64,000 bases of DNA, taken from Cyanobium sp. FGCU52. GTDB taxonomy: Bacteria; Cyanobacteriota; Cyanobacteriia; PCC-6307; Cyanobiaceae. Position numbers and translations under genes: made by a program. Where the stretch lies: assembly GCA_024958715.1 (NCBI GenBank), contig JANWUS010000021.1, positions 1 through 64,000 of the forward strand. Reading direction: 5' to 3'. The first letter of the stretch is position 1, and each line of letters opens with the position of its first letter. Under the pieces are notes generated by a model. The model saw nothing but the letters and a program-made list of their open reading frames with translations, was not told where the DNA came from and ran no database searches. Below, one piece after another: positions 1 to 64,000 of this stretch.

Positions 1-460
1 GGCCCGCCACGGTGATCGGTTCGCCCTTGAGCAGGGTGAAATCCGAGATGCCGAGTACGCCCGGCTGGTGGTGCTGCAGGAACATCACCTCTCGCGCTGG
101 GCCGTATTGGGCCTTCCACTGCTCGACACGGCGCTGGATGGTGCGTTTGCGGCGATACCACTCCTGGCCTGGGAAGGCCTGCTCCAGATGCAGCAGCAAC
201 GTCTGGGGTTCCAGTTGCGGCGCTTTCTCGAGCAACGGCACCAGCACGCTGTCCCAGACCTCCGCCAGCGGATCGGCGCGGGTGCGCCAGTGCCGGCCCC
301 GCCGCTGCTGCTGCCCCTCGGGTTGGAGCTCACACCGATCGATCCGCTGGGCGCTGCGCACCGAGATCCCGACCGAATCAGCAGCGACCTGCTGGCTGAG
401 GCCACTGGCCCGTTTAGCCATGTACCGCTCCTTGATCCTTAACGACAGAGGGGCGGGCAT
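1..460 (-). CDS. istA: IS21-family transposase IstA, N-terminal part
   Basis: This is the first 153 codons of a transposase that continues past the left edge. The protein begins MPAPLSLRIKERYMAKRASG and goes on with a helix-turn-helix-like stretch (QQVAADSVGISVRSAQRID, about residues 22-40), typical of the DNA-binding head of IstA proteins. Near residues 138-146 it reads GVLGISDFTLLKGEP, which fits the start of the DDE catalytic core. The start at 458-460 is chosen because it keeps the conserved RIKERYMA segment. The neighbouring istB ATPase gene would be outside the window. Whether the full gene is intact cannot be judged here. Confidence 0.75.
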   Translation of the reverse strand, partial: MPAPLSLRIKERYMAKRASGLSQQVAADSVGISVRSAQRIDRCELQPEGQQQRRGRHWRTRADPLAEVWDSVLVPLLEKAPQLEPQTLLLHLEQAFPGQEWYRRKRTIQRRVEQWKAQYGPAREVMFLQHHQPGVLGISDFTLLKGEPITVAG

Positions 461-507
461 CGAGGGGCTCCAGACCGGAATCGGAGCCTTGTTGTCGCGT
501 CCTGAGA

Positions 508-548
508 CCCGCCTATGTAGTTGCGCGATCCCGCCTAGCTAATTGTCG
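508..548. repeat. Two subterminal repeats of the insertion sequence
   Basis: On the + strand, 508-525 reads CCCGCCTATGTAGTTGCG and 530-548 reads CCCGCCTAGCTAATTGTCG. They share the first eight bases and a similar AT-rich second half, 22 bases apart. Tandem terminal repeats of this kind are a known transposase-binding feature of IS21 elements. Confidence 0.5.
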
Positions 549-1267
549 TCGGGCAACCGCAGGGTGTCCAACGGTTGCCAGAAGCCGTGGTGCCGGTGGG
601 CCCAGAGTTGCCCTTCGACGGCTAACCGCTGCAAAGGCTCGGCCTCCCACGTGGTGGAATCAGAGTGGATGTAATCAAAGACGCCAGGTTCGAGCACAAA
701 AAAGCCGCCGTTGATCCAGCCGCCCTCGCCCTGCGGTTTTTCCTGAAACCCGGCCACCTGATCACCCTCTACGAGCTTCAATGCCCCATAGCGACCAGGG
801 GGCTGAACCGCCGTGAGGGTGGCCAGTTTTCCGGCGGCACGGTGGGTGGCAATGGCAACGCTGATGTCGACATCGGACACGCCATCGCCATAGGTGAAGC
901 AGAAGGTTTCATCGCCCACATAGCGCTGAACCCGCTTCAGGCGGCCGCCGGTGAGGGTGGCTGCACCGGTATCCACCGGGGTGACTTCCCAGGGCTCGGC
1001 GTTTTTTTGATGCACCTCCATCGAATTGGTCCGCATATGAAAGGTCACATCACTCATGTGCAGGAAGTAATTGGCGAAATACTCGTTGATCACATAGCCC
1101 TTATAACCACAGCAGATCACAAATTCATTGATCCCGAAGCCGCTATAGATCTTTAAGATGTGCCAGGGAATTGGCCGGCCACCGATTTCCACCATCGGTT
1201 TGGGCTTGAGGTGGGTTTCCGCGCTGATGCGGGTGCCCAGCCCACCGGCCAGAATCACGGCCTTCAT
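539..1267 (-). CDS. rfbF: Glucose-1-phosphate cytidylyltransferase, C-terminus cut by IS
   Basis: RfbF makes CDP-glucose from glucose-1-phosphate and CTP, the first step towards CDP-linked dideoxysugars of O-antigens. The nucleotidyltransferase signature [13 protein letters not shown] opens the protein and is followed by the sugar-binding [10 protein letters not shown]; further family marks are [19 protein letters not shown] and [15 protein letters not shown]. Family members are about 257 residues long and end some 18 residues after a TLRD motif. Here the protein is 242 residues and after DTLR reads only LPDDN before a stop, and these last codons lie in insertion-sequence DNA. The missing tail may or may not matter for activity. 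The usual partner genes rfbG and rfbH are not in the window and could lie beyond the element. Confidence 0.85.
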
Positions 1268-1430
1268 GGACGGGGCTTCTGGCTTGGCATTTCAAAAGGC
1301 AAGCCATTCTGGCCTACCCATTGTGGGTGAGCCTAAGGCCAGCTGCCGGTCCAACAGCTGACTGAGTGCGGCCAATGGGCCGGCCGCGGCGGTTCCAGGA
1401 GGCCAGGAACCTGATGTATAAAGGGTATGG

Positions 1431-3365
1431 TTGTTTGAAATCCCAGTCTCCACCCTCTTCCGCTTGGCCCACCCGATCCGACTGCTGCGCCGCCTCCTTC
1501 GCCACGGCCTGGCGCCCCTCCGCGATCCGCGGCCCGCCTCGCGGCTGATCCGCCAGACAGCCCGCAAGGAGTGGAAGATCCTGAGCTTCAGCATGCTCTG
1601 CAACTTGCTCCAGGCTGCCGCAGAAGGGGCCACCCTCGGGGTGGTGTTCCTCGCCGTGGACCTGCTCTCCAAACCGGCAGGCCAAACGATCGACTGGACC
1701 AGCAAGGGGTTTCTGGGTTCAGTGCCCCAGCTCACGGCCGGCCTCAATGCCTTGCCGCGCAACGAACTCTTTCTGTTGCTTCTGGGGCTTGCGGTTCTGT
1801 TGAAGCTGCTGCAAAGCGTGGCCATGTACCTGGGCTCGGTGGGGATGGGCTATTACGGCGCCCGCACATCTTCGCGGCTCCAGGCGATGATCCACTCGTT
1901 CATCCTCAGCCTCAGCTTCCCTTGCTCCAGCCGCTATCGCGTGGGCGACCTGCTATTTGTGGGCGGCAGCGGTCCCGGCGCGGTGATGACCGAGATCAAA
2001 GCGGTTAGTGGCCTCGTTCTTACGATCCTGATGGCTATCACCTATCTGGTGGTGCTACTGACCCTCTCCCCCTGGCTGCTGGTTGCAGCTCTAATCATGG
2101 GGGGAATCCTTGCCTTGGTGCAGCAACAGATCCTGCCCCGCTTACGCAGCTATTCCTTCCTCGGCACCGAGCTGAACCGGGAGCTCTCCAGCCGCATCAC
2201 CGAAAACATCCAGGGCCTGCGCCTGCTCCATACCAGCGGTCAGCTGGATCAAGCCGATCGGGATGTGCTCTCCCGCTCCATCTCGATCGAAGCCAACTCC
2301 AGGGCCGCCAGCCGGGTCGCTTCGATCACAGGCCCGGTCACCATATTCCTGCCGATCCTGATGATCGCGGCAATTGCCGGCCTTAGCCTGCTGCTATTCA
2401 GTAATCGCAATTCCGGCATTCTGCCCAGTCTCGTGACCTTCGTGCTGGCCCTGCAGCGCCTGAACGGAAGCTTCGGCAACATTTCTGGTGCCCTCGGCTC
2501 ACTGAATGCCAACGCGGCACCCCTCGATCTGCTGAACAAACTGCTGGAACCCTCCGATAAGGAGTTTCGTAGCCGCGGCGGCATTCCCTTCCAGGAGTTG
2601 CGTCAAGGGATTGCGCTGCGCAATGTGAGCCTCCAATACACCCCCGATCTCCCCCCCGCCCTCAGCGGCATCGATCTGGATCTGCCGCGAGGCAGCACCG
2701 TGGCGCTGGTGGGCAGCAGCGGGGCGGGCAAGAGCTCGATCGCGGATCTGCTCTGCGGCCTCTACACCACAAACCAAGGCGAGATCCTGATTGACAACAC
2801 CCCACTGGAGCAGATCGACCTGATCTCCTGGCAGCAGCGCCTCGGCGTGGTGAGTCAGGACACGTTTCTGTTCAACGCCAGCATCGCTGATAACATCAGC
2901 TTCGGCACTCCAAACGCCACCAGGGCACAGATCCTCGCCGCTGCGGAAAAGGCCCAAGCCGCCGGCTTCATCTCCGATCTCCCTAAGGGCTTCGACACCC
3001 TGATCGGAGAAAGGGGCTACCGCCTCAGCGGCGGCCAGCGCCAAAGGCTTTCGCTGGCACGCGCGATCCTTCGCGATCCCGAACTGCTGATCCTCGATGA
3101 AGCTACCAGCGCACTCGATACCAAGAGCGAAAGACTGGTGCAGCAGGCGATCGATCAATTCGAACGGCAGTTCACCGTGCTGGTGATTGCCCACAGGCTC
3201 AGCACGATCGTGAAGGCTGATCTGATCTGCGTGCTGGATAAGGGGCAGATTGTAGAGCAAGGAAATCATCAACAATTACTGGAAAAGCAAGGTATCTACT
3301 CCGGGCTATGGAAGCAGCAAACACTGGAAAAACAAGCCAAAATAGAAGCCCCTTCCATACCGTGA
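1431..3365 (+). CDS. MsbA-like ABC exporter (fused permease and ATPase)
   Basis: A 644-residue half-transporter that should work as a dimer in the inner membrane. About five hydrophobic segments lie between residues 50 and 345, after a basic N-terminal stretch. The ATPase domain has Walker A GSSGAGKSS near 427-435, the signature LSGGQRQRL near 530, Walker B LLILDEATSALD near 553 and the switch motif IAHRLST. Such exporters flip lipid A or lipid-linked oligosaccharides. It stands first in a run of glycosyltransferase genes, so a lipid-linked sugar is the likely cargo. The start is a TTG; a TATAAA box at 1417-1422 lies only eight bases upstream, so translation may begin a little further in. Confidence 0.85.
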   Translation: MFEIPVSTLFRLAHPIRLLRRLLRHGLAPLRDPRPASRLIRQTARKEWKILSFSMLCNLLQAAAEGATLGVVFLAVDLLSKPAGQTIDWTSKGFLGSVPQLTAGLNALPRNELFLLLLGLAVLLKLLQSVAMYLGSVGMGYYGARTSSRLQAMIHSFILSLSFPCSSRYRVGDLLFVGGSGPGAVMTEIKAVSGLVLTILMAITYLVVLLTLSPWLLVAALIMGGILALVQQQILPRLRSYSFLGTELNRELSSRITENIQGLRLLHTSGQLDQADRDVLSRSISIEANSRAASRVASITGPVTIFLPILMIAAIAGLSLLLFSNRNSGILPSLVTFVLALQRLNGSFGNISGALGSLNANAAPLDLLNKLLEPSDKEFRSRGGIPFQELRQGIALRNVSLQYTPDLPPALSGIDLDLPRGSTVALVGSSGAGKSSIADLLCGLYTTNQGEILIDNTPLEQIDLISWQQRLGVVSQDTFLFNASIADNISFGTPNATRAQILAAAEKAQAAGFISDLPKGFDTLIGERGYRLSGGQRQRLSLARAILRDPELLILDEATSALDTKSERLVQQAIDQFERQFTVLVIAHRLSTIVKADLICVLDKGQIVEQGNHQQLLEKQGIYSGLWKQQTLEKQAKIEAPSIP

Positions 3366-4624
3366 CGAGCCTTCGAATAGCCGTTTGGCATAATCTCCCA
3401 ACCGGTGGCGGCAAGCGTGCTCTTCACATGCATGTGAAAGGTCTTCATGCCCGTGGACACCGCCTCCGTATCTACTCCACCAATGCCGCAGCGCATCACT
3501 TCCTGCCGCTTGCACCCTTCGCGGAATCAGAGACCATTCTCACTATTCCGGCAATGCCGAAGACTCACAAAAGCCTTGCGAGTCGATTGATCCCCAGGGA
3601 TTTTCGATCAGAACCAGCCGAAGCAAGAATCGGAATGGTTCAGCAGATGAAACTGGTTTGCCAGCAGAGCGCAGCGATGATCGAAAAGGATGGGTGTGAT
3701 CTTTTATTTGCAAATTCAAGTATCAATACCTTCAATTCTCCAATAGGGACTTTCGTTCAACTGCCCTCTTTATGCTACCTTCAAGAGCCAAACCGTTTTT
3801 TCTACGAAGCCAGTCCTCGATTACCTTGGCTTCTACCGGCAGCGGCCTCAGCGCATCCTCGAAATCCACTCAAACGCTTAATGGAGTGCAGCAGAGAACT
3901 TCATCACAACCATGCCCACCGTGTTCAGGCAACAGAAGAGCTGAACTGGGCAAACTCCTACGACAGCATCCTCTGCAACTCTCAATTCAGCCGCGAGAGC
4001 ATCTTGAGAGCTTATGGATTAGATTCCCATGTCTGCTATCTCGGCATCGATAGTGAACAATTCAGGCCAGTCACACGCGCTAAAACCAGCTTCGTGTTGG
4101 GCGTAGGCTCAATTTACCATGGCAAACGCTTGGAATCCTCGATCATGGCGATCGCATCGATTCCAAAGCCTGTGAGACCACGATTTCTGTGGATTGGAAA
4201 TTTTGCCGATGATTGGTACAAGCGTTACATCACCCAGCTTGCTCAGCAGCAAGAGGTGAGCCTGGAGGTGAAGGTGCTGGTTAGCGATCAAGATCTTCAA
4301 CATGCGATGAGCGAGGCCGCCTGCTTTATCTACACCCCTCAACTTGAGCCGTTTGGCCTTACCCCACTGGAAGCAAACGCTTGTGGAACTGCTGTTGTCG
4401 CCATTGGGGAAGGCGGTATCAGGGAAACAATTCGCGATGGGGTCAACGGCTTTGTTTCGATCGACAATGATCCACAAATTCTTGGTGAGCTGATCCTACG
4501 TTTCACCTCTGATCTTGAGTATGCCAAACGCATGGGGGATCAGGCACGCGGGCACGTGATAAAGCATTGGGGAGTCGAAGACGCGATTGATCGACTCGAA
4601 CAGCACCTGCTAGCAAGAATATGA
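3362..4624 (+). CDS. Family 4 glycosyltransferase
   Basis: A 420-residue GT-B enzyme that transfers an unknown sugar, probably at the cytoplasmic face of the membrane during O-antigen or capsule assembly. The acceptor domain opens LRIAVWHNLPTGGGKRALH. The donor site carries EPFGLTPLEANACGTAVVA, the E-x7-E motif of the GT4 family, preceded by FVLGVGSIYHGKRLES. I start it at the GTG that overlaps the exporter stop by four bases (GTGA); an ATG 54 bases upstream would add a poor, non-family sequence. It is noticeably AT-richer than genes elsewhere in the window, which suggests acquisition by transfer. Confidence 0.8.
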   Translation: MTSLRIAVWHNLPTGGGKRALHMHVKGLHARGHRLRIYSTNAAAHHFLPLAPFAESETILTIPAMPKTHKSLASRLIPRDFRSEPAEARIGMVQQMKLVCQQSAAMIEKDGCDLLFANSSINTFNSPIGTFVQLPSLCYLQEPNRFFYEASPRLPWLLPAAASAHPRNPLKRLMECSRELHHNHAHRVQATEELNWANSYDSILCNSQFSRESILRAYGLDSHVCYLGIDSEQFRPVTRAKTSFVLGVGSIYHGKRLESSIMAIASIPKPVRPRFLWIGNFADDWYKRYITQLAQQQEVSLEVKVLVSDQDLQHAMSEAACFIYTPQLEPFGLTPLEANACGTAVVAIGEGGIRETIRDGVNGFVSIDNDPQILGELILRFTSDLEYAKRMGDQARGHVIKHWGVEDAIDRLEQHLLARI

Positions 4625-4701
4625 TAGTTGCTTACCCTAATTTCACACCCCAACTCGGTCGTTCAGCAACGCTGCCCATTCATTGGATTCATTTCTAAAC
4701 C

Positions 4702-5823
4702 ATGAAAGCCAGAGCAATCGCTTTTTATCTTCCCCAGTATCATCCTGTCGCTGCGAATGATTCTTTTTGGGGCAAAGGATTTACCGAGTGGACCAACGTC
4801 ACTAAAGCCAGATCCCTTTTTCGAGGCCACCAACAACCTTTCCTTCCTAGCGATCTCGGTTTTTATGACCTCCGAGTTCCAGAAGTGCGCGAACAACAAG
4901 CACAGCTCGCAAAAGAAGCTGGTATTGAAGGCTTTTGTTATTGGCACTACTGGTTTGGCAATGGCGAACGAGTCCTCGAAAAAATCTTTCACGACGTCGT
5001 TGCAACGGGATCGCCTGATTTTCCCTTCTGCCTGGGATGGGCCAACGAAAGCTGGACAGGGAAGTGGCATGGCCTGGAGAACGAAGTTATCTTTGAGCAA
5101 AAGTATCCCGGTATCACTGACTATACCGAGCATTTTAATTGCCTTCTCCCAGCATTTCACGACAAGAGGTACATGAGGGTGGACGGCAAGCCTATCTTTA
5201 TTATCTATCGTCCTGACTCATTGCCGAGTTGTGTCGATTTCTGCGCTCTGTGGAATACCCTGGCCCTGAAAAAAGGGCTACCTGGATTTCATTTTATCTC
5301 CAATGGCTATCAGGGTGCTGAGTGGTGCAGTCTCAATGGAATGAGTGGCTGGGCATACAATCGGCTTTCGGTTGTCATTGAAAATCTGATGACCGAGCAA
5401 AGGATTAGTAAACTGGATTTACCTCAACGCCTCAAAAGCAAGCTTGCAAAGAAGCTACTGGCCGATCAAGACCCTTTGCCTCCTTATCCACCACCCACAA
5501 TCAAGCATGCTCCCTATGCGGATTACGTGCAGAAAGCGATCCGTGAAGGTCTAGAACTCAATGAGTATCCTGTTGTCTATCCAAACTGGGATTCAAGCCC
5601 CAGACTACAGAAGAGGGCCTACATCCTTTTAGAATCATCTGCCGACCTCTTCCACTCACTTCTGGTGGCAACGGTTCAAAAGCTACAAGATCGGCCAGAG
5701 CAACAGCGACTGCTCTTCATCAAGTCTTGGAATGAATGGGCAGAAGGCAATACACTTGAGCCATCCCAGTTACATGGCCGAAGCTATCTGGATGCATGCC
5801 ATCAAGCCCTATGCGACAAATGA
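4702..5823 (+). CDS. WbsX-type protein (glycoside hydrolase 99-like)
   Basis: The 373-residue product matches the WbsX domain found in O-antigen and capsule clusters. It begins ARAIAFYLPQYHPVAAND, then FWGKGFTEWTNVTKAR, GFCYWHYWFGNG and WANESWTGKW, and ends near IKSWNEWAEGNTLEP, all marks of this family. The fold is related to GH99 endo-mannosidases. Its reaction is not settled: hydrolase and transferase roles have both been proposed. The gene lies between two glycosyltransferase genes and overlaps the next by four bases, so it is probably co-expressed with them. Base composition is AT-rich like its neighbours. Confidence 0.8.
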   Translation: MKARAIAFYLPQYHPVAANDSFWGKGFTEWTNVTKARSLFRGHQQPFLPSDLGFYDLRVPEVREQQAQLAKEAGIEGFCYWHYWFGNGERVLEKIFHDVVATGSPDFPFCLGWANESWTGKWHGLENEVIFEQKYPGITDYTEHFNCLLPAFHDKRYMRVDGKPIFIIYRPDSLPSCVDFCALWNTLALKKGLPGFHFISNGYQGAEWCSLNGMSGWAYNRLSVVIENLMTEQRISKLDLPQRLKSKLAKKLLADQDPLPPYPPPTIKHAPYADYVQKAIREGLELNEYPVVYPNWDSSPRLQKRAYILLESSADLFHSLLVATVQKLQDRPEQQRLLFIKSWNEWAEGNTLEPSQLHGRSYLDACHQALCDK

Positions 5824-6935
5824 TGGGCCGCTTGATTCTGGTCCGTGAGGGTTTTTCGCACATGAGTGCGGTGAGTGGCTTTGATCCACTGAGTGAAGAA
5901 CTTGCAAAGCTTATTCCGCAAACAGAAAGTCTTCACGTTGATTACAAGTCGCTAGCTCAGCCATCACGGTCACTGCGCGAAAGTCTTGGAAGACGCCTTC
6001 ATTCTTTTCGTACGCAGCAGTCGTCCCTCACTGCTGATGCACCACCAACCTCCTTATTCAATACCAAGCTACACAACTTAATCGGAGTTGTCTTGCAGGA
6101 GAAGCTAAGTCGTCAACCTGGCTTAAAGGCATTTTTGACTTTTGGCGAGAATCAATATGTTGGCGGCCTTGCGGCTGGCGGCCCTGCATTACGCCAACGC
6201 TTAGTTGTTTGCCTGCATCAACCACCTTCATGGCACAAGCTTCACTGGCTTGACAACGCAACCCTGCAAGGGCTGGGCGCCATTGTGTGCCTTAGTAACG
6301 AGGCAGCTGACTACCTGCGATCGATCACGCCAGATCCAGTGTTCAAGATCCGCCATGGGGTGGCACTCGACTTCTTCCAACCAGCACCTACCCCATCGCC
6401 AACCAATCCGCCCAGGCTACTGATGGTGGGGCAGTGGCTCCGGGATTTTGAAACGCTTGAACGAGCATTCTCAATCATCAACAAGATTAGACCAGACATC
6501 GAATTGGATTGTGTGATTCCGCGTTCAGCACGGAATTCGGAGCCACTGATCCGCTTAGCTCGACACAGCAACGTGCGCTGGCATTGTGATCTTTCTCCCG
6601 AAAAGCTCCTCAGTCTTTACCAAGCCTCAACCCTACTTTTTCTGCCCCTCGTTGATGCCACAGCCAACAATGCAATCGTTGAGGCCTGTGCCTGTGGACT
6701 CCCGATCATCTCGTCCGCGGTGGGAGGCATACCGGAGTATGTGCATGCTGATTTTGGTGAACTATGCTCTCCAGACGATGCCGAAGCCCACGCCAAGGCT
6801 GTCTTAAGCTGGCTGGACAACCCCGAACGACTTAGCAATGCTCAATTGGAAGCAAGGCAATTTGCCGAACAAAACCTGAATTGGGAAATCATTGCACACA
6901 ATTTGTCTCGCGAAATCTATAGTGTTATCTCATAA
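5820..6935 (+). CDS. Family 4 glycosyltransferase
   Basis: A GT-B glycosyltransferase of about 371 residues. The C-terminal donor domain shows LLMVGQWLRDFETLERAF, then LLFLPLVDATANNAIVEA and CACGLPIISSAVGGIPEYV, which is the GT4 layout. The middle has a conserved-looking HQPPSWHKLHWLD and KIRHGVALDFFQP. I chose the ATG that overlaps the preceding stop as ATGA; another ATG follows directly. The sugar and linkage are unknown. It is the last of three clearly AT-rich genes in a row. Confidence 0.78.
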   Translation: MMGRLILVREGFSHMSAVSGFDPLSEELAKLIPQTESLHVDYKSLAQPSRSLRESLGRRLHSFRTQQSSLTADAPPTSLFNTKLHNLIGVVLQEKLSRQPGLKAFLTFGENQYVGGLAAGGPALRQRLVVCLHQPPSWHKLHWLDNATLQGLGAIVCLSNEAADYLRSITPDPVFKIRHGVALDFFQPAPTPSPTNPPRLLMVGQWLRDFETLERAFSIINKIRPDIELDCVIPRSARNSEPLIRLARHSNVRWHCDLSPEKLLSLYQASTLLFLPLVDATANNAIVEACACGLPIISSAVGGIPEYVHADFGELCSPDDAEAHAKAVLSWLDNPERLSNAQLEARQFAEQNLNWEIIAHNLSREIYSVIS

Positions 6936-6961
6936 AGAATGACCCTCATTCATGGCCGATG

Positions 6962-8212
6962 ATGCGCATCGCCTTCGCCCACTACAGCACCGAAGACGAC
7001 ATCGGCGGTGCCAGCTCCTGGCTGATCCGTTTGGCCGCCGATCTCCGCCATCAGGGCTGGCCGGTAGCGGTGCTTCTCCCCCACAGTGGCAATCATCCTG
7101 AGCGGAGCACTATCGCTGCTGCCCTGCGCGCCGCCGACGTGGAGGTTGTTCTGCAACCCCAACTGAGTTCCGCCAATGACGCGGTGCTCCAGACTTTGGG
7201 CTTTCTCAACGAGTGCCAGCCCACGGTATTTCTACCACAATGCCTGCCAGTTCACTACATTGCCGCAGTGATCGCTGGGCGACAAGGTCTCCCTTGGGCC
7301 ATGACCGTGCATTCCGATGATCCCCAGTATTGGTCAATTCTACGGGTGATTCGGCCGGGGCAAGCTGGTGGTTCCACGGTATGCGTATCGCATTACCTGG
7401 CGGGCGAAGTGAAGCGCAGGGGCTTTGATTCCGATCCTCTGGTGATTCCCTGTGGCGTTCCCTTGTCAAGCCAACAAGTGGAGCATAATCCCAATCATTT
7501 TCATGTGGTGTACAGCGGCCGGGTCGTGGAATTGCAAAAACGCATCTCCCTAGTTGTTACAAGCCTGATCCTTGCCTGCCAAGCCTCCCCGCACATCCGC
7601 GCAACGATCATCGGAGCTGGGGCAGCGTTACAGGATTGCCAGCAGCAGGTGCATGATGCAGGCCTTGCAGAAGCCATCCACTTCACCGGCAGGCTTTCAC
7701 CTCCCAACGTGCAACAGCTCCTCGCTGATGCCCACGCGATCCTGCTGATGTCGGACTTTGAAGGCCTGCCGGTAGCGCTGCTGGAGGCGATGGCCGCTGG
7801 CGTGGTGCCGGTGGCGCGATCGATTGCTAGTGGTATTCCCGAACTGGTGCATCACGAGCAAACAGGATTGCTGGTATCCGACGATCCCACTGAGGCAGCT
7901 GCGGCCATCCTGCGCTTGGCGAAGGATCCCCAGCTCTGGCGGCACTGCAGCAGCGCTAGTCGTGACCTGGTGCGCCGGGCCTACGGCCAGCCCCAAACCC
8001 TCCAGCAGTGGAACAATCTGATCAACGATCTTCAGGCAACCTCAACACCTCAATACCCCATTCAGCAACCGCCGCTGCCCATCACCACCAAGCTCAAGGC
8101 AGCCTCCATAGATTTTCTCTGGACGCTGCCCCAACGAAAGCAAAGGCTGACCCAAGAATGCCGCCTTCGAATTGCGCAGTTCAAACATCGCCTTAAGCAA
8201 GTCATCGGCTGA
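6962..8212 (+). CDS. Family 4 glycosyltransferase, first copy of tandem pair
   Basis: A 416-residue GT4 enzyme starting MRIAFAHYSTEDDIGGASSW. The donor-binding part contains VVYSGRVVELQKRISLVV and DFEGLPVALLEAMAAGVVPV followed by SGIPELV. The gene immediately downstream encodes a close paralog with the same opening and the same donor-site block, six bases away, so this is a tandem duplication. The start was set by aligning with that paralog; an ATG three bases earlier is equally possible. The C-terminal 40 residues are basic and amphipathic and may bind the membrane. Confidence 0.8.
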   Translation: MRIAFAHYSTEDDIGGASSWLIRLAADLRHQGWPVAVLLPHSGNHPERSTIAAALRAADVEVVLQPQLSSANDAVLQTLGFLNECQPTVFLPQCLPVHYIAAVIAGRQGLPWAMTVHSDDPQYWSILRVIRPGQAGGSTVCVSHYLAGEVKRRGFDSDPLVIPCGVPLSSQQVEHNPNHFHVVYSGRVVELQKRISLVVTSLILACQASPHIRATIIGAGAALQDCQQQVHDAGLAEAIHFTGRLSPPNVQQLLADAHAILLMSDFEGLPVALLEAMAAGVVPVARSIASGIPELVHHEQTGLLVSDDPTEAAAAILRLAKDPQLWRHCSSASRDLVRRAYGQPQTLQQWNNLINDLQATSTPQYPIQQPPLPITTKLKAASIDFLWTLPQRKQRLTQECRLRIAQFKHRLKQVIG

Positions 8213-8218
8213 CCATCC

Positions 8219-9481
8219 ATGCGCATCGCCTTCGCCCACTACAGCTCCGCCGACGACATCAGCGGGGTGACCTCCTGGCTGATCCAACTGGCCCTCTATC
8301 TCAAAGGCGAGGGCTGCAGCGTGGCCATCCTTCTGCTGGATCTCTGCGAGCCTGGCGAAACCAGCCCTTTAGAGCTTGCCCTACGGCAAGGCGGAATTGA
8401 GATCTTCAAATCTCCACCCACAGGCAGCCTTCACAAGGACGTAAACGCAACCCTGGCCTTCCTCAATACCTGGCGGCCGGATGTATTCCTGCCCCAGTGC
8501 AAAGCTCCTCACTTTGTGGCGGCGGCGATCGCCGGCCGCTGCGGCCTCCCCTGGGGCTTCACCCTGCACAGCGACGACCCTGATTACTGGGCCATTGCGG
8601 AAAGCCTCTCGCCCCAGAAGCATGGAGGCCAAACCATTTGCATTTCCAAGCACATACAAGCTGAACTATCCAAAAAGGGCGGTGAATCTCAAGCTGTGGT
8701 GATTCCCTGTGGCGTTTCAATCCCAGCCACGACAACGCACTACAGCACCCATCCCTTCCGTGTGGTCTACAGCGGCCGGCTCTGGGAACACCAGAAACGG
8801 GCCAGCCTTGTGGTGGAGTCGCTGATCCGGGCCTGCCAACGATCCGAAGCGATCAAAGCCACTTTGATCGGGGATGGCTATAGCCGCCAGGCCTGTGAGC
8901 AGCAGGTGCTGGATGCCGGCCTTGCCGATCGCATCAGCTTTAGCGGCCGCCTGCCCTTTGCCGGGGTGCAGAAGATCCTGCTGCAGAGCCAGGCGATTTT
9001 GCTGATGTCAGATTTTGAAGGCCTGCCGGTGGCGCTGCTGGAGGCGATGGCCGCTGGTGTGGTGCCCGTGGTGCGTGCGATTCCCAGCGGCATTCCCGAG
9101 GTGGTGCGGCATCGAGACACCGGGCTCTTGGTGAGCGACGACCCCGAGCAGGCCGCCGCAGCCCTTGGGTTACTTGCCGATGATCCCGCCTTCTGGCAAC
9201 GCTGCTCAGCCGCCTCGCGCCAGCTTGTGAAGGAGCGCTTCAGCAGTGATCACTGCCACCGGCAATGGTTGGCACTTGTGCGGCAGCTGCAGGCCACATC
9301 TAAACCCCACTTTCCGATCAAAGGCCTGCACGGGGTGCGATTGTCCAAGCTCTCACCACTGCTGAAGGCCGGTTATAGGCGCTCGCTGCCCTGGGATTCC
9401 CTGCGGCTGCGCCAACGGTTCTCAACTCGCCTGGCCAAGCTCAAGGGCTTGGTGAAAGAGCAACTCAAACCTCAGGCTTAG
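8219..9481 (+). CDS. Family 4 glycosyltransferase, second copy of tandem pair
   Basis: A 420-residue GT4 enzyme beginning MRIAFAHYSSADDISGVTSW. It shares with the preceding gene HSDDPxYW, VVIPCGVxxx, VVYSGRLWEHQKRASLVV and the donor motif around DFEGLPVALLEAMAAGVVPV. Differences are concentrated in the N-terminal acceptor domain, so the two copies may act on different acceptors or add consecutive residues. The gene ends the first glycan block; the convergent ndhJ gene follows after 59 bases, and I see no clear terminator between them. Confidence 0.8.
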   Translation: MRIAFAHYSSADDISGVTSWLIQLALYLKGEGCSVAILLLDLCEPGETSPLELALRQGGIEIFKSPPTGSLHKDVNATLAFLNTWRPDVFLPQCKAPHFVAAAIAGRCGLPWGFTLHSDDPDYWAIAESLSPQKHGGQTICISKHIQAELSKKGGESQAVVIPCGVSIPATTTHYSTHPFRVVYSGRLWEHQKRASLVVESLIRACQRSEAIKATLIGDGYSRQACEQQVLDAGLADRISFSGRLPFAGVQKILLQSQAILLMSDFEGLPVALLEAMAAGVVPVVRAIPSGIPEVVRHRDTGLLVSDDPEQAAAALGLLADDPAFWQRCSAASRQLVKERFSSDHCHRQWLALVRQLQATSKPHFPIKGLHGVRLSKLSPLLKAGYRRSLPWDSLRLRQRFSTRLAKLKGLVKEQLKPQA

Positions 9482-9540
9482 CGAAGCCGGAGTCGGATCA
9501 ATAGCCCTTAGCTTCAGGCGATCAGAGCAGCCGCTAATCC

Positions 9541-10137
9541 CTAATAAGCATCCTGCATCTCATAAAAATCAGGCTGCACGTAATCCTTGCGCAGAGGCCA
9601 CCCCTTCCAGTCCTCCGGCATCAGCAGACGCTTGGGATGGGGATGACCCTCGTAGACGATGCCGAACATGTCGAATGTTTCACGCTCCTGCCAGTCGGCG
9701 CCGCGGAACAGGCCGTAGAGGCTCGGGATCGAAAGGGAGCCGTCGCGGGGAAGGAACACCTTCAGCCGCACCTCCTCGGGCCGCGCTTCGGCGGGCAGGC
9801 TCTGACCGCTGCCGGCAGGAGCGCTGGCCGGTGCCACACGGTCTGCGAGAACCGCCAGCTTCACCAGGTGGTAGAAGCTCACCAGCCGGCCGCCTGGACC
9901 CTCGTCGTAGCCGCCCTGGCACTGCAGATAATCAAAGCCTGTGGCTTTCAGGGCCGTGGCCACAAGGGGCAGGAAGGCCGGCTCCACCCCAAGCACCTCC
10001 ACCCCGAGGTGATCGGAGGGCAGCACCTCATGCTCGAAACCCTGGGAGGTGAGCCAGGTGCTCACCGGACCGGGACCAGCGGGTGCCTCGATGGCGCCGG
10101 TGGACGCCGCAGCGGTGGCGGGGGTTTCCTCAGGCAT
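9541..10137 (-). CDS. ndhJ: NAD(P)H-quinone oxidoreductase subunit J
   Basis: NdhJ (198 residues) is a peripheral-arm subunit of the thylakoid NDH-1 complex that takes part in respiration and cyclic electron flow. The 30-kDa subunit signature is clear: [20 protein letters not shown] followed by [16 protein letters not shown]. The N-terminus ([20 protein letters not shown]) and a stretch near residue 110 ([17 protein letters not shown]) are rich in Ala and Pro. The ATG lies inside the last codons of ndhK (eight-base overlap), which fixes the start and implies translational coupling. Confidence 0.95.
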
Positions 10138-10894
10138 CGGTGGTGGGAGCGGCGGGAGAAGGGGCGGCCGACACGGCTTCAGGGGCTGCGGTGGTGCCCG
10201 CCACCGGCAGGCCCGCGGCGGCAGCCAGGGCGGCCTTCTGGGTTTCGGCCCGCAGGTAGCGGCCGTCGATGATCGGCTCCACCGCCTTGAGCTGGTGCTC
10301 CACGGTGAAGTAGCGGTGGGTGGGCAGGCGGACTCCACGCTCGGCCAGGGTTTCGTTGCCCACCTTCTTGCGCAGCTTGATCACCGCATCGAAGATCGCT
10401 TCGGGGCGCGGCGGGCAGCCCGGCAGATAGAGATCCACCGGGATCAGCTTGTCAACGCCGCGCACGGCGGTGGTGGAGTCGGCCGAGAACATGCCGCCGG
10501 TGATCGTGCAGGCGCCCATGGCGATCACGTACTTGGGCTCAGGCATCTGCTCATACAGACGCACAAGGGCCGGCGCCATCTTCATCGTGACCGTGCCGGC
10601 CACGATGATCAGATCTGCCTGCCTCGGGCTGGAGCGGGGCACCAGGCCGAAGCGGTCGAAATCGAAGCGGGAGCCGATCAGGGCGGCGAACTCGATGAAG
10701 CAGCAGGCCGTTCCATAGAGCAGTGGCCACAGGCTGCTGAGGCGCGCCCAGTTGTGCAGGTCGTCGAGGCTGGTGAGGATCACGTTCTCCGAAAGGTCGG
10801 AGGTGACCGTGGGCGCCCCCACCGGAGCGCAGCTGGCAGCCCGCAGGTCGCGCAGGGCGGCGACGGAGGGGGATTCGGACGGGGTGATGGTCAT
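10130..10894 (-). CDS. ndhK: NAD(P)H-quinone oxidoreductase subunit K
   Basis: NdhK carries iron-sulfur cluster N2 of NDH-1. The cluster ligands are visible: tandem cysteines in [10 protein letters not shown], then [10 protein letters not shown] and LPGCPPRPE. The core ends near residue 215; the last 35 residues ([20 protein letters not shown] and on) are a low-complexity Ala/Pro tail not needed for the fold. The gene is middle of the ndhC-ndhK-ndhJ operon, 13 bases after ndhC and overlapping ndhJ. Confidence 0.96.
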
Positions 10895-10907
10895 GGTGCG
10901 GCGGGGA

Positions 10908-11270
10908 TCAGCTCCACTCGAGGGCGCCCTTGCGCCAGGCGTAGGCCAGGGCGACCACGAGGATGAAAATGAAGATCAGGGCCTCGATGAACGCCAGCAG
11001 GCCCAGGCGGTGGAAGGCCACCGCCCAGGGATAGAGGAACACGGTCTCGACATCGAAGATGACGAAGACCAGGGCAAACATGTAGTAGCGGATGTTGAAC
11101 TGGATCCAGGCGCCGCCGATCGGCTCCATCCCGGACTCATAGGTGAGTTCCCGCTCGCCCTGCCGGCTCTTCGGGGACAGCAGCTTGTTGGCCACCAGCG
11201 CCAGCACCGGGACCGCTGCCGAAATCAGCAGGAACCCCAGGAAGGCGTCGTAGCCGGAGAGCACGAACAT
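10908..11270 (-). CDS. ndhC: NAD(P)H-quinone oxidoreductase subunit 3
   Basis: NdhC is a small membrane-arm subunit of NDH-1. The 120-residue protein has three hydrophobic segments (about 6-28, 63-83, 88-112) and the family-specific loop [20 protein letters not shown], continuing into [11 protein letters not shown]. It leads the ndhCKJ operon and is divergent from rubA, with 120 bases between the two starts that must hold both promoters. Confidence 0.96.
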
Positions 11271-11359
11271 GCGGGACAGGCCCAGGCTGCGGCGCAGTCT
11301 GGCATCTGCCGCAGGGCAATGGGTCGGGCAGCGGCCGCGGGCTGCAGGCGCGCTCTCGA

Positions 11360-11365
11360 TAGAGT
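11360..11365 (+). promoter_or_regulatory. Possible -10 box for rubA
   Basis: TAGAGT lies 25 bases before the rubA start, in the divergent ndhC/rubA gap. It fits a TAG-containing hexamer seen at similar distance before other lead genes in this window. No convincing -35 box is visible. Confidence 0.3.
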
Positions 11366-11390
11366 TCGACCGCCCCTGCCCGGTCCCTGG

Positions 11391-11825
11391 ATGAGCATCG
11401 ACGCTCCGACCGATCCTGCGGAATCCGCGGGCGACGACACCCCCATCGCTTCCGAGGCGCCAGCCTCCCTGGAGTCCCCAGCGCTACAGGCCGAACCGGC
11501 GCCGGTCGACCCGGCCACCCACCGGTTCGAGTGCCGCAGCTGCGGCTTCGTCTATGACCCGGAGGAAGGCGTGCGCAAGCTGAGCATCGAACCCGGCACC
11601 CCCTTCGTCGAGCTCGATCCCGCCAGCTTCCGCTGCCCGGTGTGCCGCAGCAAGGTGGGGGCCTTCAAGGACATCGGTCCGCGCAACAAACCCAGCGGCT
11701 TCGAGGAGAACCTCGATTTCGGCCTCGGCGTCAACCGCCTCACCCCGGGCCAGAAGAACGTGCTGATCTTCAGCGCCTTCGCCCTGGCGATCGCCTTCTT
11801 CCTCTCCCTCTACTCCCTCCGCTGA
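11391..11825 (+). CDS. rubA: Membrane-anchored rubredoxin
   Basis: RubA is a thylakoid rubredoxin needed for photosystem assembly in cyanobacteria and plants. The 144-residue protein has a disordered acidic N-terminus (1-44), a rubredoxin domain with the two Cys-x2-Cys knuckles [11 protein letters not shown] and [10 protein letters not shown] that bind one iron, a linker, and one C-terminal membrane span ([19 protein letters not shown]). Its stop overlaps the ycf48 start by one base. The order rubA-ycf48-psbEFLJ is widely conserved in cyanobacteria and supports the call. Confidence 0.95.
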
Positions 11826-12835
11826 TGCTGCCCCCGCGCCTGCGACGCCTGGTCGCCCCCCTGCTGCCGCTGGCCCTCGTGCTCGTGCTCGCCTTCGGCC
11901 TGGGCGGCTGCGTCACCACCGGCCTGCCCACCGCCGAGGCGAGCCCCTGGCAGCCGGTGCCCCTCGCCACCCGCTCCAATCCCCTCGATGTCGCCTTCAC
12001 CGACGGCACCCACGGCTTCCTGGTGGGCAGCAACCGCCTGATCATGGAAACCGCCGACGGCGGTGCCAGCTGGCTGGAGCGGGCCCTCGACCTGCCGGAG
12101 GAGGAGAACTTCCGGCTGATCAGCATCGATTTCAACGGCAAGGAGGGCTGGATCGTGGGCCAGCCCGGCCTCTTGCTCCACAGCACCGACGCGGGCCAGA
12201 GCTGGAGCCGGCTGTTCCTCGACACCAAGCTGCCCGGCGAGCCCTACCTGGTGACCGCCCTCGGCCCCAGGACCGCCGAACTCGCTACCAACGTGGGGGC
12301 GGTGTACCGCACGGCCGACGCCGGAGCCAGCTGGCAGGCCCTGGTCACCGACGCCGCCGGCGCCGTGCGCGACCTGCGCCGCGCCGCCGACGGCTCCTAC
12401 GTGAGCGTGAGCAGCCTGGGCAACTTCTTCGCCACCTGGACGCCCGGCCAGGAGACCTGGCAGGTGCACCAGCGGGTGAGCAGCCAGCGCCTGCAGGCCA
12501 TGGGCTTCCAGCCCGACGGCCGGCTGTGGATGGTGGCCCGCGGCGCCCAGCTGCGCTTCAACCCTGAGGCCGGCAATCCCGAGGACTGGAGCAAGCCGGT
12601 GATCCCGATCACCAACGGCTACGGCTACCTCGACATGGCCTGGGATCCGCGCGGCGACATCTGGACCGGCGGCGGCAGCGGCACCCTGCTCAGCAGCAGC
12701 GACGGCGGCAGCCAGTGGACCCGGGATCCGGTGGCCGCGGCCCAGCCCTCCAACTTCACCCGCATCGCCTTCCTGCCCGGCGGCAAGGGCTTCGTGCTGG
12801 GCGAGCGGGGCACCCTGCTGCGCTGGGTGGGCTGA
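11825..12835 (+). CDS. ycf48: Photosystem II assembly factor Ycf48 (HCF136), lipoprotein
   Basis: Ycf48 binds newly made D1 and helps build the photosystem II reaction centre on the lumenal side. The 336-residue protein starts with a lipoprotein signal (hydrophobic 11-27, lipobox GLGGC at about 25-29), followed by a seven-bladed beta propeller. The propeller shows as repeats of the kind GWIVGQPGLLLHSTDAGQSW and LWTG/WTGGGSGTLLSSSDGG. The start overlaps the rubA stop (TGATG). It precedes psbE by 118 bases. Confidence 0.95.
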   Translation: MLPPRLRRLVAPLLPLALVLVLAFGLGGCVTTGLPTAEASPWQPVPLATRSNPLDVAFTDGTHGFLVGSNRLIMETADGGASWLERALDLPEEENFRLISIDFNGKEGWIVGQPGLLLHSTDAGQSWSRLFLDTKLPGEPYLVTALGPRTAELATNVGAVYRTADAGASWQALVTDAAGAVRDLRRAADGSYVSVSSLGNFFATWTPGQETWQVHQRVSSQRLQAMGFQPDGRLWMVARGAQLRFNPEAGNPEDWSKPVIPITNGYGYLDMAWDPRGDIWTGGGSGTLLSSSDGGSQWTRDPVAAAQPSNFTRIAFLPGGKGFVLGERGTLLRWVG

Positions 12836-12924
12836 GCCACTCTGGTGGCCGACTCTGCTCAGTCGCTCTGCGTCCCTCTGTTACCAACTTTCGGAGGCAG
12901 GGGCGGAGGGCCCTCGCTGACCCC

Positions 12925-12930
12925 TAGGAT
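12925..12930 (+). promoter_or_regulatory. Possible -10 box for psbEFLJ
   Basis: TAGGAT, within CCCTAGGATC, is 23 bases before psbE. The same ten-base context occurs before kdsA on the other strand (42453-42460). There is no clear -35 element. Confidence 0.3.
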
Positions 12931-12953
12931 CGCCGGGCTGAACGCTTGTTGCC

Positions 12954-13202
12954 ATGGCTGCCGGCTCCACCGGAGAACGCCCGTTCTTCGAGATCATCAC
13001 GAGCATCCGTTACTGGGTCATCCACGCCGTGACCCTCCCCGCCATCTTCCTGGCAGGTTTTCTGTTCGTGTCCACGGGCCTCGCCTACGACGCCTTCGGC
13101 ACGCCGCGCCCCGACGCCTATTTCCAGGCCCAGGAGAGCAAGGCGCCCGTCGTGAGCCAGCGCTATGAGGGCAAGAGCCAGCTCGACCTGCGCCTGAAAT
13201 AA
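12954..13202 (+). CDS. psbE: Cytochrome b559 subunit alpha
   Basis: PsbE (82 residues) and PsbF together bind the heme of cytochrome b559 in photosystem II. The heme-ligating histidine is in [14 protein letters not shown] (His at about 24), followed by the single membrane span. The C-terminal lumenal part [12 protein letters not shown] is typical. It is the first of four overlapping or closely spaced psb genes. Confidence 0.98.
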
Positions 13203-13205
13203 GCC

Positions 13206-13343
13206 ATGACCCAGACCCCAGCCCCCACCACGCCACGCAACTATCCGATCTTCACGGTGCGCTGGCTGTCCGTTCACGCCCTCGGCATTCCCACGGTGTT
13301 CTTCCTGGGAGCCCTGGCCGCCATGCAGTTCGTCCGCCGCTGA
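13206..13343 (+). CDS. psbF: Cytochrome b559 subunit beta
   Basis: A 45-residue single-span protein reading [20 protein letters not shown], with the heme-binding histidine in the SVHALG stretch. It supplies the second heme ligand of cytochrome b559. It starts three bases after the psbE stop, in the conserved psbEFLJ order. Confidence 0.98.
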
Positions 13344-13347
13344 GATC

Positions 13348-13473
13348 ATGGGCCTGCAACGCAATCCAAACCCGAACAACCTGCCGGTCGAACTGAACCG
13401 CACCAGCCTCTATCTGGGCCTGCTGTTCATCTTCGTGATCGGCGTGCTGTTCACCAGCTACTTCTTCAACTGA
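13348..13473 (+). CDS. psbL: Photosystem II protein L
   Basis: A 41-residue protein with the PsbL pattern [19 protein letters not shown] and a single membrane span ending TSYFFN. PsbL sits at the monomer interface of photosystem II and supports the quinone side. It begins four bases after psbF. Confidence 0.97.
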
Positions 13474-13490
13474 ATCGGGAGATCGTCACC

Positions 13491-13691
13491 ATGAGCGGCA
13501 AGAAATCCACCCTGCCTGACGGCCGGATCCCCGATCGCCTCCCCGACGGCCGCCCGGCCGTGGCCTGGAAGAGCCGCTGGACCGAAGGCGTCCTGCCCCT
13601 CTGGCTCGTGGCCACCGCCGGCGGCATGGCCGTGATCTTCGTGGTGGGCCTGTTCTTCTACGGCTCCTACGTGGGCGTGGGTTCGGCCTGA
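13491..13691 (+). CDS. psbJ: Photosystem II protein J
   Basis: A 66-residue PsbJ with the conserved [10 protein letters not shown] leader, repeated motif-like text before the span, and the membrane helix [19 protein letters not shown] ending [11 protein letters not shown]. The N-terminus is longer than the usual 40 residues of PsbJ by about 25 residues. It ends the psbEFLJ operon, just before a terminator. Confidence 0.95.
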
Positions 13692-13720
13692 TCGCCCCCC
13701 AGCACCCCCTCACCCAACGA

Positions 13721-13746
13721 AGCGGGCCCCATGGTCCGCTTTTTTT
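13721..13746 (+). terminator. Rho-independent terminator after psbJ
   Basis: An eight-pair stem (AGCGGGCC with GGTCCGCT, one G-T pair) with a CCAT loop is followed by a run of six T after the stem. It lies 30 bases after the psbJ stop and before a convergent gene, so it may serve both directions. Confidence 0.85.
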
Positions 13747-13755
13747 GCGCCTGCT

Positions 13756-14133
13756 TCAGACCCGGGCGTGCGGAAGGTGGGGACTGCGGGGATCCGCCTC
13801 AAGACGCTGCAGAGCGGGATTGACGACCAGATCCATGTCCTCCATGGGCACCGCCCCGATCAGCACCTCGTCCCCCAGCACAAGGGCACCCACAAAGCAG
13901 CAGCGATCCTGGAAATCAACCCGCAGCGGCCCCACATAGGGAACCTGGAGCCGCCGGCCGTCTGCCACGCTCACCTCCCTCAGCGACTCCTGCTCAAGCT
14001 GGAGAGCAGCCGCCAGGCTGGCTGGGATGCACAGCATCAGGGAGCCGCTGTCGGCGCGGGCCGAAACCGGCAGCGGTGCCAACTCGGGCCGGCGCGGATT
14101 GCCAAGGGCGATGCTGGCGTGGACGTCACCCAT
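13756..14133 (-). CDS. Small retropepsin-like aspartic protease (clan AA)
   Basis: A 125-residue protein that resembles the single-domain clan AA aspartic proteases of bacteria. The active-site triplet appears as ADSGS in VSARADSGSLMLCIPAS (about residues 24-40), followed by a family-like flap VADGRRLQVPYVGPLRVDF and a closing hydrophobic segment VLIGAVPMEDMDLVV. Such enzymes act as homodimers; their substrates in cyanobacteria are unknown. The gene is alone between the psbJ terminator and hisS on the opposite strand. The call rests on motif pattern only. Confidence 0.65.
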   Translation of the reverse strand: MGDVHASIALGNPRRPELAPLPVSARADSGSLMLCIPASLAAALQLEQESLREVSVADGRRLQVPYVGPLRVDFQDRCCFVGALVLGDEVLIGAVPMEDMDLVVNPALQRLEADPRSPHLPHARV

Positions 14134-14158
14134 GGGCTGAGGCTAAGGCGACTTCTCC

Positions 14159-15427
14159 TTAGGTCGTCAGTTCCACCAGCCAGCTCAGCGCCTCCCCGGC
14201 GGCCAGCCGCTGCTCAGGGCCATCCCCGCGCAGATCCTTGAGCACCACCACACCGTCGGCCGCCTCGCGCTCGCCGATCACGGCCGCCCAGGGGGCACCG
14301 CTGCGATCGGCCCGCTTGAACTGCTTGCCGAAGGCGGCGCCGCTGCTGTCGCGCTCGGCGATCAGGCCCGCCTGGCGGGCCCGGCACGTGAGCAGAAGAG
14401 CCTGGCGCTCCGCCAGCTCGCCGCGGCTGATCACATAGAGAAGCGGCGTCGCAGCCGCTGCGGCCTCACCGGCCTCCGCCTGGCTGAGCAGCAGCACCAG
14501 CCGCTCCAGGCCGATCGCCCAGCCCACCGCCGGGGTGGCCGGCCCCCCGAGCTGCTGCACCAGGCCGTCGTAGCGGCCACCGCCGCAGACCGTGGCCTGG
14601 GCGCCGAGCTGGTTGCTGGTGATCTCGAAGGCGGTGTGGCTGTAGTAGTCGAGGCCCCGCACCAGGCGCGGGTTGAGCACGAACGGAATCTCCAGCGCCT
14701 CCAGGGCCAGGCGCACCCGCGCGAAGCGCTCGTGGCTCTCGCCGGCCAGGGCGTCGGCGAGGGTGGGAGCGCCGGCCAGCAGGGCCTGGGTGGCGGGGTT
14801 CTTGCTGTCGAGCACCCGCAGCGGGTTGGTGGTGATGCGCTGCTGCGAGTCGGAATCGAGCTGCTCGCGGTGAGCCTCCAGCCAGGCCACCAGTTCGGCC
14901 CGGTAGCGGACCCTGTCGTCCGGAGTGCCGAGCGAGTTGAGCTCGAGCTGCAGGCCGCCCACGCCCAGCTCGGCGAGCAGATCCCAGGCCACGGCGATCG
15001 CCTCGGCATCGCTCTCGGCATCGGCCACCCCCAGCAGCTCCACGCCGATCTGGTGGAACTGCCTCTGGCGGCCCGCCTGGGGACGCTCGTAGCGGAACAT
15101 CGGGCCGCCGTACCAGAGGCGCTGGGGCCCCTGGTTCAGCAGGCCGTGCTGGATCGCCGCCCGCACCACCGAGGCCGTGCCCTCGGGCCGCAGGGTGCAG
15201 CTGCGCTCGCCGCGATCGAGGAAGGTGTACATCTCCTTGCCCACCACATCGGTGGCCTCGCCGATGCCGCGGGCGAACAGCTCGGTGACCTCCAGCAGCG
15301 GCGTGCGGATCTCGCTCACGCCGGCGCGGCGGAAGTGCTCGCGGGCGGTGGCTTCGATCCGCTGCCAGGTGGCGGTGGCCGAGGGCAGCAGATCGACCAT
15401 GCCCCGCAGGCTCTGGAGCGGTTCCAA
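14159..15427 (-). CDS. hisS: Histidine--tRNA ligase
   Basis: HisRS (422 residues) charges tRNA-His. Class II motifs are clear: [14 protein letters not shown] near the start, motif 2 [18 protein letters not shown], the histidine-binding [15 protein letters not shown] and [10 protein letters not shown], and motif 3 [10 protein letters not shown]. The C-terminal anticodon-binding domain starts around 325. The start is a TTG in front of [13 protein letters not shown]. It is 65 bases downstream of the UDP-sugar operon on the same strand. Confidence 0.96.
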
Positions 15428-15492
15428 GGGATCAGGGTTGGCGTGAACGCCCCAGTGTGCCGCGTGGCAGGGCAGGGTTCGCCCGGCGGCCG

Positions 15493-16518
15493 TCAGGTCT
15501 GGGCGTGGTAATCGCGGTACCAGTGGGCGAAGCGCGCCACGCCGGTCTCGATCGGAGTGGTGGGGCGGAAGCCGGTCCAGGCCTCCAGGGCGCTGGTGTC
15601 GGCGGCGGTGGCGGGCACATCGCCGGGCTGCATCGGCTGCAGATCGCGGATCGCCTCGCGGCCCAGGGCCTGCTCCAGCACCTCGATGAAGCGCAGCAGG
15701 GGAATCGGCCGGCTGTTGCCGATGTTGAACAGCCGGTGGGGCACGGCGGCGGTGGCCGGATTGGGGGTCAGCGGGTCGAAGCCGGGATCGGCGGTGGCCG
15801 GCTTGTCGAGGCAGCGGATCACACCCTCGGCGATGTCGTCGATATAGGTAAAATCCCGCTCCATCCGCCCATGGTTGAACACCCGGATCGGCTCGCCGGC
15901 CAGGATAGCGCGGGCGAACAGCATCGGGGCCATGTCGGGCCGGCCCCAGGGTCCGTAGACGGTGTAGAAGCGCAGGCCCGTGGCCGGCAGACCGTAGAGA
16001 TGGCTGTAGGTGTGGGCCATCAGTTCGTTGGCCTTCTTGGTGGCGGCATAGAGGCTCACCGGATGGTTCACCGGGTGCTGCTCCGAGAACGGCATCTGCC
16101 GGTTGCCGCCGTACACCGAGCTGCTGGAGGCGTACACCAGATGCTCCACCCCGTGGTGGCGGCAGCCCTCGAGGATGTGGCCGAAGCCCACCAGATTGCT
16201 CTGGACGTAGACCGACGGATTCTCGAGCGAATAGCGCACCCCGGCCTGGGCAGCCAGATGCACCACCCGGGAGGGCCGCTCCACGCGAAACAGGCTCTCC
16301 ATGGCGGGACCGTCAGCCACATCCAACCGCTGGAAGCGGAACGCTCCCGGCGGCGCCATCGCCTCAAGCCGCCGCAGGCGGGCCTGCTTGAGGGCTGGGT
16401 CGTAGTAGGCGTTCAGATCATCGATGCCCAGCACCCGCTCACCGCGGGCCAGCAGCCGCAGGGCCACTTCCGCCCCGATGAAGCCGGCGGCGCCAGTGAC
16501 AAGGACCGAGCCGCTCAC
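15493..16518 (-). CDS. UDP-glucuronate 4-epimerase
   Basis: An extended short-chain dehydrogenase of 341 residues that should interconvert UDP-glucuronate and UDP-galacturonate. It has the NAD-binding [11 protein letters not shown] near residue 8, the catalytic YxxxK as YAATKKANE, and the text characteristic of this epimerase: [48 protein letters not shown] and RDFTYIDDI. The GTG start lies one base after the decarboxylase stop. It is the third gene of a UDP-GlcA operon, so it competes with the decarboxylase for the same substrate. Confidence 0.9.
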
Positions 16519-16519
16519 C

Positions 16520-17464
<945 letters not shown>

Positions 17465-17468
17465 CAGC

Positions 17469-18878
17469 TCAGCCCTCCCCCACGCGCCAGACGTTGAGGC
17501 CGGCGGCGCGGGCCGCCTCGGCATCGGCCACGGCACGGGCATCGAACAGCCAGGCGGGATGGCGCATGACCGCGGCGATCGCTGCCCAGTCGAGCTGGCG
17601 ATAGACCCCCCATTCGGTGAGGATCAGCACCGCATCGGCCCCGCGGGCGGCCTCCTCCGGACTGGCGGCCGGCACCCAGCCCCCCTCCCCGCTCAATGAA
17701 GCCGCCCCCCCCGGTGAACAGCCCAGGTCGCGGGCGATCTGCTCCGGCTCCACCTTGGGATCCACGATCGCCAGGGTCGCGCCCTCCTCGATCAGGTCGC
17801 GGCAGATGCGGATCGCCGGTGCTTCGCGGGTGTCGTTGGTGTCGGCCTTGAAGGCGAAGCCCAGCACCGCCAGGCGCTTGCCGGTGACGGTGCCGAACAG
17901 GTTGCGCACCGCCAGCCGGGCGATCCGGTGCTGCTGCCAGCTGTTGAGCTTCACCACCTGCTCCCAGTAGGCGGCCGGCTCCTCGAGGCCGTAGTGGCGG
18001 CAGAGGTACACGAGGTTGAGGATGTCCTTCTGGAAGCAGCTGCCCCCGAAGCCGGGGCTGGCCTGCAGGAACTTCGGGCCGATGCGCGAATCGGTGCCGA
18101 TTGCCCGGGCCACCTCCCGCACGTTGGCACCGGTGGCCTCGCAGAGGGCGGCGATGGCGTTGATCGAGGAGATGCGCTGGGCCAGGAAGGCGTTGGCCGT
18201 GAGCTTGGAGAGCTCGCTGCTCCAGACGTTGGTGCGCAGGATGCGCTCCTGGGGCACCCACTGGCCATAGACGCCGGCCAGGGCCTCGATCGCCCCGGCG
18301 TCCTCACCGCCGATCAGCACCCGGTCGGGGTTCTCGAGATCGGTGATGGCCGTGCCCTCCGCCAGGAACTCGGGATTGGAGAGCACCGAGAAGGTCTTGC
18401 CGCCACCATCCGCCTGGGCGGCGCCCAGGATGGCGGTCACGGTCTCGGCCGTGCGCACCGGCAGGGTGCTCTTCTCGACCACGATCGTGTGCCCCCGGGC
18501 GGCGGTGGCCACCTGGCGCGCCGAGGCCTCGATCCAGCGCAGGTCGCTGGCCTGGCCGGCCCCGAGGCCCCTGGTCTTGGTGGGCGTGTTCACCGCCAGA
18601 AACACCATGTCGGCGGCGGCGATGGCCGCATCCACCTCGGTGCTGAAGTGGAGGTTGCGTCCGCGGGAGCGGCCCACCACCGCATCCAGCCCCGGCTCAT
18701 AAACCGGCAGCCTGCTGAGATCGGCGTCGTTCCAGGCGGCGATCCGCTGCTCGTTGAGATCCACCACGGTGACCTGGATCCCGGGACAGCGGTCGGCGAT
18801 GACCGCCATGGTGGGGCCGCCCACGTAACCGGCTCCGATGCAGCAGATGGAGCGGACCGGCGCTGGGGCGGTAACCAT
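17469..18878 (-). CDS. ugd: UDP-glucose 6-dehydrogenase, animal-like type
   Basis: A 469-residue enzyme that oxidises UDP-glucose twice to UDP-glucuronate with NAD. It has the Rossmann site [14 protein letters not shown], the segment [20 protein letters not shown], and the catalytic cysteine in [19 protein letters not shown] near residue 280. The longer form and the text [21 protein letters not shown] resemble the animal and plant UGDH rather than the shorter bacterial type. The ATG is chosen at [20 protein letters not shown]; the reading frame is open much further upstream but opposite galE and without homology. First gene of the UDP-GlcA operon and divergent from galE. Confidence 0.93.
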
Positions 18879-18998
18879 GGTCAGGTGAGATCTGGGTTGT
18901 CTGGCGGGGAGGCTACCGCCACTTCCAGCGGAAGCTCCAGTTGGACCCTTGGGAAGCGCCTCCGTAGTGTCGGGAGCGGGAACGGCAGTCACGACGCG

Positions 18999-20090
18999 AT
19001 GGAACAGGAAGCCGACTCCACGGTGCTGATCACGGGCGGAGCGGGTTTCCTCGGAAGTCACGCCACGCTCGTTCTGCTGGAGGCCGGCCGGTCGGTGGTG
19101 GTGCTCGACGACTTCAGCAACAGCCGACCGGAGGCCCTGCGCCGGGTGGCGGCCCTGGCGGGGCTGGACGGGTGGACCGCCACGGCGCCCGGCCAATGGC
19201 GGGCCGGCCCGTCGACGGGGGTCTCGCTGCAGGTGGTCACCGGCGACGTGCGTCGAGTCGGCGACCTGGAGGCGGCCTTCGCCCAGGCCCCGATCGGGGC
19301 GGTGCTGCATTTCGCCGGCCTGAAGGCGGTGGCCGAATCCGTGCGCCAACCCCTGCGCTACTGGCAGGTGAACGTGGGCGGCAGCCTGCGGCTGCTGGAG
19401 GCGATGACGGCGCACGGCTGCCGGACCCTGGTGTTCAGCAGCAGCGCCACCCTGTACGGACTCTGCGAGCAGGTGCCCATCAGCGAGAGCGCGCCGGTCC
19501 AGCCGATCAACCCCTATGGCAGCACCAAGGCCGCCGTGGAGCGCCTCCTGGCCGACGCCGCCGCCAGCGAGCCGGGCTGGCGGATCGCCTGTCTGCGCTA
19601 CTTCAATCCGGTGGGCGCCCATCCCAGCGGCCGCATCGGCGAGGATCCCAGCGGCCTGCCCAACAACCTCTTCCCGCTGGTGAGCCAGGTGGCGGTGGGA
19701 CGCCTGCCCCAGTTGCAGGTCTACGGCTGTGACTGGCCCACCGCCGACGGCACCGGCATCCGCGACTACATCCACGTGATGGATCTGGCCGAGGGTCATC
19801 GCGCCGCCCTGGCCCTGCTGGAGCAGGAATCGCCCCAGTTCCTCACCCTCAACCTCGGCAGCGGACGCGGCCACTCGGTGCTGGAGCTGGTGCGGGCCTT
19901 CGAAGCGGCCAGTGGCCGGCCCGTGCCCTGGCAGGCGGCTCCCCGGCGTCCCGGTGATTCGGCCGTGAGCATCGCCGATGCCAGCGCAGCGCAACGGCGG
20001 CTGGACTGGCGAGCCAGCCGCTCCCTGGACGAGTGCTGCCGCGATGGCTGGGCCTGGCAGCAGGCCAACCCCCACGGCTACGGCGACTGA
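18999..20090 (+). CDS. galE: UDP-glucose 4-epimerase
   Basis: GalE (363 residues) interconverts UDP-glucose and UDP-galactose. NAD site [19 protein letters not shown], catalytic NPYGSTKAAVE, and the family texts HFAGLKAVAESV, RYFNPVGAHPSGRIGEDP and GTGIRDYIHVMDLA are all present. The start at the ATG in MEQEADSTVLITGG leaves a short leader. A weak TAGTGT box lies 28 bases upstream. The 3' end overlaps the convergent membrane protein gene by 13 bases. Confidence 0.93.
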   Translation: MEQEADSTVLITGGAGFLGSHATLVLLEAGRSVVVLDDFSNSRPEALRRVAALAGLDGWTATAPGQWRAGPSTGVSLQVVTGDVRRVGDLEAAFAQAPIGAVLHFAGLKAVAESVRQPLRYWQVNVGGSLRLLEAMTAHGCRTLVFSSSATLYGLCEQVPISESAPVQPINPYGSTKAAVERLLADAAASEPGWRIACLRYFNPVGAHPSGRIGEDPSGLPNNLFPLVSQVAVGRLPQLQVYGCDWPTADGTGIRDYIHVMDLAEGHRAALALLEQESPQFLTLNLGSGRGHSVLELVRAFEAASGRPVPWQAAPRRPGDSAVSIADASAAQRRLDWRASRSLDECCRDGWAWQQANPHGYGD

Positions 20091-21721
20091 CGCCGGAACA
20101 CCCGGTACTGACCGCTGCGCAGCCCCAGCTCCTCGCTGATCTCCTGCCACTGCCCGGGCTGTCGCTCGAGGCAGCCGCGCAGGAAGACGGCGGTGTTGGG
20201 ACCGACCGGGTCGGTGCGCATCCAGACGATGTGGCGGTTGGCCGGATCCATAAGCTGGTGGCAGGCGCTCTTGATGCTTGTGGGCAGGCCGAGCCGGCGC
20301 GTGGCCCAGCTGGCCGTGAGCTCCTGCTGATTGAGGCTCCATTGGGGGCCGATGCCGACCGTTGTGGCCGGCTGCCGGAGCTGGCGCTGCAGGGCGACGT
20401 CCTGGGGGGCGGTGAAGCGGCGCTCGGAGGGGGCGAGGCCGGCCAGATAGCGACGGGCGACCGCTCGATCGGCCTCGACGGCCAGCACCGGTGCCTTGGG
20501 ACGGCGCGGCGCGTTCAGCAGGCTGGCCACGAAGGTGTTGTTCAGGACGACCAGCAGCAGCGCCACCATCGCCACCCGGGCGATCCGGCGGATGGTGCGG
20601 GGGCGCCCCTCCATGTCCCCGAAACCGCAGATCATGATCAGCAGCAGCGGCAGCACCACCAGCTGGAGGTCGCCCTTCTCGAGAGCTGCCCGCTGCAGGG
20701 AGAGCAAGAGTTCGAGCACGAAGATCAGGGCCAGGGCTGGCAGCCACAGCACCCGCTCCACCTGCTGGAACGGCTGGCGCCACTGCCGCGCGGCCAGGTT
20801 GAGGAGCCCGAGGGCCGGCACCACCACCAGCAGCCAGATCGGCAGGCCGGCAACGTTCGTGGCCAGGACATCGCCCACCAGGGGCAGCAGGCGGTCGCCT
20901 TCAGGGGCCCGACGCCCCGCCAGCTCCAAGGGCAGCTGGACCGCTCCGGCCCAGGCCTGGGCCACGCCGCCCGGCAGGACCCCATAGGGCAGGAAGGCAA
21001 GGGCCGCTGCGGCCAGACCGCCGGCCAGAAGCGGAACCAGCCGCACCAGGGGACGGGGCACCAGCAGCAGCACCAGCACGACCACCATCAGCAGCGGCGA
21101 CACCAGGGACTGGGCGCAGGCCACGGCCAGACCAAGGGCGGCCCCCACCATCGCCAGCTCCACCACGTCCCGGCGGGATGAAGGGTGGGGCCGCTGCAGC
21201 AGCAGGCGGCTGACGCCATGGAGCGCCAGCACCAGGAAGGTGTTCGCGAACTGCACCGGTTGGCCGGACAGCCCGCCCGGGAACATCTGCCCGAGCACCA
21301 GGAAGAGCGCGCCGCCCAGCAGGGGCACCAGGGAGTCGGGGCGCAGATGGATCAGGCCGGCGGCGCCGAGCTGGCGCAGGGCCCTGGCAAGCAGAACGGC
21401 GCCCAGTAGGTTCACCGCCAGGATCACGAGGCGGTGGGCCGTCAGGCTTCCGAGCCAGGCTGACGGGGCGTACAGGAGCTGGGCCAGGGGCTGGCTGCCG
21501 TTCACCAGCCCGTCGTAGAGCCACTGCCCCTCCAGCAGTCGCTGGCCGGCATAGAGCAGTTCGTCGAGCCGCCCGTCGTAGGTGCCGGCGATCGTGGGCT
21601 GGCGAAGGATGCGCACCAGCAGACCCGCCGCGATCAGCCACCAGAGCGTCCAGCGCAGGAGCCGAGGCAGGACCAGGTCGAATGCCTGAGAGCCGCGGAC
21701 CCTGGCTGGCGACTCGATCAA
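20078..21721 (-). CDS. Multi-span membrane protein, possible GT-C glycosyltransferase
   Basis: A membrane protein of about 547 residues with ten or so hydrophobic segments between residues 20 and 420 and a soluble C-terminal part. An early extracytoplasmic loop reads GTYDGRLDELLYAGQRLLEG, with paired acidic residues in the first loop as in GT-C enzymes that use lipid-linked sugars. The C-terminal domain contains RHIVWMRTDPVGPNTAVFL. I do not recognise a named family. The start is uncertain: a TTG at 21721 has a TAGGCT box 23 bases upstream, while an ATG at 21787 would put that box inside the gene. Confidence 0.65.
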   Translation of the reverse strand: MIESPARVRGSQAFDLVLPRLLRWTLWWLIAAGLLVRILRQPTIAGTYDGRLDELLYAGQRLLEGQWLYDGLVNGSQPLAQLLYAPSAWLGSLTAHRLVILAVNLLGAVLLARALRQLGAAGLIHLRPDSLVPLLGGALFLVLGQMFPGGLSGQPVQFANTFLVLALHGVSRLLLQRPHPSSRRDVVELAMVGAALGLAVACAQSLVSPLLMVVVLVLLLVPRPLVRLVPLLAGGLAAAALAFLPYGVLPGGVAQAWAGAVQLPLELAGRRAPEGDRLLPLVGDVLATNVAGLPIWLLVVVPALGLLNLAARQWRQPFQQVERVLWLPALALIFVLELLLSLQRAALEKGDLQLVVLPLLLIMICGFGDMEGRPRTIRRIARVAMVALLLVVLNNTFVASLLNAPRRPKAPVLAVEADRAVARRYLAGLAPSERRFTAPQDVALQRQLRQPATTVGIGPQWSLNQQELTASWATRRLGLPTSIKSACHQLMDPANRHIVWMRTDPVGPNTAVFLRGCLERQPGQWQEISEELGLRSGQYRVFRRQSP

Positions 21722-21833
21722 AGCAGCACCCGTAGGGTTGCGGCAGCCTACCGGCCCCCGCCCAGGGATACCTGGCGGTGTGCTCATGGATGCCGACAGC
21801 CCCGCCCCGATGAGCTCCGGCCCTCTCACCTGC

Positions 21834-23159
21834 TCAGGTGGTCTCCCTCTCCAGCCGTTCCCGGCGCCGTTGCCTGAGGCGCCGCCCCAGCTCCGGACCG
21901 GGCCGCAGACCCTCGGCGGCCATCAGCTCCGCCGCGCTGACCCCGGCCCCCAGATGGCGCCAGCGCAGCCACCAGCGCAGCAGGGGCCGGGGCGGACCCA
22001 CCCCGGCCGCCAGGGCCAGGGCCACCGCCTCCGGCGCGGCTCCCGGTTCCTCCAGCAGGTCACACCAGCGGGCCGCCGTCCAGCTCCCGGGAGCCTGGCG
22101 GCCGCCGGTGGCCTCCGGCGGCAGGGCGGCCAGCCGCTGCCGCAGCGCCAGGAAACGCATCAGCAGCCGGTGCTGGCGGTGGGGGAGCTGGAGGCGCTCG
22201 GCCACGGCCAGCGGCTCGGCGGCGACCGCCAGCAGCGCCGGCAGCAGGGGCAGCCCGAGCCGGGCGGCCCGCCGCAGCCGCCGGCGCCAGTGACGGTCGG
22301 ACTGCAGGGCCGGATCCAGCAGCAGCAGCCCGCCCCAGCGCTGCAGCGCCGCCAGGGCCAGGATCCAGGACTCCCGCTCCAGCAGCAGCTCCAGCTCCGT
22401 CCGCAGACGGGTGGCCAGAGCCGGGGGTGCCTGGGCCGGGGGATCGCCGGGCCGCCAGGCCCAGGGCCAGGCAGCCAGCGTTGCCGCGATCTGGGCCCTG
22501 GAGTCATCCGCGAGTTCGAACCCCAGCCGGGCGGCGTAGCGGGCTCCGCGCACCACCCGGGTGGGATCGTCGCGGACGCTGGCCCCATGCAGGAAGCGCA
22601 GGCGCCGCGCTGCCAGATCCGCCAGGCCGGCGTGCGGATCCGCCAGGGCGCCGTCGGCCTCGCCGCCGAGCTGCAGGGCGATGGCGTTGATCGTGAAGTC
22701 GCGCCGGGCCAGGTCTTCGCCCAGACGGCCGAAGCTCACCACCGGGTTCTCCCCTGGCTGGGGGTAGGTCTCGCGGCGGGCGCTGGCCAGATCCAGCAGC
22801 AGGGGGCCCTCCGGCAGCTGCAGTTCCAGCTCCACCGTGCCGTAGGCCCCATGCTCCTGCAGATAGAGCACCCCATCGGGGCCCACCGCCCGGCAGAGCC
22901 GGTGGGCCAGGCGCTGGGCCGGCGCCACCCCCTCGTCAGCCGCCGCGTCGTCGCCCCCGCAGGCTGCGGGCTCCACCACGAGGTCGAGATCGGGCACCCC
23001 GAGCCAGGGGTCGTTGTGCACCCGGTGCAGCAGCAGATCCCGCACGGCGCCCCCCACCAGGGCCAGCCTGTCGTCGCCGGCCGCGGCGCGCAGCAACGGC
23101 AGCAGGGAGGGCGGCAACCCCGGCAGCGCCTCCACGGTGGGCGGGATCGGGCGGGTCAA
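21834..23159 (-). CDS. cca: tRNA nucleotidyltransferase (CCA-adding family)
   Basis: A class II nucleotidyltransferase of 441 residues that builds or repairs the CCA end of tRNAs. Head-domain motifs are LVGGAVRDLLLHR, the metal-binding DLDLVVE, RRDFTINAIALQLGG, and DLAARRLRFLHGAS with RDDPTRVVRGARYAARLGFE. The tail is Arg/Leu-rich and ends in a basic helix. In some cyanobacteria the work is split between A-adding and CC-adding enzymes, so the exact specificity is open. The start is a TTG only 18 bases from the divergent kdsD ATG. Confidence 0.88.
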   Translation of the reverse strand: MTRPIPPTVEALPGLPPSLLPLLRAAAGDDRLALVGGAVRDLLLHRVHNDPWLGVPDLDLVVEPAACGGDDAAADEGVAPAQRLAHRLCRAVGPDGVLYLQEHGAYGTVELELQLPEGPLLLDLASARRETYPQPGENPVVSFGRLGEDLARRDFTINAIALQLGGEADGALADPHAGLADLAARRLRFLHGASVRDDPTRVVRGARYAARLGFELADDSRAQIAATLAAWPWAWRPGDPPAQAPPALATRLRTELELLLERESWILALAALQRWGGLLLLDPALQSDRHWRRRLRRAARLGLPLLPALLAVAAEPLAVAERLQLPHRQHRLLMRFLALRQRLAALPPEATGGRQAPGSWTAARWCDLLEEPGAAPEAVALALAAGVGPPRPLLRWWLRWRHLGAGVSAAELMAAEGLRPGPELGRRLRQRRRERLERETT

Positions 23160-23177
23160 GGGCCCAGCAAGGTGAGA

Positions 23178-24194
23178 ATGGCCGCATCATCCCGGAGCCG
23201 TTCCTTGTCTGCACTGACCCGCTGCCTGGAGGAGGAGGCCGCTGCCATCGCCGCCAGCGCCCAGCGCCTCGATCCGCACCAGGTGGAGGCGGCCCTGCAG
23301 CTGCTCGAGCGCTGCGCCGACGGGCGGGCGAAGCTGGTGATCACCGGCGTGGGCAAGAGCGGGATCGTGGCGCGCAAGATCGCCGCCACCTTCTCCTCGA
23401 TCGGCCTGATGGCGATCTATCTCAATCCCCTCGACGCCCTGCACGGCGATCTCGGGGTGGTGGCGCCCGACGACGTGACCCTGCTGCTCTCCAACAGCGG
23501 CGAGACCCAGGAGCTGCTCGAGATCCTGCCGCACCTGAAGCGCCGCGGCACCGGCCGCATCGCGCTGGTGGGACGGGTGGAATCGAGCCTGGCGCGCGGC
23601 TGCGACGTGGTGCTCGACGGCTCGGTGGACCGGGAGGTCTGCCCCCTCAACCTGGCGCCCACCGCCAGCACGGCCGTGGCCATGGCCATCGGCGACGCCC
23701 TGGCGGCCGTGTGGATGGAGCGGCGCGGCATCTCTCCCCAGGACTTCGCCCTCAACCACCCGGCCGGCTCGCTGGGCAAGCAGCTCACCCTCACCGCCGC
23801 CGACCTGATGGTGCCGGTGGCGCGGCTGGCGCCGCTGCGGGCCGGCACGCCGCTGCCGGAGGTGATCGCCCACCTCACCGCCGATGGGGTCGGCGCCTGC
23901 TGGGTGGCCCGTGAGGGTGCCGCGGATCGGCTGCACGGCCTGATCACCGACGGCGACCTGCGGCGGGCCCTCCAGACCCATGGGCCGGAGACCTGGAGCC
24001 GCCTCACCGCCGCCGACCTGATGACCGCCGATCCGATCACGATCGGGGAGGACACCCTGGCGATCGAGGCCCTCGCCCAGATGGAGCGCAACCGCCGCAA
24101 GGCGATCGGTGTCCTGCCGGTGGTGGCGGGCGAGCGGAGGATGCTCGGCCTGCTGCGCCTGCACGATCTGGTGCAGGCGGGTCTGACCACCTGA
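23178..24194 (+). CDS. kdsD: Arabinose-5-phosphate isomerase (KdsD/KpsF)
   Basis: KdsD converts ribulose-5-phosphate into arabinose-5-phosphate, the first step to KDO. The SIS domain shows ITGVGKSGIVARKIAATFSS (about 55-74), LLLSNSGETQELLEILPHLK and APTASTAVAMAIGDALA. Two CBS domains follow from about residue 212 (LMVPVARLAPLRAG and LMTADPITIGEDTLAI). At 338 residues the length fits the family. Other KDO genes in the window are kdsB at 26070 and kdsC-kdsA at 41029-42424. A GTG six bases upstream is an alternative start. Confidence 0.92.
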   Translation: MAASSRSRSLSALTRCLEEEAAAIAASAQRLDPHQVEAALQLLERCADGRAKLVITGVGKSGIVARKIAATFSSIGLMAIYLNPLDALHGDLGVVAPDDVTLLLSNSGETQELLEILPHLKRRGTGRIALVGRVESSLARGCDVVLDGSVDREVCPLNLAPTASTAVAMAIGDALAAVWMERRGISPQDFALNHPAGSLGKQLTLTAADLMVPVARLAPLRAGTPLPEVIAHLTADGVGACWVAREGAADRLHGLITDGDLRRALQTHGPETWSRLTAADLMTADPITIGEDTLAIEALAQMERNRRKAIGVLPVVAGERRMLGLLRLHDLVQAGLTT

Positions 24195-24207
24195 GAGACC
24201 ATTGGCG

Positions 24208-25326
24208 ATGGTGAGGATCGACGACAGGGTGGATCCTGCGGTCGCTGCGGCGGCCGACGCCGGGAAAGGCGCCAAGTCGCCTGCCGGGCGCAATGCCGCG
24301 ATCGATCTGCTGCGCGGCGGCAGCATGCTCTACATCGTGGGCTTCTGGCACCTGCTGGGTTATGTCGACGGCATCGATGGCTACAAGAACGCCGTCACCT
24401 ATCCGCTCACCATTGCCGTTCTTGGCCTGTTCACCCTGATGGCCGGTTGCCTGGCCGGCCGGCGGGAGGTTCGGGGGTTTTCTGATCTCCTCAAGTACTA
24501 CAGGGCCCGCGCGATACGCATCCTGCCGCCCTACGCCCTAGCCCTGGTGCTGTTCGTTCCCACCGGGCTGCTGCAGTGGCCGGATGTGGGCAGGGGCCTG
24601 TTGCTGCTGCCGGCATTCGATGGCCAGCCGCTGCGCACGCTCTGGTTCGTGAACGTGCTGGTGGTGGGCTACCTGCTGGCCCCCCTGCTGCTGCTCCTGC
24701 GCCACCGGCTGCTCGCCGCCGGGGTCGGCCGGGGGTGGGCGCTGGCCGTGGTGGCCGGCTGCAGCGTCGTCGCCCTGGCCCTGCTGGTGCGGCTCTGCCC
24801 CGGTCTGGATCCCCGCTTCACCCTTTACTTCCCGGCCTTCGCCACCGGACTTCTGCTGGCCAACCCCCTGCTCGACCCTCAGCGCGGGGCCCTCAGCCGC
24901 CTCCAGCGGGTGATCCTGACGGTTTTGGCGGTGGCTGCCGTGGCCTTCACCCTCGGCGTCGAGGGCCGTGATTTCGAAACCAGCCTGCGCTCACTGCCGA
25001 TGGCAACGATCCTGCCGGCCCTGATGGTGCTCGCCGCCACCCGCCGCTGGCACGGCCTGAACCTGCCCGGGTGGATGCAGGCCGTGAGCTACGCCAGCTA
25101 CTTCATGTACCTGTTCCATCGCCCGATCCTCAGGGTCGTGACGGACACGGCCGTGGGCCTGGGTGCGCCCCAGCCCTGGCCCCTGCTGCTGATCCTTCTC
25201 GCTCTGGGGATGCCCCTGGTGGTGGTAATCACCTTGTGGGGGCAGTGCCTCTACGACCAGAGCCTGAAGGCCTCATCGCGGGCGGCGAACCACTCGGCCG
25301 CCAGCACGCCGCCGCCGGTGCGGTAG
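24208..25326 (+). CDS. Acyltransferase family 3 membrane protein
   Basis: A membrane acyltransferase of 372 residues related to OafA-type O-acetylases. It opens the first span with NAAIDLLRGGSMLYIVGFWH, resembling the usual D-x-L-R-G start of this family, and has about ten spans up to residue 350; a short RARAIRILPPYALAL segment fits the conserved R-x10-H-like region. It probably adds acetyl or another acyl group to a surface sugar. It follows kdsD by 13 bases, and its last 76 bases overlap the convergent glycosyltransferase gene. Confidence 0.72.
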   Translation: MVRIDDRVDPAVAAAADAGKGAKSPAGRNAAIDLLRGGSMLYIVGFWHLLGYVDGIDGYKNAVTYPLTIAVLGLFTLMAGCLAGRREVRGFSDLLKYYRARAIRILPPYALALVLFVPTGLLQWPDVGRGLLLLPAFDGQPLRTLWFVNVLVVGYLLAPLLLLLRHRLLAAGVGRGWALAVVAGCSVVALALLVRLCPGLDPRFTLYFPAFATGLLLANPLLDPQRGALSRLQRVILTVLAVAAVAFTLGVEGRDFETSLRSLPMATILPALMVLAATRRWHGLNLPGWMQAVSYASYFMYLFHRPILRVVTDTAVGLGAPQPWPLLLILLALGMPLVVVITLWGQCLYDQSLKASSRAANHSAASTPPPVR

Positions 25327-25958
25327 TCGCGGAACCAGGGGCCGCCCAGGGTCCAGTGCACCAGGGCCGGCCCCCCCTCGGAGGCGGGCTCCGGCCGGGG
25401 AGGCTGCACGTCGATCAGATGGTTCCAGCGCTCGATCGGCAGGGCGCCGATCTCGTGGTCGCCGGCGAGCCATTCCATGCGGTGCAGCTGCAGGCCCGTG
25501 GCCGTGTTGACGTAGTCGGGGGTGAGGGCGGTGCAGCGGGCGCAGTTGAACAGCATCAGCGAGCTCCAGTTCTTCTTCTCGTAGCGGGTCTGGAGCGCCC
25601 CGAGAAACTTCACGTCCTCGTTGGGAACATGCTCGTGCTGCACGCACTGCAGGGCGTAGCGCTCATCCCGCAGGGCCCAGAGCTCGGCGATGTCGCCGCG
25701 GGCGAGCATGTCGCAGTCCATGAAGATGGCCCAGCCCTTGTACTCCATCAGGTAAGGCACCAGGAAGCGGCTGAACGAGAACTCGGTGCTCTGGCGAGGA
25801 TCCCGCTCGCGCCGGTAGGTGCCCTCGAGCTGGCGGGCCACGATCGGAGTGAGCGCCAGGGGCAGGGAGCTGTGCTGGTAGAGGCTGTCGATCAGCACGT
25901 TCACAGCCGCCCGCTCATGGGGGTCGTAGCCGATGAACACGGGAATGGGCAGGGCCAT
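25251..25958 (-). CDS. Family 8-like glycosyltransferase, copy A
   Basis: A 235-residue GT-A type transferase. It starts with IPVFIGYDPHERAAVNVLID, has a DxD metal site in GWAIFMDCDMLARGDIAELW, and ends with DVQP and LVHWTLGGPWFRDY. A very similar protein is encoded at 32984-33703 (same ALTPDYVNTATGL, KNWSSLML and WNHLxDVQP), so one is a duplicate of the other. The donor is unknown. It lies 111 bases downstream of kdsB on the same strand and seems to have its own promoter. Confidence 0.78.
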   Translation of the reverse strand: MALPIPVFIGYDPHERAAVNVLIDSLYQHSSLPLALTPIVARQLEGTYRRERDPRQSTEFSFSRFLVPYLMEYKGWAIFMDCDMLARGDIAELWALRDERYALQCVQHEHVPNEDVKFLGALQTRYEKKNWSSLMLFNCARCTALTPDYVNTATGLQLHRMEWLAGDHEIGALPIERWNHLIDVQPPRPEPASEGGPALVHWTLGGPWFRDYRTGGGVLAAEWFAARDEAFRLWS

Positions 25959-25993
25959 GGAGAAGCTGCAGGCGGCGGAGGGTCGCCGTGATC

Positions 25994-25999
25994 AGCCTA
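25994..25999 (-). promoter_or_regulatory. Possible -10 box for glycosyltransferase copy A
   Basis: On the minus strand TAGGCT sits 35 bases before the start at 25958, preceded by TTGCCG with a 16-base spacer. The same two hexamers, with a 14-base spacer, precede icd. Confidence 0.35.
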
Positions 26000-26069
26000 C
26001 TGCGCTGCCGTTATGCGGCAAGTCTGAAGGGACTGCCGGCCCTTCGCCCCCTTGCCGGAGGCGCCTGGA

Positions 26070-26843
26070 TCAGTCCGCCGCGGCCGCGGCGATCCGGCGG
26101 GCCTCCTCCAGCTGCTCGGCCGTATCCACCGACAGGGATTCCCCCTCCACCGCGAACGTGCCGATGCCGATGCCCGCCTCCAGCAGACGCAGCTGCTCCA
26201 GCTTCTCGATGTCCTCCAGGGGCGAGGCCGGCAGTTGGTTCCAGCGGGCCAGCACGTCGGCCCGGTAGCCGTAGATGCCCACATGACCCCAGTAGGGCGC
26301 ATGGGCGTGCCACTCGGCAGGATCCACACCGCGCACATGGGGGATCGCCGAGCGCGAGAAGTAGAGCGCCCTCCCATCGGCCGACACCAGGGTCTTGACC
26401 ACGTTGGGGTTGTGCACCTTGTCGGCGCCCATCCGATACACGGGCGTCAGCACCTCCGTGGCCGGCCCACGCCGCTCGAACTCCGCCGCCATCGCATCGA
26501 TCACCGCCGGATCGATGAACGGCTGGTCGCCCTGCACGTTGAGGATCACCGTCTCGTCGGCCGGGGCGCCGGCCAGCGCCACGATCGGCTCCACCACCGA
26601 GGCGATGCGCTCGCTGCCGGAGGCGCAGGCGGGGCTGGTGGCCAGGGCCTCGAAGCCCCAGTCCGCCGCGGCGGCGATCAGCTCGTCGCTGTCGGTGCAG
26701 AGCACCACCGCCGCAGGGCAGCCGGCCTCACGACAGCGCTCCAGCACCCGCCGCAGCATCGGCCGGCCACCGATGTCGGCCATCACCTTGCCCGGCAGGC
26801 GCGAAGACTCCAGCCGCGCCGGCACCGCCACGACGAACCGCAT
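26070..26843 (-). CDS. kdsB: 3-deoxy-manno-octulosonate cytidylyltransferase
   Basis: KdsB (257 residues) activates KDO with CTP to CMP-KDO. The nucleotide-binding loop is VVAVPARLESSRLPGKVMAD, with later marks VLCTDSDELI, SGSERIA, ILNVQGDQPFIDP and YFSRSAIPH. I start at MRFVVAV; an in-frame ATG five codons earlier is less likely. A TAGGCT box is 24 bases upstream of the start. It is unlinked from kdsA/kdsC, which lie 15 kb away. Confidence 0.93.
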   Translation of the reverse strand: MRFVVAVPARLESSRLPGKVMADIGGRPMLRRVLERCREAGCPAAVVLCTDSDELIAAAADWGFEALATSPACASGSERIASVVEPIVALAGAPADETVILNVQGDQPFIDPAVIDAMAAEFERRGPATEVLTPVYRMGADKVHNPNVVKTLVSADGRALYFSRSAIPHVRGVDPAEWHAHAPYWGHVGIYGYRADVLARWNQLPASPLEDIEKLEQLRLLEAGIGIGTFAVEGESLSVDTAEQLEEARRIAAAAAD

Positions 26844-26867
26844 GCTTCCTGCCGCCAATCTGGGCGG

Positions 26868-26873
26868 AGCCTA
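26868..26873 (-). promoter_or_regulatory. Possible -10 box for kdsB
   Basis: TAGGCT on the minus strand, 24 bases before the kdsB ATG. No good -35 box. Confidence 0.3.
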
Positions 26874-26887
26874 CGGCTCTCCCCTGA

Positions 26888-27343
26888 TCACCAGCCAGCC
26901 GTGCGCTCCCGGGCGCGCGCCACCAGGGCGGCCACCGCCTCCGGCTCGGCGGCCGGGCGCTCGCCGGCGGCGACCTGGCGGTAGAGGTCGGCCACCCGCC
27001 AGCTCTCGGTGGCGGCATCGGCCCCGTGGCGGGGGATCAGGTGCAGGTGGAAGTGGCGCGCCCCCTCCCCGAAGGCGATCGCATACACCCGCTCACAGCC
27101 GCTCAGATCGCGCACCAAGGCGCTGCAGCGCTGCAGCATCGGGCCCAGGCCCGCGCATTCCGCCGCGTCGAAATCCGCCGGCCCGCCCACATGGCGCAGG
27201 CTGTCGAGCACCAGCCAGCCCGGCAGCGGCGCCGGTAGGGGATGGTGGCGCAGCAGCCAGAGACCGGCGCGGTGGATCTCCATCTCGGCCCCGGGGGCAC
27301 CGGCGTGGATGCGGCAGACGCCGCAGGGGGAGGACTCGGCCAT
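26888..27343 (-). CDS. HIT-family nucleotide hydrolase or transferase
   Basis: A 151-residue histidine-triad protein. The triad is HFHLHLIPR near residues 99-107. The N-terminus carries CGVCRIH, a Cys pair seen in several bacterial HIT proteins. HIT proteins hydrolyse or transfer nucleotide monophosphates; the natural substrate cannot be read from sequence. The gene is divergent from a family-2 glycosyltransferase gene and just upstream of kdsB on the same strand (44-base gap). Confidence 0.85.
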   Translation of the reverse strand: MAESSPCGVCRIHAGAPGAEMEIHRAGLWLLRHHPLPAPLPGWLVLDSLRHVGGPADFDAAECAGLGPMLQRCSALVRDLSGCERVYAIAFGEGARHFHLHLIPRHGADAATESWRVADLYRQVAAGERPAAEPEAVAALVARARERTAGW

Positions 27344-27417
27344 GCGCCAAGCTTGACCCAGCCCCGGCCGCGCCCATCTCTCCCCCCGCCGACCCCTCAG
27401 CCAGCGACGCCGGTCTG

Positions 27418-28287
27418 GTGGTGGTGACCGTGGCCTACGACAGCGGTGCCGTTCTGCCCGCCCTCGCCGCCGACCTGGCGCGGCAGTCGCGGCCACCCCG
27501 GGCCTGGCTGGTGGTGGACAACAGCCCGCTGAGCGCTCCGCTCCGCCTGGAGACCCTGGCGATCCCCCCTCTGGCGGTTCACCGCCTCGCCGGCGGCGAG
27601 GGGGATGGATTCGGCGCCGGCTGCAACCGCGCCCTCGATCGGCTCGAGGCCGAAGGCTGGCGGGGTTGGGTGTGGCTGCTCAACCCCGACACCGCCCTGC
27701 CCCGCGGCGAAGAGCTGGCCCAACTGCTGGAGGCGCTGGCGGGGCTGCCGGACACCGCCCTGGTGGGCACGGCCGTGGACGACGGCCATGGCGGCACCGA
27801 GGCCAGCGGCGGCTGGATCGACCCCGGCCTGGCCTTCCGCCGCCGCTGCCTCGGGGCCGCCCACCGGCCGGGGCGCCAGCCCCTGGCGCTGGACTGGCTG
27901 AGCGGCTGCAACCTGGTGCTTCGGCCCAGCGCCCACCAGCCGCCGGCCCGCTTCGATTCCAGCTTCCCCCTCTACTACGAGGACATGGACCTCTGCCTGC
28001 GCCTGGGGCGCCGGGGGGCGCCGGTGCTGTGGCTGCCGACGCCCACGGTGCTCCACCGGCGCGGCACCGGCAGCGCCGCCCCCGGTCCGCGCCGGGTCCG
28101 GCTCTCCACGCTCGGGTACCTGCGGTTCCTGCGGCGCCATTGCCCGCCGTGGGTGTTCGCGTTGCGCACGGCGCGGCTGCTGCTGCTCAGCCTGCTGCGC
28201 CTGCCGCTGCGGCCCCGCCGCAGCCTGGCCGCCCTGGCGGCGGGTGCCACCGTGCTCACCGAAGCCCTGCGGGGCCAGCCCGCCTGA
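27418..28287 (+). CDS. Family 2 glycosyltransferase (rhamnosyltransferase-like)
   Basis: A GT-A enzyme of about 289 residues. The opening VVTVAYDSGAVLPALAADLA, WLVVDNSPL, the nucleotide-metal site WVWLLNPDTALPRG and FPLYYEDMDLCLRLGRRG followed by VLHRRGTGS place it with the WbbL-like rhamnosyltransferases. Only GTG codons (27418, 27421, 27424) are available at the N-terminus and no ribosome binding site is obvious, so the start is approximate. The next glycosyltransferase begins seven bases after its stop. Confidence 0.8.
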   Translation: MVVTVAYDSGAVLPALAADLARQSRPPRAWLVVDNSPLSAPLRLETLAIPPLAVHRLAGGEGDGFGAGCNRALDRLEAEGWRGWVWLLNPDTALPRGEELAQLLEALAGLPDTALVGTAVDDGHGGTEASGGWIDPGLAFRRRCLGAAHRPGRQPLALDWLSGCNLVLRPSAHQPPARFDSSFPLYYEDMDLCLRLGRRGAPVLWLPTPTVLHRRGTGSAAPGPRRVRLSTLGYLRFLRRHCPPWVFALRTARLLLLSLLRLPLRPRRSLAALAAGATVLTEALRGQPA

Positions 28288-28294
28288 GGTCGCG

Positions 28295-29386
28295 ATGTCC
28301 GGTTCCACTCCCCTGGCCCTGTTCAACGGCAGCTACCTCAGCCGCCGCCCCACCGGCATCGGGGTGGTGGCCCGCGATCTGGTCTCCGCCCTCGATCCCG
28401 CCCTGGTGCCGCTGCTCGATCCCCTCGGCCTCGGCCGGCCCGGCAGCCTGCCGATCCCCGACACCCTCTCGCCCGACCACGGTCGCCGCGGCCACTGGAA
28501 TCGGCTGGTCTGGACCCAGAACGAACTGCCGAAGCTGCTGCGCCGCCACGGCGTCCCCCTGCTGCTCTCGCCCCTGCCCGAGGCGCCGCTGCTGAAGGGG
28601 GTGCGCTCGGTGGTGCTGGCCCACGACCTGCTGCCGCTGCGCTATCCCCAGCTCACGCCCCTGCTGGCCTACCACCTGGCCTACGTGCCGCTGGTGCTGC
28701 ACCGGGCCGTAAGGGTGCTCTGCAACTCCGAGGCCACCGCGCGGGAAGTGCATGGCCGGCTCGGCGTTCCAGCCCGGCGCCTGGAGCCGATCCGGCTGGG
28801 CTTCGATCCGGGCCTTCTGCGGCCCCTGGGCCTGGAGCGGCAGCCCTTCTTCCTGGTGCTGGGCCGCCACGACCCCCACAAGAACCTGGAGCGGGCGCTG
28901 CGGGCCTTTGCGGCCGTGCCCGATCCGCAGGGAGACCTGCGCCTCAAGCTGGTGGGCCCGCACGACCGCCGCACCACCCCCCGCCTGCAGCGCCTCGCCG
29001 CCGAGCTGGGCATCGCCGGCCGCTGCGACTGGCTGCCTTGGGTGAGCGACGCCGAACGCCTGGAGCTGCTCAACCGCTGCCGCGGCCTGCTGCTGGTGAG
29101 CCTGTGGGAGGGCTTCGGCCTGCCGGCGCTGGAGGCGATGGCCTGCGGCGCCCCGGTGATCGCCGCCCGCGCCGGCGCCCTGCCCGAGGTGGTGGGCGAG
29201 GCGGGGCTGCTGGTGGATCCGCGCGATCCGGCCGCCATCGCCGCCGCTCTCTCCGACCTCGGCCGCGATGGGGCCCTGGCCCGTCAGCTGGCCGCCGCGG
29301 GACCGGCCCGGGCCGCCGGCTTCCGCTGGCAGGCCACCGCCGCCCAGGTCACGGCGGTGCTGGAGGCCTGCGTCAGAGGGCGCTGA
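28295..29386 (+). CDS. Family 4 glycosyltransferase (mannosyltransferase-like)
   Basis: A 363-residue GT4 enzyme. It has LSRRPTGIGVVARDLVSAL at the start, VRSVVLAHDLLPLRYP and RVLCNSEATAREV in the middle, LVLGRHDPHKNLERALRAF at the domain junction and WEGFGLPALEAMACGAPVIA at the donor site. This layout matches mannosyl- and rhamnosyltransferases of O-antigen clusters. It is the second gene of a two-gene operon and its end overlaps the convergent sulfotransferase gene by 14 bases. Confidence 0.82.
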   Translation: MSGSTPLALFNGSYLSRRPTGIGVVARDLVSALDPALVPLLDPLGLGRPGSLPIPDTLSPDHGRRGHWNRLVWTQNELPKLLRRHGVPLLLSPLPEAPLLKGVRSVVLAHDLLPLRYPQLTPLLAYHLAYVPLVLHRAVRVLCNSEATAREVHGRLGVPARRLEPIRLGFDPGLLRPLGLERQPFFLVLGRHDPHKNLERALRAFAAVPDPQGDLRLKLVGPHDRRTTPRLQRLAAELGIAGRCDWLPWVSDAERLELLNRCRGLLLVSLWEGFGLPALEAMACGAPVIAARAGALPEVVGEAGLLVDPRDPAAIAAALSDLGRDGALARQLAAAGPARAAGFRWQATAAQVTAVLEACVRGR

Positions 29387-30065
29387 GTCGGCTGTGCAGC
29401 TCCGGCCCCAGGCATCCACGCCGCAGCGAATGATCGAGGAAGCGGTAATCGGCGCGGTAGATGCGGCGGGCCCTGGCTTCCAGCTCCGGGTTGTAGAAGC
29501 AGGCGTAGGGGGGACAGTGACCGCTCTCGATGAGTGCCCTGAGGTCCTCGCGAGCGAGCAGGGCAGGGTCCGCCGCCGGGGGTTCGGCCTCCGCCCGGGC
29601 CGCCGCCGGCCGGTTGCCGCGAACCCGGAACGGCATCGCCACCTGGGTGCCGCAGAGCCCGTTCACGTGCTCGCGCAGCGGTTCGAGGTCGTCGGCATCG
29701 AACACCCGATCGAACCGCCACCAGCGGTAGCGACGGCGCTGGGGATGGAAGTGGACCTTGTCCACACAGCGGAACCCGTGGCGGTCGAGTTCGTCGACGA
29801 AATCGGCGAAGGTCTCGAGCCGGGCATCGGGACACAGTCGCAGCGAGGCCTCCCGGTAGCGGCTGTGCTCCACATACTTGTTGAGGTAGGCGCTCACCAG
29901 GCGCCGCAGCGGGTTGCGGAACACGATCAGCCGCTGCCGGTCCACGGGCCGGGTCCGGCTCTGCTCCACCTCCCAGGCGAAATCAGCGACACTGCGGCAG
30001 GAGGCCTTGGGCGAGGCGCAGATCACCAGGCGGTCGATGCGACTGACCAGAGCCCTCGGCGCCAT
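29373..30065 (-). CDS. Carbohydrate sulfotransferase-like protein
   Basis: A 230-residue protein resembling the sulfotransferase 2 family, which moves sulfate from PAPS to a sugar. The 5'-phosphosulfate loop fits RLVICASPKASCRSVADFAW and the 3'-phosphate site fits IVFRNPLRRLVSAYLNKY (R-N-P-x2-R-x2-S-x-Y). The start is fixed by GAGGAG a few bases before ATG; an earlier ATG at 30092 lacks this. Its place among glycosyltransferase genes suggests that the surface glycan is sulfated. Confidence 0.75.
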   Translation of the reverse strand: MAPRALVSRIDRLVICASPKASCRSVADFAWEVEQSRTRPVDRQRLIVFRNPLRRLVSAYLNKYVEHSRYREASLRLCPDARLETFADFVDELDRHGFRCVDKVHFHPQRRRYRWWRFDRVFDADDLEPLREHVNGLCGTQVAMPFRVRGNRPAAARAEAEPPAADPALLAREDLRALIESGHCPPYACFYNPELEARARRIYRADYRFLDHSLRRGCLGPELHSRLSAL

Positions 30066-30157
30066 GGATCTCCTCGAGGTGTGCTCGAACATTCATCGAG
30101 TTGTGGCTGAGATTACGCACCGGAACCGTTCCGGCGCCGAGCGGATCCCGGTCGCTC

Positions 30158-31018
30158 TCAGTCGCAGCCGATCACACCGGGGTCGGTCCGGGCTTCGGTA
30201 CGCACGGAGGCGTGGAGGCGTTGATCGACACCCCTGGGCAGGGCCACCCTCACCACCGTTCCGGTTCTGCGCCAGCGCAGGGCCGCCAGCAGCATCAGGC
30301 TCTCCCCCACCACCACCGTTCCCCGCCAGGACGGCAGCACCTGTTCGGGGGGGATGCGCAGGCAGCGGTCCCCCGCGGCCAGCGGCAGGGTCCAGGAGCG
30401 CTTGGCCTCCACCGGATGAGGGATCAGCCACCAGGGCCGCGGCAGGGCCGCGGCCTCCTGCTGCAGCCGCTCGACCCCGGGGGAATCGATGATCAGGGTC
30501 CCCCGCGGCGGCGGCAGCGGGACCTCCCGAGCGGCTTCCGGAGCCTCTGCGGGACGATCAAACAGGGGTCCCAGGTCGCGGCAGCGGAAGCGCGCGCACC
30601 AGGGGGCCCGCCAGTGCGGGGCGTCCGAGAACAGCCAGTAGTCGATCCCCTCCGGGAACGCCCGGGGATCGACCGCCCGGGGCGCATCGCGGTACTGATC
30701 CAGGCCATCGTCGAGCAGCACCAGCCGGCGGGAGCGAGCGGCGATCCGGCGCAGGGCCCGACCGGCGTTGCGGAGATGGGCCAGCCGCAGCTCCCGCACC
30801 GCTCCCGCCAGCGCCAGCGGCACCAGCAGCGCCAGGGTGAGGGGATGCACCGGCAGTCGCAGGGGCCAGAACCGGCGATCCTCCGGGCCCAGTCGCATGC
30901 GCCGCGGCTCCCAGATCAGCAGCTCCAGCCCGCCATCGCCGGCCTCCGCCGGCCGGCGCCGCAGCCGCCGCGCCGCCTCCAGATGCAGGGCGTTGCTCGC
31001 CAGCGTCAGACGGATCAC
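30158..31018 (-). CDS. Putative glycosyltransferase with sialyltransferase-like motifs
   Basis: A 286-residue soluble protein that I do not recognise by overall sequence. It has a D-D-G triplet in LVLLDDGLDQYRDAP (residues 103-105) and an H-P pair in WWLIPHPVEAKRSW (201-202). An acidic D/E-D/E-G motif and an H-P motif about 100 residues apart are the hallmarks of bacterial sialyltransferases of families GT38 and GT52, which use CMP-sugars. No CMP-sialate gene is present, but the CMP-KDO pathway is, so CMP-KDO is a possible donor. The GTG start overlaps the preceding stop by four bases, placing it last in a four-gene coupled operon. Confidence 0.6.
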   Translation of the reverse strand: MIRLTLASNALHLEAARRLRRRPAEAGDGGLELLIWEPRRMRLGPEDRRFWPLRLPVHPLTLALLVPLALAGAVRELRLAHLRNAGRALRRIAARSRRLVLLDDGLDQYRDAPRAVDPRAFPEGIDYWLFSDAPHWRAPWCARFRCRDLGPLFDRPAEAPEAAREVPLPPPRGTLIIDSPGVERLQQEAAALPRPWWLIPHPVEAKRSWTLPLAAGDRCLRIPPEQVLPSWRGTVVVGESLMLLAALRWRRTGTVVRVALPRGVDQRLHASVRTEARTDPGVIGCD

Positions 31019-32007
31019 CGCTGGCCCAGCGAGCGCCGCATCCCCTCCAGGCGTCCCCGGCCCAGGCCCAGCACCAGCACCGGCAGGTGCAGCAGCTGGC
31101 GGCCCGTGCGCCACCAGAGGCGGTGCCACCAGCGCACTGCCCAGCGCCCCTGCCGCGAGGGGGGCACGAGCTTGGGGGGCAGCTCCGAGAGGAACACCTC
31201 CGGGATGGCCAGGAAGCAGCTCCAGAAGGCCATGCGTCGGGCATGGTCGATCTCGTCGGCCGTCTCGGCGGAGGGGCGCGGCACGGAAGCGCCGACCACC
31301 CGCCAGACTCCCGGCGCCGTCTGCTCGTAGACGCTGGCGGGGGTGCGCGCGCCCCAGGGGTTGTGGGCCGCGAGCAGGCGGTTGCCCAGCCGCGAGGAGC
31401 GCATCGTCGCCAGGCCCAGGCTGCGGCGCAGGGCCTGGCCTTCGCCGGCCCGCGGCTGGCCCATGCGCTCCTCGTTGGAGTGCTCGATCACCCCGATCGC
31501 CCCCTCCGGGATCGGGCCGAGCGTCCAGCCCTGCTGCACCTCCAGCCGGGCGCGCAGATCCTTGTCCTCGAAGCCCCAGCCGCGCAGGAACTCGTTGAAG
31601 CCGCCCACGGCGGCGAAGGTGTCCCGCTCCATCAGGAACTGGCCGTAGCGGCCCTCGCCGCCCTGGCCCACCCACACCGGCCCCGCCGCCAGCAGCGCCC
31701 CCGGATCCAGCGCCTCGGTGGGCCAGCAGTCGGCGTCCATCCGCATCAGCCAAAGGCCGCTCGCCTGGCCCAGGGCGAAGTTGTAGGCGCGGGAGGGATT
31801 CCAGCGGGGCTCCCCCTCCACCCGCAGCAGCCGCAGGCGCGGATCGGGCGGCAACTCCTCGCGGCGCAGGGGCTCCCGGCTGCTCCAGTCCACGATCAGG
31901 TGCTCGTCGTGGTGGGGCCAGGCGGCCACCCGTGGCGCGGTGGCCAGCAGGTGCTCGCGACGGTTCATGCAGACGGTGACGACGCTCAGACGCGGCCGCT
32001 CGCTCAT
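31015..32007 (-). CDS. Family 2/7 glycosyltransferase, copy 1
   Basis: A 330-residue GT-A enzyme starting SVVTVCMNRREHLLATAPR, with the metal site LMRMDADCWPTEAL and a C-terminal galactosyltransferase-type segment GGFNEFLRGWGFEDKDLRAR, the layout of chondroitin-synthase-like transferases. A paralog is directly upstream. Both end in a basic, Trp-rich segment (RWWHRLWWRTGRQLLHLPV) that may dock on the membrane. It starts with ATG overlapping the upstream stop (ATGA). Confidence 0.82.
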   Translation of the reverse strand: MSERPRLSVVTVCMNRREHLLATAPRVAAWPHHDEHLIVDWSSREPLRREELPPDPRLRLLRVEGEPRWNPSRAYNFALGQASGLWLMRMDADCWPTEALDPGALLAAGPVWVGQGGEGRYGQFLMERDTFAAVGGFNEFLRGWGFEDKDLRARLEVQQGWTLGPIPEGAIGVIEHSNEERMGQPRAGEGQALRRSLGLATMRSSRLGNRLLAAHNPWGARTPASVYEQTAPGVWRVVGASVPRPSAETADEIDHARRMAFWSCFLAIPEVFLSELPPKLVPPSRQGRWAVRWWHRLWWRTGRQLLHLPVLVLGLGRGRLEGMRRSLGQR

Positions 32008-32993
32008 GGCGCCCGCCTCCGCCCGGCCGTGAGCAGGGCCTGAGCCCCCGCCAGGGCCTGCACCGGCAGCAGCACCAGGCGGCGGCCGGTGTGCCACCAG
32101 AGCCGGTGCCACCAGCGCACCGGCCAGCGCCCTCCCCGCTCCGGTGGGAACAGGCTGTACGGCATCGCTTCCAGTCCCACCTCGGGAATCACCAGGAACG
32201 CCCCCCAGAAGGTCATGCGCCGCACGTGCTCCAGTTCCGCCGCCACCTCGGCCGGCGGCCGCGGCAGGGACTCCGGCTCCAGCCGCCAAAGATCCGGCGC
32301 CGTCTCCCGGTAGCGCGATCGGGGGCTGTCCGCGGACCACGGGCAGTGGGCCGCCACCAGCCGGTTGGCCATCCGGGTGGCCCGCATCGCCGCCTGACCG
32401 CGGGCCGCCTCCAGGCCGCTGCGTCGGGCGGCCCTCCCCTGCCCGGCGCGCTCCTCATCGCCGTGCTCGATCACCGCCAGCCAGTCGGGGGGGATCACGG
32501 CCGGGTCGTGGCCGGTGCGCAGCCGCAGCCGGGCCTGCAGGTCCTTGTCGTCGAAGCCGTAGCCCACCATCAGCTCGTCGAAGCCCCCCACCGCCGCCAC
32601 CAGCGCCGCATCCAGGAGCAGCTGGCCCTTGCGGCCCTCCGGGCCGCTGCCGAACGCGCAGAGCAGGCCGCTGCCGGGCAGCCGCAGCGCCGGATCGTCC
32701 GGGTCGAAGCGCTCCGTCGGCCAGGCGTCGGCATCGAGCTTCAGCACTCGCTTGCCCCGGGCCCGCGCCAGGGCGAAGTTGTAGGCACGGCAGAGGTTCC
32801 AGCGGCCCTCCCCCTCCACCCGCAGCAGCCGCAGGCGCGGATCAGGCGGCAGATCCTCGCGGAGCAGCGGCTCGCGGCTGCTCCAGTCGACGATCAGGTG
32901 CTCGTGATGGTGGGGCCAGGCGGCCAGGCGGGGCGCGGTGGCGAGCAGGTGCTCGCGCCGGTTCATGCAGACGGTGACGACACTCAGTCCCAC
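32004..32993 (-). CDS. Family 2/7 glycosyltransferase, copy 2
   Basis: A 329-residue paralog of the next gene, sharing LSVVTVCMNRREHLLATAPR, VDWSSREPL, LKLDADAWPTERFDP as metal site, GGFDELMVGYGFDDKDLQAR and the closing RWWHRLWWHTGRRLVLLPV. The GTG start is taken within the last codons of the upstream family-8-like gene (ten-base overlap); a start 33 bases upstream is possible but adds non-family residues. Two adjacent copies could add two similar residues in the same repeat unit. Confidence 0.82.
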   Translation of the reverse strand: MGLSVVTVCMNRREHLLATAPRLAAWPHHHEHLIVDWSSREPLLREDLPPDPRLRLLRVEGEGRWNLCRAYNFALARARGKRVLKLDADAWPTERFDPDDPALRLPGSGLLCAFGSGPEGRKGQLLLDAALVAAVGGFDELMVGYGFDDKDLQARLRLRTGHDPAVIPPDWLAVIEHGDEERAGQGRAARRSGLEAARGQAAMRATRMANRLVAAHCPWSADSPRSRYRETAPDLWRLEPESLPRPPAEVAAELEHVRRMTFWGAFLVIPEVGLEAMPYSLFPPERGGRWPVRWWHRLWWHTGRRLVLLPVQALAGAQALLTAGRRRAP

Positions 32994-33703
32994 AGACCCA
33001 TGGCATCGTCGCGTGCGCGGTACCACTCCGCCGCCAGCACGCCGCCCATGGCGAACTGCTCCCGGAACCAGGGTCCGCCCAGGGTCCAGTGCAGCAGGGT
33101 CGGTCCCCCCTGCTCAGCGCTGGCGTCCGGAGCGGGCTGCACGTCCACCAGATGGTTCCAGCGGTCGGGCAGGGCGCCGATCTCGTGGTCGCCCGCCAGC
33201 CAGTGGAAGCGATGCAGCTCCAGGCCGGTGGCCGTGTTCACGTAGTCGGGGGTAAGGGCGGTGCAGCGCTCGCAGTTCAGCAGCATCAGCGAGCTCCAGT
33301 TCTTCTTGGGATAGGCGCTCTGCACCTCGCCGAGGAACTTCACGGTCTCGCCCGGCACGTGCTCGTGCTGGACGCATTGCACGGCATAGGCCGCATCGCG
33401 CGCCTGCCACAGCTCGGCGATATCGCCGCGGCAGAGCATGTCGCAGTCCATGAAGATCGCCCAGCCGCCGTAGCTGCAGAGGTGAGGCACCAGGAAGCGG
33501 GTGAAGGAGAAGGCCGTGCTCTGCTTCGGATCCCGTTCCCTGCGGTACAGACCCTGGTTCTCCAGCTGGGGCGTGACCAGGGGCGTGATCGCCAGCGGCA
33601 GGCTGCTGTGCTGGTACAGGCTGTCGATCAGCACATTGGTGGCCGCCCGCTCGCGGGGGTCGTAGCCGATGAAGATCCGGATCGGTGCGGCGGAAGGTTC
33701 CAT
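32984..33703 (-). CDS. Family 8-like glycosyltransferase, copy B
   Basis: A 239-residue protein almost parallel to the one at 25251-25958: IRIFIGYDPRERAATNVLID, GWAIFMDCDMLCRGDIAELW, ALTPDYVNTATGLELHRF, WNHLVDVQP and LLHWTLGGPWFREQ. It leads a chain of four overlapping genes (this one, two GT2 copies and the sialyltransferase-like gene), which suggests one glycan branch built in order. It is divergent from pcrA, with 113 bases between the starts. Confidence 0.8.
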   Translation of the reverse strand: MEPSAAPIRIFIGYDPRERAATNVLIDSLYQHSSLPLAITPLVTPQLENQGLYRRERDPKQSTAFSFTRFLVPHLCSYGGWAIFMDCDMLCRGDIAELWQARDAAYAVQCVQHEHVPGETVKFLGEVQSAYPKKNWSSLMLLNCERCTALTPDYVNTATGLELHRFHWLAGDHEIGALPDRWNHLVDVQPAPDASAEQGGPTLLHWTLGGPWFREQFAMGGVLAAEWYRARDDAMGLWD

Positions 33704-33816
33704 CGGCGTCAGGCGCTGCGGGCAATTTACGCGGGCCCCGTGCGGCCCCCGGCACCGTCGCCGCACCGGAGCCATTGTGTCAAAGGCAAGGAACAGCACC
33801 GTTACAGTGCGAGGGC

Positions 33817-36225
33817 ATGAGCTTCCTGGCCGGCCTCAACGACGCCCAGCGCCGGGCGGTGGATCATCGCGACGGGCCCCTGCTCGTGGTGGCGGGCGCC
33901 GGCAGCGGCAAGACCCGCGCCCTCACCCATCGCATCGGCCACCTGATCGGCCACCACGGCGTCGATCCGAACGAGCTGCTGGCGGTCACCTTCACCAACA
34001 AGGCGGCCCGCGAGATGAAGGAGCGGCTGGAGCTGCTGCTGGCCCAGCGGCTGGCCCAGAGCCAGTTCGGCCAGCCCCTGGCCACCCTGTCCCCGCACGA
34101 GCAGAAGCAGCTGCGCAGCCGCATCTACCGCGAGGTGATCAAGGACCTCTGGATCGGCACCTTCCACGCCCTGTTCGCCCGCCTGCTGCGCTTCGACATC
34201 GACAAGCTGCGCGACCCGGAGGGCCTCAGCTGGACCCGCCAGTTCTCGATCTACGACGAGAGCGACGCCCAGACGCTGGTGAAGGAGATCGTGACCCAGG
34301 AGCTGGGCCTCGATCCCAAGCGCTTCGAGCCCAAAAAGGTGCGCTGGGCGATCAGCAACGCCAAGAACCAGGGCTGGCTGCCGGAGGAGATGGAGGCCAA
34401 GGCCGAGGGCCAGCGCGGACGCAAGGAGGCCGAGGCCTACCGGCTCTACCGCCGCGCCCTGGCGGCCAACAACGCCCTCGACTTCGACGACCTGCTGCTG
34501 CTGCCGGTGCAGCTGCTGCGCCAGAACGAGCAGATCCGCAGCTACTGGCACCGCCGCTTCCGCCACGTGCTGGTGGATGAGTATCAGGACACCAACCGCA
34601 CCCAGTACGACCTGATCAAGCTGCTGGTGGCCGACGGCCGCGACCCGGCCGAGTTCGCCGACTGGCAGGGCCGCTCGGTGTTCGTGGTCGGCGACGCCGA
34701 CCAGAGCATCTACAGCTTCCGGGCCGCCGACTTCCGCATCCTGATGGGCTTCCAGGACGACTTCGGCGACGGCGCGACCGACGAGGCCACCCGCACGATG
34801 GTGAAGCTGGAGGAGAACTACCGCTCCACCGCCACGATCCTGGCGGCGGCCAATGCGCTGATCGCCCACAACAGCGAGCGCATCGACAAGATCCTGCGCC
34901 CCACCCGCGGCGAAGGCGAGCCGATCACCCTCACCCGCTGCGACGACGAGATCGCCGAGGCCGAGGCGGTGGTGCACCGCATGCGCATGCTCGACGCGGC
35001 CCACCCCGACCTGCGCTGGGGCGACATGGCGGTGCTCTACCGCACCAACGCCCAGAGCCGGGCGATGGAGGAATCGCTGGTGCGCTGGGGCATTCCCTAC
35101 CTCGTGGTGGGCGGCCTGCGCTTCTACGACCGGCGGGAGATCAAGGACATCCTGGCCTACCTGCGCCTGCTGGTGAATCCGGCCGACACCGTGAGCCTGC
35201 TGCGGGTGCTGAACGTGCCGCGGCGCGGCATCGGCAAGACCACGATCGAAAGGCTCACCGATGCCGCGGGCCAGCTGGGCCTGCCGCTGTGGGAGGTGGT
35301 GAGCGATGCCGAGGCGGTGCGCTCCCTGGGGGGTCGCTCGGCCAAGGGGCTGCTGCAGTTCTGTGAACTGATCAACGATCTGCAGCGTCGCGCCCAGGAC
35401 GCCCCACCCTCGGAGCTGGTGCAGCGGGTGATGGAGCAGAGCGGCTACCTGGCGGAGCTGATCGCCGATGGCACCGACGAGTCGGAGGACCGGCGCCGCA
35501 ACCTCAACGAACTGGTCAACGCCGCCCTGCAGTACCAGGAGGAGAACGAGGAGGGATCGCTGGAGGGCTTCCTCGCTTCCGCCGCCCTGGCCAGCGACGC
35601 CGATTCCAAGGACACGGAGTCCGACCGGGTGACGCTGATGACGCTCCATGCCAGCAAGGGGCTGGAGTTCCCGGTGGTGTTCCTGGTGGGGCTGGAGCAG
35701 GGCCTGTTCCCGAGCTACCGCTCCCTCGACGATCCGGCCGCCCTGGAGGAGGAGCGCCGCCTCTGCTACGTGGGCGTGACCCGGGCCAAGGAGCGCCTGT
35801 TCCTCTCCCACGCCAGCGAGCGGCGGCTGTGGGGGGGCATGCGCGAACCGGCGGTGCCCTCGGTGTTTCTGTCGGAGCTGCCCGCTGATCTGCTGCAGGG
35901 CGACGTGCCCGGAAGCGGCGGCGCCGCGATCCGCCGGGAGCAGCGCCTCGAGCGGCTCACCCGCGTCGACCGGGCGGAGAGCCGGCGGGTGCAGAGCGGT
36001 GGTGAGGGCGGCGTCCCCGCCAATGCGGTGCGCCGCCGTGCCGCCGCGCGCCCCTGGGCCGTGGGCGATCGGCTGCGCCACGCCGCCTTCGGCGAGGGCC
36101 ACGTCACCCACCTGTTCGGCAGCGGCGAGAAGGTGTCGATCGCGGTGAAGTTCGAGGGCATGGGGCCCAAGATCCTCGATCCGCGGCTAGCGCCGATCGA
36201 ACCGATCCCGGGCGGCAGCGCTTGA
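33817..36225 (+). CDS. pcrA: UvrD/PcrA-type DNA helicase
   Basis: A superfamily 1A helicase of 802 residues that unwinds DNA in repair and replication restart. Walker A is AGAGSGKT at 26-33, the DExx box VDEYQDTN near 253-260, followed by VVGDADQSIYSFRAAD, the LEENYRST motif, LMTLHASKGLEFPVV and VGVTRAKERLF near 650. The C-terminal 60 residues form a small basic domain ending HAAFGEGHVTHLFGSGEKVS, seen in PcrA. It is a housekeeping gene embedded in the glycan block. The stop overlaps the next gene by four bases. Confidence 0.95.
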   Translation: MSFLAGLNDAQRRAVDHRDGPLLVVAGAGSGKTRALTHRIGHLIGHHGVDPNELLAVTFTNKAAREMKERLELLLAQRLAQSQFGQPLATLSPHEQKQLRSRIYREVIKDLWIGTFHALFARLLRFDIDKLRDPEGLSWTRQFSIYDESDAQTLVKEIVTQELGLDPKRFEPKKVRWAISNAKNQGWLPEEMEAKAEGQRGRKEAEAYRLYRRALAANNALDFDDLLLLPVQLLRQNEQIRSYWHRRFRHVLVDEYQDTNRTQYDLIKLLVADGRDPAEFADWQGRSVFVVGDADQSIYSFRAADFRILMGFQDDFGDGATDEATRTMVKLEENYRSTATILAAANALIAHNSERIDKILRPTRGEGEPITLTRCDDEIAEAEAVVHRMRMLDAAHPDLRWGDMAVLYRTNAQSRAMEESLVRWGIPYLVVGGLRFYDRREIKDILAYLRLLVNPADTVSLLRVLNVPRRGIGKTTIERLTDAAGQLGLPLWEVVSDAEAVRSLGGRSAKGLLQFCELINDLQRRAQDAPPSELVQRVMEQSGYLAELIADGTDESEDRRRNLNELVNAALQYQEENEEGSLEGFLASAALASDADSKDTESDRVTLMTLHASKGLEFPVVFLVGLEQGLFPSYRSLDDPAALEEERRLCYVGVTRAKERLFLSHASERRLWGGMREPAVPSVFLSELPADLLQGDVPGSGGAAIRREQRLERLTRVDRAESRRVQSGGEGGVPANAVRRRAAARPWAVGDRLRHAAFGEGHVTHLFGSGEKVSIAVKFEGMGPKILDPRLAPIEPIPGGSA

Positions 36226-37343
36226 ACGGTCCTCGGCAGGCTCCGGCGGTGCTGGTGCTCACCGGCGGCCTGATCCACCTGGTGCACCAGCTGGCGGTGG
36301 TGCGCGAGCTTCCCGAGCTGACCGCGGCACCGAGCGATGGGGAGCCGGCCCTGCCGCCACCGATCGGCGTGCTGATCACCGGGGTGCTGCGACGCGATCC
36401 GGTGGCCCTGACCGGGCTGCACGGGGCGATCGAGCGCTGGCTCGACCTGCTGCGCCTGCGGGATCCCGAGGCCTTCGGCGGCCTGCACCTGCTGCCCGAC
36501 GAGAGCGCCGCCGCGGCCGAACGCTGGTCGATCGTCTGCCTCAACAACCAGTGGCTGCAGGGCCAGCGCAGCGTGATCGAGCGGCTCGACCTGCGCGACT
36601 GGGTGGTCTGCGGGGATGGCCTGGGGATCTACTACCGCTGCGCCCGTGAGCTGCGGGCCCTGCTGCCGAGCTTGCTGAACCGGCCGATCCCGGAACCCGG
36701 GCGGCGCGTGCGCTACGTGCTGAGCGGCCGCCAACCGCTCTGGCACCGCCCCCCCGTTCCCGCGCAGCTGCCGCCGGAACGGCGCCGGCTGGAACTGTTC
36801 GAGACCCTGGTGGCCAGCCAGGAGGTGGGCGCCGCGCCGGCCGTGCAGGCCTGCCTGGCGGCGGCCGAGGGTGCGCCGCCGGGGCGGCCCCTGTGGCTGT
36901 GCTCGGTGCCGAACCTGGCTCACCAGTTCCCCGACGGCCGCATCCCGATGGCGGTGCTCGAACCCTGGCGGCGGCAGCTGGAACGGCGCCACGGCTTCGA
37001 TCCGGCCTGCGACCGCCTGGTGCTGATCGACCATCCCAAGGCGCCGCCCCAGGGCAGCTTCGGCCCCCGCCACGAACCCTGGCTGGCCGGCCCCCTGCGC
37101 ATGCCGGTGGCGCTGGAGGTGCTGGTGGAGCTGCTGATCCGCAGCCGGAGCGGCCGACCGGTGGTGGTGGCCGGTCTCACCTCGGCGCTCTATGGCGTCC
37201 GCCGGCTCACCGGCGCCGAGGTGGTGTGGCTGGATCTGGCCCCGCTCTGGCGGGGCAATCCCCTCTACCGCCGCAGGCCCCTGGAGTTCCTGCACCGCTG
37301 GCTGCGGGTGGCGCGGATGGCGTGGATCACCCGCTCCGGTTAG
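36222..37343 (+). CDS. Polysialyltransferase-like protein
   Basis: A 373-residue protein with motifs like those of bacterial polysialyltransferases: WVVCGDGLGIYYRCAREL (G-D-G at 131-133) and VLIDHPKAPPQGSF (H-P at 271-272), then GRPVVVAGLTSALYGVRRL in the position of the Ser/Thr-rich third motif. The first acidic residue of the D/E-D/E-G motif is glycine here. The likely role is transfer of a CMP-linked acidic sugar; KDO is the only such sugar whose genes I see. The TTG start overlaps the pcrA stop as TTGA. The gene converges on the polymerase-like genes with a three-base gap. Confidence 0.6.
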   Translation: MNGPRQAPAVLVLTGGLIHLVHQLAVVRELPELTAAPSDGEPALPPPIGVLITGVLRRDPVALTGLHGAIERWLDLLRLRDPEAFGGLHLLPDESAAAAERWSIVCLNNQWLQGQRSVIERLDLRDWVVCGDGLGIYYRCARELRALLPSLLNRPIPEPGRRVRYVLSGRQPLWHRPPVPAQLPPERRRLELFETLVASQEVGAAPAVQACLAAAEGAPPGRPLWLCSVPNLAHQFPDGRIPMAVLEPWRRQLERRHGFDPACDRLVLIDHPKAPPQGSFGPRHEPWLAGPLRMPVALEVLVELLIRSRSGRPVVVAGLTSALYGVRRLTGAEVVWLDLAPLWRGNPLYRRRPLEFLHRWLRVARMAWITRSG

Positions 37344-37346
37344 GAG

Positions 37347-38585
37347 TCAGAAGCGCACCTGCCAGGGCCAGCGATCAGGGATGCAGAGGAATTCGTCGTT
37401 ACGGCCGCAGAGCAGGGTGCCGGAGGGGAGCAGCCGTCCCTCCAGCCAGTACTGGAGCGTGATGTAGAGCGCCGGCAGCAGACACCACGTAGCCCGGTAA
37501 CGCTGCAGCCAGGCAAGGTAGAGGATCAGCAGATAGAAGGCCACCGCGTCCGCCACCCGGCTGGTGATCTGGGGCAGCCAGAGGTGGGCGATCGACTGCT
37601 GCACCCCGATGTAGAGGAGGCCGAACAGCAGCAGCAGCAGGGTGAGGGGACAGCGCAAGAGTTGCAGAGGTGTCAGCCGTCGCTGCAGACAACCCAGCAC
37701 CAAGCCGAAGAACAGGGCCCGCTGCAGCCGGCCCACGACGCTGCGCAGCGGATAGCGGTTGAAGTACTCGTCCTGGGCGTAGTCGACGAAGCGATCGAGA
37801 GCGATCGGGGCTACCAGCAGGAACAGGATCAGACAGGCCAGCAGCAGGCCCCAGATGGCCAGGCGGCCCCGGAAAGGGCCCGTGGCCGCTGCCGTCGACC
37901 CCGCTGGGGGGGATCCTCCCAGCCGGGCGGCCAGCTCCGGCAGCCGCAGCAGCAGGGGCGAGAGGCTCAGGGGGAGGTTGAGCACGAAGGTGTTGTGGGT
38001 GAGGGCGGAGAGTCCCACCCCCAGCCCCAGCCAGCGCCAGGGCAGCCGCACCAGCCGGGCCGTCTGCAGCAGCAGGGGCAGCAGCAGCAGGGTGGCCAGC
38101 GCCTGGCGGGTGTGGGCGTTCTGCAGGAAGCCGCGCAGGATCGGGCTGCAGGTGATCAGCAGGGCCCACCAGCCGGCCCAGGCCGGCACCCCCCAGGCCC
38201 GGGCCAGCAGCGCCGGGGCGGCCGCGAAACCGGTCGCCACCAGCCCCTGCACCGCCGCCATCCGGTAGGGCAGCAGCAGGATCAGAGGCCCGAGGAGCCG
38301 CCACAGAGGCTCGGGGGGCGCCCGTTCCGGCTCCCATTGCAGGTAGTGGGAGAAGCGGGTGGTGTCGCTGTTGCCCCAGCTGGCGAGGGTGAAGAACACG
38401 CACACCAGCGCCAGCAGCCCCGCCAGCGCTCCCCACCAGATCCTCTGTCGGCCCCGCACGGCGGCCCAATGGATCAGGATCGCCAGCAGACCCTCCGCCA
38501 CGAACAGACTCACCAGCAGCGCCGGCGCCTGGGTGACCTGATCGATCCGGAAGGGGGCAGCGAGAGGGAAGGCCGGGAGGGTCAT
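37347..38585 (-). CDS. Polymerase-like membrane protein, copy B
   Basis: A membrane protein of 412 residues with about ten spans and no recognised name. It resembles the Wzy/EpsG type of polysaccharide polymerase in size and topology and in the motifs LASWGNSDTTRFSHYLQWE, LLPYRMAAVQGL and SPILRGFLQNAHTRQALATL. Its C-terminus reads CGRNDEFLCIPDRWPWQVR, nearly the same as the end of the upstream paralog. It also shares the N-terminal FRIDQVTQAP. The ATG start gives an N-terminus that aligns with the paralog; a GTG at 38675 would overlap the upstream gene. Confidence 0.65.
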   Translation of the reverse strand: MTLPAFPLAAPFRIDQVTQAPALLVSLFVAEGLLAILIHWAAVRGRQRIWWGALAGLLALVCVFFTLASWGNSDTTRFSHYLQWEPERAPPEPLWRLLGPLILLLPYRMAAVQGLVATGFAAAPALLARAWGVPAWAGWWALLITCSPILRGFLQNAHTRQALATLLLLPLLLQTARLVRLPWRWLGLGVGLSALTHNTFVLNLPLSLSPLLLRLPELAARLGGSPPAGSTAAATGPFRGRLAIWGLLLACLILFLLVAPIALDRFVDYAQDEYFNRYPLRSVVGRLQRALFFGLVLGCLQRRLTPLQLLRCPLTLLLLLFGLLYIGVQQSIAHLWLPQITSRVADAVAFYLLILYLAWLQRYRATWCLLPALYITLQYWLEGRLLPSGTLLCGRNDEFLCIPDRWPWQVRF

Positions 38586-38661
38586 CCTGCGGGGGAGGCT
38601 GGGGGTGAGCAGGCTGGGAGTGGTGTCGGATGGGAGGCCGGGGCGCGCCGGATCGGCAGGG

Positions 38662-39894
38662 TCATGGGCCCCCACCCCAGCGGATCTGCCAGGGCCAGCG
38701 ATCCGGCAGGCAGAAGAAGGAGTCGTTGCGGCCGCAACTCAGCGTGAGGCTCTCGGGGAGCCGCTCCAGCAGCCAGTAGTTGAGGGTGACCAGCAGGGTG
38801 GGCAGCACCGCCCAGCGGGCCCGGTGGTGTTCGAGCCAGGCCAGCCACACGATCAGCAGGAACAGGCCGGCGGTATCCGCCAGCCGGCTGGTGATCGAGG
38901 GCACCCACCCCTGGCGCAGCGATTCCTGCATCAGCAGGAGCAGCAGAAAGAAACCGGCCAGCTGCCGGGAGTGGCCGCATCCCAGAAGCTGCCGCCAGCC
39001 GAGCCGCCGTTGCCAGCACACCATGGCAGCGCCGACGACCATCGCCAGCTCCAGCCGGGCCATCGGCAGGGTGAGGGCATAGCTGTTGAAGAAGCTTTCC
39101 TGCAGGGCGTAGGTCTGAAACTTCATCCAGGCCATCGGCGCGGCGAGTACCAGCAGGCAGGCCAGGCCGATCACCAGGGCCCCGATCCCGATCCGCCTTC
39201 GCACCTTCGGCGGTTGCCCTGCCGGTTCCCTTGGCCTCGCCTCAGCCCCGGGTCCCGCCAGAAGCCGGGGCATCACCGCCAGGACCAGCGTGGGGACGAA
39301 GGTGGTGTGGATGCCGGCCGCAACAATCGCGGCGGCGGCCGCCCACCCCCACCGCACCGGGGCCAGGCGACCGGCCCAGAGCAGCAGGGGCACCAGCAGC
39401 AGCGTCATCAGGGCCTGCCGGCTGACTCCGTTCTGGAGAAAGGTGCGCAGCAGCGGACTGAACACCACCAGCAGGGCCCACCAGCCTGCCCAGGCGCGGG
39501 CCTCCCAGCGCCGGGCGAGCAGGATCGGCAGCAGGGCGTAGGCCCCGGCCACCAGCCCGTGGACCAGGGCCATCCGGTAGGGCAGGGCCGGGATCATCGG
39601 CCCGACCAGCCACCAGAACAGTTCCCCGCGGGTGCCGCCACCGCGGTCGAGGGCGAAGAAGTGGCTGAGCTTGGTGACGTCGCTGGTGCCCCAGGAGCCG
39701 AGACCGAACAGCACGGTCACGAGCAGCGGCACCAGGATCGCCCCCGCAGCCCAGACGCGCCGGCGGCCGTCCTGGGCCGCCAGGGTCATCACCACCGCCG
39801 TCGCCAGCAGGGCCAGGGTCAGCAGCGTCACCCCCAGGGGCGCCGCAGTCACCTGGTCGATCCGGTAAGGGGCGCGCGTGGGGAAGGGCAGCAT
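38662..39894 (-). CDS. Polymerase-like membrane protein, copy A
   Basis: A 410-residue membrane protein, paralog of the next gene. Shared marks are PYRIDQVTAAP at the start, GSWGTSDVTKLSHFFALD, ALPYRMALVHGL, SPLLRTFLQNGVSRQALMTL and the end CGRNDSFFCLPDRWPWQIR. About ten hydrophobic spans are visible, with a cytoplasmic-looking basic loop near 235-255 (GAEARPREPAGQPPKVRRR). It starts eight bases after the glycosyltransferase-like gene, inside the kdsA operon. A role in polymerising or transferring a lipid-linked repeat is inference. Confidence 0.65.
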   Translation of the reverse strand: MLPFPTRAPYRIDQVTAAPLGVTLLTLALLATAVVMTLAAQDGRRRVWAAGAILVPLLVTVLFGLGSWGTSDVTKLSHFFALDRGGGTRGELFWWLVGPMIPALPYRMALVHGLVAGAYALLPILLARRWEARAWAGWWALLVVFSPLLRTFLQNGVSRQALMTLLLVPLLLWAGRLAPVRWGWAAAAAIVAAGIHTTFVPTLVLAVMPRLLAGPGAEARPREPAGQPPKVRRRIGIGALVIGLACLLVLAAPMAWMKFQTYALQESFFNSYALTLPMARLELAMVVGAAMVCWQRRLGWRQLLGCGHSRQLAGFFLLLLLMQESLRQGWVPSITSRLADTAGLFLLIVWLAWLEHHRARWAVLPTLLVTLNYWLLERLPESLTLSCGRNDSFFCLPDRWPWQIRWGGGP

Positions 39895-39902
39895 CGCCGG
39901 CG

Positions 39903-41036
39903 TCAGGACGTCGGATCCGGAGGGTCCCGCAGCAGGTGTCGTAAGGCAGCCCCCTCGCGCACGCGCTCGAAGCCCCAGTAGGGATCGAGCAGCTCACGCA
40001 CGGCGGCGGCGGAGTATCCCTGGGGCAGGGCCAGGGCCTGCTGCAGGGCGGCGCTGAGCCGCTGCCGTTCCGACCATTCGGCGGCCTCCTCCTGCGCCTT
40101 GTCGCCCGCCAGGGCCGAGAGGTCCTGCTCCGCCTGCACCGCGATCCAGTGCGGCCGCAGGCCGAGGGCGACGCCATAGCCGAGGTGGGTGCCGAAGGCA
40201 TTGCTGGCCAGGCCGTCGCTCAGTTCCACCAGGGTGCGCATGGCGTCGAGGAACCAGGGATTGGAGCGATGGCCGTTGCAGGCCACGATCCACTCCGGCG
40301 GCAGCTCCGTGAGCTCCGGATCCTTCCAGTGCCGCAGCCAGATCACGCTGCGGTAGCCGCCCGCCCGTGCGGCCTCCGCCACCGCCTCGATGCAGGCGCG
40401 CGCGTCCATGCGCCGCTCCACCTGGTCCCAGCTGTGGGCCAGCACCACCAGCAGGGTCTGCCCCAGCCGCTCCCGCAGCCGTTGGATCTCCGCCGCCTCG
40501 AGCACGGGCCGCGCATAGGCGATCCAGGGGCCGATCGGCACCGCCGGCAGGCCGAAGCGTTCCTCCAGCCAGGCGGCCCGCCGTTCGCCCATGCACAGAT
40601 AGCCCCGGGTCCAGGGGCGGGGGCTCTCGAAGGTGGCGGTGCGGCTCACCTTGAGCCCATGCTCCAGCAGCCACGGCAGCGGCGGGCCGATCAGGGGCAG
40701 GCCGGCGTGGCGCTTGAGCTGCACATCGTGGCCGTAGTGGTGGGAGGAGTTCTCCAGCTCGCGATGCGCCGGGCTGAAGAACGGCTTGCGACCGGCCGAG
40801 GGATGGAAGGCGCCCCGGTCCCAGAGGTCGGCGCACACCTGCGGCGCCAGGGGCCGGGCGGCGAAGGCCTGGTGCACCAGGCCCCTGTAGGCCGCCAGCC
40901 CCTGCCACTGGTCGCTGTCGGCCCGGGCCGCCCAGGTGAGGGGCGTCAGCGGCAGCGGGCCCAGACGACCCTCCCGCAGGGCCCGGTGCAGGCGGATCCG
41001 CAGGCGGTCGCGAAACGTGTGGAGGGGATCAGTCAT
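39903..41036 (-). CDS. GT-B-like protein of unknown specificity
   Basis: A 377-residue soluble protein I cannot place in a named family. The C-terminal half reads LLVVLAHSWDQVERRMDARA, VIWLRHWKDPEL and SDGLASNAFGTHLGYGVALG. The last block resembles the donor-site loop of GT-B glycosyltransferases of capsule clusters. A Tyr/His-rich segment NSSHHYGHDVQLKRHAG lies near residue 98. Its ATG is inside the end of kdsC (eight-base overlap), so it is translated with KDO genes; transfer of KDO or a KDO-linked sugar is a reasonable guess only. Confidence 0.55.
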   Translation of the reverse strand: MTDPLHTFRDRLRIRLHRALREGRLGPLPLTPLTWAARADSDQWQGLAAYRGLVHQAFAARPLAPQVCADLWDRGAFHPSAGRKPFFSPAHRELENSSHHYGHDVQLKRHAGLPLIGPPLPWLLEHGLKVSRTATFESPRPWTRGYLCMGERRAAWLEERFGLPAVPIGPWIAYARPVLEAAEIQRLRERLGQTLLVVLAHSWDQVERRMDARACIEAVAEAARAGGYRSVIWLRHWKDPELTELPPEWIVACNGHRSNPWFLDAMRTLVELSDGLASNAFGTHLGYGVALGLRPHWIAVQAEQDLSALAGDKAQEEAAEWSERQRLSAALQQALALPQGYSAAAVRELLDPYWGFERVREGAALRHLLRDPPDPTS

Positions 41037-41607
41037 TGCGATCCCGCCAGCCGGCCTCCGCAAGGTCGCTCCAGGCGCCACGGGCCCGCAGGATCTCCTC
41101 GGCCAGGCGCCGCACCGCCCCGTCGCCGCCGTCGCGATCGAGCACCCAGTCGGCCCGATGGCGCAGCGGCGCCACCGCATCGGCGGTGCACAGCAGCAGC
41201 CCGATCGCCGGACGCACCGCCAGATCGTTGAGGTCGTCGCCCACGAAGGCACTCTCGGATCGCTGCACCCCCAGCAGCTCCTGCAGATCGCGCAGGGCGG
41301 CGGGCTTGTCCTTCACGCCGGTGAGCACATGGCGGATGCCCAGATAGCGGGCCCGCTGTTCGGTGGCCCCGCTCTTGCCGCCGCTCAGCCAGGCCACCTC
41401 CAGTCCGGCCTGCTGGAGGAGGCGGATGCCGAGGCCGTCGCGCACGTCGAAGCGCTTCAGCACCTCTCCGGATTCGGTGGTCCAGAGGCCGCCGTCGGTG
41501 AGCACCCCGTCCACGTCGAGCACCAGCAGGCGCAGCCCCCCCAGCTGGGCTCGGCAGCGGGCCCGGCCGCGGCGATGGCGCCAGCGTCGGTGGAGCGTTC
41601 GCAGCAC
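41029..41607 (-). CDS. kdsC: KDO-8-phosphate phosphatase
   Basis: KdsC (192 residues) removes phosphate from KDO-8-phosphate. It is a HAD phosphatase with the nucleophile motif LLVLDVDGVLTDGGLW, the family-specific FDVRDGLGIRLLQQAG, WLSGGKSGATEQRARYLG, GVKDKPAAL and FVGDDLNDLAV. The N-terminal 25 residues are basic and not conserved. The GTG start lies seven bases after kdsA. Confidence 0.92.
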   Translation of the reverse strand: MLRTLHRRWRHRRGRARCRAQLGGLRLLVLDVDGVLTDGGLWTTESGEVLKRFDVRDGLGIRLLQQAGLEVAWLSGGKSGATEQRARYLGIRHVLTGVKDKPAALRDLQELLGVQRSESAFVGDDLNDLAVRPAIGLLLCTADAVAPLRHRADWVLDRDGGDGAVRRLAEEILRARGAWSDLAEAGWRDRND

Positions 41608-41614
41608 GGGATCT

Positions 41615-42472
<858 letters not shown>

Positions 42473-44338
42473 TCAGCTCACCAGCCGGCGCTCGAGCGAG
42501 GCCAGGTCGCGGAAGCTTTCGGAGCGCTGCTGCAGTTCCTCGAAGCTTCCCCAGGCCTTGATGCGGCCCTGCTCGAATTCGTAAATGCGATCACAACGCA
42601 TCACCGTGGAGAGGCGGTGGGCGATCACCACGGTGGTGCAGCGCCGGCCGATCACTTCGAGGGACTGAATGATCTCATTTTCGGTGCGATTATCGAGAGC
42701 GCTGGTGGCTTCATCCAGCAGCAGGAACTGCGAGCCGCGATAGAAGGAACGCGCCAGGGCCAGGCGCTGGCGCTGGCCGCCTGAGAGCTGCAGGCCGTTC
42801 TCCCCGATCGGGGTGTGCAGGCCGTAGGGGAGCTCCGCCACGAATTCAGCGAGCTGCGCCGCCTCCAGGGCCGTCCAGACGGCATCCTGATCCACCTCCT
42901 CCTCGTCCTTGCCGAAGGCCACGTTCTCGAGCACGCTCGCATCGAGCAGATTGATGAACTGCGGCACCTGGGAGCAGCACGCCTGCCAGGCGGGCAGATC
43001 CTGATCGGACACCGGGATACCGTCGAGGGTGAGATGGCCCCTGCCGGGTTCGAGCAGGGCCAGCAGCAGCTGGGCCGTGGTGGTCTTGCCGCTGCCGGTG
43101 GTGCCCACAAAGGCCACCCGGGAGCCGATCGGGATGGTGAGATCGATCCCCTTGAGCACCCAGTCGGCGGATCCGGGATAGGCGTACCAGACGTCGCGCA
43201 GACCGATCGAGCGACTGGGGAAGACGCCCTGGGGACTGGGGACGCCGGGATCGCCCAGCACCGGCCGACCGGTGGGCAGGCGCAGGTAGTCGAGGGTGGT
43301 GTCGATCACCGGCAGCCCTCCCCGCAGCTGGTTCATCGAGGCGAAGAAGTCCTGCAGGGGCGGCGTGAGCCGCAGGGCCGCCACGGCGAGGGAGGCCAGG
43401 AAGGGCAGGATGCTGCGGATGTCGGAGCGGTCGCCGCTGAGCAGGGGCGGCACGGCACCGACGGCGAAGATCAGGGTGATCCCCAGCGGCTCGATCAGCA
43501 CCCGGGGGATCGTGGGCAGGAGCTCGGTGACCCAGGTGTGGCTCTTGGCCCGCTCGCCGGTGCGCACGAAGGCCTTGCGGAAATGGTCTTCGGAGGCGGT
43601 GAGCTTGATGTCGCGGATCGAGCCGAGGGATTCCAGCAGGATGTGGGCCGTGCGGGATTCCAGCCGCAGCTTCTGCTTGGAGGCATGGCGCAGGTAGGGG
43701 GTGATCAGCTGGGAGATCAGCAGATAGGCACCCACGAGCGCTGAGATCAGCAGCACGGCCGACCAGCGCCCGATCACCAGGATGCCGATGGAGAGCAGGG
43801 CGATCGAGAAAATGCTGCCCACCATCTTGAGCAGCGGATTGACAACGGAATTGGAGGTTTTCTTGATATGACTGAGCACCATCGTTGACAACTTGGCGGT
43901 GCTTTTCGTCAGGTGATACTCATAGCCCTGCGCCAGAACATTGGCGTGGATCATGTTGGAGAGATCGATCCACACCCGTGCCGTCAGGCGTTGCTGCAAA
44001 AATTGCAGGCCGAACTTCACGAAGGAAGCCAGCCAGGAAAGGATCACGAAGATCAGGATCAGCCACAGGCTCTGATCAACCGCATCCCCGCCGAACACCT
44101 TCACCCCCGGCAGCCGGTCCTCGAGGTCGGAGCCCACCAGTGAGCCCATCAGCCGGGCGATCACCGCCACCGAGGCCAGATCGATGATGCCGGGAATCAC
44201 CGAGAAGGCCACCACCCGGCGCAGCTGCCGCAGCCGTTCCGGCGGCAGATAGGCCATCAGGGCCCTCAGCTGGCGGGCGGTGCGGCTCCTGGCGAAAATC
44301 CTGGAGAGGGGCCTTAGGCGTAATGGTCTTGAACCCAT
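42473..44338 (-). CDS. MsbA/PglK-like ABC exporter (fused permease and ATPase)
   Basis: A 621-residue half-transporter. Six membrane segments lie roughly between 40 and 325. The ATPase domain shows VAFVGTTGSGKTTTAQLLLA (Walker A), LQLSGGQRQRLALARSFYRG (signature), FLLLDEATSALDNRTE (Walker B) and VVIAHRLSTVMRCDRIYEFE. PglK-type flippases for lipid-linked oligosaccharides and MsbA share this layout. Position between a GT4 gene (30 bases upstream) and kdsA suggests export of a KDO-containing or lipid-linked product. It is only distantly like the exporter at 1431-3365. Confidence 0.87.
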   Translation of the reverse strand: MGSRPLRLRPLSRIFARSRTARQLRALMAYLPPERLRQLRRVVAFSVIPGIIDLASVAVIARLMGSLVGSDLEDRLPGVKVFGGDAVDQSLWLILIFVILSWLASFVKFGLQFLQQRLTARVWIDLSNMIHANVLAQGYEYHLTKSTAKLSTMVLSHIKKTSNSVVNPLLKMVGSIFSIALLSIGILVIGRWSAVLLISALVGAYLLISQLITPYLRHASKQKLRLESRTAHILLESLGSIRDIKLTASEDHFRKAFVRTGERAKSHTWVTELLPTIPRVLIEPLGITLIFAVGAVPPLLSGDRSDIRSILPFLASLAVAALRLTPPLQDFFASMNQLRGGLPVIDTTLDYLRLPTGRPVLGDPGVPSPQGVFPSRSIGLRDVWYAYPGSADWVLKGIDLTIPIGSRVAFVGTTGSGKTTTAQLLLALLEPGRGHLTLDGIPVSDQDLPAWQACCSQVPQFINLLDASVLENVAFGKDEEEVDQDAVWTALEAAQLAEFVAELPYGLHTPIGENGLQLSGGQRQRLALARSFYRGSQFLLLDEATSALDNRTENEIIQSLEVIGRRCTTVVIAHRLSTVMRCDRIYEFEQGRIKAWGSFEELQQRSESFRDLASLERRLVS

Positions 44339-44368
44339 GGATCAACGCTATGGGAAACCCCTCCCGCA

Positions 44369-45343
44369 TCACCCCCGCGCCAGCCAGCGCCTGAGCCGCC
44401 CCCGCAGCTGAGCGGCGCGCACCCGCCAGCGCGCCGGGGTGCGCAGGGCCGGCTCACCGGCGAGCCTCAGCCGCCAGTGCGCGTCGATCGCCTCGAGCGC
44501 GTCGCGCCAGCGCTCCAGCAGCACCGGTTCGGAACAGGCGTCCAGCAGGGAGGTCAGGCGGTCCGCCGGGGGCAGCCAGGCCGTCGGCCGGGCCACGGCG
44601 GCGCGGATCCGCTCCAGATCGCCGGCCAGGGTGCCGCAGCCGATCTGGTGGCCCACCAGGCCCGGGTCGAGGCTGTCGGCCAGGGCGTGGTTGAAGCTGC
44701 TGAACACCACGCAGCCGCAGGCCAGGGCCTCGAGCGGCGGCAGCCCGAAGCCCTCGCTCACACCGCGGCCGCGCCAGTAATCGGCGGAGTCGTACAGCAC
44801 CACCGCGGCGCTGTTGAACAGATCCACCAGATCGTCGACCCAGCCGCTCTGCACCTCCACCCGCAGTCCGGCCCGGCGCAGTTCCGGCACCAGCTGATCC
44901 AGAACGTAGGCACTGGTCTTGCGCAGCTGCACCAGCACATCGATGGGGCGGCGAGGGGCCGGAGCACCTTCGCCCCAGCCGCGGGCTCCCCGCTCCAGCC
45001 ACATCGGCTCCAGGGCGTTCGGCACCAGGAAAAGGGGATGGCGTGGGGCGCGATCGCCCCAGTAGCCGAGTGTGTTGCGGCTCACCGCCAGCACGGGCAC
45101 CCCGGGGGGAAGGTCGAAGCCATAGCCGCTGCTGTGGGCGTGATAGGCCACGGGCCGACCGCGCAACCGGCGCAGCAGCCGCGGCACATCAAAGCCCCAG
45201 CTCACCACCCACAGGGCCACCCCCGGGGCGGGCTCGCGGCGCAGCAGATCGTCCAGGAAAGGGGTGCCCGGCTCCCGCTGCCGGTAGGTGACCACCTCGG
45301 TGGGCCGCAGCTGAGCGACCAGCCGGGCGGTCTGCAGCTCCAC
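44369..45343 (-). CDS. Family 4-like glycosyltransferase, start unclear
   Basis: A glycosyltransferase of at least 324 residues with VSWGFDVPRLLRRLRGRP, FLVPNALEPMWLERG and the donor block GVSEGFGLPPLEALACGCVV. The GTG at 45343 is the first ordinary start, but the frame continues upstream with PIRFLVPGTGSRFRGGGLLV, which looks like the first strand and glycine loop of a GT-B fold. No ATG, GTG or TTG exists for that longer form; CTG codons are at 45406 and at 45421, the latter overlapping the heme oxygenase stop as CTGA. A non-standard start is likely. Confidence 0.72.
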   Translation of the reverse strand: MELQTARLVAQLRPTEVVTYRQREPGTPFLDDLLRREPAPGVALWVVSWGFDVPRLLRRLRGRPVAYHAHSSGYGFDLPPGVPVLAVSRNTLGYWGDRAPRHPLFLVPNALEPMWLERGARGWGEGAPAPRRPIDVLVQLRKTSAYVLDQLVPELRRAGLRVEVQSGWVDDLVDLFNSAAVVLYDSADYWRGRGVSEGFGLPPLEALACGCVVFSSFNHALADSLDPGLVGHQIGCGTLAGDLERIRAAVARPTAWLPPADRLTSLLDACSEPVLLERWRDALEAIDAHWRLRLAGEPALRTPARWRVRAAQLRGRLRRWLARG

Positions 45344-45417
45344 CAGCAGACCGCCGCCGCGGAACCTGCTGCCGGTGCCTGGAACCAGGAAGCGGATGGG
45401 GTTCAGACCGGGAACGC

Positions 45418-46131
45418 TCAGGCCGCCACCGCCTCGGTGCTGCCCGCCCGCTGGCGACGGGTGAGGAAGCCGAAGAGCACCTTGCCGATGGCGGCGATCA
45501 GGTTGCCCTCCAGCTCCTGGAACATCTTCATGTTGCAGTGGAAGGCCTGGTTGGCCTCCTCCACGATGCGATCGGCCGTGGCCTGATCGATCGGCAGGGC
45601 ATCCAGGGTGGCGCGGTAGTTGGCCTTGAAGCCCTTCTCATCGGGAATGGCGTCGAACTCGTAGAAGCGCAGGCCATCGTGTTCGCCCAGGTTCATGGCC
45701 TTCTGGGCGATGTTCTTGAGGATCTGGCCGCCGGAGAGATCGCCGATGTAGCGGGTGTAGTGGTGACCCACCAGCAGCTCGGGCGATTCCTTCGCCACCT
45801 GGCGGATGCGGGCCACGTAGGCCTGGGCACCGGGCGTGGCGGTGGCCTTCTGGCGCCAGTCGGAGCCGAAGTAGAAGGCCAGATCCTGCTCGAGCGATTC
45901 GCGGCGGTTGAGCTCGGGGAAGGCGATCGGACCCACCACGGGATGATCGGCGAGGCGGCCGATCTCCTCCTCCATGGCGCTGTAGACGTGCCAGAGGTCG
46001 GCCACCAGGGTGCGGTAGCTGGCCTTGTCGACCACTCCCTTGAGGAAGCAGCTCACGAAGCCGGTGTTCTCGGCCATGGTGTGGGCTTTCTTGGTTCCCT
46101 CACGGAGCTGGGAAGCCAGGGCGACGGGCAT
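45418..46131 (-). CDS. ho1: Heme oxygenase (biliverdin-producing)
   Basis: A 237-residue HO1 that opens heme to biliverdin IX-alpha with ferredoxin, the entry to phycobilin synthesis. The proximal histidine is in REGTKKAHTMAENTGFV (His17), and the distal helix reads YTRYIGDLSGGQILKN. Length and the end region (NMKMFQELEGNLIAAIGK) are typical. A TACGGT box lies 30 bases upstream of the start. The gene precedes the glycosyltransferase and exporter genes on the same strand with almost no gap, so they may share transcripts. Confidence 0.95.
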   Translation of the reverse strand: MPVALASQLREGTKKAHTMAENTGFVSCFLKGVVDKASYRTLVADLWHVYSAMEEEIGRLADHPVVGPIAFPELNRRESLEQDLAFYFGSDWRQKATATPGAQAYVARIRQVAKESPELLVGHHYTRYIGDLSGGQILKNIAQKAMNLGEHDGLRFYEFDAIPDEKGFKANYRATLDALPIDQATADRIVEEANQAFHCNMKMFQELEGNLIAAIGKVLFGFLTRRQRAGSTEAVAA

Positions 46132-46249
46132 CGGTCCTCGGACGACACGGGCAAGGGAGCCACCGTAAGAGGGGCGCCGCGGCGGCAGACGCCAAGGTTG
46201 CGAAGGATTACGTGGGCGGATCGCAGCACGGGCGCCCCAGGCCGCGCCC

Positions 46250-46708
46250 TCACGCCGCCTCCTCGTCCGCAGCCCCGGCCGCCTGCCCGTCGAACAGGGC
46301 GAACAGATCCCGGCAGACCTGGCGCAGGCTGTCGCCCACCTCCGGCTGCGGCAGATGGCTGCCCGAGAGCCGCCAGTCGCCCACGGTGGCCAGGCGCCAG
46401 CGCTCGGATTCGTAGGTGAGCCCGCGGATCGTGACCCCCAGCAGGCGCGGGCGGCGGTCGCCGGCGGCCGCCGGTCGCTCGAGGCGCAGCTGCACCAGCA
46501 GGGAGCGGCACTGCAGCCGTGGGCTCCAGCCGGGGAAGTGGAAGGAGAGATCGAGCGATTCGCGCTCCTGGAAGGCGCGAGTCTGGGGATCGTCGCGCCA
46601 GGGGGTGAGGTTGGCCCGGGCTGCCGGGAAGCGGGAACGGAACAGGGTGACCACCGAGGCGATGGCCTGGGCGAGATCCAGGGACTGGGCCTGCTCTGCT
46701 GCATTCAT
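46250..46708 (-). CDS. Conserved-looking hypothetical protein
   Basis: A 152-residue soluble protein with no motif I can name. It reads as a compact alpha/beta domain: LAQAIASVVTLFRSRFPAAR, then beta-rich SLDLSFHFPGWSPRLQCRSL and RLLGVTIRGLTYESERWRLA, then a closing helix SLRQVCRDLFALFDGQ. Codon use matches its neighbours, so it is probably real. The ATG at 46706-46708 has AGG nine bases upstream; an ATG nine bases earlier is possible. It is divergent from icd and lies 118 bases upstream of heme oxygenase. Confidence 0.65.
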   Translation of the reverse strand: MNAAEQAQSLDLAQAIASVVTLFRSRFPAARANLTPWRDDPQTRAFQERESLDLSFHFPGWSPRLQCRSLLVQLRLERPAAAGDRRPRLLGVTIRGLTYESERWRLATVGDWRLSGSHLPQPEVGDSLRQVCRDLFALFDGQAAGAADEEAA

Positions 46709-46817
46709 GGCACCCATCCTGAGGCGAAATCGCCGGATTCGCCGTCACGATCGCTGCCATCACCGGCGGAGGCCCGCCAGGGCCGCTTAACCACATCAGG
46801 GGCCTGACGGACGATCA

Positions 46818-46833
46818 CGGCAAACCTTTGCCG
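46818..46833. promoter_or_regulatory. Perfect palindrome in the icd promoter region
   Basis: CGGCAAACCTTTGCCG is a seven-base inverted repeat with a two-base spacer. It ends in a TTGCCG hexamer that could be the -35 element, with TAGGCT (46848-46853) as -10 box 14 bases on. A repressor or activator site is plausible; it does not match the GTA-N8-TAC pattern of NtcA. Confidence 0.4.
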
Positions 46834-46890
46834 CGCAGCGCGCGCCATAGGCTCAGCCACGCGCCCGCCGCACCGTTCCGCGTTCCCGCC

Positions 46891-48321
46891 ATGGCCACCT
46901 ACGAGAAGCTCACCCCCCCCAGCAGCGGCACGGCCATCCGCTTCGAGAACGGCCAGCCGGTCGTGCCCCACGACCCGATCATCCCCTTCATCCGCGGCGA
47001 CGGCACGGGCGTGGACATCTGGCCCGCCACCCAGCGGGTGCTGGATGCGGCGGTGGCGAAGGCCTACGGCGGCGAGCGCCGGATCGAGTGGTTCAAGGTG
47101 TATGCGGGCGATGAAGCCTGCGAGCTGTACGGCACCTATCAGTACCTGCCCCAGGACACCCTCACGGCGATCGAGCAGTACGGGGTGGCCATCAAGGGCC
47201 CCCTCACCACGCCGATCGGCGGCGGCATCCGCTCCCTGAACGTGGCCCTGCGCCAGATCTTCGATCTCTACTGCTGCGTGCGCCCGTGCCGCTACTACGA
47301 GGGCACCCCGAGCCCCCACAAGCGCCCGCAGGATCTCGATGTGATCGTCTACCGGGAGAACACCGAAGACATCTATATGGGGATCGAATGGGAGGCCAGC
47401 GATCCGGTGGGCATCGAACTGCGCCGCCATCTCAACGAGGTGGTGATCCCGGCCAACGGCAAGCTCGGCAACCGCCAGATCCCGGAGGGCTCGGGCATCG
47501 GCATCAAGCCGGTGAGCAAGCACGGCAGCCAGCGCCACATCCGCAAGGCGATCCAGCACGCCCTGCGGCTCGAGGGCGGCAAGCGCCACGTGACCCTGGT
47601 GCACAAGGGGAACATCATGAAGTTCACCGAGGGCGCCTTCCGCGACTGGGGCTATGAACTGGCCACCAGCGAATTCCGCGACGTGTGCGTCACCGAGCGG
47701 GAGAGCTGGATTCTCGACAACGTGGCCCGCAACCCGGGGCTGAGCATCGAGGCCAACGCCCGCATGATCGATCCCGGCTACGACGCCCTCACCCCCGAGA
47801 AGCAGGCCGCGGTCTGCAACGAGGTGCGCGGGGTGCTGGACGCGATCGGCACCAGCCACGGCGAGGGCCGCTGGAAGCAGATGGTGATGGTCGACGACCG
47901 GATCGCCGACAGCATCTTCCAGCAGATCCAGACGCGGCCCCAGGAGTATTCGATCCTGGCCACCCTCAACCTCAACGGCGACTACATCTCCGATGCCGCC
48001 GCCGCCGTGGTGGGCGGTCTGGGCATGGCGCCGGGCGCCAACATCGGCGACAACGCCGCCATCTTCGAGGCCACCCACGGCACCGCTCCCAAGCACGCCG
48101 GCCTCGATCGCATCAACCCCGGCTCGGTGATCCTGAGCGGCGTGATGATGCTGGAGTTCATGGGCTGGCAGGAAGCGGCCGACCTGATCACCGCCGGCCT
48201 GAGCGCCGCCATCGCCAACGGGGAGGTCACCTACGACCTGGCCCGGCTGATGGAGCCCCCCGTGGAGCCGGTGAGCTGCAGCGGCTTCGCCGAGGCGGTG
48301 GTCCGCCACTTCGGCGGCTGA
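46891..48321 (+). CDS. icd: NADP-dependent isocitrate dehydrogenase
   Basis: Icd (476 residues) makes 2-oxoglutarate, the carbon skeleton for nitrogen assimilation in cyanobacteria. Substrate and metal sites are visible: IPFIRGDGTGVDIWPA, GGGIRSLNVALRQIFDLYCC with the substrate serine, VIVYRENTEDIYMGIEWE, LVHKGNIMKFTEGAFRDWGY, GDYISDAAAAVVGGLGMAPG and the NADP-binding ATHGTAPKHAG. The ATG at MATYEKLTPP follows a palindrome and a TAGGCT box. Two unrecognised genes follow on the same strand. Confidence 0.97.
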   Translation: MATYEKLTPPSSGTAIRFENGQPVVPHDPIIPFIRGDGTGVDIWPATQRVLDAAVAKAYGGERRIEWFKVYAGDEACELYGTYQYLPQDTLTAIEQYGVAIKGPLTTPIGGGIRSLNVALRQIFDLYCCVRPCRYYEGTPSPHKRPQDLDVIVYRENTEDIYMGIEWEASDPVGIELRRHLNEVVIPANGKLGNRQIPEGSGIGIKPVSKHGSQRHIRKAIQHALRLEGGKRHVTLVHKGNIMKFTEGAFRDWGYELATSEFRDVCVTERESWILDNVARNPGLSIEANARMIDPGYDALTPEKQAAVCNEVRGVLDAIGTSHGEGRWKQMVMVDDRIADSIFQQIQTRPQEYSILATLNLNGDYISDAAAAVVGGLGMAPGANIGDNAAIFEATHGTAPKHAGLDRINPGSVILSGVMMLEFMGWQEAADLITAGLSAAIANGEVTYDLARLMEPPVEPVSCSGFAEAVVRHFGG

Positions 48322-48373
48322 GCCGGCCCAGCGGCCGGCCTGGCTGGATCACAGCGATCACTGCTGCGGTGGA

Positions 48374-49210
48374 ATGACCTGTTACTACCCACTCCCGGGT
48401 CTCTCCCAGGGGATCGGCTCCAGCCTTACCTACAGCGTGTTCACGCTCAACGAAGCCACCGGCGCCCTGCGGGCTCCCCAGCGCCATCGTCTGGATCTCG
48501 CCCTGTATCGCAGGCCTGAGGGTGCCACCCCCTGGCTCCTTGTCGACCGGCTCTCGCCCGACGCCTGCGGTGACATCGTTGCCCGCTCCGAGGACTACAG
48601 CCTCGGGCCCGGTGATCTGCTGGTGGCGGTGCCTGTATCCCAGGAGGCCCGGAGCGAGCCGCAAGCGGCTCTCTTGCCCCTGCCGGCCAGCAAGCGGGTG
48701 GATCGTGCCCCCGTGGCCGAGCGTTGCAGCCTTGCCTTCCACTGGCGAGGCATCAACAGCTCGTATCAGGGGGAGTTCCCGCTGCGCATGGCGGAGCTGT
48801 CCCGCGGCACGATGGTGAGCTTCGATCCGTTGCTGCACGCTTCTGTTCCAGGGGCGCTCACGCTGGTCTGTCTGGTCAACATCAGTCGCCGCGATGATCC
48901 GACGCCACTGCGTCTGGAGGTCTTCGAGGCCCACAGCCGCCGGCTGCTGCGAGAGGTGTCCTGGCGGCGCAACGGCTGCGCTCTGCTCGCGTTGCCCGAT
49001 GGGTTGGAGCCTGATGGGGAACTCGTCTTCCGGAGCACCGATGCCGTGGGCATCCCGATCTTCATCACGATCTCCGGCGCCGATGGCCCGGCCTCGATGA
49101 GCGTCGAGCACACGCACCCACCGACCGAGCTGTTCTGGGAGCAGGACCGGATCGCCGGCAGCCGTGCCCTCAAGACCACCTGGCTGGGAGCGAGCCTGCA
49201 ATGTCCGTGA
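48374..49210 (+). CDS. Protein of unknown function, first of a pair
   Basis: A 278-residue protein without signal peptide or membrane span that I do not recognise. It starts MTCYYPLPGLSQGIGSSLTY. The second half looks like an all-beta domain (ALTLVCLVNISRRDDPTPLR, LVFRSTDAVGIPIFITISGA) and ends with SVEHTHPPTELFWEQD. The C-terminal part can be aligned by eye with that of the next gene (LYLLNPCRQRERITVMQ and FIEADGHPDHFDVFHT), which suggests an old duplication. It begins 52 bases after icd and overlaps the next gene by ten bases. Confidence 0.7.
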   Translation: MTCYYPLPGLSQGIGSSLTYSVFTLNEATGALRAPQRHRLDLALYRRPEGATPWLLVDRLSPDACGDIVARSEDYSLGPGDLLVAVPVSQEARSEPQAALLPLPASKRVDRAPVAERCSLAFHWRGINSSYQGEFPLRMAELSRGTMVSFDPLLHASVPGALTLVCLVNISRRDDPTPLRLEVFEAHSRRLLREVSWRRNGCALLALPDGLEPDGELVFRSTDAVGIPIFITISGADGPASMSVEHTHPPTELFWEQDRIAGSRALKTTWLGASLQCP

Positions 49211-50034
49211 TCAAACCCCTGCGCAGCACGCTCGGCCGCATTGTCCATCGCCGCAGCCTGCCCTACACGAGCCTGCCTCTGCGTCCCGGCGACGCTTCCT
49301 TCTCCGACCAGTTTCTCTATCGCGGCGATCTGGCGGGCCATCGCTTCGTGGCCGAGAACACCCTCGCCCTGCTCAGTGGAGAAGCGGTGCCGGTCACGCA
49401 CAGGCTGAGCTTCTTCGATGTGGAAGGGCAGTTCCTCGGCCACCAGGACACCCCCAGCAGTCGCCTGTTCACGGCCATCGATGTCGCCGATCCCGGTGCT
49501 GAGCTGGCAAGCTACATCCACACCAGCCACTACGGGCCCGACATCCTGCGCGCCTTCTGCGCTGCCCATCCCACTGCGGCGAATCTCCGGCGTCTGCATC
49601 GCGGCTATGCCCTCTATCGCCGCAGTGGGCGCTCCGTGTATGCCGCCGTGCACGGAAACGTCGGCGGCATCCGGCTGGCCGGATGGGGGGCCGCCGGCCG
49701 GACACGCCATCTGGCAAGGCGGAGGGGCTGGTTTCTCTACACGCCCCAGATCCGCTTCGCCGCCGATCAGAAGGTGTCGCTCTACCTGCTCAACCCCTGT
49801 CGGCAGCGCGAGCGGATCACCGTGATGCAGGCAACGCCCTCGGGACAGGCCCTCAGCCGATCGGAGCTGCCGGTCCTGTCGCGGTTGTCCGTGCCGGGCC
49901 GTGGACTGCGCTGCTGCCGCCTTGAGGGCATCAGTGGCTACGTCACGCTTCGGTCACGGCTGCCGATGTGCCGGCCGCTGATCTTCATCGAAGCCGACGG
50001 GCACCCTGATCACTTCGACGTCTTTCACACCTGA
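49201..50034 (+). CDS. Protein of unknown function, second of a pair
   Basis: A 277-residue protein of unknown role. It has a basic N-terminus (STLGRIVHRRS), a beta-rich first part (VTHRLSFFDVEGQFLGHQ), and a middle segment with LHRGYALYRRSGRSVYAAVH and GNVGGIRLAGWGAAGR. The end YVTLRSRLPMCRPLIFIEAD GHPDHFDVFHT parallels that of the preceding protein. No signal peptide or metal-binding cluster is clear. The ten-base overlap with its partner argues that they are made together and may interact. Confidence 0.7.
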   Translation: MSVIKPLRSTLGRIVHRRSLPYTSLPLRPGDASFSDQFLYRGDLAGHRFVAENTLALLSGEAVPVTHRLSFFDVEGQFLGHQDTPSSRLFTAIDVADPGAELASYIHTSHYGPDILRAFCAAHPTAANLRRLHRGYALYRRSGRSVYAAVHGNVGGIRLAGWGAAGRTRHLARRRGWFLYTPQIRFAADQKVSLYLLNPCRQRERITVMQATPSGQALSRSELPVLSRLSVPGRGLRCCRLEGISGYVTLRSRLPMCRPLIFIEADGHPDHFDVFHT

Positions 50035-50115
50035 ATCCGGCTTCGCTCCTGCGCGGCGCCTGCGGGCGGCGACCGGCTCGTCGCCACGCCACAATGCCAG
50101 GGAACGCAAGGCCCC

Positions 50116-51504
50116 ATGAGACCGGCGACCGGCAGTCTCCCCGCCCAACCCGCCGCCAGCTCGACGGCCCAGCACGCCCTGGTCCCCGCCGGCATCACCG
50201 ATCCGTGCGTGCACTGCGGCTTCTGCCTGCCCACCTGCGCCAGCTACCGGGTGCTGGCCACGGAGATGGATTCGCCCCGGGGCCGCATCCACGCCCTCAA
50301 GGCCATCGAGGCCGGCGAACTGGAACTCGACGCCACGGTGGCGAGCCATTTCGACAGCTGCCTGGGCTGCTTCGCCTGCGTCAGCGCCTGCCCCTCCGGC
50401 GTCCGCTACGACCAGCTGATCGAGGCGGCCCGGCCCCAGCTGAACGCCCCCGAGCTGCGCAGCCCGTTCCAGCGCGCCGTCCGCCGCGCCCTGTTCGCCC
50501 TGCTGCCCTACCCCAGCCGGCTGCGGGCGGTGCTGGCGCCGCTGCGGGGCTACGCCGGCACCCCCTTGCAGGCCCTGGCCCGGCGCACCGGGCTCACCCG
50601 CCTGCTCGGGCCGCAGATCGAGGCGATGGAGCGCCTGCTGCCGCCCCTGGCCCCGGAAGCCTTCCACGACGACCTGCCCGTGGTGCTGCCGGCACGGGGC
50701 GAACGCCGCCAGCGGGTGGGGCTGGTGCTGGGCTGCGTGCAGCGCCTGTTCGATCCGGCCGTGAACGCCGCGGCCCTGGAGGTGCTGAGCGCCAACGGCA
50801 TCGAGGTGGTGATCCCGCCGGAGCAGGGCTGCTGCGGCGCCGTCACCCATCACCAGGGGGAACTGGAGCACACCCGGACCCTGGCCCGCGATCTGATCGC
50901 CCGCTTCGAGGCGGTGATCGGCCCGGGCCGGCCGGCGGGGCCGGAGCCCCTCGACGCCGTGCTGGTGGCCGCCTCCGGCTGCGGCCACACCCTCAAGCAC
51001 TACGGATCGATCCTCGAGGAGGAGTCGGGGGGGACCTTCGCCGCCCAGGTGGCCGACATCCAGGAGTACCTCGATCGCGTGGGCCTGAGCGAGAGCTTCG
51101 CCGCCTCGCTCAGGCCGCTGCGCCACGCCGACGGCCAGCCGGCCACGGCCGAGCGGCCGTTGGAGCTGGCCTACCACGACGCCTGCCACATGCTCCATGG
51201 CCAGGGCCTCAGGGAGCCGCCCCGCTCCCTGCTGCGCCGGATTCCCCACGTGCGCCTGCGGGAGGCCACCGAAGCCGGGGTGTGCTGCGGCAGCGCCGGC
51301 ATCTACAACCTGGTCCAGCCCGAGGAGGCCGCCGAACTGGGACGGATCAAGGCCGCCGATCTGGCCGGCACCGGTGCGGCCATCGCCGTGAGCACCAACA
51401 TCGGCTGCAGCCTGCAGATCCGCCGCCATCTCCAGGAGAGCGGCCGCCGGCTGCCGGTGCTGCATCCGGTGCAGCTGCTGGCCCGCAGTGCGGCCGGTGA
51501 CTGA
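50116..51504 (+). CDS. glcF: Glycolate oxidase iron-sulfur subunit
   Basis: GlcF (462 residues) passes electrons from the flavin subunit of glycolate dehydrogenase. Two ferredoxin-type clusters are visible, CVHCGFCLPTC at 31-41 and CLGCFACVSACP at 82-93, followed by two cysteine-rich CCG domains (PPEQGCCGAVTHHQGE and TEAGVCCGSAGIYN). Cyanobacteria use it in photorespiration. The FAD subunit glcE is 3.3 kb downstream on the same strand, and the main glcD is not in the window. A weak CACAAT box lies 20 bases upstream. Confidence 0.93.
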   Translation: MRPATGSLPAQPAASSTAQHALVPAGITDPCVHCGFCLPTCASYRVLATEMDSPRGRIHALKAIEAGELELDATVASHFDSCLGCFACVSACPSGVRYDQLIEAARPQLNAPELRSPFQRAVRRALFALLPYPSRLRAVLAPLRGYAGTPLQALARRTGLTRLLGPQIEAMERLLPPLAPEAFHDDLPVVLPARGERRQRVGLVLGCVQRLFDPAVNAAALEVLSANGIEVVIPPEQGCCGAVTHHQGELEHTRTLARDLIARFEAVIGPGRPAGPEPLDAVLVAASGCGHTLKHYGSILEEESGGTFAAQVADIQEYLDRVGLSESFAASLRPLRHADGQPATAERPLELAYHDACHMLHGQGLREPPRSLLRRIPHVRLREATEAGVCCGSAGIYNLVQPEEAAELGRIKAADLAGTGAAIAVSTNIGCSLQIRRHLQESGRRLPVLHPVQLLARSAAGD

Positions 51505-51566
51505 ATGTGCCCACCGCGACGGAGCGGGGCCGATACCATCACAGCCACTCCCGCTCCTCCCACTCC

Positions 51567-52472
51567 ATGCAGGTCCCGTCCGGCGATGGCACGGCCGCCG
51601 GCCCCGGCGGCGACCTGCTCCACGATCCGGCCTTCCAGCAGCTGATCCGCTGGCGACTCGAAGGCACGGAGTGGCTCAAGAACGTGGTGATCGTGGGCAG
51701 CGCCCCCAGTGCGCCCCGGCTCGATGAGCACCTGGGCGACGACACGATCGTGGTGGCGCTCAACAACGCCCACCGGGCGGTGTCGCGCCTGGATTTCTGC
51801 CTCTACAGCGACGACCTGCCCGCGGCGGACAAGCCGGCCCGCTGCGCGGTGATCGGCCGCTCCAGCCCCCACTACGGCCCAGCCCAGCAGCGGTTCGGCG
51901 GCGTGCTCCACGGCGGCGGCACCATGGCCTTCAACGCCGCCTACTGGGTGCTGGCGAACTTCCCCTTCGCCCAGCTCTCCTTCTTCGCCTGCGACATGGT
52001 GTACGAAGGGGAGCGCAGCCACTTCTACGGCAAGGGCCAGCCCGATCCCCTTCGCCGCGACGTCACCCTGCAGAACCTGGAAGCCAAGTCGCTGCGGCTG
52101 TTCTGGATGGGTCTCGAGCAGCAGGTGCTGGTGCTGAACGCCTCGGTCGAGGCCCGCTCGCGGCTGCGCCTGCCGCGGCTGGGTTCGGGGCTGCCCCTGT
52201 CGCAGCTGCTGATCGACGATCGCCTTGAAGCGATGGGCGCGCTGCGGGAGCGGCTGCGCCCCCTCGCCGAACGGGCCCTGGAACAGGAGGCCCTGGCCCC
52301 CTGCGATGGCCTGCGCCACGACTACTGGCGCCTGGAGGAGGATCCGGCGGTGTGGCGGCACGTGCACGCCTGCGACGAGCTGTGGATGGGCCTCGATCCG
52401 GAGATCCAGACCTTCGGCGCCCGACTGGCCGAACGGTTCGAGACGCCGCTTGCGGCAGCCGCCCGCCGCTGA
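51567..52472 (+). CDS. Unassigned protein, possible GT29- or DUF115-like
   Basis: A 301-residue soluble protein. A glycine loop KNVVIVGSAPSAPRLDEHLG followed by DDTIVVALNNAHRAV resembles the opening of family 29 sialyltransferases and of DUF115 proteins, which read a phosphate-binding loop and then V-x-N-N. A second conserved-looking block is HGGGTMAFNAAYWVLANFPF and FFACDMVYEGERSHFYGKGQ. I cannot choose between these families. It sits 62 bases after glcF with a possible TACCAT box, and lies next to a convergent sugar-acid kinase gene. Confidence 0.55.
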   Translation: MQVPSGDGTAAGPGGDLLHDPAFQQLIRWRLEGTEWLKNVVIVGSAPSAPRLDEHLGDDTIVVALNNAHRAVSRLDFCLYSDDLPAADKPARCAVIGRSSPHYGPAQQRFGGVLHGGGTMAFNAAYWVLANFPFAQLSFFACDMVYEGERSHFYGKGQPDPLRRDVTLQNLEAKSLRLFWMGLEQQVLVLNASVEARSRLRLPRLGSGLPLSQLLIDDRLEAMGALRERLRPLAERALEQEALAPCDGLRHDYWRLEEDPAVWRHVHACDELWMGLDPEIQTFGARLAERFETPLAAAARR

Positions 52473-52487
52473 GCGCCGGGCCCGCCA

Positions 52488-53915
52488 TCAGCCCGGTCCG
52501 CCCCGCTCCATCCAGGCCCAGGCCTGCCGGAGGGTGTCGGCCTCGCCCAGGTTCCCCGGGAAGGTGAGCACCGGCAGCCCGGCCCCCCCCGCCACGGCGC
52601 CCCCCTCCACGGGCGCCAGCACCAGGGACAGCCCCGGCAGCAGCTGCCCCTGCAGGTCCACCCGATCGAGGCCCAGGCCATCGGCCAGCAGGGTGTGGGT
52701 GGTGATGCCCCCCTTGCTGATCAGGTAGCCCAGGTCGGGAGCAAGGGCGGCCCCGAGCCGGGCCATCAGCCCCGCCAGGGCCAGGCCCAGGGCGCGGCGC
52801 TCGGCGGCATGGCGGCAGCGCAGCTCCCCCCGGCTGGTGAACAGCACCGGCGTGCGGCCTTCGGCGAGCACCGCCTGCAGCTGCTGCCGCCAGTCCGCCT
52901 CCAGCGAGGCCAGCATCCGCTCGGGCAGGGGACCCTCCAGCACCCGGTGCAGCCGCGCCACCGGCAGCTCGATGCCCCGGCAGAGCGGCTCCGCCAGCAG
53001 CCGCTCCAGCTGGGCATCGGCCAGGGGCACGTGGGAGCCCACCAGCACCAGCCCGGGCAGGGGGCAGCCGTCGGCGGACTGGCGCCGCAGGCCGGCCAGG
53101 CCGGCGGCATCCAACGGCTGGGGGGGCAGGGCCGCCAGGGCGGCCGGCAGACCGGCCGCGCTCTGGGCCAGGAAACGGCGGGGACGGCGGCCGGCGGAGG
53201 CCTCGCTGTCGCCGGAGGTGGCGGAGAGATCCCGCAGGGCGGCGGCCAGGGCGGCCAGGTGCTCCGGCCGCTCGGCGTCCACCGCCACCAGCTGCTGGTT
53301 CGCAGGAGCCGCCAGGCGCTGCCGCAGCCGCGCCGGATCGCCCTCCAGGTCCGCCAGGCCCAGCAGCTGCACGCCGGCCGCGCTGAGGCGACCGCCGCTG
53401 CGCTCCTCCACCCAGTCGGGCAGGTAGCTGGTGTTGTAGCCGAACAGTCCGTCGCGGGCGAAGTCGCTCTGATGCACCGGTTGGCCATGGAGCCGGTGCA
53501 CACCCTCCACCGTGGTGCGGCCGCCCTCCAGGAAGGCGGGCACGAGCAGGGTGGCATCGAAGGGCCCCAGGGCCGCCGCCAGCTCCTCCACCTCCAGGGG
53601 GAAGTGGCCCCGCAGGGTGGAATCCCCCCGGCTCACCAGCAGCCAGCCATCGAGAAGGCCGCCCTCCCGGGCCCGTGCCAGGGCAGCGCCCAGCGCCGCC
53701 GCCAGCTCCCGCATCCGTGCCCGGGCCTCGGCGGGGCCGAGGGCCCGGGTGTTGGCCAGCAGGAACAGCAGGGGGGATGGATGCGCGAGGCCCGCATCCA
53801 GGGTGGCCGGGTCCCAGCGCAGCAGCAGGGGGCAGCCGTGCACCGTCTGGGAGCCGGTGGGGTCATCGTCGATCACGACGATCTTCAAGGGCAGGAGAAG
53901 CGCCGCACCCCCCAT
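52488..53915 (-). CDS. Four-carbon acid sugar kinase family protein (DUF1537)
   Basis: A 475-residue kinase of the family that phosphorylates D-threonate, D-erythronate or 3-oxo-tetronate. The N-terminal domain has KIVVIDDDPTGSQTVHGCPL and LLVSRGDSTLRGHFPLEVEE; the C-terminal nucleotide-binding domain has GYLISKGGITTHTLLADGLG and GLPVLTFPGNLGEADTLRQA. The usual partner dehydrogenase, aldolase or isomerase genes are not adjacent. It is divergent from the SGNH hydrolase gene and lies between glcF and glcE, so a link to two- to four-carbon acid metabolism is possible. Confidence 0.88.
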   Translation of the reverse strand: MGGAALLLPLKIVVIDDDPTGSQTVHGCPLLLRWDPATLDAGLAHPSPLLFLLANTRALGPAEARARMRELAAALGAALARAREGGLLDGWLLVSRGDSTLRGHFPLEVEELAAALGPFDATLLVPAFLEGGRTTVEGVHRLHGQPVHQSDFARDGLFGYNTSYLPDWVEERSGGRLSAAGVQLLGLADLEGDPARLRQRLAAPANQQLVAVDAERPEHLAALAAALRDLSATSGDSEASAGRRPRRFLAQSAAGLPAALAALPPQPLDAAGLAGLRRQSADGCPLPGLVLVGSHVPLADAQLERLLAEPLCRGIELPVARLHRVLEGPLPERMLASLEADWRQQLQAVLAEGRTPVLFTSRGELRCRHAAERRALGLALAGLMARLGAALAPDLGYLISKGGITTHTLLADGLGLDRVDLQGQLLPGLSLVLAPVEGGAVAGGAGLPVLTFPGNLGEADTLRQAWAWMERGGPG

Positions 53916-53939
53916 GGTGAGCCAGCGGGCGGGGGCAGG

Positions 53940-53945
53940 TAGCTT
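53940..53945 (+). promoter_or_regulatory. Possible -10 box for the SGNH hydrolase gene
   Basis: TAGCTT lies 24 bases before the start at 53970, in a 54-base gap between divergent genes. No -35 box is clear. Confidence 0.28.
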
Positions 53946-53969
53946 GGTGCCGATTTTTTCTCCCCAGCG

Positions 53970-54806
53970 ATGAGCACTTCGTCGGCAGCACGATCCCTGC
54001 GGGTCATGCCGATGGGCGACTCCATCACCGCCGGCGATCAGGTTCCAGGCGGCTACCGGGCTCCCCTCCGCGACCGGATCACCGGCCAGGGCTGGAGCGT
54101 GGATTTCGTCGGCAGCCAGCGCCAGCCGGGGGACACCTCCTCTGACCAGGACCACTGGGGCCGGCCCGGCTGGGGCATCACCGACACCGACGCCGTGATC
54201 GATGGTCGCCGCTACGTGTCGCTCCAGGCCAACGAGGGGCCCCAGGGAGCCCGGCGACCCGGCCTGTGGGCCGACCTGGAGGCGGCCATCTCCCCGCGCT
54301 ACTTCTCCACTTCGCCCGGGGTCGACAATCTGTTGCTGCTGATGATGGGCACCAACGACGTGCTGCACCAGGTGGTGGAGCGGCGCGATGGTGCCCGGCC
54401 CGCCGGCGATCGCGGCAACAACGGCAGGGGCGAACAGCAGAACCGCATCGGCGAGGCCACGATCGACCGGCTGAAGGCCTTTCTGAACCGGGTCGACCGG
54501 TTGGCTGGGCGCGCGGAACTGAAACTGAAGGTGGTGCTGGGAACCATCCCGAGGTTCAACAACTACTGGAACGCCAGCCGGTTGAAGGATCCGATCAGTT
54601 CCGTGATGCAGCAGGAGGCTGTGGAGGTGAATCAATGGATCCGTGAGCGCTCCGGCGCTATGGCCCTGCGCAACATCACGATCACGCCGGTTGACCAGCG
54701 GGCGGCGGTGGGGAGCTCCCTGATCGATGGCCTCCATCCCGATGCCACTGGCTACCGCAGGATGGCCGACACCTGGTGGGAGGGCATCCAGGACGCCCTC
54801 GCCTGA
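53970..54806 (+). CDS. SGNH/GDSL-type esterase
   Basis: A 278-residue SGNH hydrolase. Block I is RVMPMGDSITAGDQVPGGYR with the catalytic serine, block III is LLLMMGTNDVLHQV with the oxyanion asparagine, and block V is LIDGLHPDATGYRRMAD with the Asp-His pair. Before block I there is only a short Ser/Ala-rich leader and no signal peptide, so it should act in the cytoplasm. A likely role is deacylation of a sugar or lipid. The segment DQDHWGRPGWGITDTDAV matches the substrate loop of esterases active on acetylated carbohydrates. Confidence 0.85.
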   Translation: MSTSSAARSLRVMPMGDSITAGDQVPGGYRAPLRDRITGQGWSVDFVGSQRQPGDTSSDQDHWGRPGWGITDTDAVIDGRRYVSLQANEGPQGARRPGLWADLEAAISPRYFSTSPGVDNLLLLMMGTNDVLHQVVERRDGARPAGDRGNNGRGEQQNRIGEATIDRLKAFLNRVDRLAGRAELKLKVVLGTIPRFNNYWNASRLKDPISSVMQQEAVEVNQWIRERSGAMALRNITITPVDQRAAVGSSLIDGLHPDATGYRRMADTWWEGIQDALA

Positions 54807-54817
54807 AGTCTCGCCCC

Positions 54818-54823
54818 TAGCGT
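54818..54823 (+). promoter_or_regulatory. Possible -10 box for glcE
   Basis: TAGCGT is only six bases before the GTG at 54830, so if used it would favour the ATG at 54872 as the true start or a leaderless message. Confidence 0.25.
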
Positions 54824-54829
54824 TCCCTG

Positions 54830-56059
54830 GTGATCGTCTCCCCTCCCCCGATCTCCCCCTCCATCTCCGGGATGCTGAGCCCCGGCCGTGAGGAGCTGGC
54901 CCAGGTGGTGCGCGCCCTGCACGAGGAGGGAACCCCCTGGCTGCCGGCCGGCCGCGCCAGCCGACTGGACTGGGGCCCGCGGCTGAGCAAGCCCCACCGG
55001 GTGCTGAGCGTGGCCGCGCTGGATCGGATCCTCGAGCACAACCCCGGCGACTTCACGATCACCGTGGAGGCCGGGGCCTCCCTGGAGGCGGTGCAGGCGG
55101 CCCTGGCCGCCGAGGGCCAGTGGCTGGCGCTCGATTCCCCCTGGGGCGACGGGCCCCTCGGAGCGGGCAGCATCGGCGGCCTGGTGGCCCGGGGCATGGC
55201 CGGCGGTTACCGCCAGCGCTACCTCGGCGTGCGCGACCAGATCATCGGCATCAGCCTGCTCCGCAGCGACGGGGTGGCCGCCCGCGCCGGCGGCAAGGTG
55301 GTGAAGAACGTGGCCGGCTACGACCTGATGCGGCTGTTCTGCGGCAGCTGGGGCTCGCTGGGGCTGATCACCGAGCTCACCCTGCGCACCCTGCCCCTGC
55401 CGCCCCAGCGCCGGGGCCTGCTGGTCCAGGGCCCGCTGGCGGAGCTCGCCTGCCTGGCCCGCTGGCTGCTGGGCTCCAGCCTCAGCCCCGAGCGGATCGA
55501 CTGGTGGAGCGCCGACCTGGCCGCGGCCGCCGGTCTGGCCGCCGAACCCCTGCTGCTGATCGGCCTGGCCAGCGTGCAGGCCGCCACCCTCGAGGAGCAG
55601 ATCGTGTGCATCGCGGGGCACACCGATCGGGCGGCCCGGCGCCTCGACGCGGCCGACCTGGAGCGTCTGCAGGCCGAGGCCCGGGGCGGCGTGGCCGGCC
55701 TCCCCAAGGAGGGCTGGCTGCTGAGGGTGGGCGTGGCCCCCGAGCAGGTCGATCGCCTGCTGGCCGCCCCCGCCTGGGGGAACCTGCGGAGTTCGATCGC
55801 CGCCGGCAGCGGGCTCGGACTGGCCTGGAGCCCACCGGGGCCGCCGGCGGCGGCGGCGGATGCGATCCAGGGCCTGCGCGATCTCTGCCGGGAGCTGGGC
55901 GGCCATCTCACGGTGCTGTCGCAACCCGAGGGCTCGTCCCTGCCGGCCTGGGAGGACGCGCCCTCAAGGCCGCTGATCGAGGCCGTCAAGCGTCAGTTCG
56001 ATCCCCTGAACCAGCTCGCCCCCGGCCGTCTGCCCGGGGTGGCCACACCCTTCGGCTAA
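54830..56059 (+). CDS. glcE: Glycolate oxidase FAD-binding subunit
   Basis: GlcE is a flavin subunit of glycolate dehydrogenase, of the PCMH fold. It has LPAGRASRLDWGPRLSKPHR, ITVEAGASLEAVQAALAAEG, the FAD loop GAGSIGGLVARGMAGG, RDQIIGISLLRSDGVAARAG and GKVVKNVAGYDLMRLFCGSW. At 409 residues it fits the family. The start is uncertain: GTG at 54830 or ATG at 54872 (MLSPGREELAQVV), the latter closer to the known N-terminus. It lies 23 bases after the SGNH gene, separated from glcF by three unrelated genes. Confidence 0.92.
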   Translation: MIVSPPPISPSISGMLSPGREELAQVVRALHEEGTPWLPAGRASRLDWGPRLSKPHRVLSVAALDRILEHNPGDFTITVEAGASLEAVQAALAAEGQWLALDSPWGDGPLGAGSIGGLVARGMAGGYRQRYLGVRDQIIGISLLRSDGVAARAGGKVVKNVAGYDLMRLFCGSWGSLGLITELTLRTLPLPPQRRGLLVQGPLAELACLARWLLGSSLSPERIDWWSADLAAAAGLAAEPLLLIGLASVQAATLEEQIVCIAGHTDRAARRLDAADLERLQAEARGGVAGLPKEGWLLRVGVAPEQVDRLLAAPAWGNLRSSIAAGSGLGLAWSPPGPPAAAADAIQGLRDLCRELGGHLTVLSQPEGSSLPAWEDAPSRPLIEAVKRQFDPLNQLAPGRLPGVATPFG

Positions 56060-56075
56060 TCCCGGCGGCAGCGCG

Positions 56076-56936
56076 TCACATCTCCTCCACCCGGTAGCGG
56101 CACCCCAGGCTCAGCTGCGCCCCGGGCTCCAGCTCCAGCCGTCCTTCGCCGCTCACCAGGGCCCCGCGGGGGCCGCTCCAGGGCTCCAGGCACACCATCG
56201 GCCGCGGCGGATCGGTCCACACCACCACCCGGTCCATCGGCGCGCGGGTGTCCAGCGTCACCGCCCGGCCTGCCAGCGGATCCACCAGCCGCACCGACGC
56301 GGTGGCCTCGGCCAGCAGATCCACCCCTTCCCCCAGGTGCTCCAGCCGCTCGGCCGTGCGGGCCGGCGCCATCGCCGCCTGATCCAGGCAGGTGGGCGGC
56401 AGCCCCTCCAGCCGCACCCGCGCCGGGTCCTGCACCGCCAGATAGGGGTGAAGGCCGAGGCTGAAGGGCAGCGGCGGGCTTCCCGCCTCGCTCCGATTCA
56501 GCACGCGGGCCTCGATCGCCAGGGCCCCCGGCTCGGTGCGCAGCTCCAGCTCGAAGCGGAAGGCGAAGGGGAAGCAGGCCCGGGTCACGGCATCGTCCTC
56601 CAGCGTGAGCCGCACGCCGGCATCGGCGGGCAGGGGCTCCAGGCGCCAGGGGCGATCGCGGGCGAAGCCGTGCTGGGGCAGGGAGAAGCTGCCCTGGGGC
56701 AGGGGCAGCAGCCCGCCCGGGAGCCCCCCGCAGATCGGGAACAGGATCGGGATGCCGCCCCGCACCGAGGCCGCCGGATCGGCGAAGCGCACGGCGTCGA
56801 AGTAGAGGATCTCCCGGCCGCCGCAGCGCCAGCCGCTCACCAGGCCGCCCCGCTCGGGCACGATCCGCAACTGGTCGCCGCGGCTGTCCTCGAACAGGTG
56901 GTGGGGGTAGGGATCAGGGCAGGGCCGCAACGGCAT
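56076..56936 (-). CDS. Aldose 1-epimerase / hexose-6-phosphate mutarotase family
   Basis: A 286-residue mutarotase-like beta-sandwich protein. Typical marks are GGLVSGWRCGGREILYFD, the substrate loop GIPILFPICGGLPGG, QHGFARDRPWRLE, SLGLHPYLAV with the catalytic histidine, and VVVWTDPPRPMVCLEPWSGP with the catalytic glutamate. It should equilibrate anomers of a hexose or hexose-6-phosphate. It overlaps the upstream alpha/beta hydrolase gene by 23 bases. Confidence 0.88.
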   Translation of the reverse strand: MPLRPCPDPYPHHLFEDSRGDQLRIVPERGGLVSGWRCGGREILYFDAVRFADPAASVRGGIPILFPICGGLPGGLLPLPQGSFSLPQHGFARDRPWRLEPLPADAGVRLTLEDDAVTRACFPFAFRFELELRTEPGALAIEARVLNRSEAGSPPLPFSLGLHPYLAVQDPARVRLEGLPPTCLDQAAMAPARTAERLEHLGEGVDLLAEATASVRLVDPLAGRAVTLDTRAPMDRVVVWTDPPRPMVCLEPWSGPRGALVSGEGRLELEPGAQLSLGCRYRVEEM

Positions 56937-57861
56937 CGGGGCTCTCGCTGGCGGCCCCGACCGTAGCGGCGCCCGCCGGGGCAGCCTGCTCGGCGATCCA
57001 GGCCAGCAGCTCGGCGTTCACCCGCTCGGGCACCTCGTCGTGGGGGCAGTGGCCTGCGTCGAGCACCACCTCGCTGGTGGCGGCGGGGGCGTGGCGCAGG
57101 AAGCGCTGCCGGCGACCGGCGGCATCGATCCAGGGGTCGCGCTGGCCCCACAGCAGCAGCAGCGGCGCCTGCAGCTGACTGAACAGGGCGTCGAGGGGCT
57201 CGCCGCGAGGGATGTCGAACACGGTGCGGAACACCCCGAAGGCGCCGGGATCGAGGGAGGGGCGGCGGATCGCCTGCACCAGCTCCTCGTCCACGTTCGT
57301 CTGGTCCACGTACACCCGCTGGAGGGTGCGGCGGATCGTGGCGGGCCGGCGCAGGTTCTCGAACAGCAGCCGCTGCACCACCACGCTCCTGAGCAGGGCC
57401 CCGCCGATGGTGCGGCGGGCGATCGCCCCCCAGCCGCTGGGCGGCGCCTGCTCCTCGCTGAACGGACCGGCGGCATTGAGCAGCACCACCCCGGCGGCCT
57501 GCGTGCCCAGGGCGGCCCCGGCGGCCAGGGCCGCGTAGCCGCCCAGGGAGTTGCCCACCAGCACCGTGGGCCGGCCGATGCGCTCGTTCACGTAGGCGGC
57601 CAGCTGGTCGCGCCAGAGGGCGCCGCCGTAGGGCAGGCCGGCGGGCTTGGCGCTGCGGCCGAAGCCAAGCAGATCCACGGCGTGCACCTCATGGCGGCCG
57701 GCCAGCACCGGCACGTTGTGGCGCCAGTGGTCGGTGGAGGCCCCGAAGCCGTGCACCAGCAACACGGCGGGCCCCACGGGATCGGCGGGAGCCCGCCGCA
57801 GGCTGTGCACCGGATGACCCTGGAAGCTCCAGGCGGCCGGAGTCCCGGGGGCGTCGGTCAC
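56914..57861 (-). CDS. Alpha/beta hydrolase
   Basis: A 315-residue alpha/beta hydrolase. The oxyanion loop is LLVHGFGASTDHWRHNVPVL, the nucleophile elbow is LVGNSLGGYAAL, and the acid and histidine lie in LLWGQRDPWIDAAGRRQRFL and VLDAGHCPHDEVPERV. Cyanobacterial and plastid relatives include esterases and pheophytinase-like enzymes; the substrate cannot be told. It has a GTG start with a TAGCAT box 24 bases upstream (57886-57891). Confidence 0.88.
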   Translation of the reverse strand: MTDAPGTPAAWSFQGHPVHSLRRAPADPVGPAVLLVHGFGASTDHWRHNVPVLAGRHEVHAVDLLGFGRSAKPAGLPYGGALWRDQLAAYVNERIGRPTVLVGNSLGGYAALAAGAALGTQAAGVVLLNAAGPFSEEQAPPSGWGAIARRTIGGALLRSVVVQRLLFENLRRPATIRRTLQRVYVDQTNVDEELVQAIRRPSLDPGAFGVFRTVFDIPRGEPLDALFSQLQAPLLLLWGQRDPWIDAAGRRQRFLRHAPAATSEVVLDAGHCPHDEVPERVNAELLAWIAEQAAPAGAATVGAASESPDAVAALP

Positions 57862-57885
57862 AGCGGGGAAGCAAAGGGTGGCGCG

Positions 57886-57891
57886 ATGCTA
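57886..57891 (-). promoter_or_regulatory. Possible -10 box for the alpha/beta hydrolase
   Basis: TAGCAT on the minus strand, 24 bases before the GTG start at 57861. No -35 box is clear. Confidence 0.3.
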
Positions 57892-57931
57892 GGCAGCGCG
57901 TCCGGGGCGGGGAGAGCCGCCTGGGGCGTGA

Positions 57932-58480
57932 TCACCGCCAGTCGAGCCAGGGCAGGAAGGGAACGATCGCCGGGGTGGCCGCGCGGTAGGCGGCGTAGCC
58001 GGGATGGGCCGCGGCCAGGCCCTCCTCCTCGCGCCGGGCCTTGCCGCCGAGCACGCCCGCCAGGGCCAGCAGCAGCAGCAGGTGCAGCAGGCTGCCGAGC
58101 AGCACCGCCATGCCGAGGGCGCCGATCAGGACCGCCCGGTAGAGGGGATGGCGGCAATGGGCGTAGGGCCCCTCCGTCACGAGCGGGGCGCCGGGGATCG
58201 GATCGGGCAGGGGGGTGAGGCTGGAGCCCAGCCGCAGGAACGACTGCAAGGCCAGCAGCAGGGCCAGCGCCACCAGCGCGGCCCCCAGCAGCCGCAGCGC
58301 CATGGGCCAGGCCAGGCCCAGGGCGGCCGGCGGCGGCAGGGGGGGCAGCAGCAGCGCGGCGATCAGCAGCAGCTGGGCCGCCAGCCACCATTCGCCGCGG
58401 CGGTTGTCGAGCCAGCCGGCGCGGCTGAAGCCCCAGCGCGCCAGCAGCCCGGCCGTGCCATCAGGAGGGTTGCTCGACAA
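57932..58480 (-). CDS. Membrane methyltransferase of the isoprenylcysteine carboxyl methyltransferase type
   Basis: A 182-residue membrane protein with four hydrophobic segments. The SAM-binding region is recognisable as VTEGPYAHCRHPLYRAVLIG, the G-P-Y-x3-R-H-P-x-Y motif of the ICMT/PEMT group, and the end carries AAHPGYAAYRAATPAIVPFLP. Bacterial members methylate lipids, sterols or unknown substrates. The TTG start lies within the end of the antiporter gene (20-base overlap). Confidence 0.85.
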   Translation of the reverse strand: MSSNPPDGTAGLLARWGFSRAGWLDNRRGEWWLAAQLLLIAALLLPPLPPPAALGLAWPMALRLLGAALVALALLLALQSFLRLGSSLTPLPDPIPGAPLVTEGPYAHCRHPLYRAVLIGALGMAVLLGSLLHLLLLLALAGVLGGKARREEEGLAAAHPGYAAYRAATPAIVPFLPWLDWR

Positions 58481-59798
58481 GGTCGCCCTGGCGGGAGAGC
58501 ACCAGTCTGAGCAGGATCGGCGCCAGGAAGGTGGTACCGATCACCATCAGCAGGATGGCGGCCTCGAGGGCCGGGCTGAGGATCCCGGCCTGGCTGCCCA
58601 GGCCCAGGAAGATCAGGCCCACCTCGCCCCGCGGCATCATTCCCAGCCCCACCACCAGGCGATTGGTCTTCTCCTTGCTCCAGTAGCTCCAGCCCGCCGC
58701 CACCTTGCCGGCGATCGCCACCACCAGCAGGAAGGCGGCCAGCACCAGGCCCTGGCGGTTGTCGGGGTCGAGCGGGTTGAGCACCGAGAGGTCCATGCCG
58801 GTGCCGATCAGCACGAAGAACACGGTGGCGAACAGGGCCACCAGGGGCTTCACCGTTTCCTGGATCGCCTCGGTGTGGCGGCTGGCGCTGAGGATCAGGC
58901 CGGCGGCGAATGCCCCGAGGGCGGCCTCGAGGCCGATGGCCTGGGCGGCGAAGCAGCAGAGGGTGAGCACCACGAAGCCGGCCACCACCACCTCGCCCGG
59001 AGCCCGCAGCTGATCGAGCACCCAGTCGAAGGCCGGGGCGGCGGTGCGGCTGAGGAACAGGGCGGCGGCCACGAACACCAGGGCCGCCATCACCAGCTTG
59101 AGGATCGGACCCACGGAGAAGGAGCCGCCGCCGGCCAGGGCCACCACCACCGCCAGGATCACGATGCCGAGGATGTCGTCGAGCACGGCGGCGCCGATCA
59201 CCGTCTGCCCCTCGCGGGTCTTGAGGTACTTCAGCTCGCCGAACACGCTGGCGGTGATGCCGATGCTGGTGGCGGTCATGGCGGCCCCGGCGAAGATCGC
59301 CGGGAACAGGGGCACGTGAAACAGGACCACCAGACCGGCGGTGCCCAGGGCGAAGGGCAGCACCACCCCGGTCACTGCCACGGTGGTGGCCTGCATCCCC
59401 ACCGCCACCAGCTCATCGAGTTCGCTCTCCAGACCGGTGAGGAACAGCAGGGCGTAGAGCCCGAGCTGGGACACGGCCTTGAGGTTGGGGAAGGTCTCCT
59501 CGTAGATGTCCTGAACCACCTCGGGGGTCACATCGGCCAGGGAACCCACCAGGGCCAGCAGCCCGTGGTTGAGCTGGGCGTGCACCTCCGGCGGCAGGAT
59601 CAGGTGAAAGCCGGAGACGCCGATGATCACCCCGGCCACGAGCTCGCCCAGGATGGTGGGCAGCTCCAGCCGCACCATCACCTCGGCCAGGGCGCGGGCC
59701 GCCAGGAAGATGATCAGGAAGCGACCCACCTGCAGGAGGGTTTCCACCACCTCCACCTGATGGTTGCCGATGGCGAGCAGCAGCGGCGCGAGGGTCAT
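58461..59798 (-). CDS. Cation:proton antiporter (CPA2, NapA/KefB type)
   Basis: A 445-residue antiporter with about twelve spans. Family marks are ARALAEVMVRLELPTILGEL, AGVIIGVSGFHLI, the core SVFGELKYLKTREGQTVIGA followed by LDDILGIVILAVVVA (paired aspartates that bind the cation), and a second half with GAFAAGLILSASRHTEAIQE and MPRGEVGLIFLGLG. It likely exchanges Na or K for protons. It begins a two-gene operon with the methyltransferase gene and is divergent from glgP across a 206-base gap. Confidence 0.92.
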   Translation of the reverse strand: MTLAPLLLAIGNHQVEVVETLLQVGRFLIIFLAARALAEVMVRLELPTILGELVAGVIIGVSGFHLILPPEVHAQLNHGLLALVGSLADVTPEVVQDIYEETFPNLKAVSQLGLYALLFLTGLESELDELVAVGMQATTVAVTGVVLPFALGTAGLVVLFHVPLFPAIFAGAAMTATSIGITASVFGELKYLKTREGQTVIGAAVLDDILGIVILAVVVALAGGGSFSVGPILKLVMAALVFVAAALFLSRTAAPAFDWVLDQLRAPGEVVVAGFVVLTLCCFAAQAIGLEAALGAFAAGLILSASRHTEAIQETVKPLVALFATVFFVLIGTGMDLSVLNPLDPDNRQGLVLAAFLLVVAIAGKVAAGWSYWSKEKTNRLVVGLGMMPRGEVGLIFLGLGSQAGILSPALEAAILLMVIGTTFLAPILLRLVLSRQGDLVEQPS

Positions 59799-60004
59799 GG
59801 AAAGGGAGCAGTGCGCCGGGATCGCGGGACGTTAACCCCAACCGGTCAGGGTGTTCGGTTGCTGATCACGCCAAGACGGCAGAGCGCAAAACGGCTGCGA
59901 CCGCTACGGTTCCAAGGGGCGTTCCATGAAAGGAGCGGGCGAACCACCACGCCCCAAGCGCCGTCCGGCGTGCCGCCCGACCGCAGGAGACGCCGAACAA
60001 CGCC

Positions 60005-62527
<2,523 letters not shown>

Positions 62528-62557
62528 CCCCCGGGCCCACCGCTCAGGCCCCGGGGC
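62528..62557. terminator. GC-rich hairpin between convergent genes
   Basis: CCCCGGG at 62529-62535 can pair with CCCCGGGG at 62549-62556 across a 13-base loop, between the ends of glgP and the convergent gene. There is no T run, so terminator function is a guess. Confidence 0.35.
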
Positions 62558-62567
62558 CCCTCAGGGT

Positions 62568-63035
62568 TCAGGGGCGGTGATCGGGCAGATCGGGCGTCTG
62601 GTGCAGGAGGCGGTTGAGGCGCAACCGATCGGCGTTGAGGGGATCGGGGGCCAGTTCGCCGGCCAGCTCGCGGAACTTCTGCTCCACCTCGTCGGGAACG
62701 CGCACGTCGAAGACGCGCTCCATCAGGGCTTCGATCGAGAACAGGTGGGCGTTGATGTTCTCCAGATCGGCCATGGCCTGCTGGATCGGCTCCGACTCGG
62801 CTGTGGCGGCGGCGGAGCCCGCATCGGCAGGCGCTGCGCCTGCAGGGCCCTCGGGGGCGTCGCCGTACTGCTTCTGCAGCTCCTCAAGCACGCGCCCGGC
62901 CAGGGTGCGGAACGATTGCAGGGCCGCCCAGTTGAGCTCCTGCTGCTGACGCAGGCTGGGATTCTCGCGGATCAATCGGTCGTGTTCCCGATAGAAGCGC
63001 TGGCAGTCAGGGCATTGGCAGGGCTCTTCGGGCAC
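62568..63035 (-). CDS. Hypothetical protein with N-terminal cysteine cluster
   Basis: A 155-residue soluble, mostly helical protein. Near the N-terminus it has PCQCPDCQRFYREHDRLIRE, a Cys-x-Cys-x2-Cys arrangement that could bind a metal. An Ala/Pro-rich linker (about 62-82) leads to a helix ADLENINAHLFSIEALMERV and FDVRVPDEVEQKFRELAGE. I do not know a function. I start at the GTG preceded by GGAGAAGG seven bases away; a TTG 21 bases upstream is the alternative. Confidence 0.65.
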   Translation of the reverse strand: MPEEPCQCPDCQRFYREHDRLIRENPSLRQQQELNWAALQSFRTLAGRVLEELQKQYGDAPEGPAGAAPADAGSAAATAESEPIQQAMADLENINAHLFSIEALMERVFDVRVPDEVEQKFRELAGELAPDPLNADRLRLNRLLHQTPDLPDHRP

Positions 63036-63052
63036 CGCGTTCCCTTCTCCGA

Positions 63053-63313
63053 TCAACTCCCATCATGGCATTGAAACGGGTCCGGCTGCCTGAGTCCCGG
63101 TTCAGTCCATAGACGCTCCCAGGCTTCCGCAGCGGTGAGAGCCCCTGAGCGGGCCACCTTTCAGAGAACGTCGGCCACCTCCACCATCTGGAACGCCGGA
63201 GCCAGAACCTGCCCTGCCTCTTCGAGCCGATCTGCCACCTGATCCACCCCCTCCTGATCCAACAGGAAACGCACGGCAGCCGATGCATCGAGAACCAGAC
63301 GCTCAGCGGTCAC
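63053..63313 (-). pseudogene. vapC: VapC-type PIN toxin, broken by a nonsense codon
   Basis: The GTG at 63313 begins a PIN-domain protein (ERLVLDASAAVRFLLDQEGV with the first catalytic Asp), which continues VLAPAFQMVEVADVL and then meets TGA at 63163-63161. Read through that stop, the same frame continues KVARSGALTAAEAWERLW, just as PIN proteins do after a V-A-x-V-L-W motif, so TGA replaces a TGG. The frame then loses homology and stops at 63055-63053, so the C-terminal half with the remaining acidic residues is missing. The start overlaps the antitoxin end by 11 bases. Confidence 0.75.
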
Positions 63314-63545
63314 GGACCGCACGAATCATGTCCTCGGGACTCTGCTCAAGCACGACGGAAGGGCGATCAAGCCGGGCCCGCCAGTGGGCGAGGGCGGCGC
63401 GCCGGCACTCCACCCGATCAGCCTGCGCCACAGAGGTGAGATCGACGATCGCCTGCTGGGCAAGGCTGCGTCGATGCAACTGAGCTCGCCGCAACAGGTG
63501 GTTGTACACAGCGGCAGGAAGATCGCAAATCTGCAGGGAGGGCAT
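63303..63545 (-). CDS. vapB: Antitoxin of VapB/FitA type
   Basis: An 80-residue ribbon-helix-helix antitoxin that starts MPSLQICDLPAAVYNHLLRR and continues AQLHRRSLAQQAIVDLTSVA, the DNA-binding pattern of FitA-like antitoxins. The C-terminal half would wrap the partner PIN toxin, which is broken downstream. It probably still represses its own promoter; a TAGGTT box lies 16 bases upstream (63562-63567). An in-frame start 16 codons earlier is less likely. Confidence 0.8.
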   Translation of the reverse strand: MPSLQICDLPAAVYNHLLRRAQLHRRSLAQQAIVDLTSVAQADRVECRRAALAHWRARLDRPSVVLEQSPEDMIRAVRDR

Positions 63546-63610
63546 CTCCGAAACAGGCACGAACCTATCGGGCATATTCACTCGCGTGTGCAACTTGCCT
63601 GCGCGCGCCC

Positions 63611-63943
63611 TCAGGCCGCCAGGGGCCCGGCGCCGGCCTGGGGGGGGAGGCCTTCGTCGTCGATCCCGGCCGCATCGGGCAGGGGGATCTCGATCGAACT
63701 CACCACGTGAATCACATCGCGCAGCCGCATCGAATCGGCGAACCAGCCCATCGCCTGCTCCACATCCCCGCGGCGCTCGGCGTCGGTGGCCTGCTCCTCG
63801 TGGGCTTCGGCCAGCAGGGCGAGCCAGCAGAGGCAGCGGGCCTGCACCACCGAAAGGTCGAGCTCATCGGGCTGGCTGTCGGCGATGCGCTCGCTTTCCT
63901 GCTGCACCAGCAGCCGCAGGCGCAGGTCGTGAAGCTGGGTCAT
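63611..63943 (-). CDS. Conserved-looking hypothetical protein
   Basis: A 110-residue helical protein reading MTQLHDLRLRLLVQQESERI, LDLSVVQARCLCWLALLAEA and MGWFADSMRLRDVIHVVSSI. It has no signal peptide or known motif. A TAGCGT box (63966-63971) lies 22 bases upstream of the chosen ATG, which would exclude a GTG start at 63967. Function unknown. Confidence 0.65.
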   Translation of the reverse strand: MTQLHDLRLRLLVQQESERIADSQPDELDLSVVQARCLCWLALLAEAHEEQATDAERRGDVEQAMGWFADSMRLRDVIHVVSSIEIPLPDAAGIDDEGLPPQAGAGPLAA

Positions 63944-63965
63944 CCGGGCGGCGACGACTGGACCC

Positions 63966-63971
63966 ACGCTA
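63966..63971 (-). promoter_or_regulatory. Possible -10 box for the last gene
   Basis: TAGCGT on the minus strand, 22 bases before the ATG at 63943. No -35 box is clear. Confidence 0.28.
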
Positions 63972-64000
63972 GCGGCGGTGCCCGAAATCCAAAAGCCGCC

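Follow-up and report, generated by a model that had tools for sequence, protein, structure and literature searches.

On balance, the gene at 30158..31018 in Cyanobium sp. FGCU52, a presumably freshwater picocyanobacterium, probably encodes an inverting GT-B CMP-Kdo transferase of the sialyltransferase type, which would add alpha-Kdo to the surface polysaccharide of its own gene cluster. The best reading of this candidate is that it founds a new sequence family working like the sialyltransferases of GT38, GT52 and GT80. In the proposed pathway, the products of kdsD, kdsA, kdsC and kdsB would provide CMP-beta-Kdo, the candidate would transfer the sugar from this donor with inversion to give alpha-Kdo, and the acceptor would be the surface polysaccharide built by the cluster. 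We infer this donor, the inverting stereochemistry and the acceptor; inversion, and hence the formation of alpha-Kdo from CMP-beta-Kdo, is predicted from the DDG/HP design of the protein. The window, i.e., the whole 64,000-nucleotide stretch of DNA that was analyzed, carries the following features.

23235..24194, + strand: kdsD/kpsF, arabinose-5-phosphate isomerase (TIGR00393, 244.7 bits against a cut-off of 203.7)
25251-25958, - strand: GT8-like paralogue of the gene at 32984-33799
26070..26858, - strand: kdsB, CMP-Kdo synthetase (TIGR00466, 195.1 bits against a cut-off of 155.2)
28244..29386, + strand: GT4-type glycosyltransferase
29373..30092, - strand: sulfotransferase-like protein (PF03567), variable in the cluster
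30158..31018, - strand: candidate transferase, 286 aa plus stop, GTG start, with DDG 103-105, HP 201-202, K206, E225 and S240
31015..31983, - strand: glycosyltransferase upstream of the candidate (Glycos_transf_2 plus Glyco_transf_7C)
32004..33026, - strand: related glycosyltransferase (Glycos_transf_2)
32984..33799, - strand: GT8-like glycosyltransferase (PF01501), near kdsB in most neighborhoods examined
36222..37343, + strand: ST2, second sialyltransferase-like protein, with GDG, HPK and TS motifs and a predicted GT-B fold
37347-39894, - strand: two adjacent hydrophobic proteins without Pfam or NCBIfam match
39903..41252, - strand: HPx, unclassified, beside kdsC-kdsA (ORF limits from a mechanical list), a rival candidate for the Kdo transferase
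41029..41607, - strand: kdsC, Kdo-8-phosphate phosphatase family (TIGR01670, 146.3 bits against a cut-off of 106.95)
41615..42424, - strand: kdsA, Kdo-8-phosphate synthase (TIGR01362, 405.5 bits against a cut-off of 314)

The kdsD, kdsA, kdsC and kdsB genes in the window each score above the curated NCBIfam cut-off, which bears out the statement of the preliminary description that CMP-KDO genes are present. The start codon of the candidate and the stop codon of the upstream glycosyltransferase gene overlap as GTGA. The DDG and HP motifs, which the same description had placed about 100 residues apart, lie at the positions given there, with a spacing of 98 residues from D103-D104-G105 to H201-P202. 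In shuffles of the candidate protein, a [DE][DE]G...HP pair 80-150 residues apart was found in 2.0% of cases, and one at a spacing of 97-99 in 0.06%. Taken from a single sequence, the pair would be just slightly out of the ordinary and would prove nothing; it is taken to be real because it is conserved across the family.

A search of 300 genomes of the same taxonomic family as FGCU52 identified 16 carriers of the candidate in five genera, FGCU52 included, among them Synechococcus sp. 1G10, Cyanobium sp. FGCU6 and an uncultured cyanobacterium. The two closest relatives of the candidate are 83% and 84% identical to it. A seventeenth match (G032, E 8e-4, one stop) was rejected, the family motif not being in frame. 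A profile search of 386 genomes across the phylum revealed no further family members; one match over 41 positions (E 0.01) was rejected, as its ORF resembles a sugar-kinase-type protein. In an alignment of 15 members with 37-83% identity to the query, 48 positions are invariant, including D103, D104, G105, H201, P202, K206, G238, E239 and S240, and all 15 have an acidic residue, E or D, at position 225. The combination of D/E-D/E-G and HP that defines the GT38/GT52/GT80 type is thus invariant throughout the aligned family. When the neighborhoods of the 15 other carriers were scanned for conserved [DEG][DE]G...HP pairs, the candidate family and ST2 were found and no third family. The same scan of 20 kdsB neighborhoods from non-carriers found a YDEG...HPHP protein alone. 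This conserved protein, with YDEG and HPHPK, lies near kdsB at L069-L072 and L105-L106 (genomes G250, G268 and G226) and has no detected relation to the candidate.

The candidate has no relevant match among the Pfam, NCBIfam and PHROG models. PF07388 (GT38) matches none of the 15 members at E up to 10, PF07922 (GT52) matches none of the family members, and neither model has a match in the FGCU52 genome. No GT80 match was obtained for the candidate or the other members with the whole of Pfam-A scanned, and PF05159 (KpsC, GT107) and PF04413 (WaaA, GT30) likewise match none of the 15. Over all members, Pfam returned three unrelated models, which are chance matches with E above 0.05. Since no member has a profile match, the family lies by profile outside GT38, GT52, GT107 and GT30. 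PF07922 and PF07388 also have weak matches in other genomes of the phylum, but these were too marginal to serve as a source of reference profiles. Sequence searches of the PDB, with the single sequence and with the profile, gave only a papain-inhibitor match (E 0.49), which was taken as chance, and searches of plasmids, phages and viral contigs gave nothing but one match to a Mesorhizobium plasmid (E 0.8, 30% of the query). Kdo transferases of the retaining kind depend on a QxxxD nucleophile (PMC12887879); QxxxD is absent from the query and none is conserved in the family, so the candidate is not of the retaining Kdo type.

The AlphaFold2 model of the candidate (pLDDT 89.6, pTM 0.83) comprises two Rossmann domains, and the predicted fold is clearly GT-B. 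Against 350,542 PDB chains, Foldseek ranked first the GT52 sialyltransferase 2yk7 with CMP-3F-Neu5Ac (E 4.4e-6), followed by UDP-bound PseG at rank 2, the GT38 structure 5wc6 at rank 7 and WaaA (2xci_B) at rank 43. VIA-align 2 ranked first the GT38 polysialyltransferase 5wc6 among 999 chains (Z 12.5, 260 aligned, rmsd 4.9), with plant UDP-glycosyltransferases within one Z unit of it (12.3 and 12.0); no GT80 chain is among the 50 VIA matches listed for the candidate, which cannot be read as absence. Because sialyltransferases and UDP-glycosyltransferases tie in VIA, the fold alone leaves the nucleotide open. The modeled fold appears sialyltransferase-like by a narrow margin, and the motifs carry the remainder of the case.

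In the model, the fifth strand (98-102) leads into DDG and the strand at 196-199 into HP, and S240 stands immediately before the helix that follows the strand at 234-237. Judged by order and spacing along the secondary structure, the DDG loop and HP would be compatible with cleft-facing strand ends of the two Rossmann domains. In MhPST (5wc6), the base is E153, in the loop after strand 5; the CMP phosphate is bound by S339 and by H291 of HP, and the ribose by E323 (PMC5517516). By analogy with MhPST and PmST1, we infer the roles of the corresponding residues in the candidate: H201 and S240, both in the C-terminal domain, would serve to bind the phosphate of CMP, and E225 its ribose. The spacing from E225 to S240 is 15 residues, against 16 in MhPST. 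The likeness to GT38/GT52 CMP-sugar transferases that had been proposed for this protein is supported by the fold and the conserved site elements and does not extend to a profile match with GT38, GT52 or GT80. The preliminary description had held that no profile match, together with a fold placing the two motifs far apart, would speak against it; a profile match is indeed missing, and on the second point the strand order of the model is favorable.

The D/E-D/E-G and HP motifs are those of GT52 (PMC2169525), and the Neisseria LOS sialyltransferase NST (2yk7), a GT52 enzyme and the best Foldseek match, is GT-B like the candidate; however, the two are 13% identical, PF07922 does not match the candidate, and NST uses CMP-Neu5Ac whereas the donor of the candidate is probably CMP-Kdo. 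The candidate resembles the GT38 enzyme MhPST in having the base loop after strand 5 and HP, the ribose-binding acid and the phosphate-binding Ser in the same order, but the two share 12% identity, PF07388 does not match, and the candidate, at 286 aa, is shorter than the 381 aa of the structure. The K after HP, invariant in the candidate family, stands five residues past the H there and two in MhPST. GT80 PmST1 has both motifs and the proposed chemistry in common with the candidate, although the motifs of GT80 are spaced further apart (PMC2169525) and the candidate is without Pfam match. In PmST1, the residues that correspond to D104 and H201 lie 8-14 A from each other (PMC5517516). Among enzymes acting on Kdo, WaaA (GT30) and KdoT are inverting GT-B CMP-Kdo transferases, as proposed for the candidate; the WaaA profile fails to match it, and KdoT, unlike the candidate, depends on an SRRT motif, with no one residue acting as catalytic base (PMC12856342). 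The retaining beta-Kdo transferases GT99, GT107 and GT140 have an HP motif and use CMP-Kdo, the donor proposed here, but they carry QxxxD, which the candidate does not, and its predicted product is alpha-Kdo formed by inversion. A parallel in idea is the plant GT29 protein RCKT1, a sialyltransferase-like enzyme proposed to be an inverting CMP-Kdo transferase in an organism that has Kdo but little or no sialic acid (PMC11288761); it has a GT-A-type fold, in contrast to the candidate, and an unrelated sequence.

The candidate is closely associated with kdsB. In the 300 genomes sampled from the family of FGCU52, kdsB scores above cut-off in 119, comprising 16/16 carriers and 103/284 non-carriers (Fisher 2e-7, shared descent ignored). 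All 14 carriers with a long enough contig have kdsB 2.6-10.0 kb from the candidate on the same strand, and in one more carrier (G203) part of a kdsB gene lies at the contig edge, 3 kb from the candidate. In G051 and G084 (L051, L052, L054 and L055), the candidate has the kdsA-kdsC-HPx block on its opposite side compared with the other carriers; the linkage between the candidate and kdsB outlasts this rearrangement.

WaaA and KpsC are scarce in the carriers, as would suit a replacement. PF04413 (WaaA) scores above cut-off in one of the 16 and PF05159 (KpsC) in four, and both are missing from 12, including FGCU52; G262 has a sub-threshold PF04413 match, but this genome has KpsC. The control was a set of 73 kdsB genomes that lack the candidate and are at least 95% complete: WaaA is above cut-off in 18 of them, KpsC in 33 and neither in 31. 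The excess of genomes with neither among the carriers (12/16 versus 31/73; one-sided Fisher 0.018, shared descent ignored) is modest, and altogether 43 of the 89 kdsB genomes checked lack both. The 31 near-complete kdsB genomes without WaaA, KpsC and the candidate (G062, G115, G037, G023, G075, G226 and others; loci L067-L106) indicate that the group must contain further Kdo transferases. A one-for-one replacement of WaaA or KpsC by the candidate is weakened by the same 31 of 73 non-carriers.

ST2 had been overlooked in the preliminary description. Each of the 14 other carriers whose sequence extends far enough has ST2 in its neighborhood, and the 20 kdsB neighborhoods of non-carriers all lack it. 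It has no Pfam match and no PDB sequence match, and its model (pLDDT 85.2) gave nothing in Foldseek at E below 0.001; the GDG, HPK and TS motifs are likewise positioned after strands. In VIA, 5wc6 ranked first for ST2 (Z 15.6), three Z units over the best non-sialyltransferase enzyme, a UDP/TDP enzyme at 12.6, and GT80 and related sialyltransferases reached up to 13.3. HPx has the conserved stretches HHYGHD, EHG and GTHLGY and occurs also in six of the 20 kdsB neighborhoods without the candidate. In profile-profile comparisons, neither ST2 nor HPx gave a significant match to the candidate; the best local match between the candidate and ST2, not significant overall, is the DDG/GDG loop. For the Kdo step, ST2 is an equal or better candidate, and the Kdo transferase may be the candidate, ST2 or both.

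Alternative roles of the candidate were weighed against this background. It might use some common nucleotide sugar, such as a UDP- or GDP-sugar, with ST2 or HPx as the Kdo transferase, which we regard as rather unlikely. The tie with plant UDP-glycosyltransferases in VIA and UDP-bound PseG as the second Foldseek match are consistent with such a donor, ST2 has the stronger sialyltransferase match together with the same cluster linkage, and HPx adjoins kdsC-kdsA and is found in some kdsB genomes that lack the candidate. On the other hand, DDG, HP, E/D225 and S240 match the CMP-binding and base set of GT38 in order and spacing and are kept family-wide, the top Foldseek match is a CMP-sugar enzyme, and two CMP-Kdo transferases in one cluster are possible. 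Transfer of a nonulosonic acid (pseudaminic, legionaminic or sialic acid) from a CMP-nonulosonate supplied by genes at another locus would also suit the sialyltransferase-like fold and motifs. The earlier statement that CMP-sialate genes are absent is correct for the window and fails for the genome: FGCU52 is one of six carriers with NeuB, and at about 127-136 kb on its contig C12 (L108) a NeuB with SAF domain, a CTP_transf_3 cytidylyltransferase and a GNAT-domain protein are clustered, with NeuB and the cytidylyltransferase about 7 kb apart. However, a NeuB family gene is absent in the other ten carriers at 97-99% completeness (one of these, G194, with 6% contamination), among them the genomes of the two closest relatives, and a CMP-nonulosonate donor is therefore unlikely in those ten. 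The candidate gene, moreover, lies beside kdsB wherever this could be checked, and we consider a nonulosonic acid transferase improbable.

Membership of a known Kdo transferase family, with a sequence too diverged for the profiles, is less probable still. WaaA (GT30), KpsC (GT107), WbbB (GT99) and KrkA (GT140) all use CMP-Kdo, the HP motif is common to beta-Kdo transferases (PMC5517516), and WaaA does occur among the Foldseek matches; but PF04413 and PF05159 match no member, sialyltransferases outrank WaaA in Foldseek, and a conserved QxxxD is absent, GT99 and GT140 being judged by this motif only. That the motif pair arose by chance, in a protein that lost or never had transferase activity, is scarcely credible: the loosely spaced pair does occur in 2% of shuffles, but its invariance in 15 members, the conserved gene cluster and the confident GT-B model argue against this. 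The earlier proposal of a KDO transferase of a new kind is favored by the linkage to kdsB, by the lack of NeuB in 10/16 carriers and by the lack of both WaaA and KpsC in 12/16; the activity is predicted.

According to published accounts, the LPS of most cyanobacterial species contains no Kdo, and WaaA is missing from cyanobacteria (PMC4515613, PMC3087551). A Kdo transferase with sialyltransferase chemistry would, if true, fill part of the gap in Kdo attachment in picocyanobacteria. Plant GT29 would then be joined by a second example of a sialyltransferase design that serves Kdo, and the synthesis of alpha-Kdo glycosides would gain an inverting enzyme as a tool. A bolder and more doubtful possibility is that two sialyltransferase-type GT-B families without detectable mutual sequence similarity, the candidate and ST2, both transfer Kdo with inversion; they would then be the first bacterial alpha-Kdo transferases of the sialyltransferase type, building a Kdo-containing surface polysaccharide in picocyanobacteria that mostly lack WaaA and KpsC.

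Among the remaining genes of the cluster, the GT4-type gene is present in all carrier neighborhoods but one, in which the candidate lies 1.6 kb from the contig end. The two hydrophobic proteins at 37347-39894 are perhaps polysaccharide polymerases. Meanwhile, many of the kdsB genomes examined have a relative of the GT8-like glycosyltransferases at a distance of up to about 1-3 kb from kdsB, and this recurrence suggests that the two GT8-like paralogues share a Kdo-linked function.
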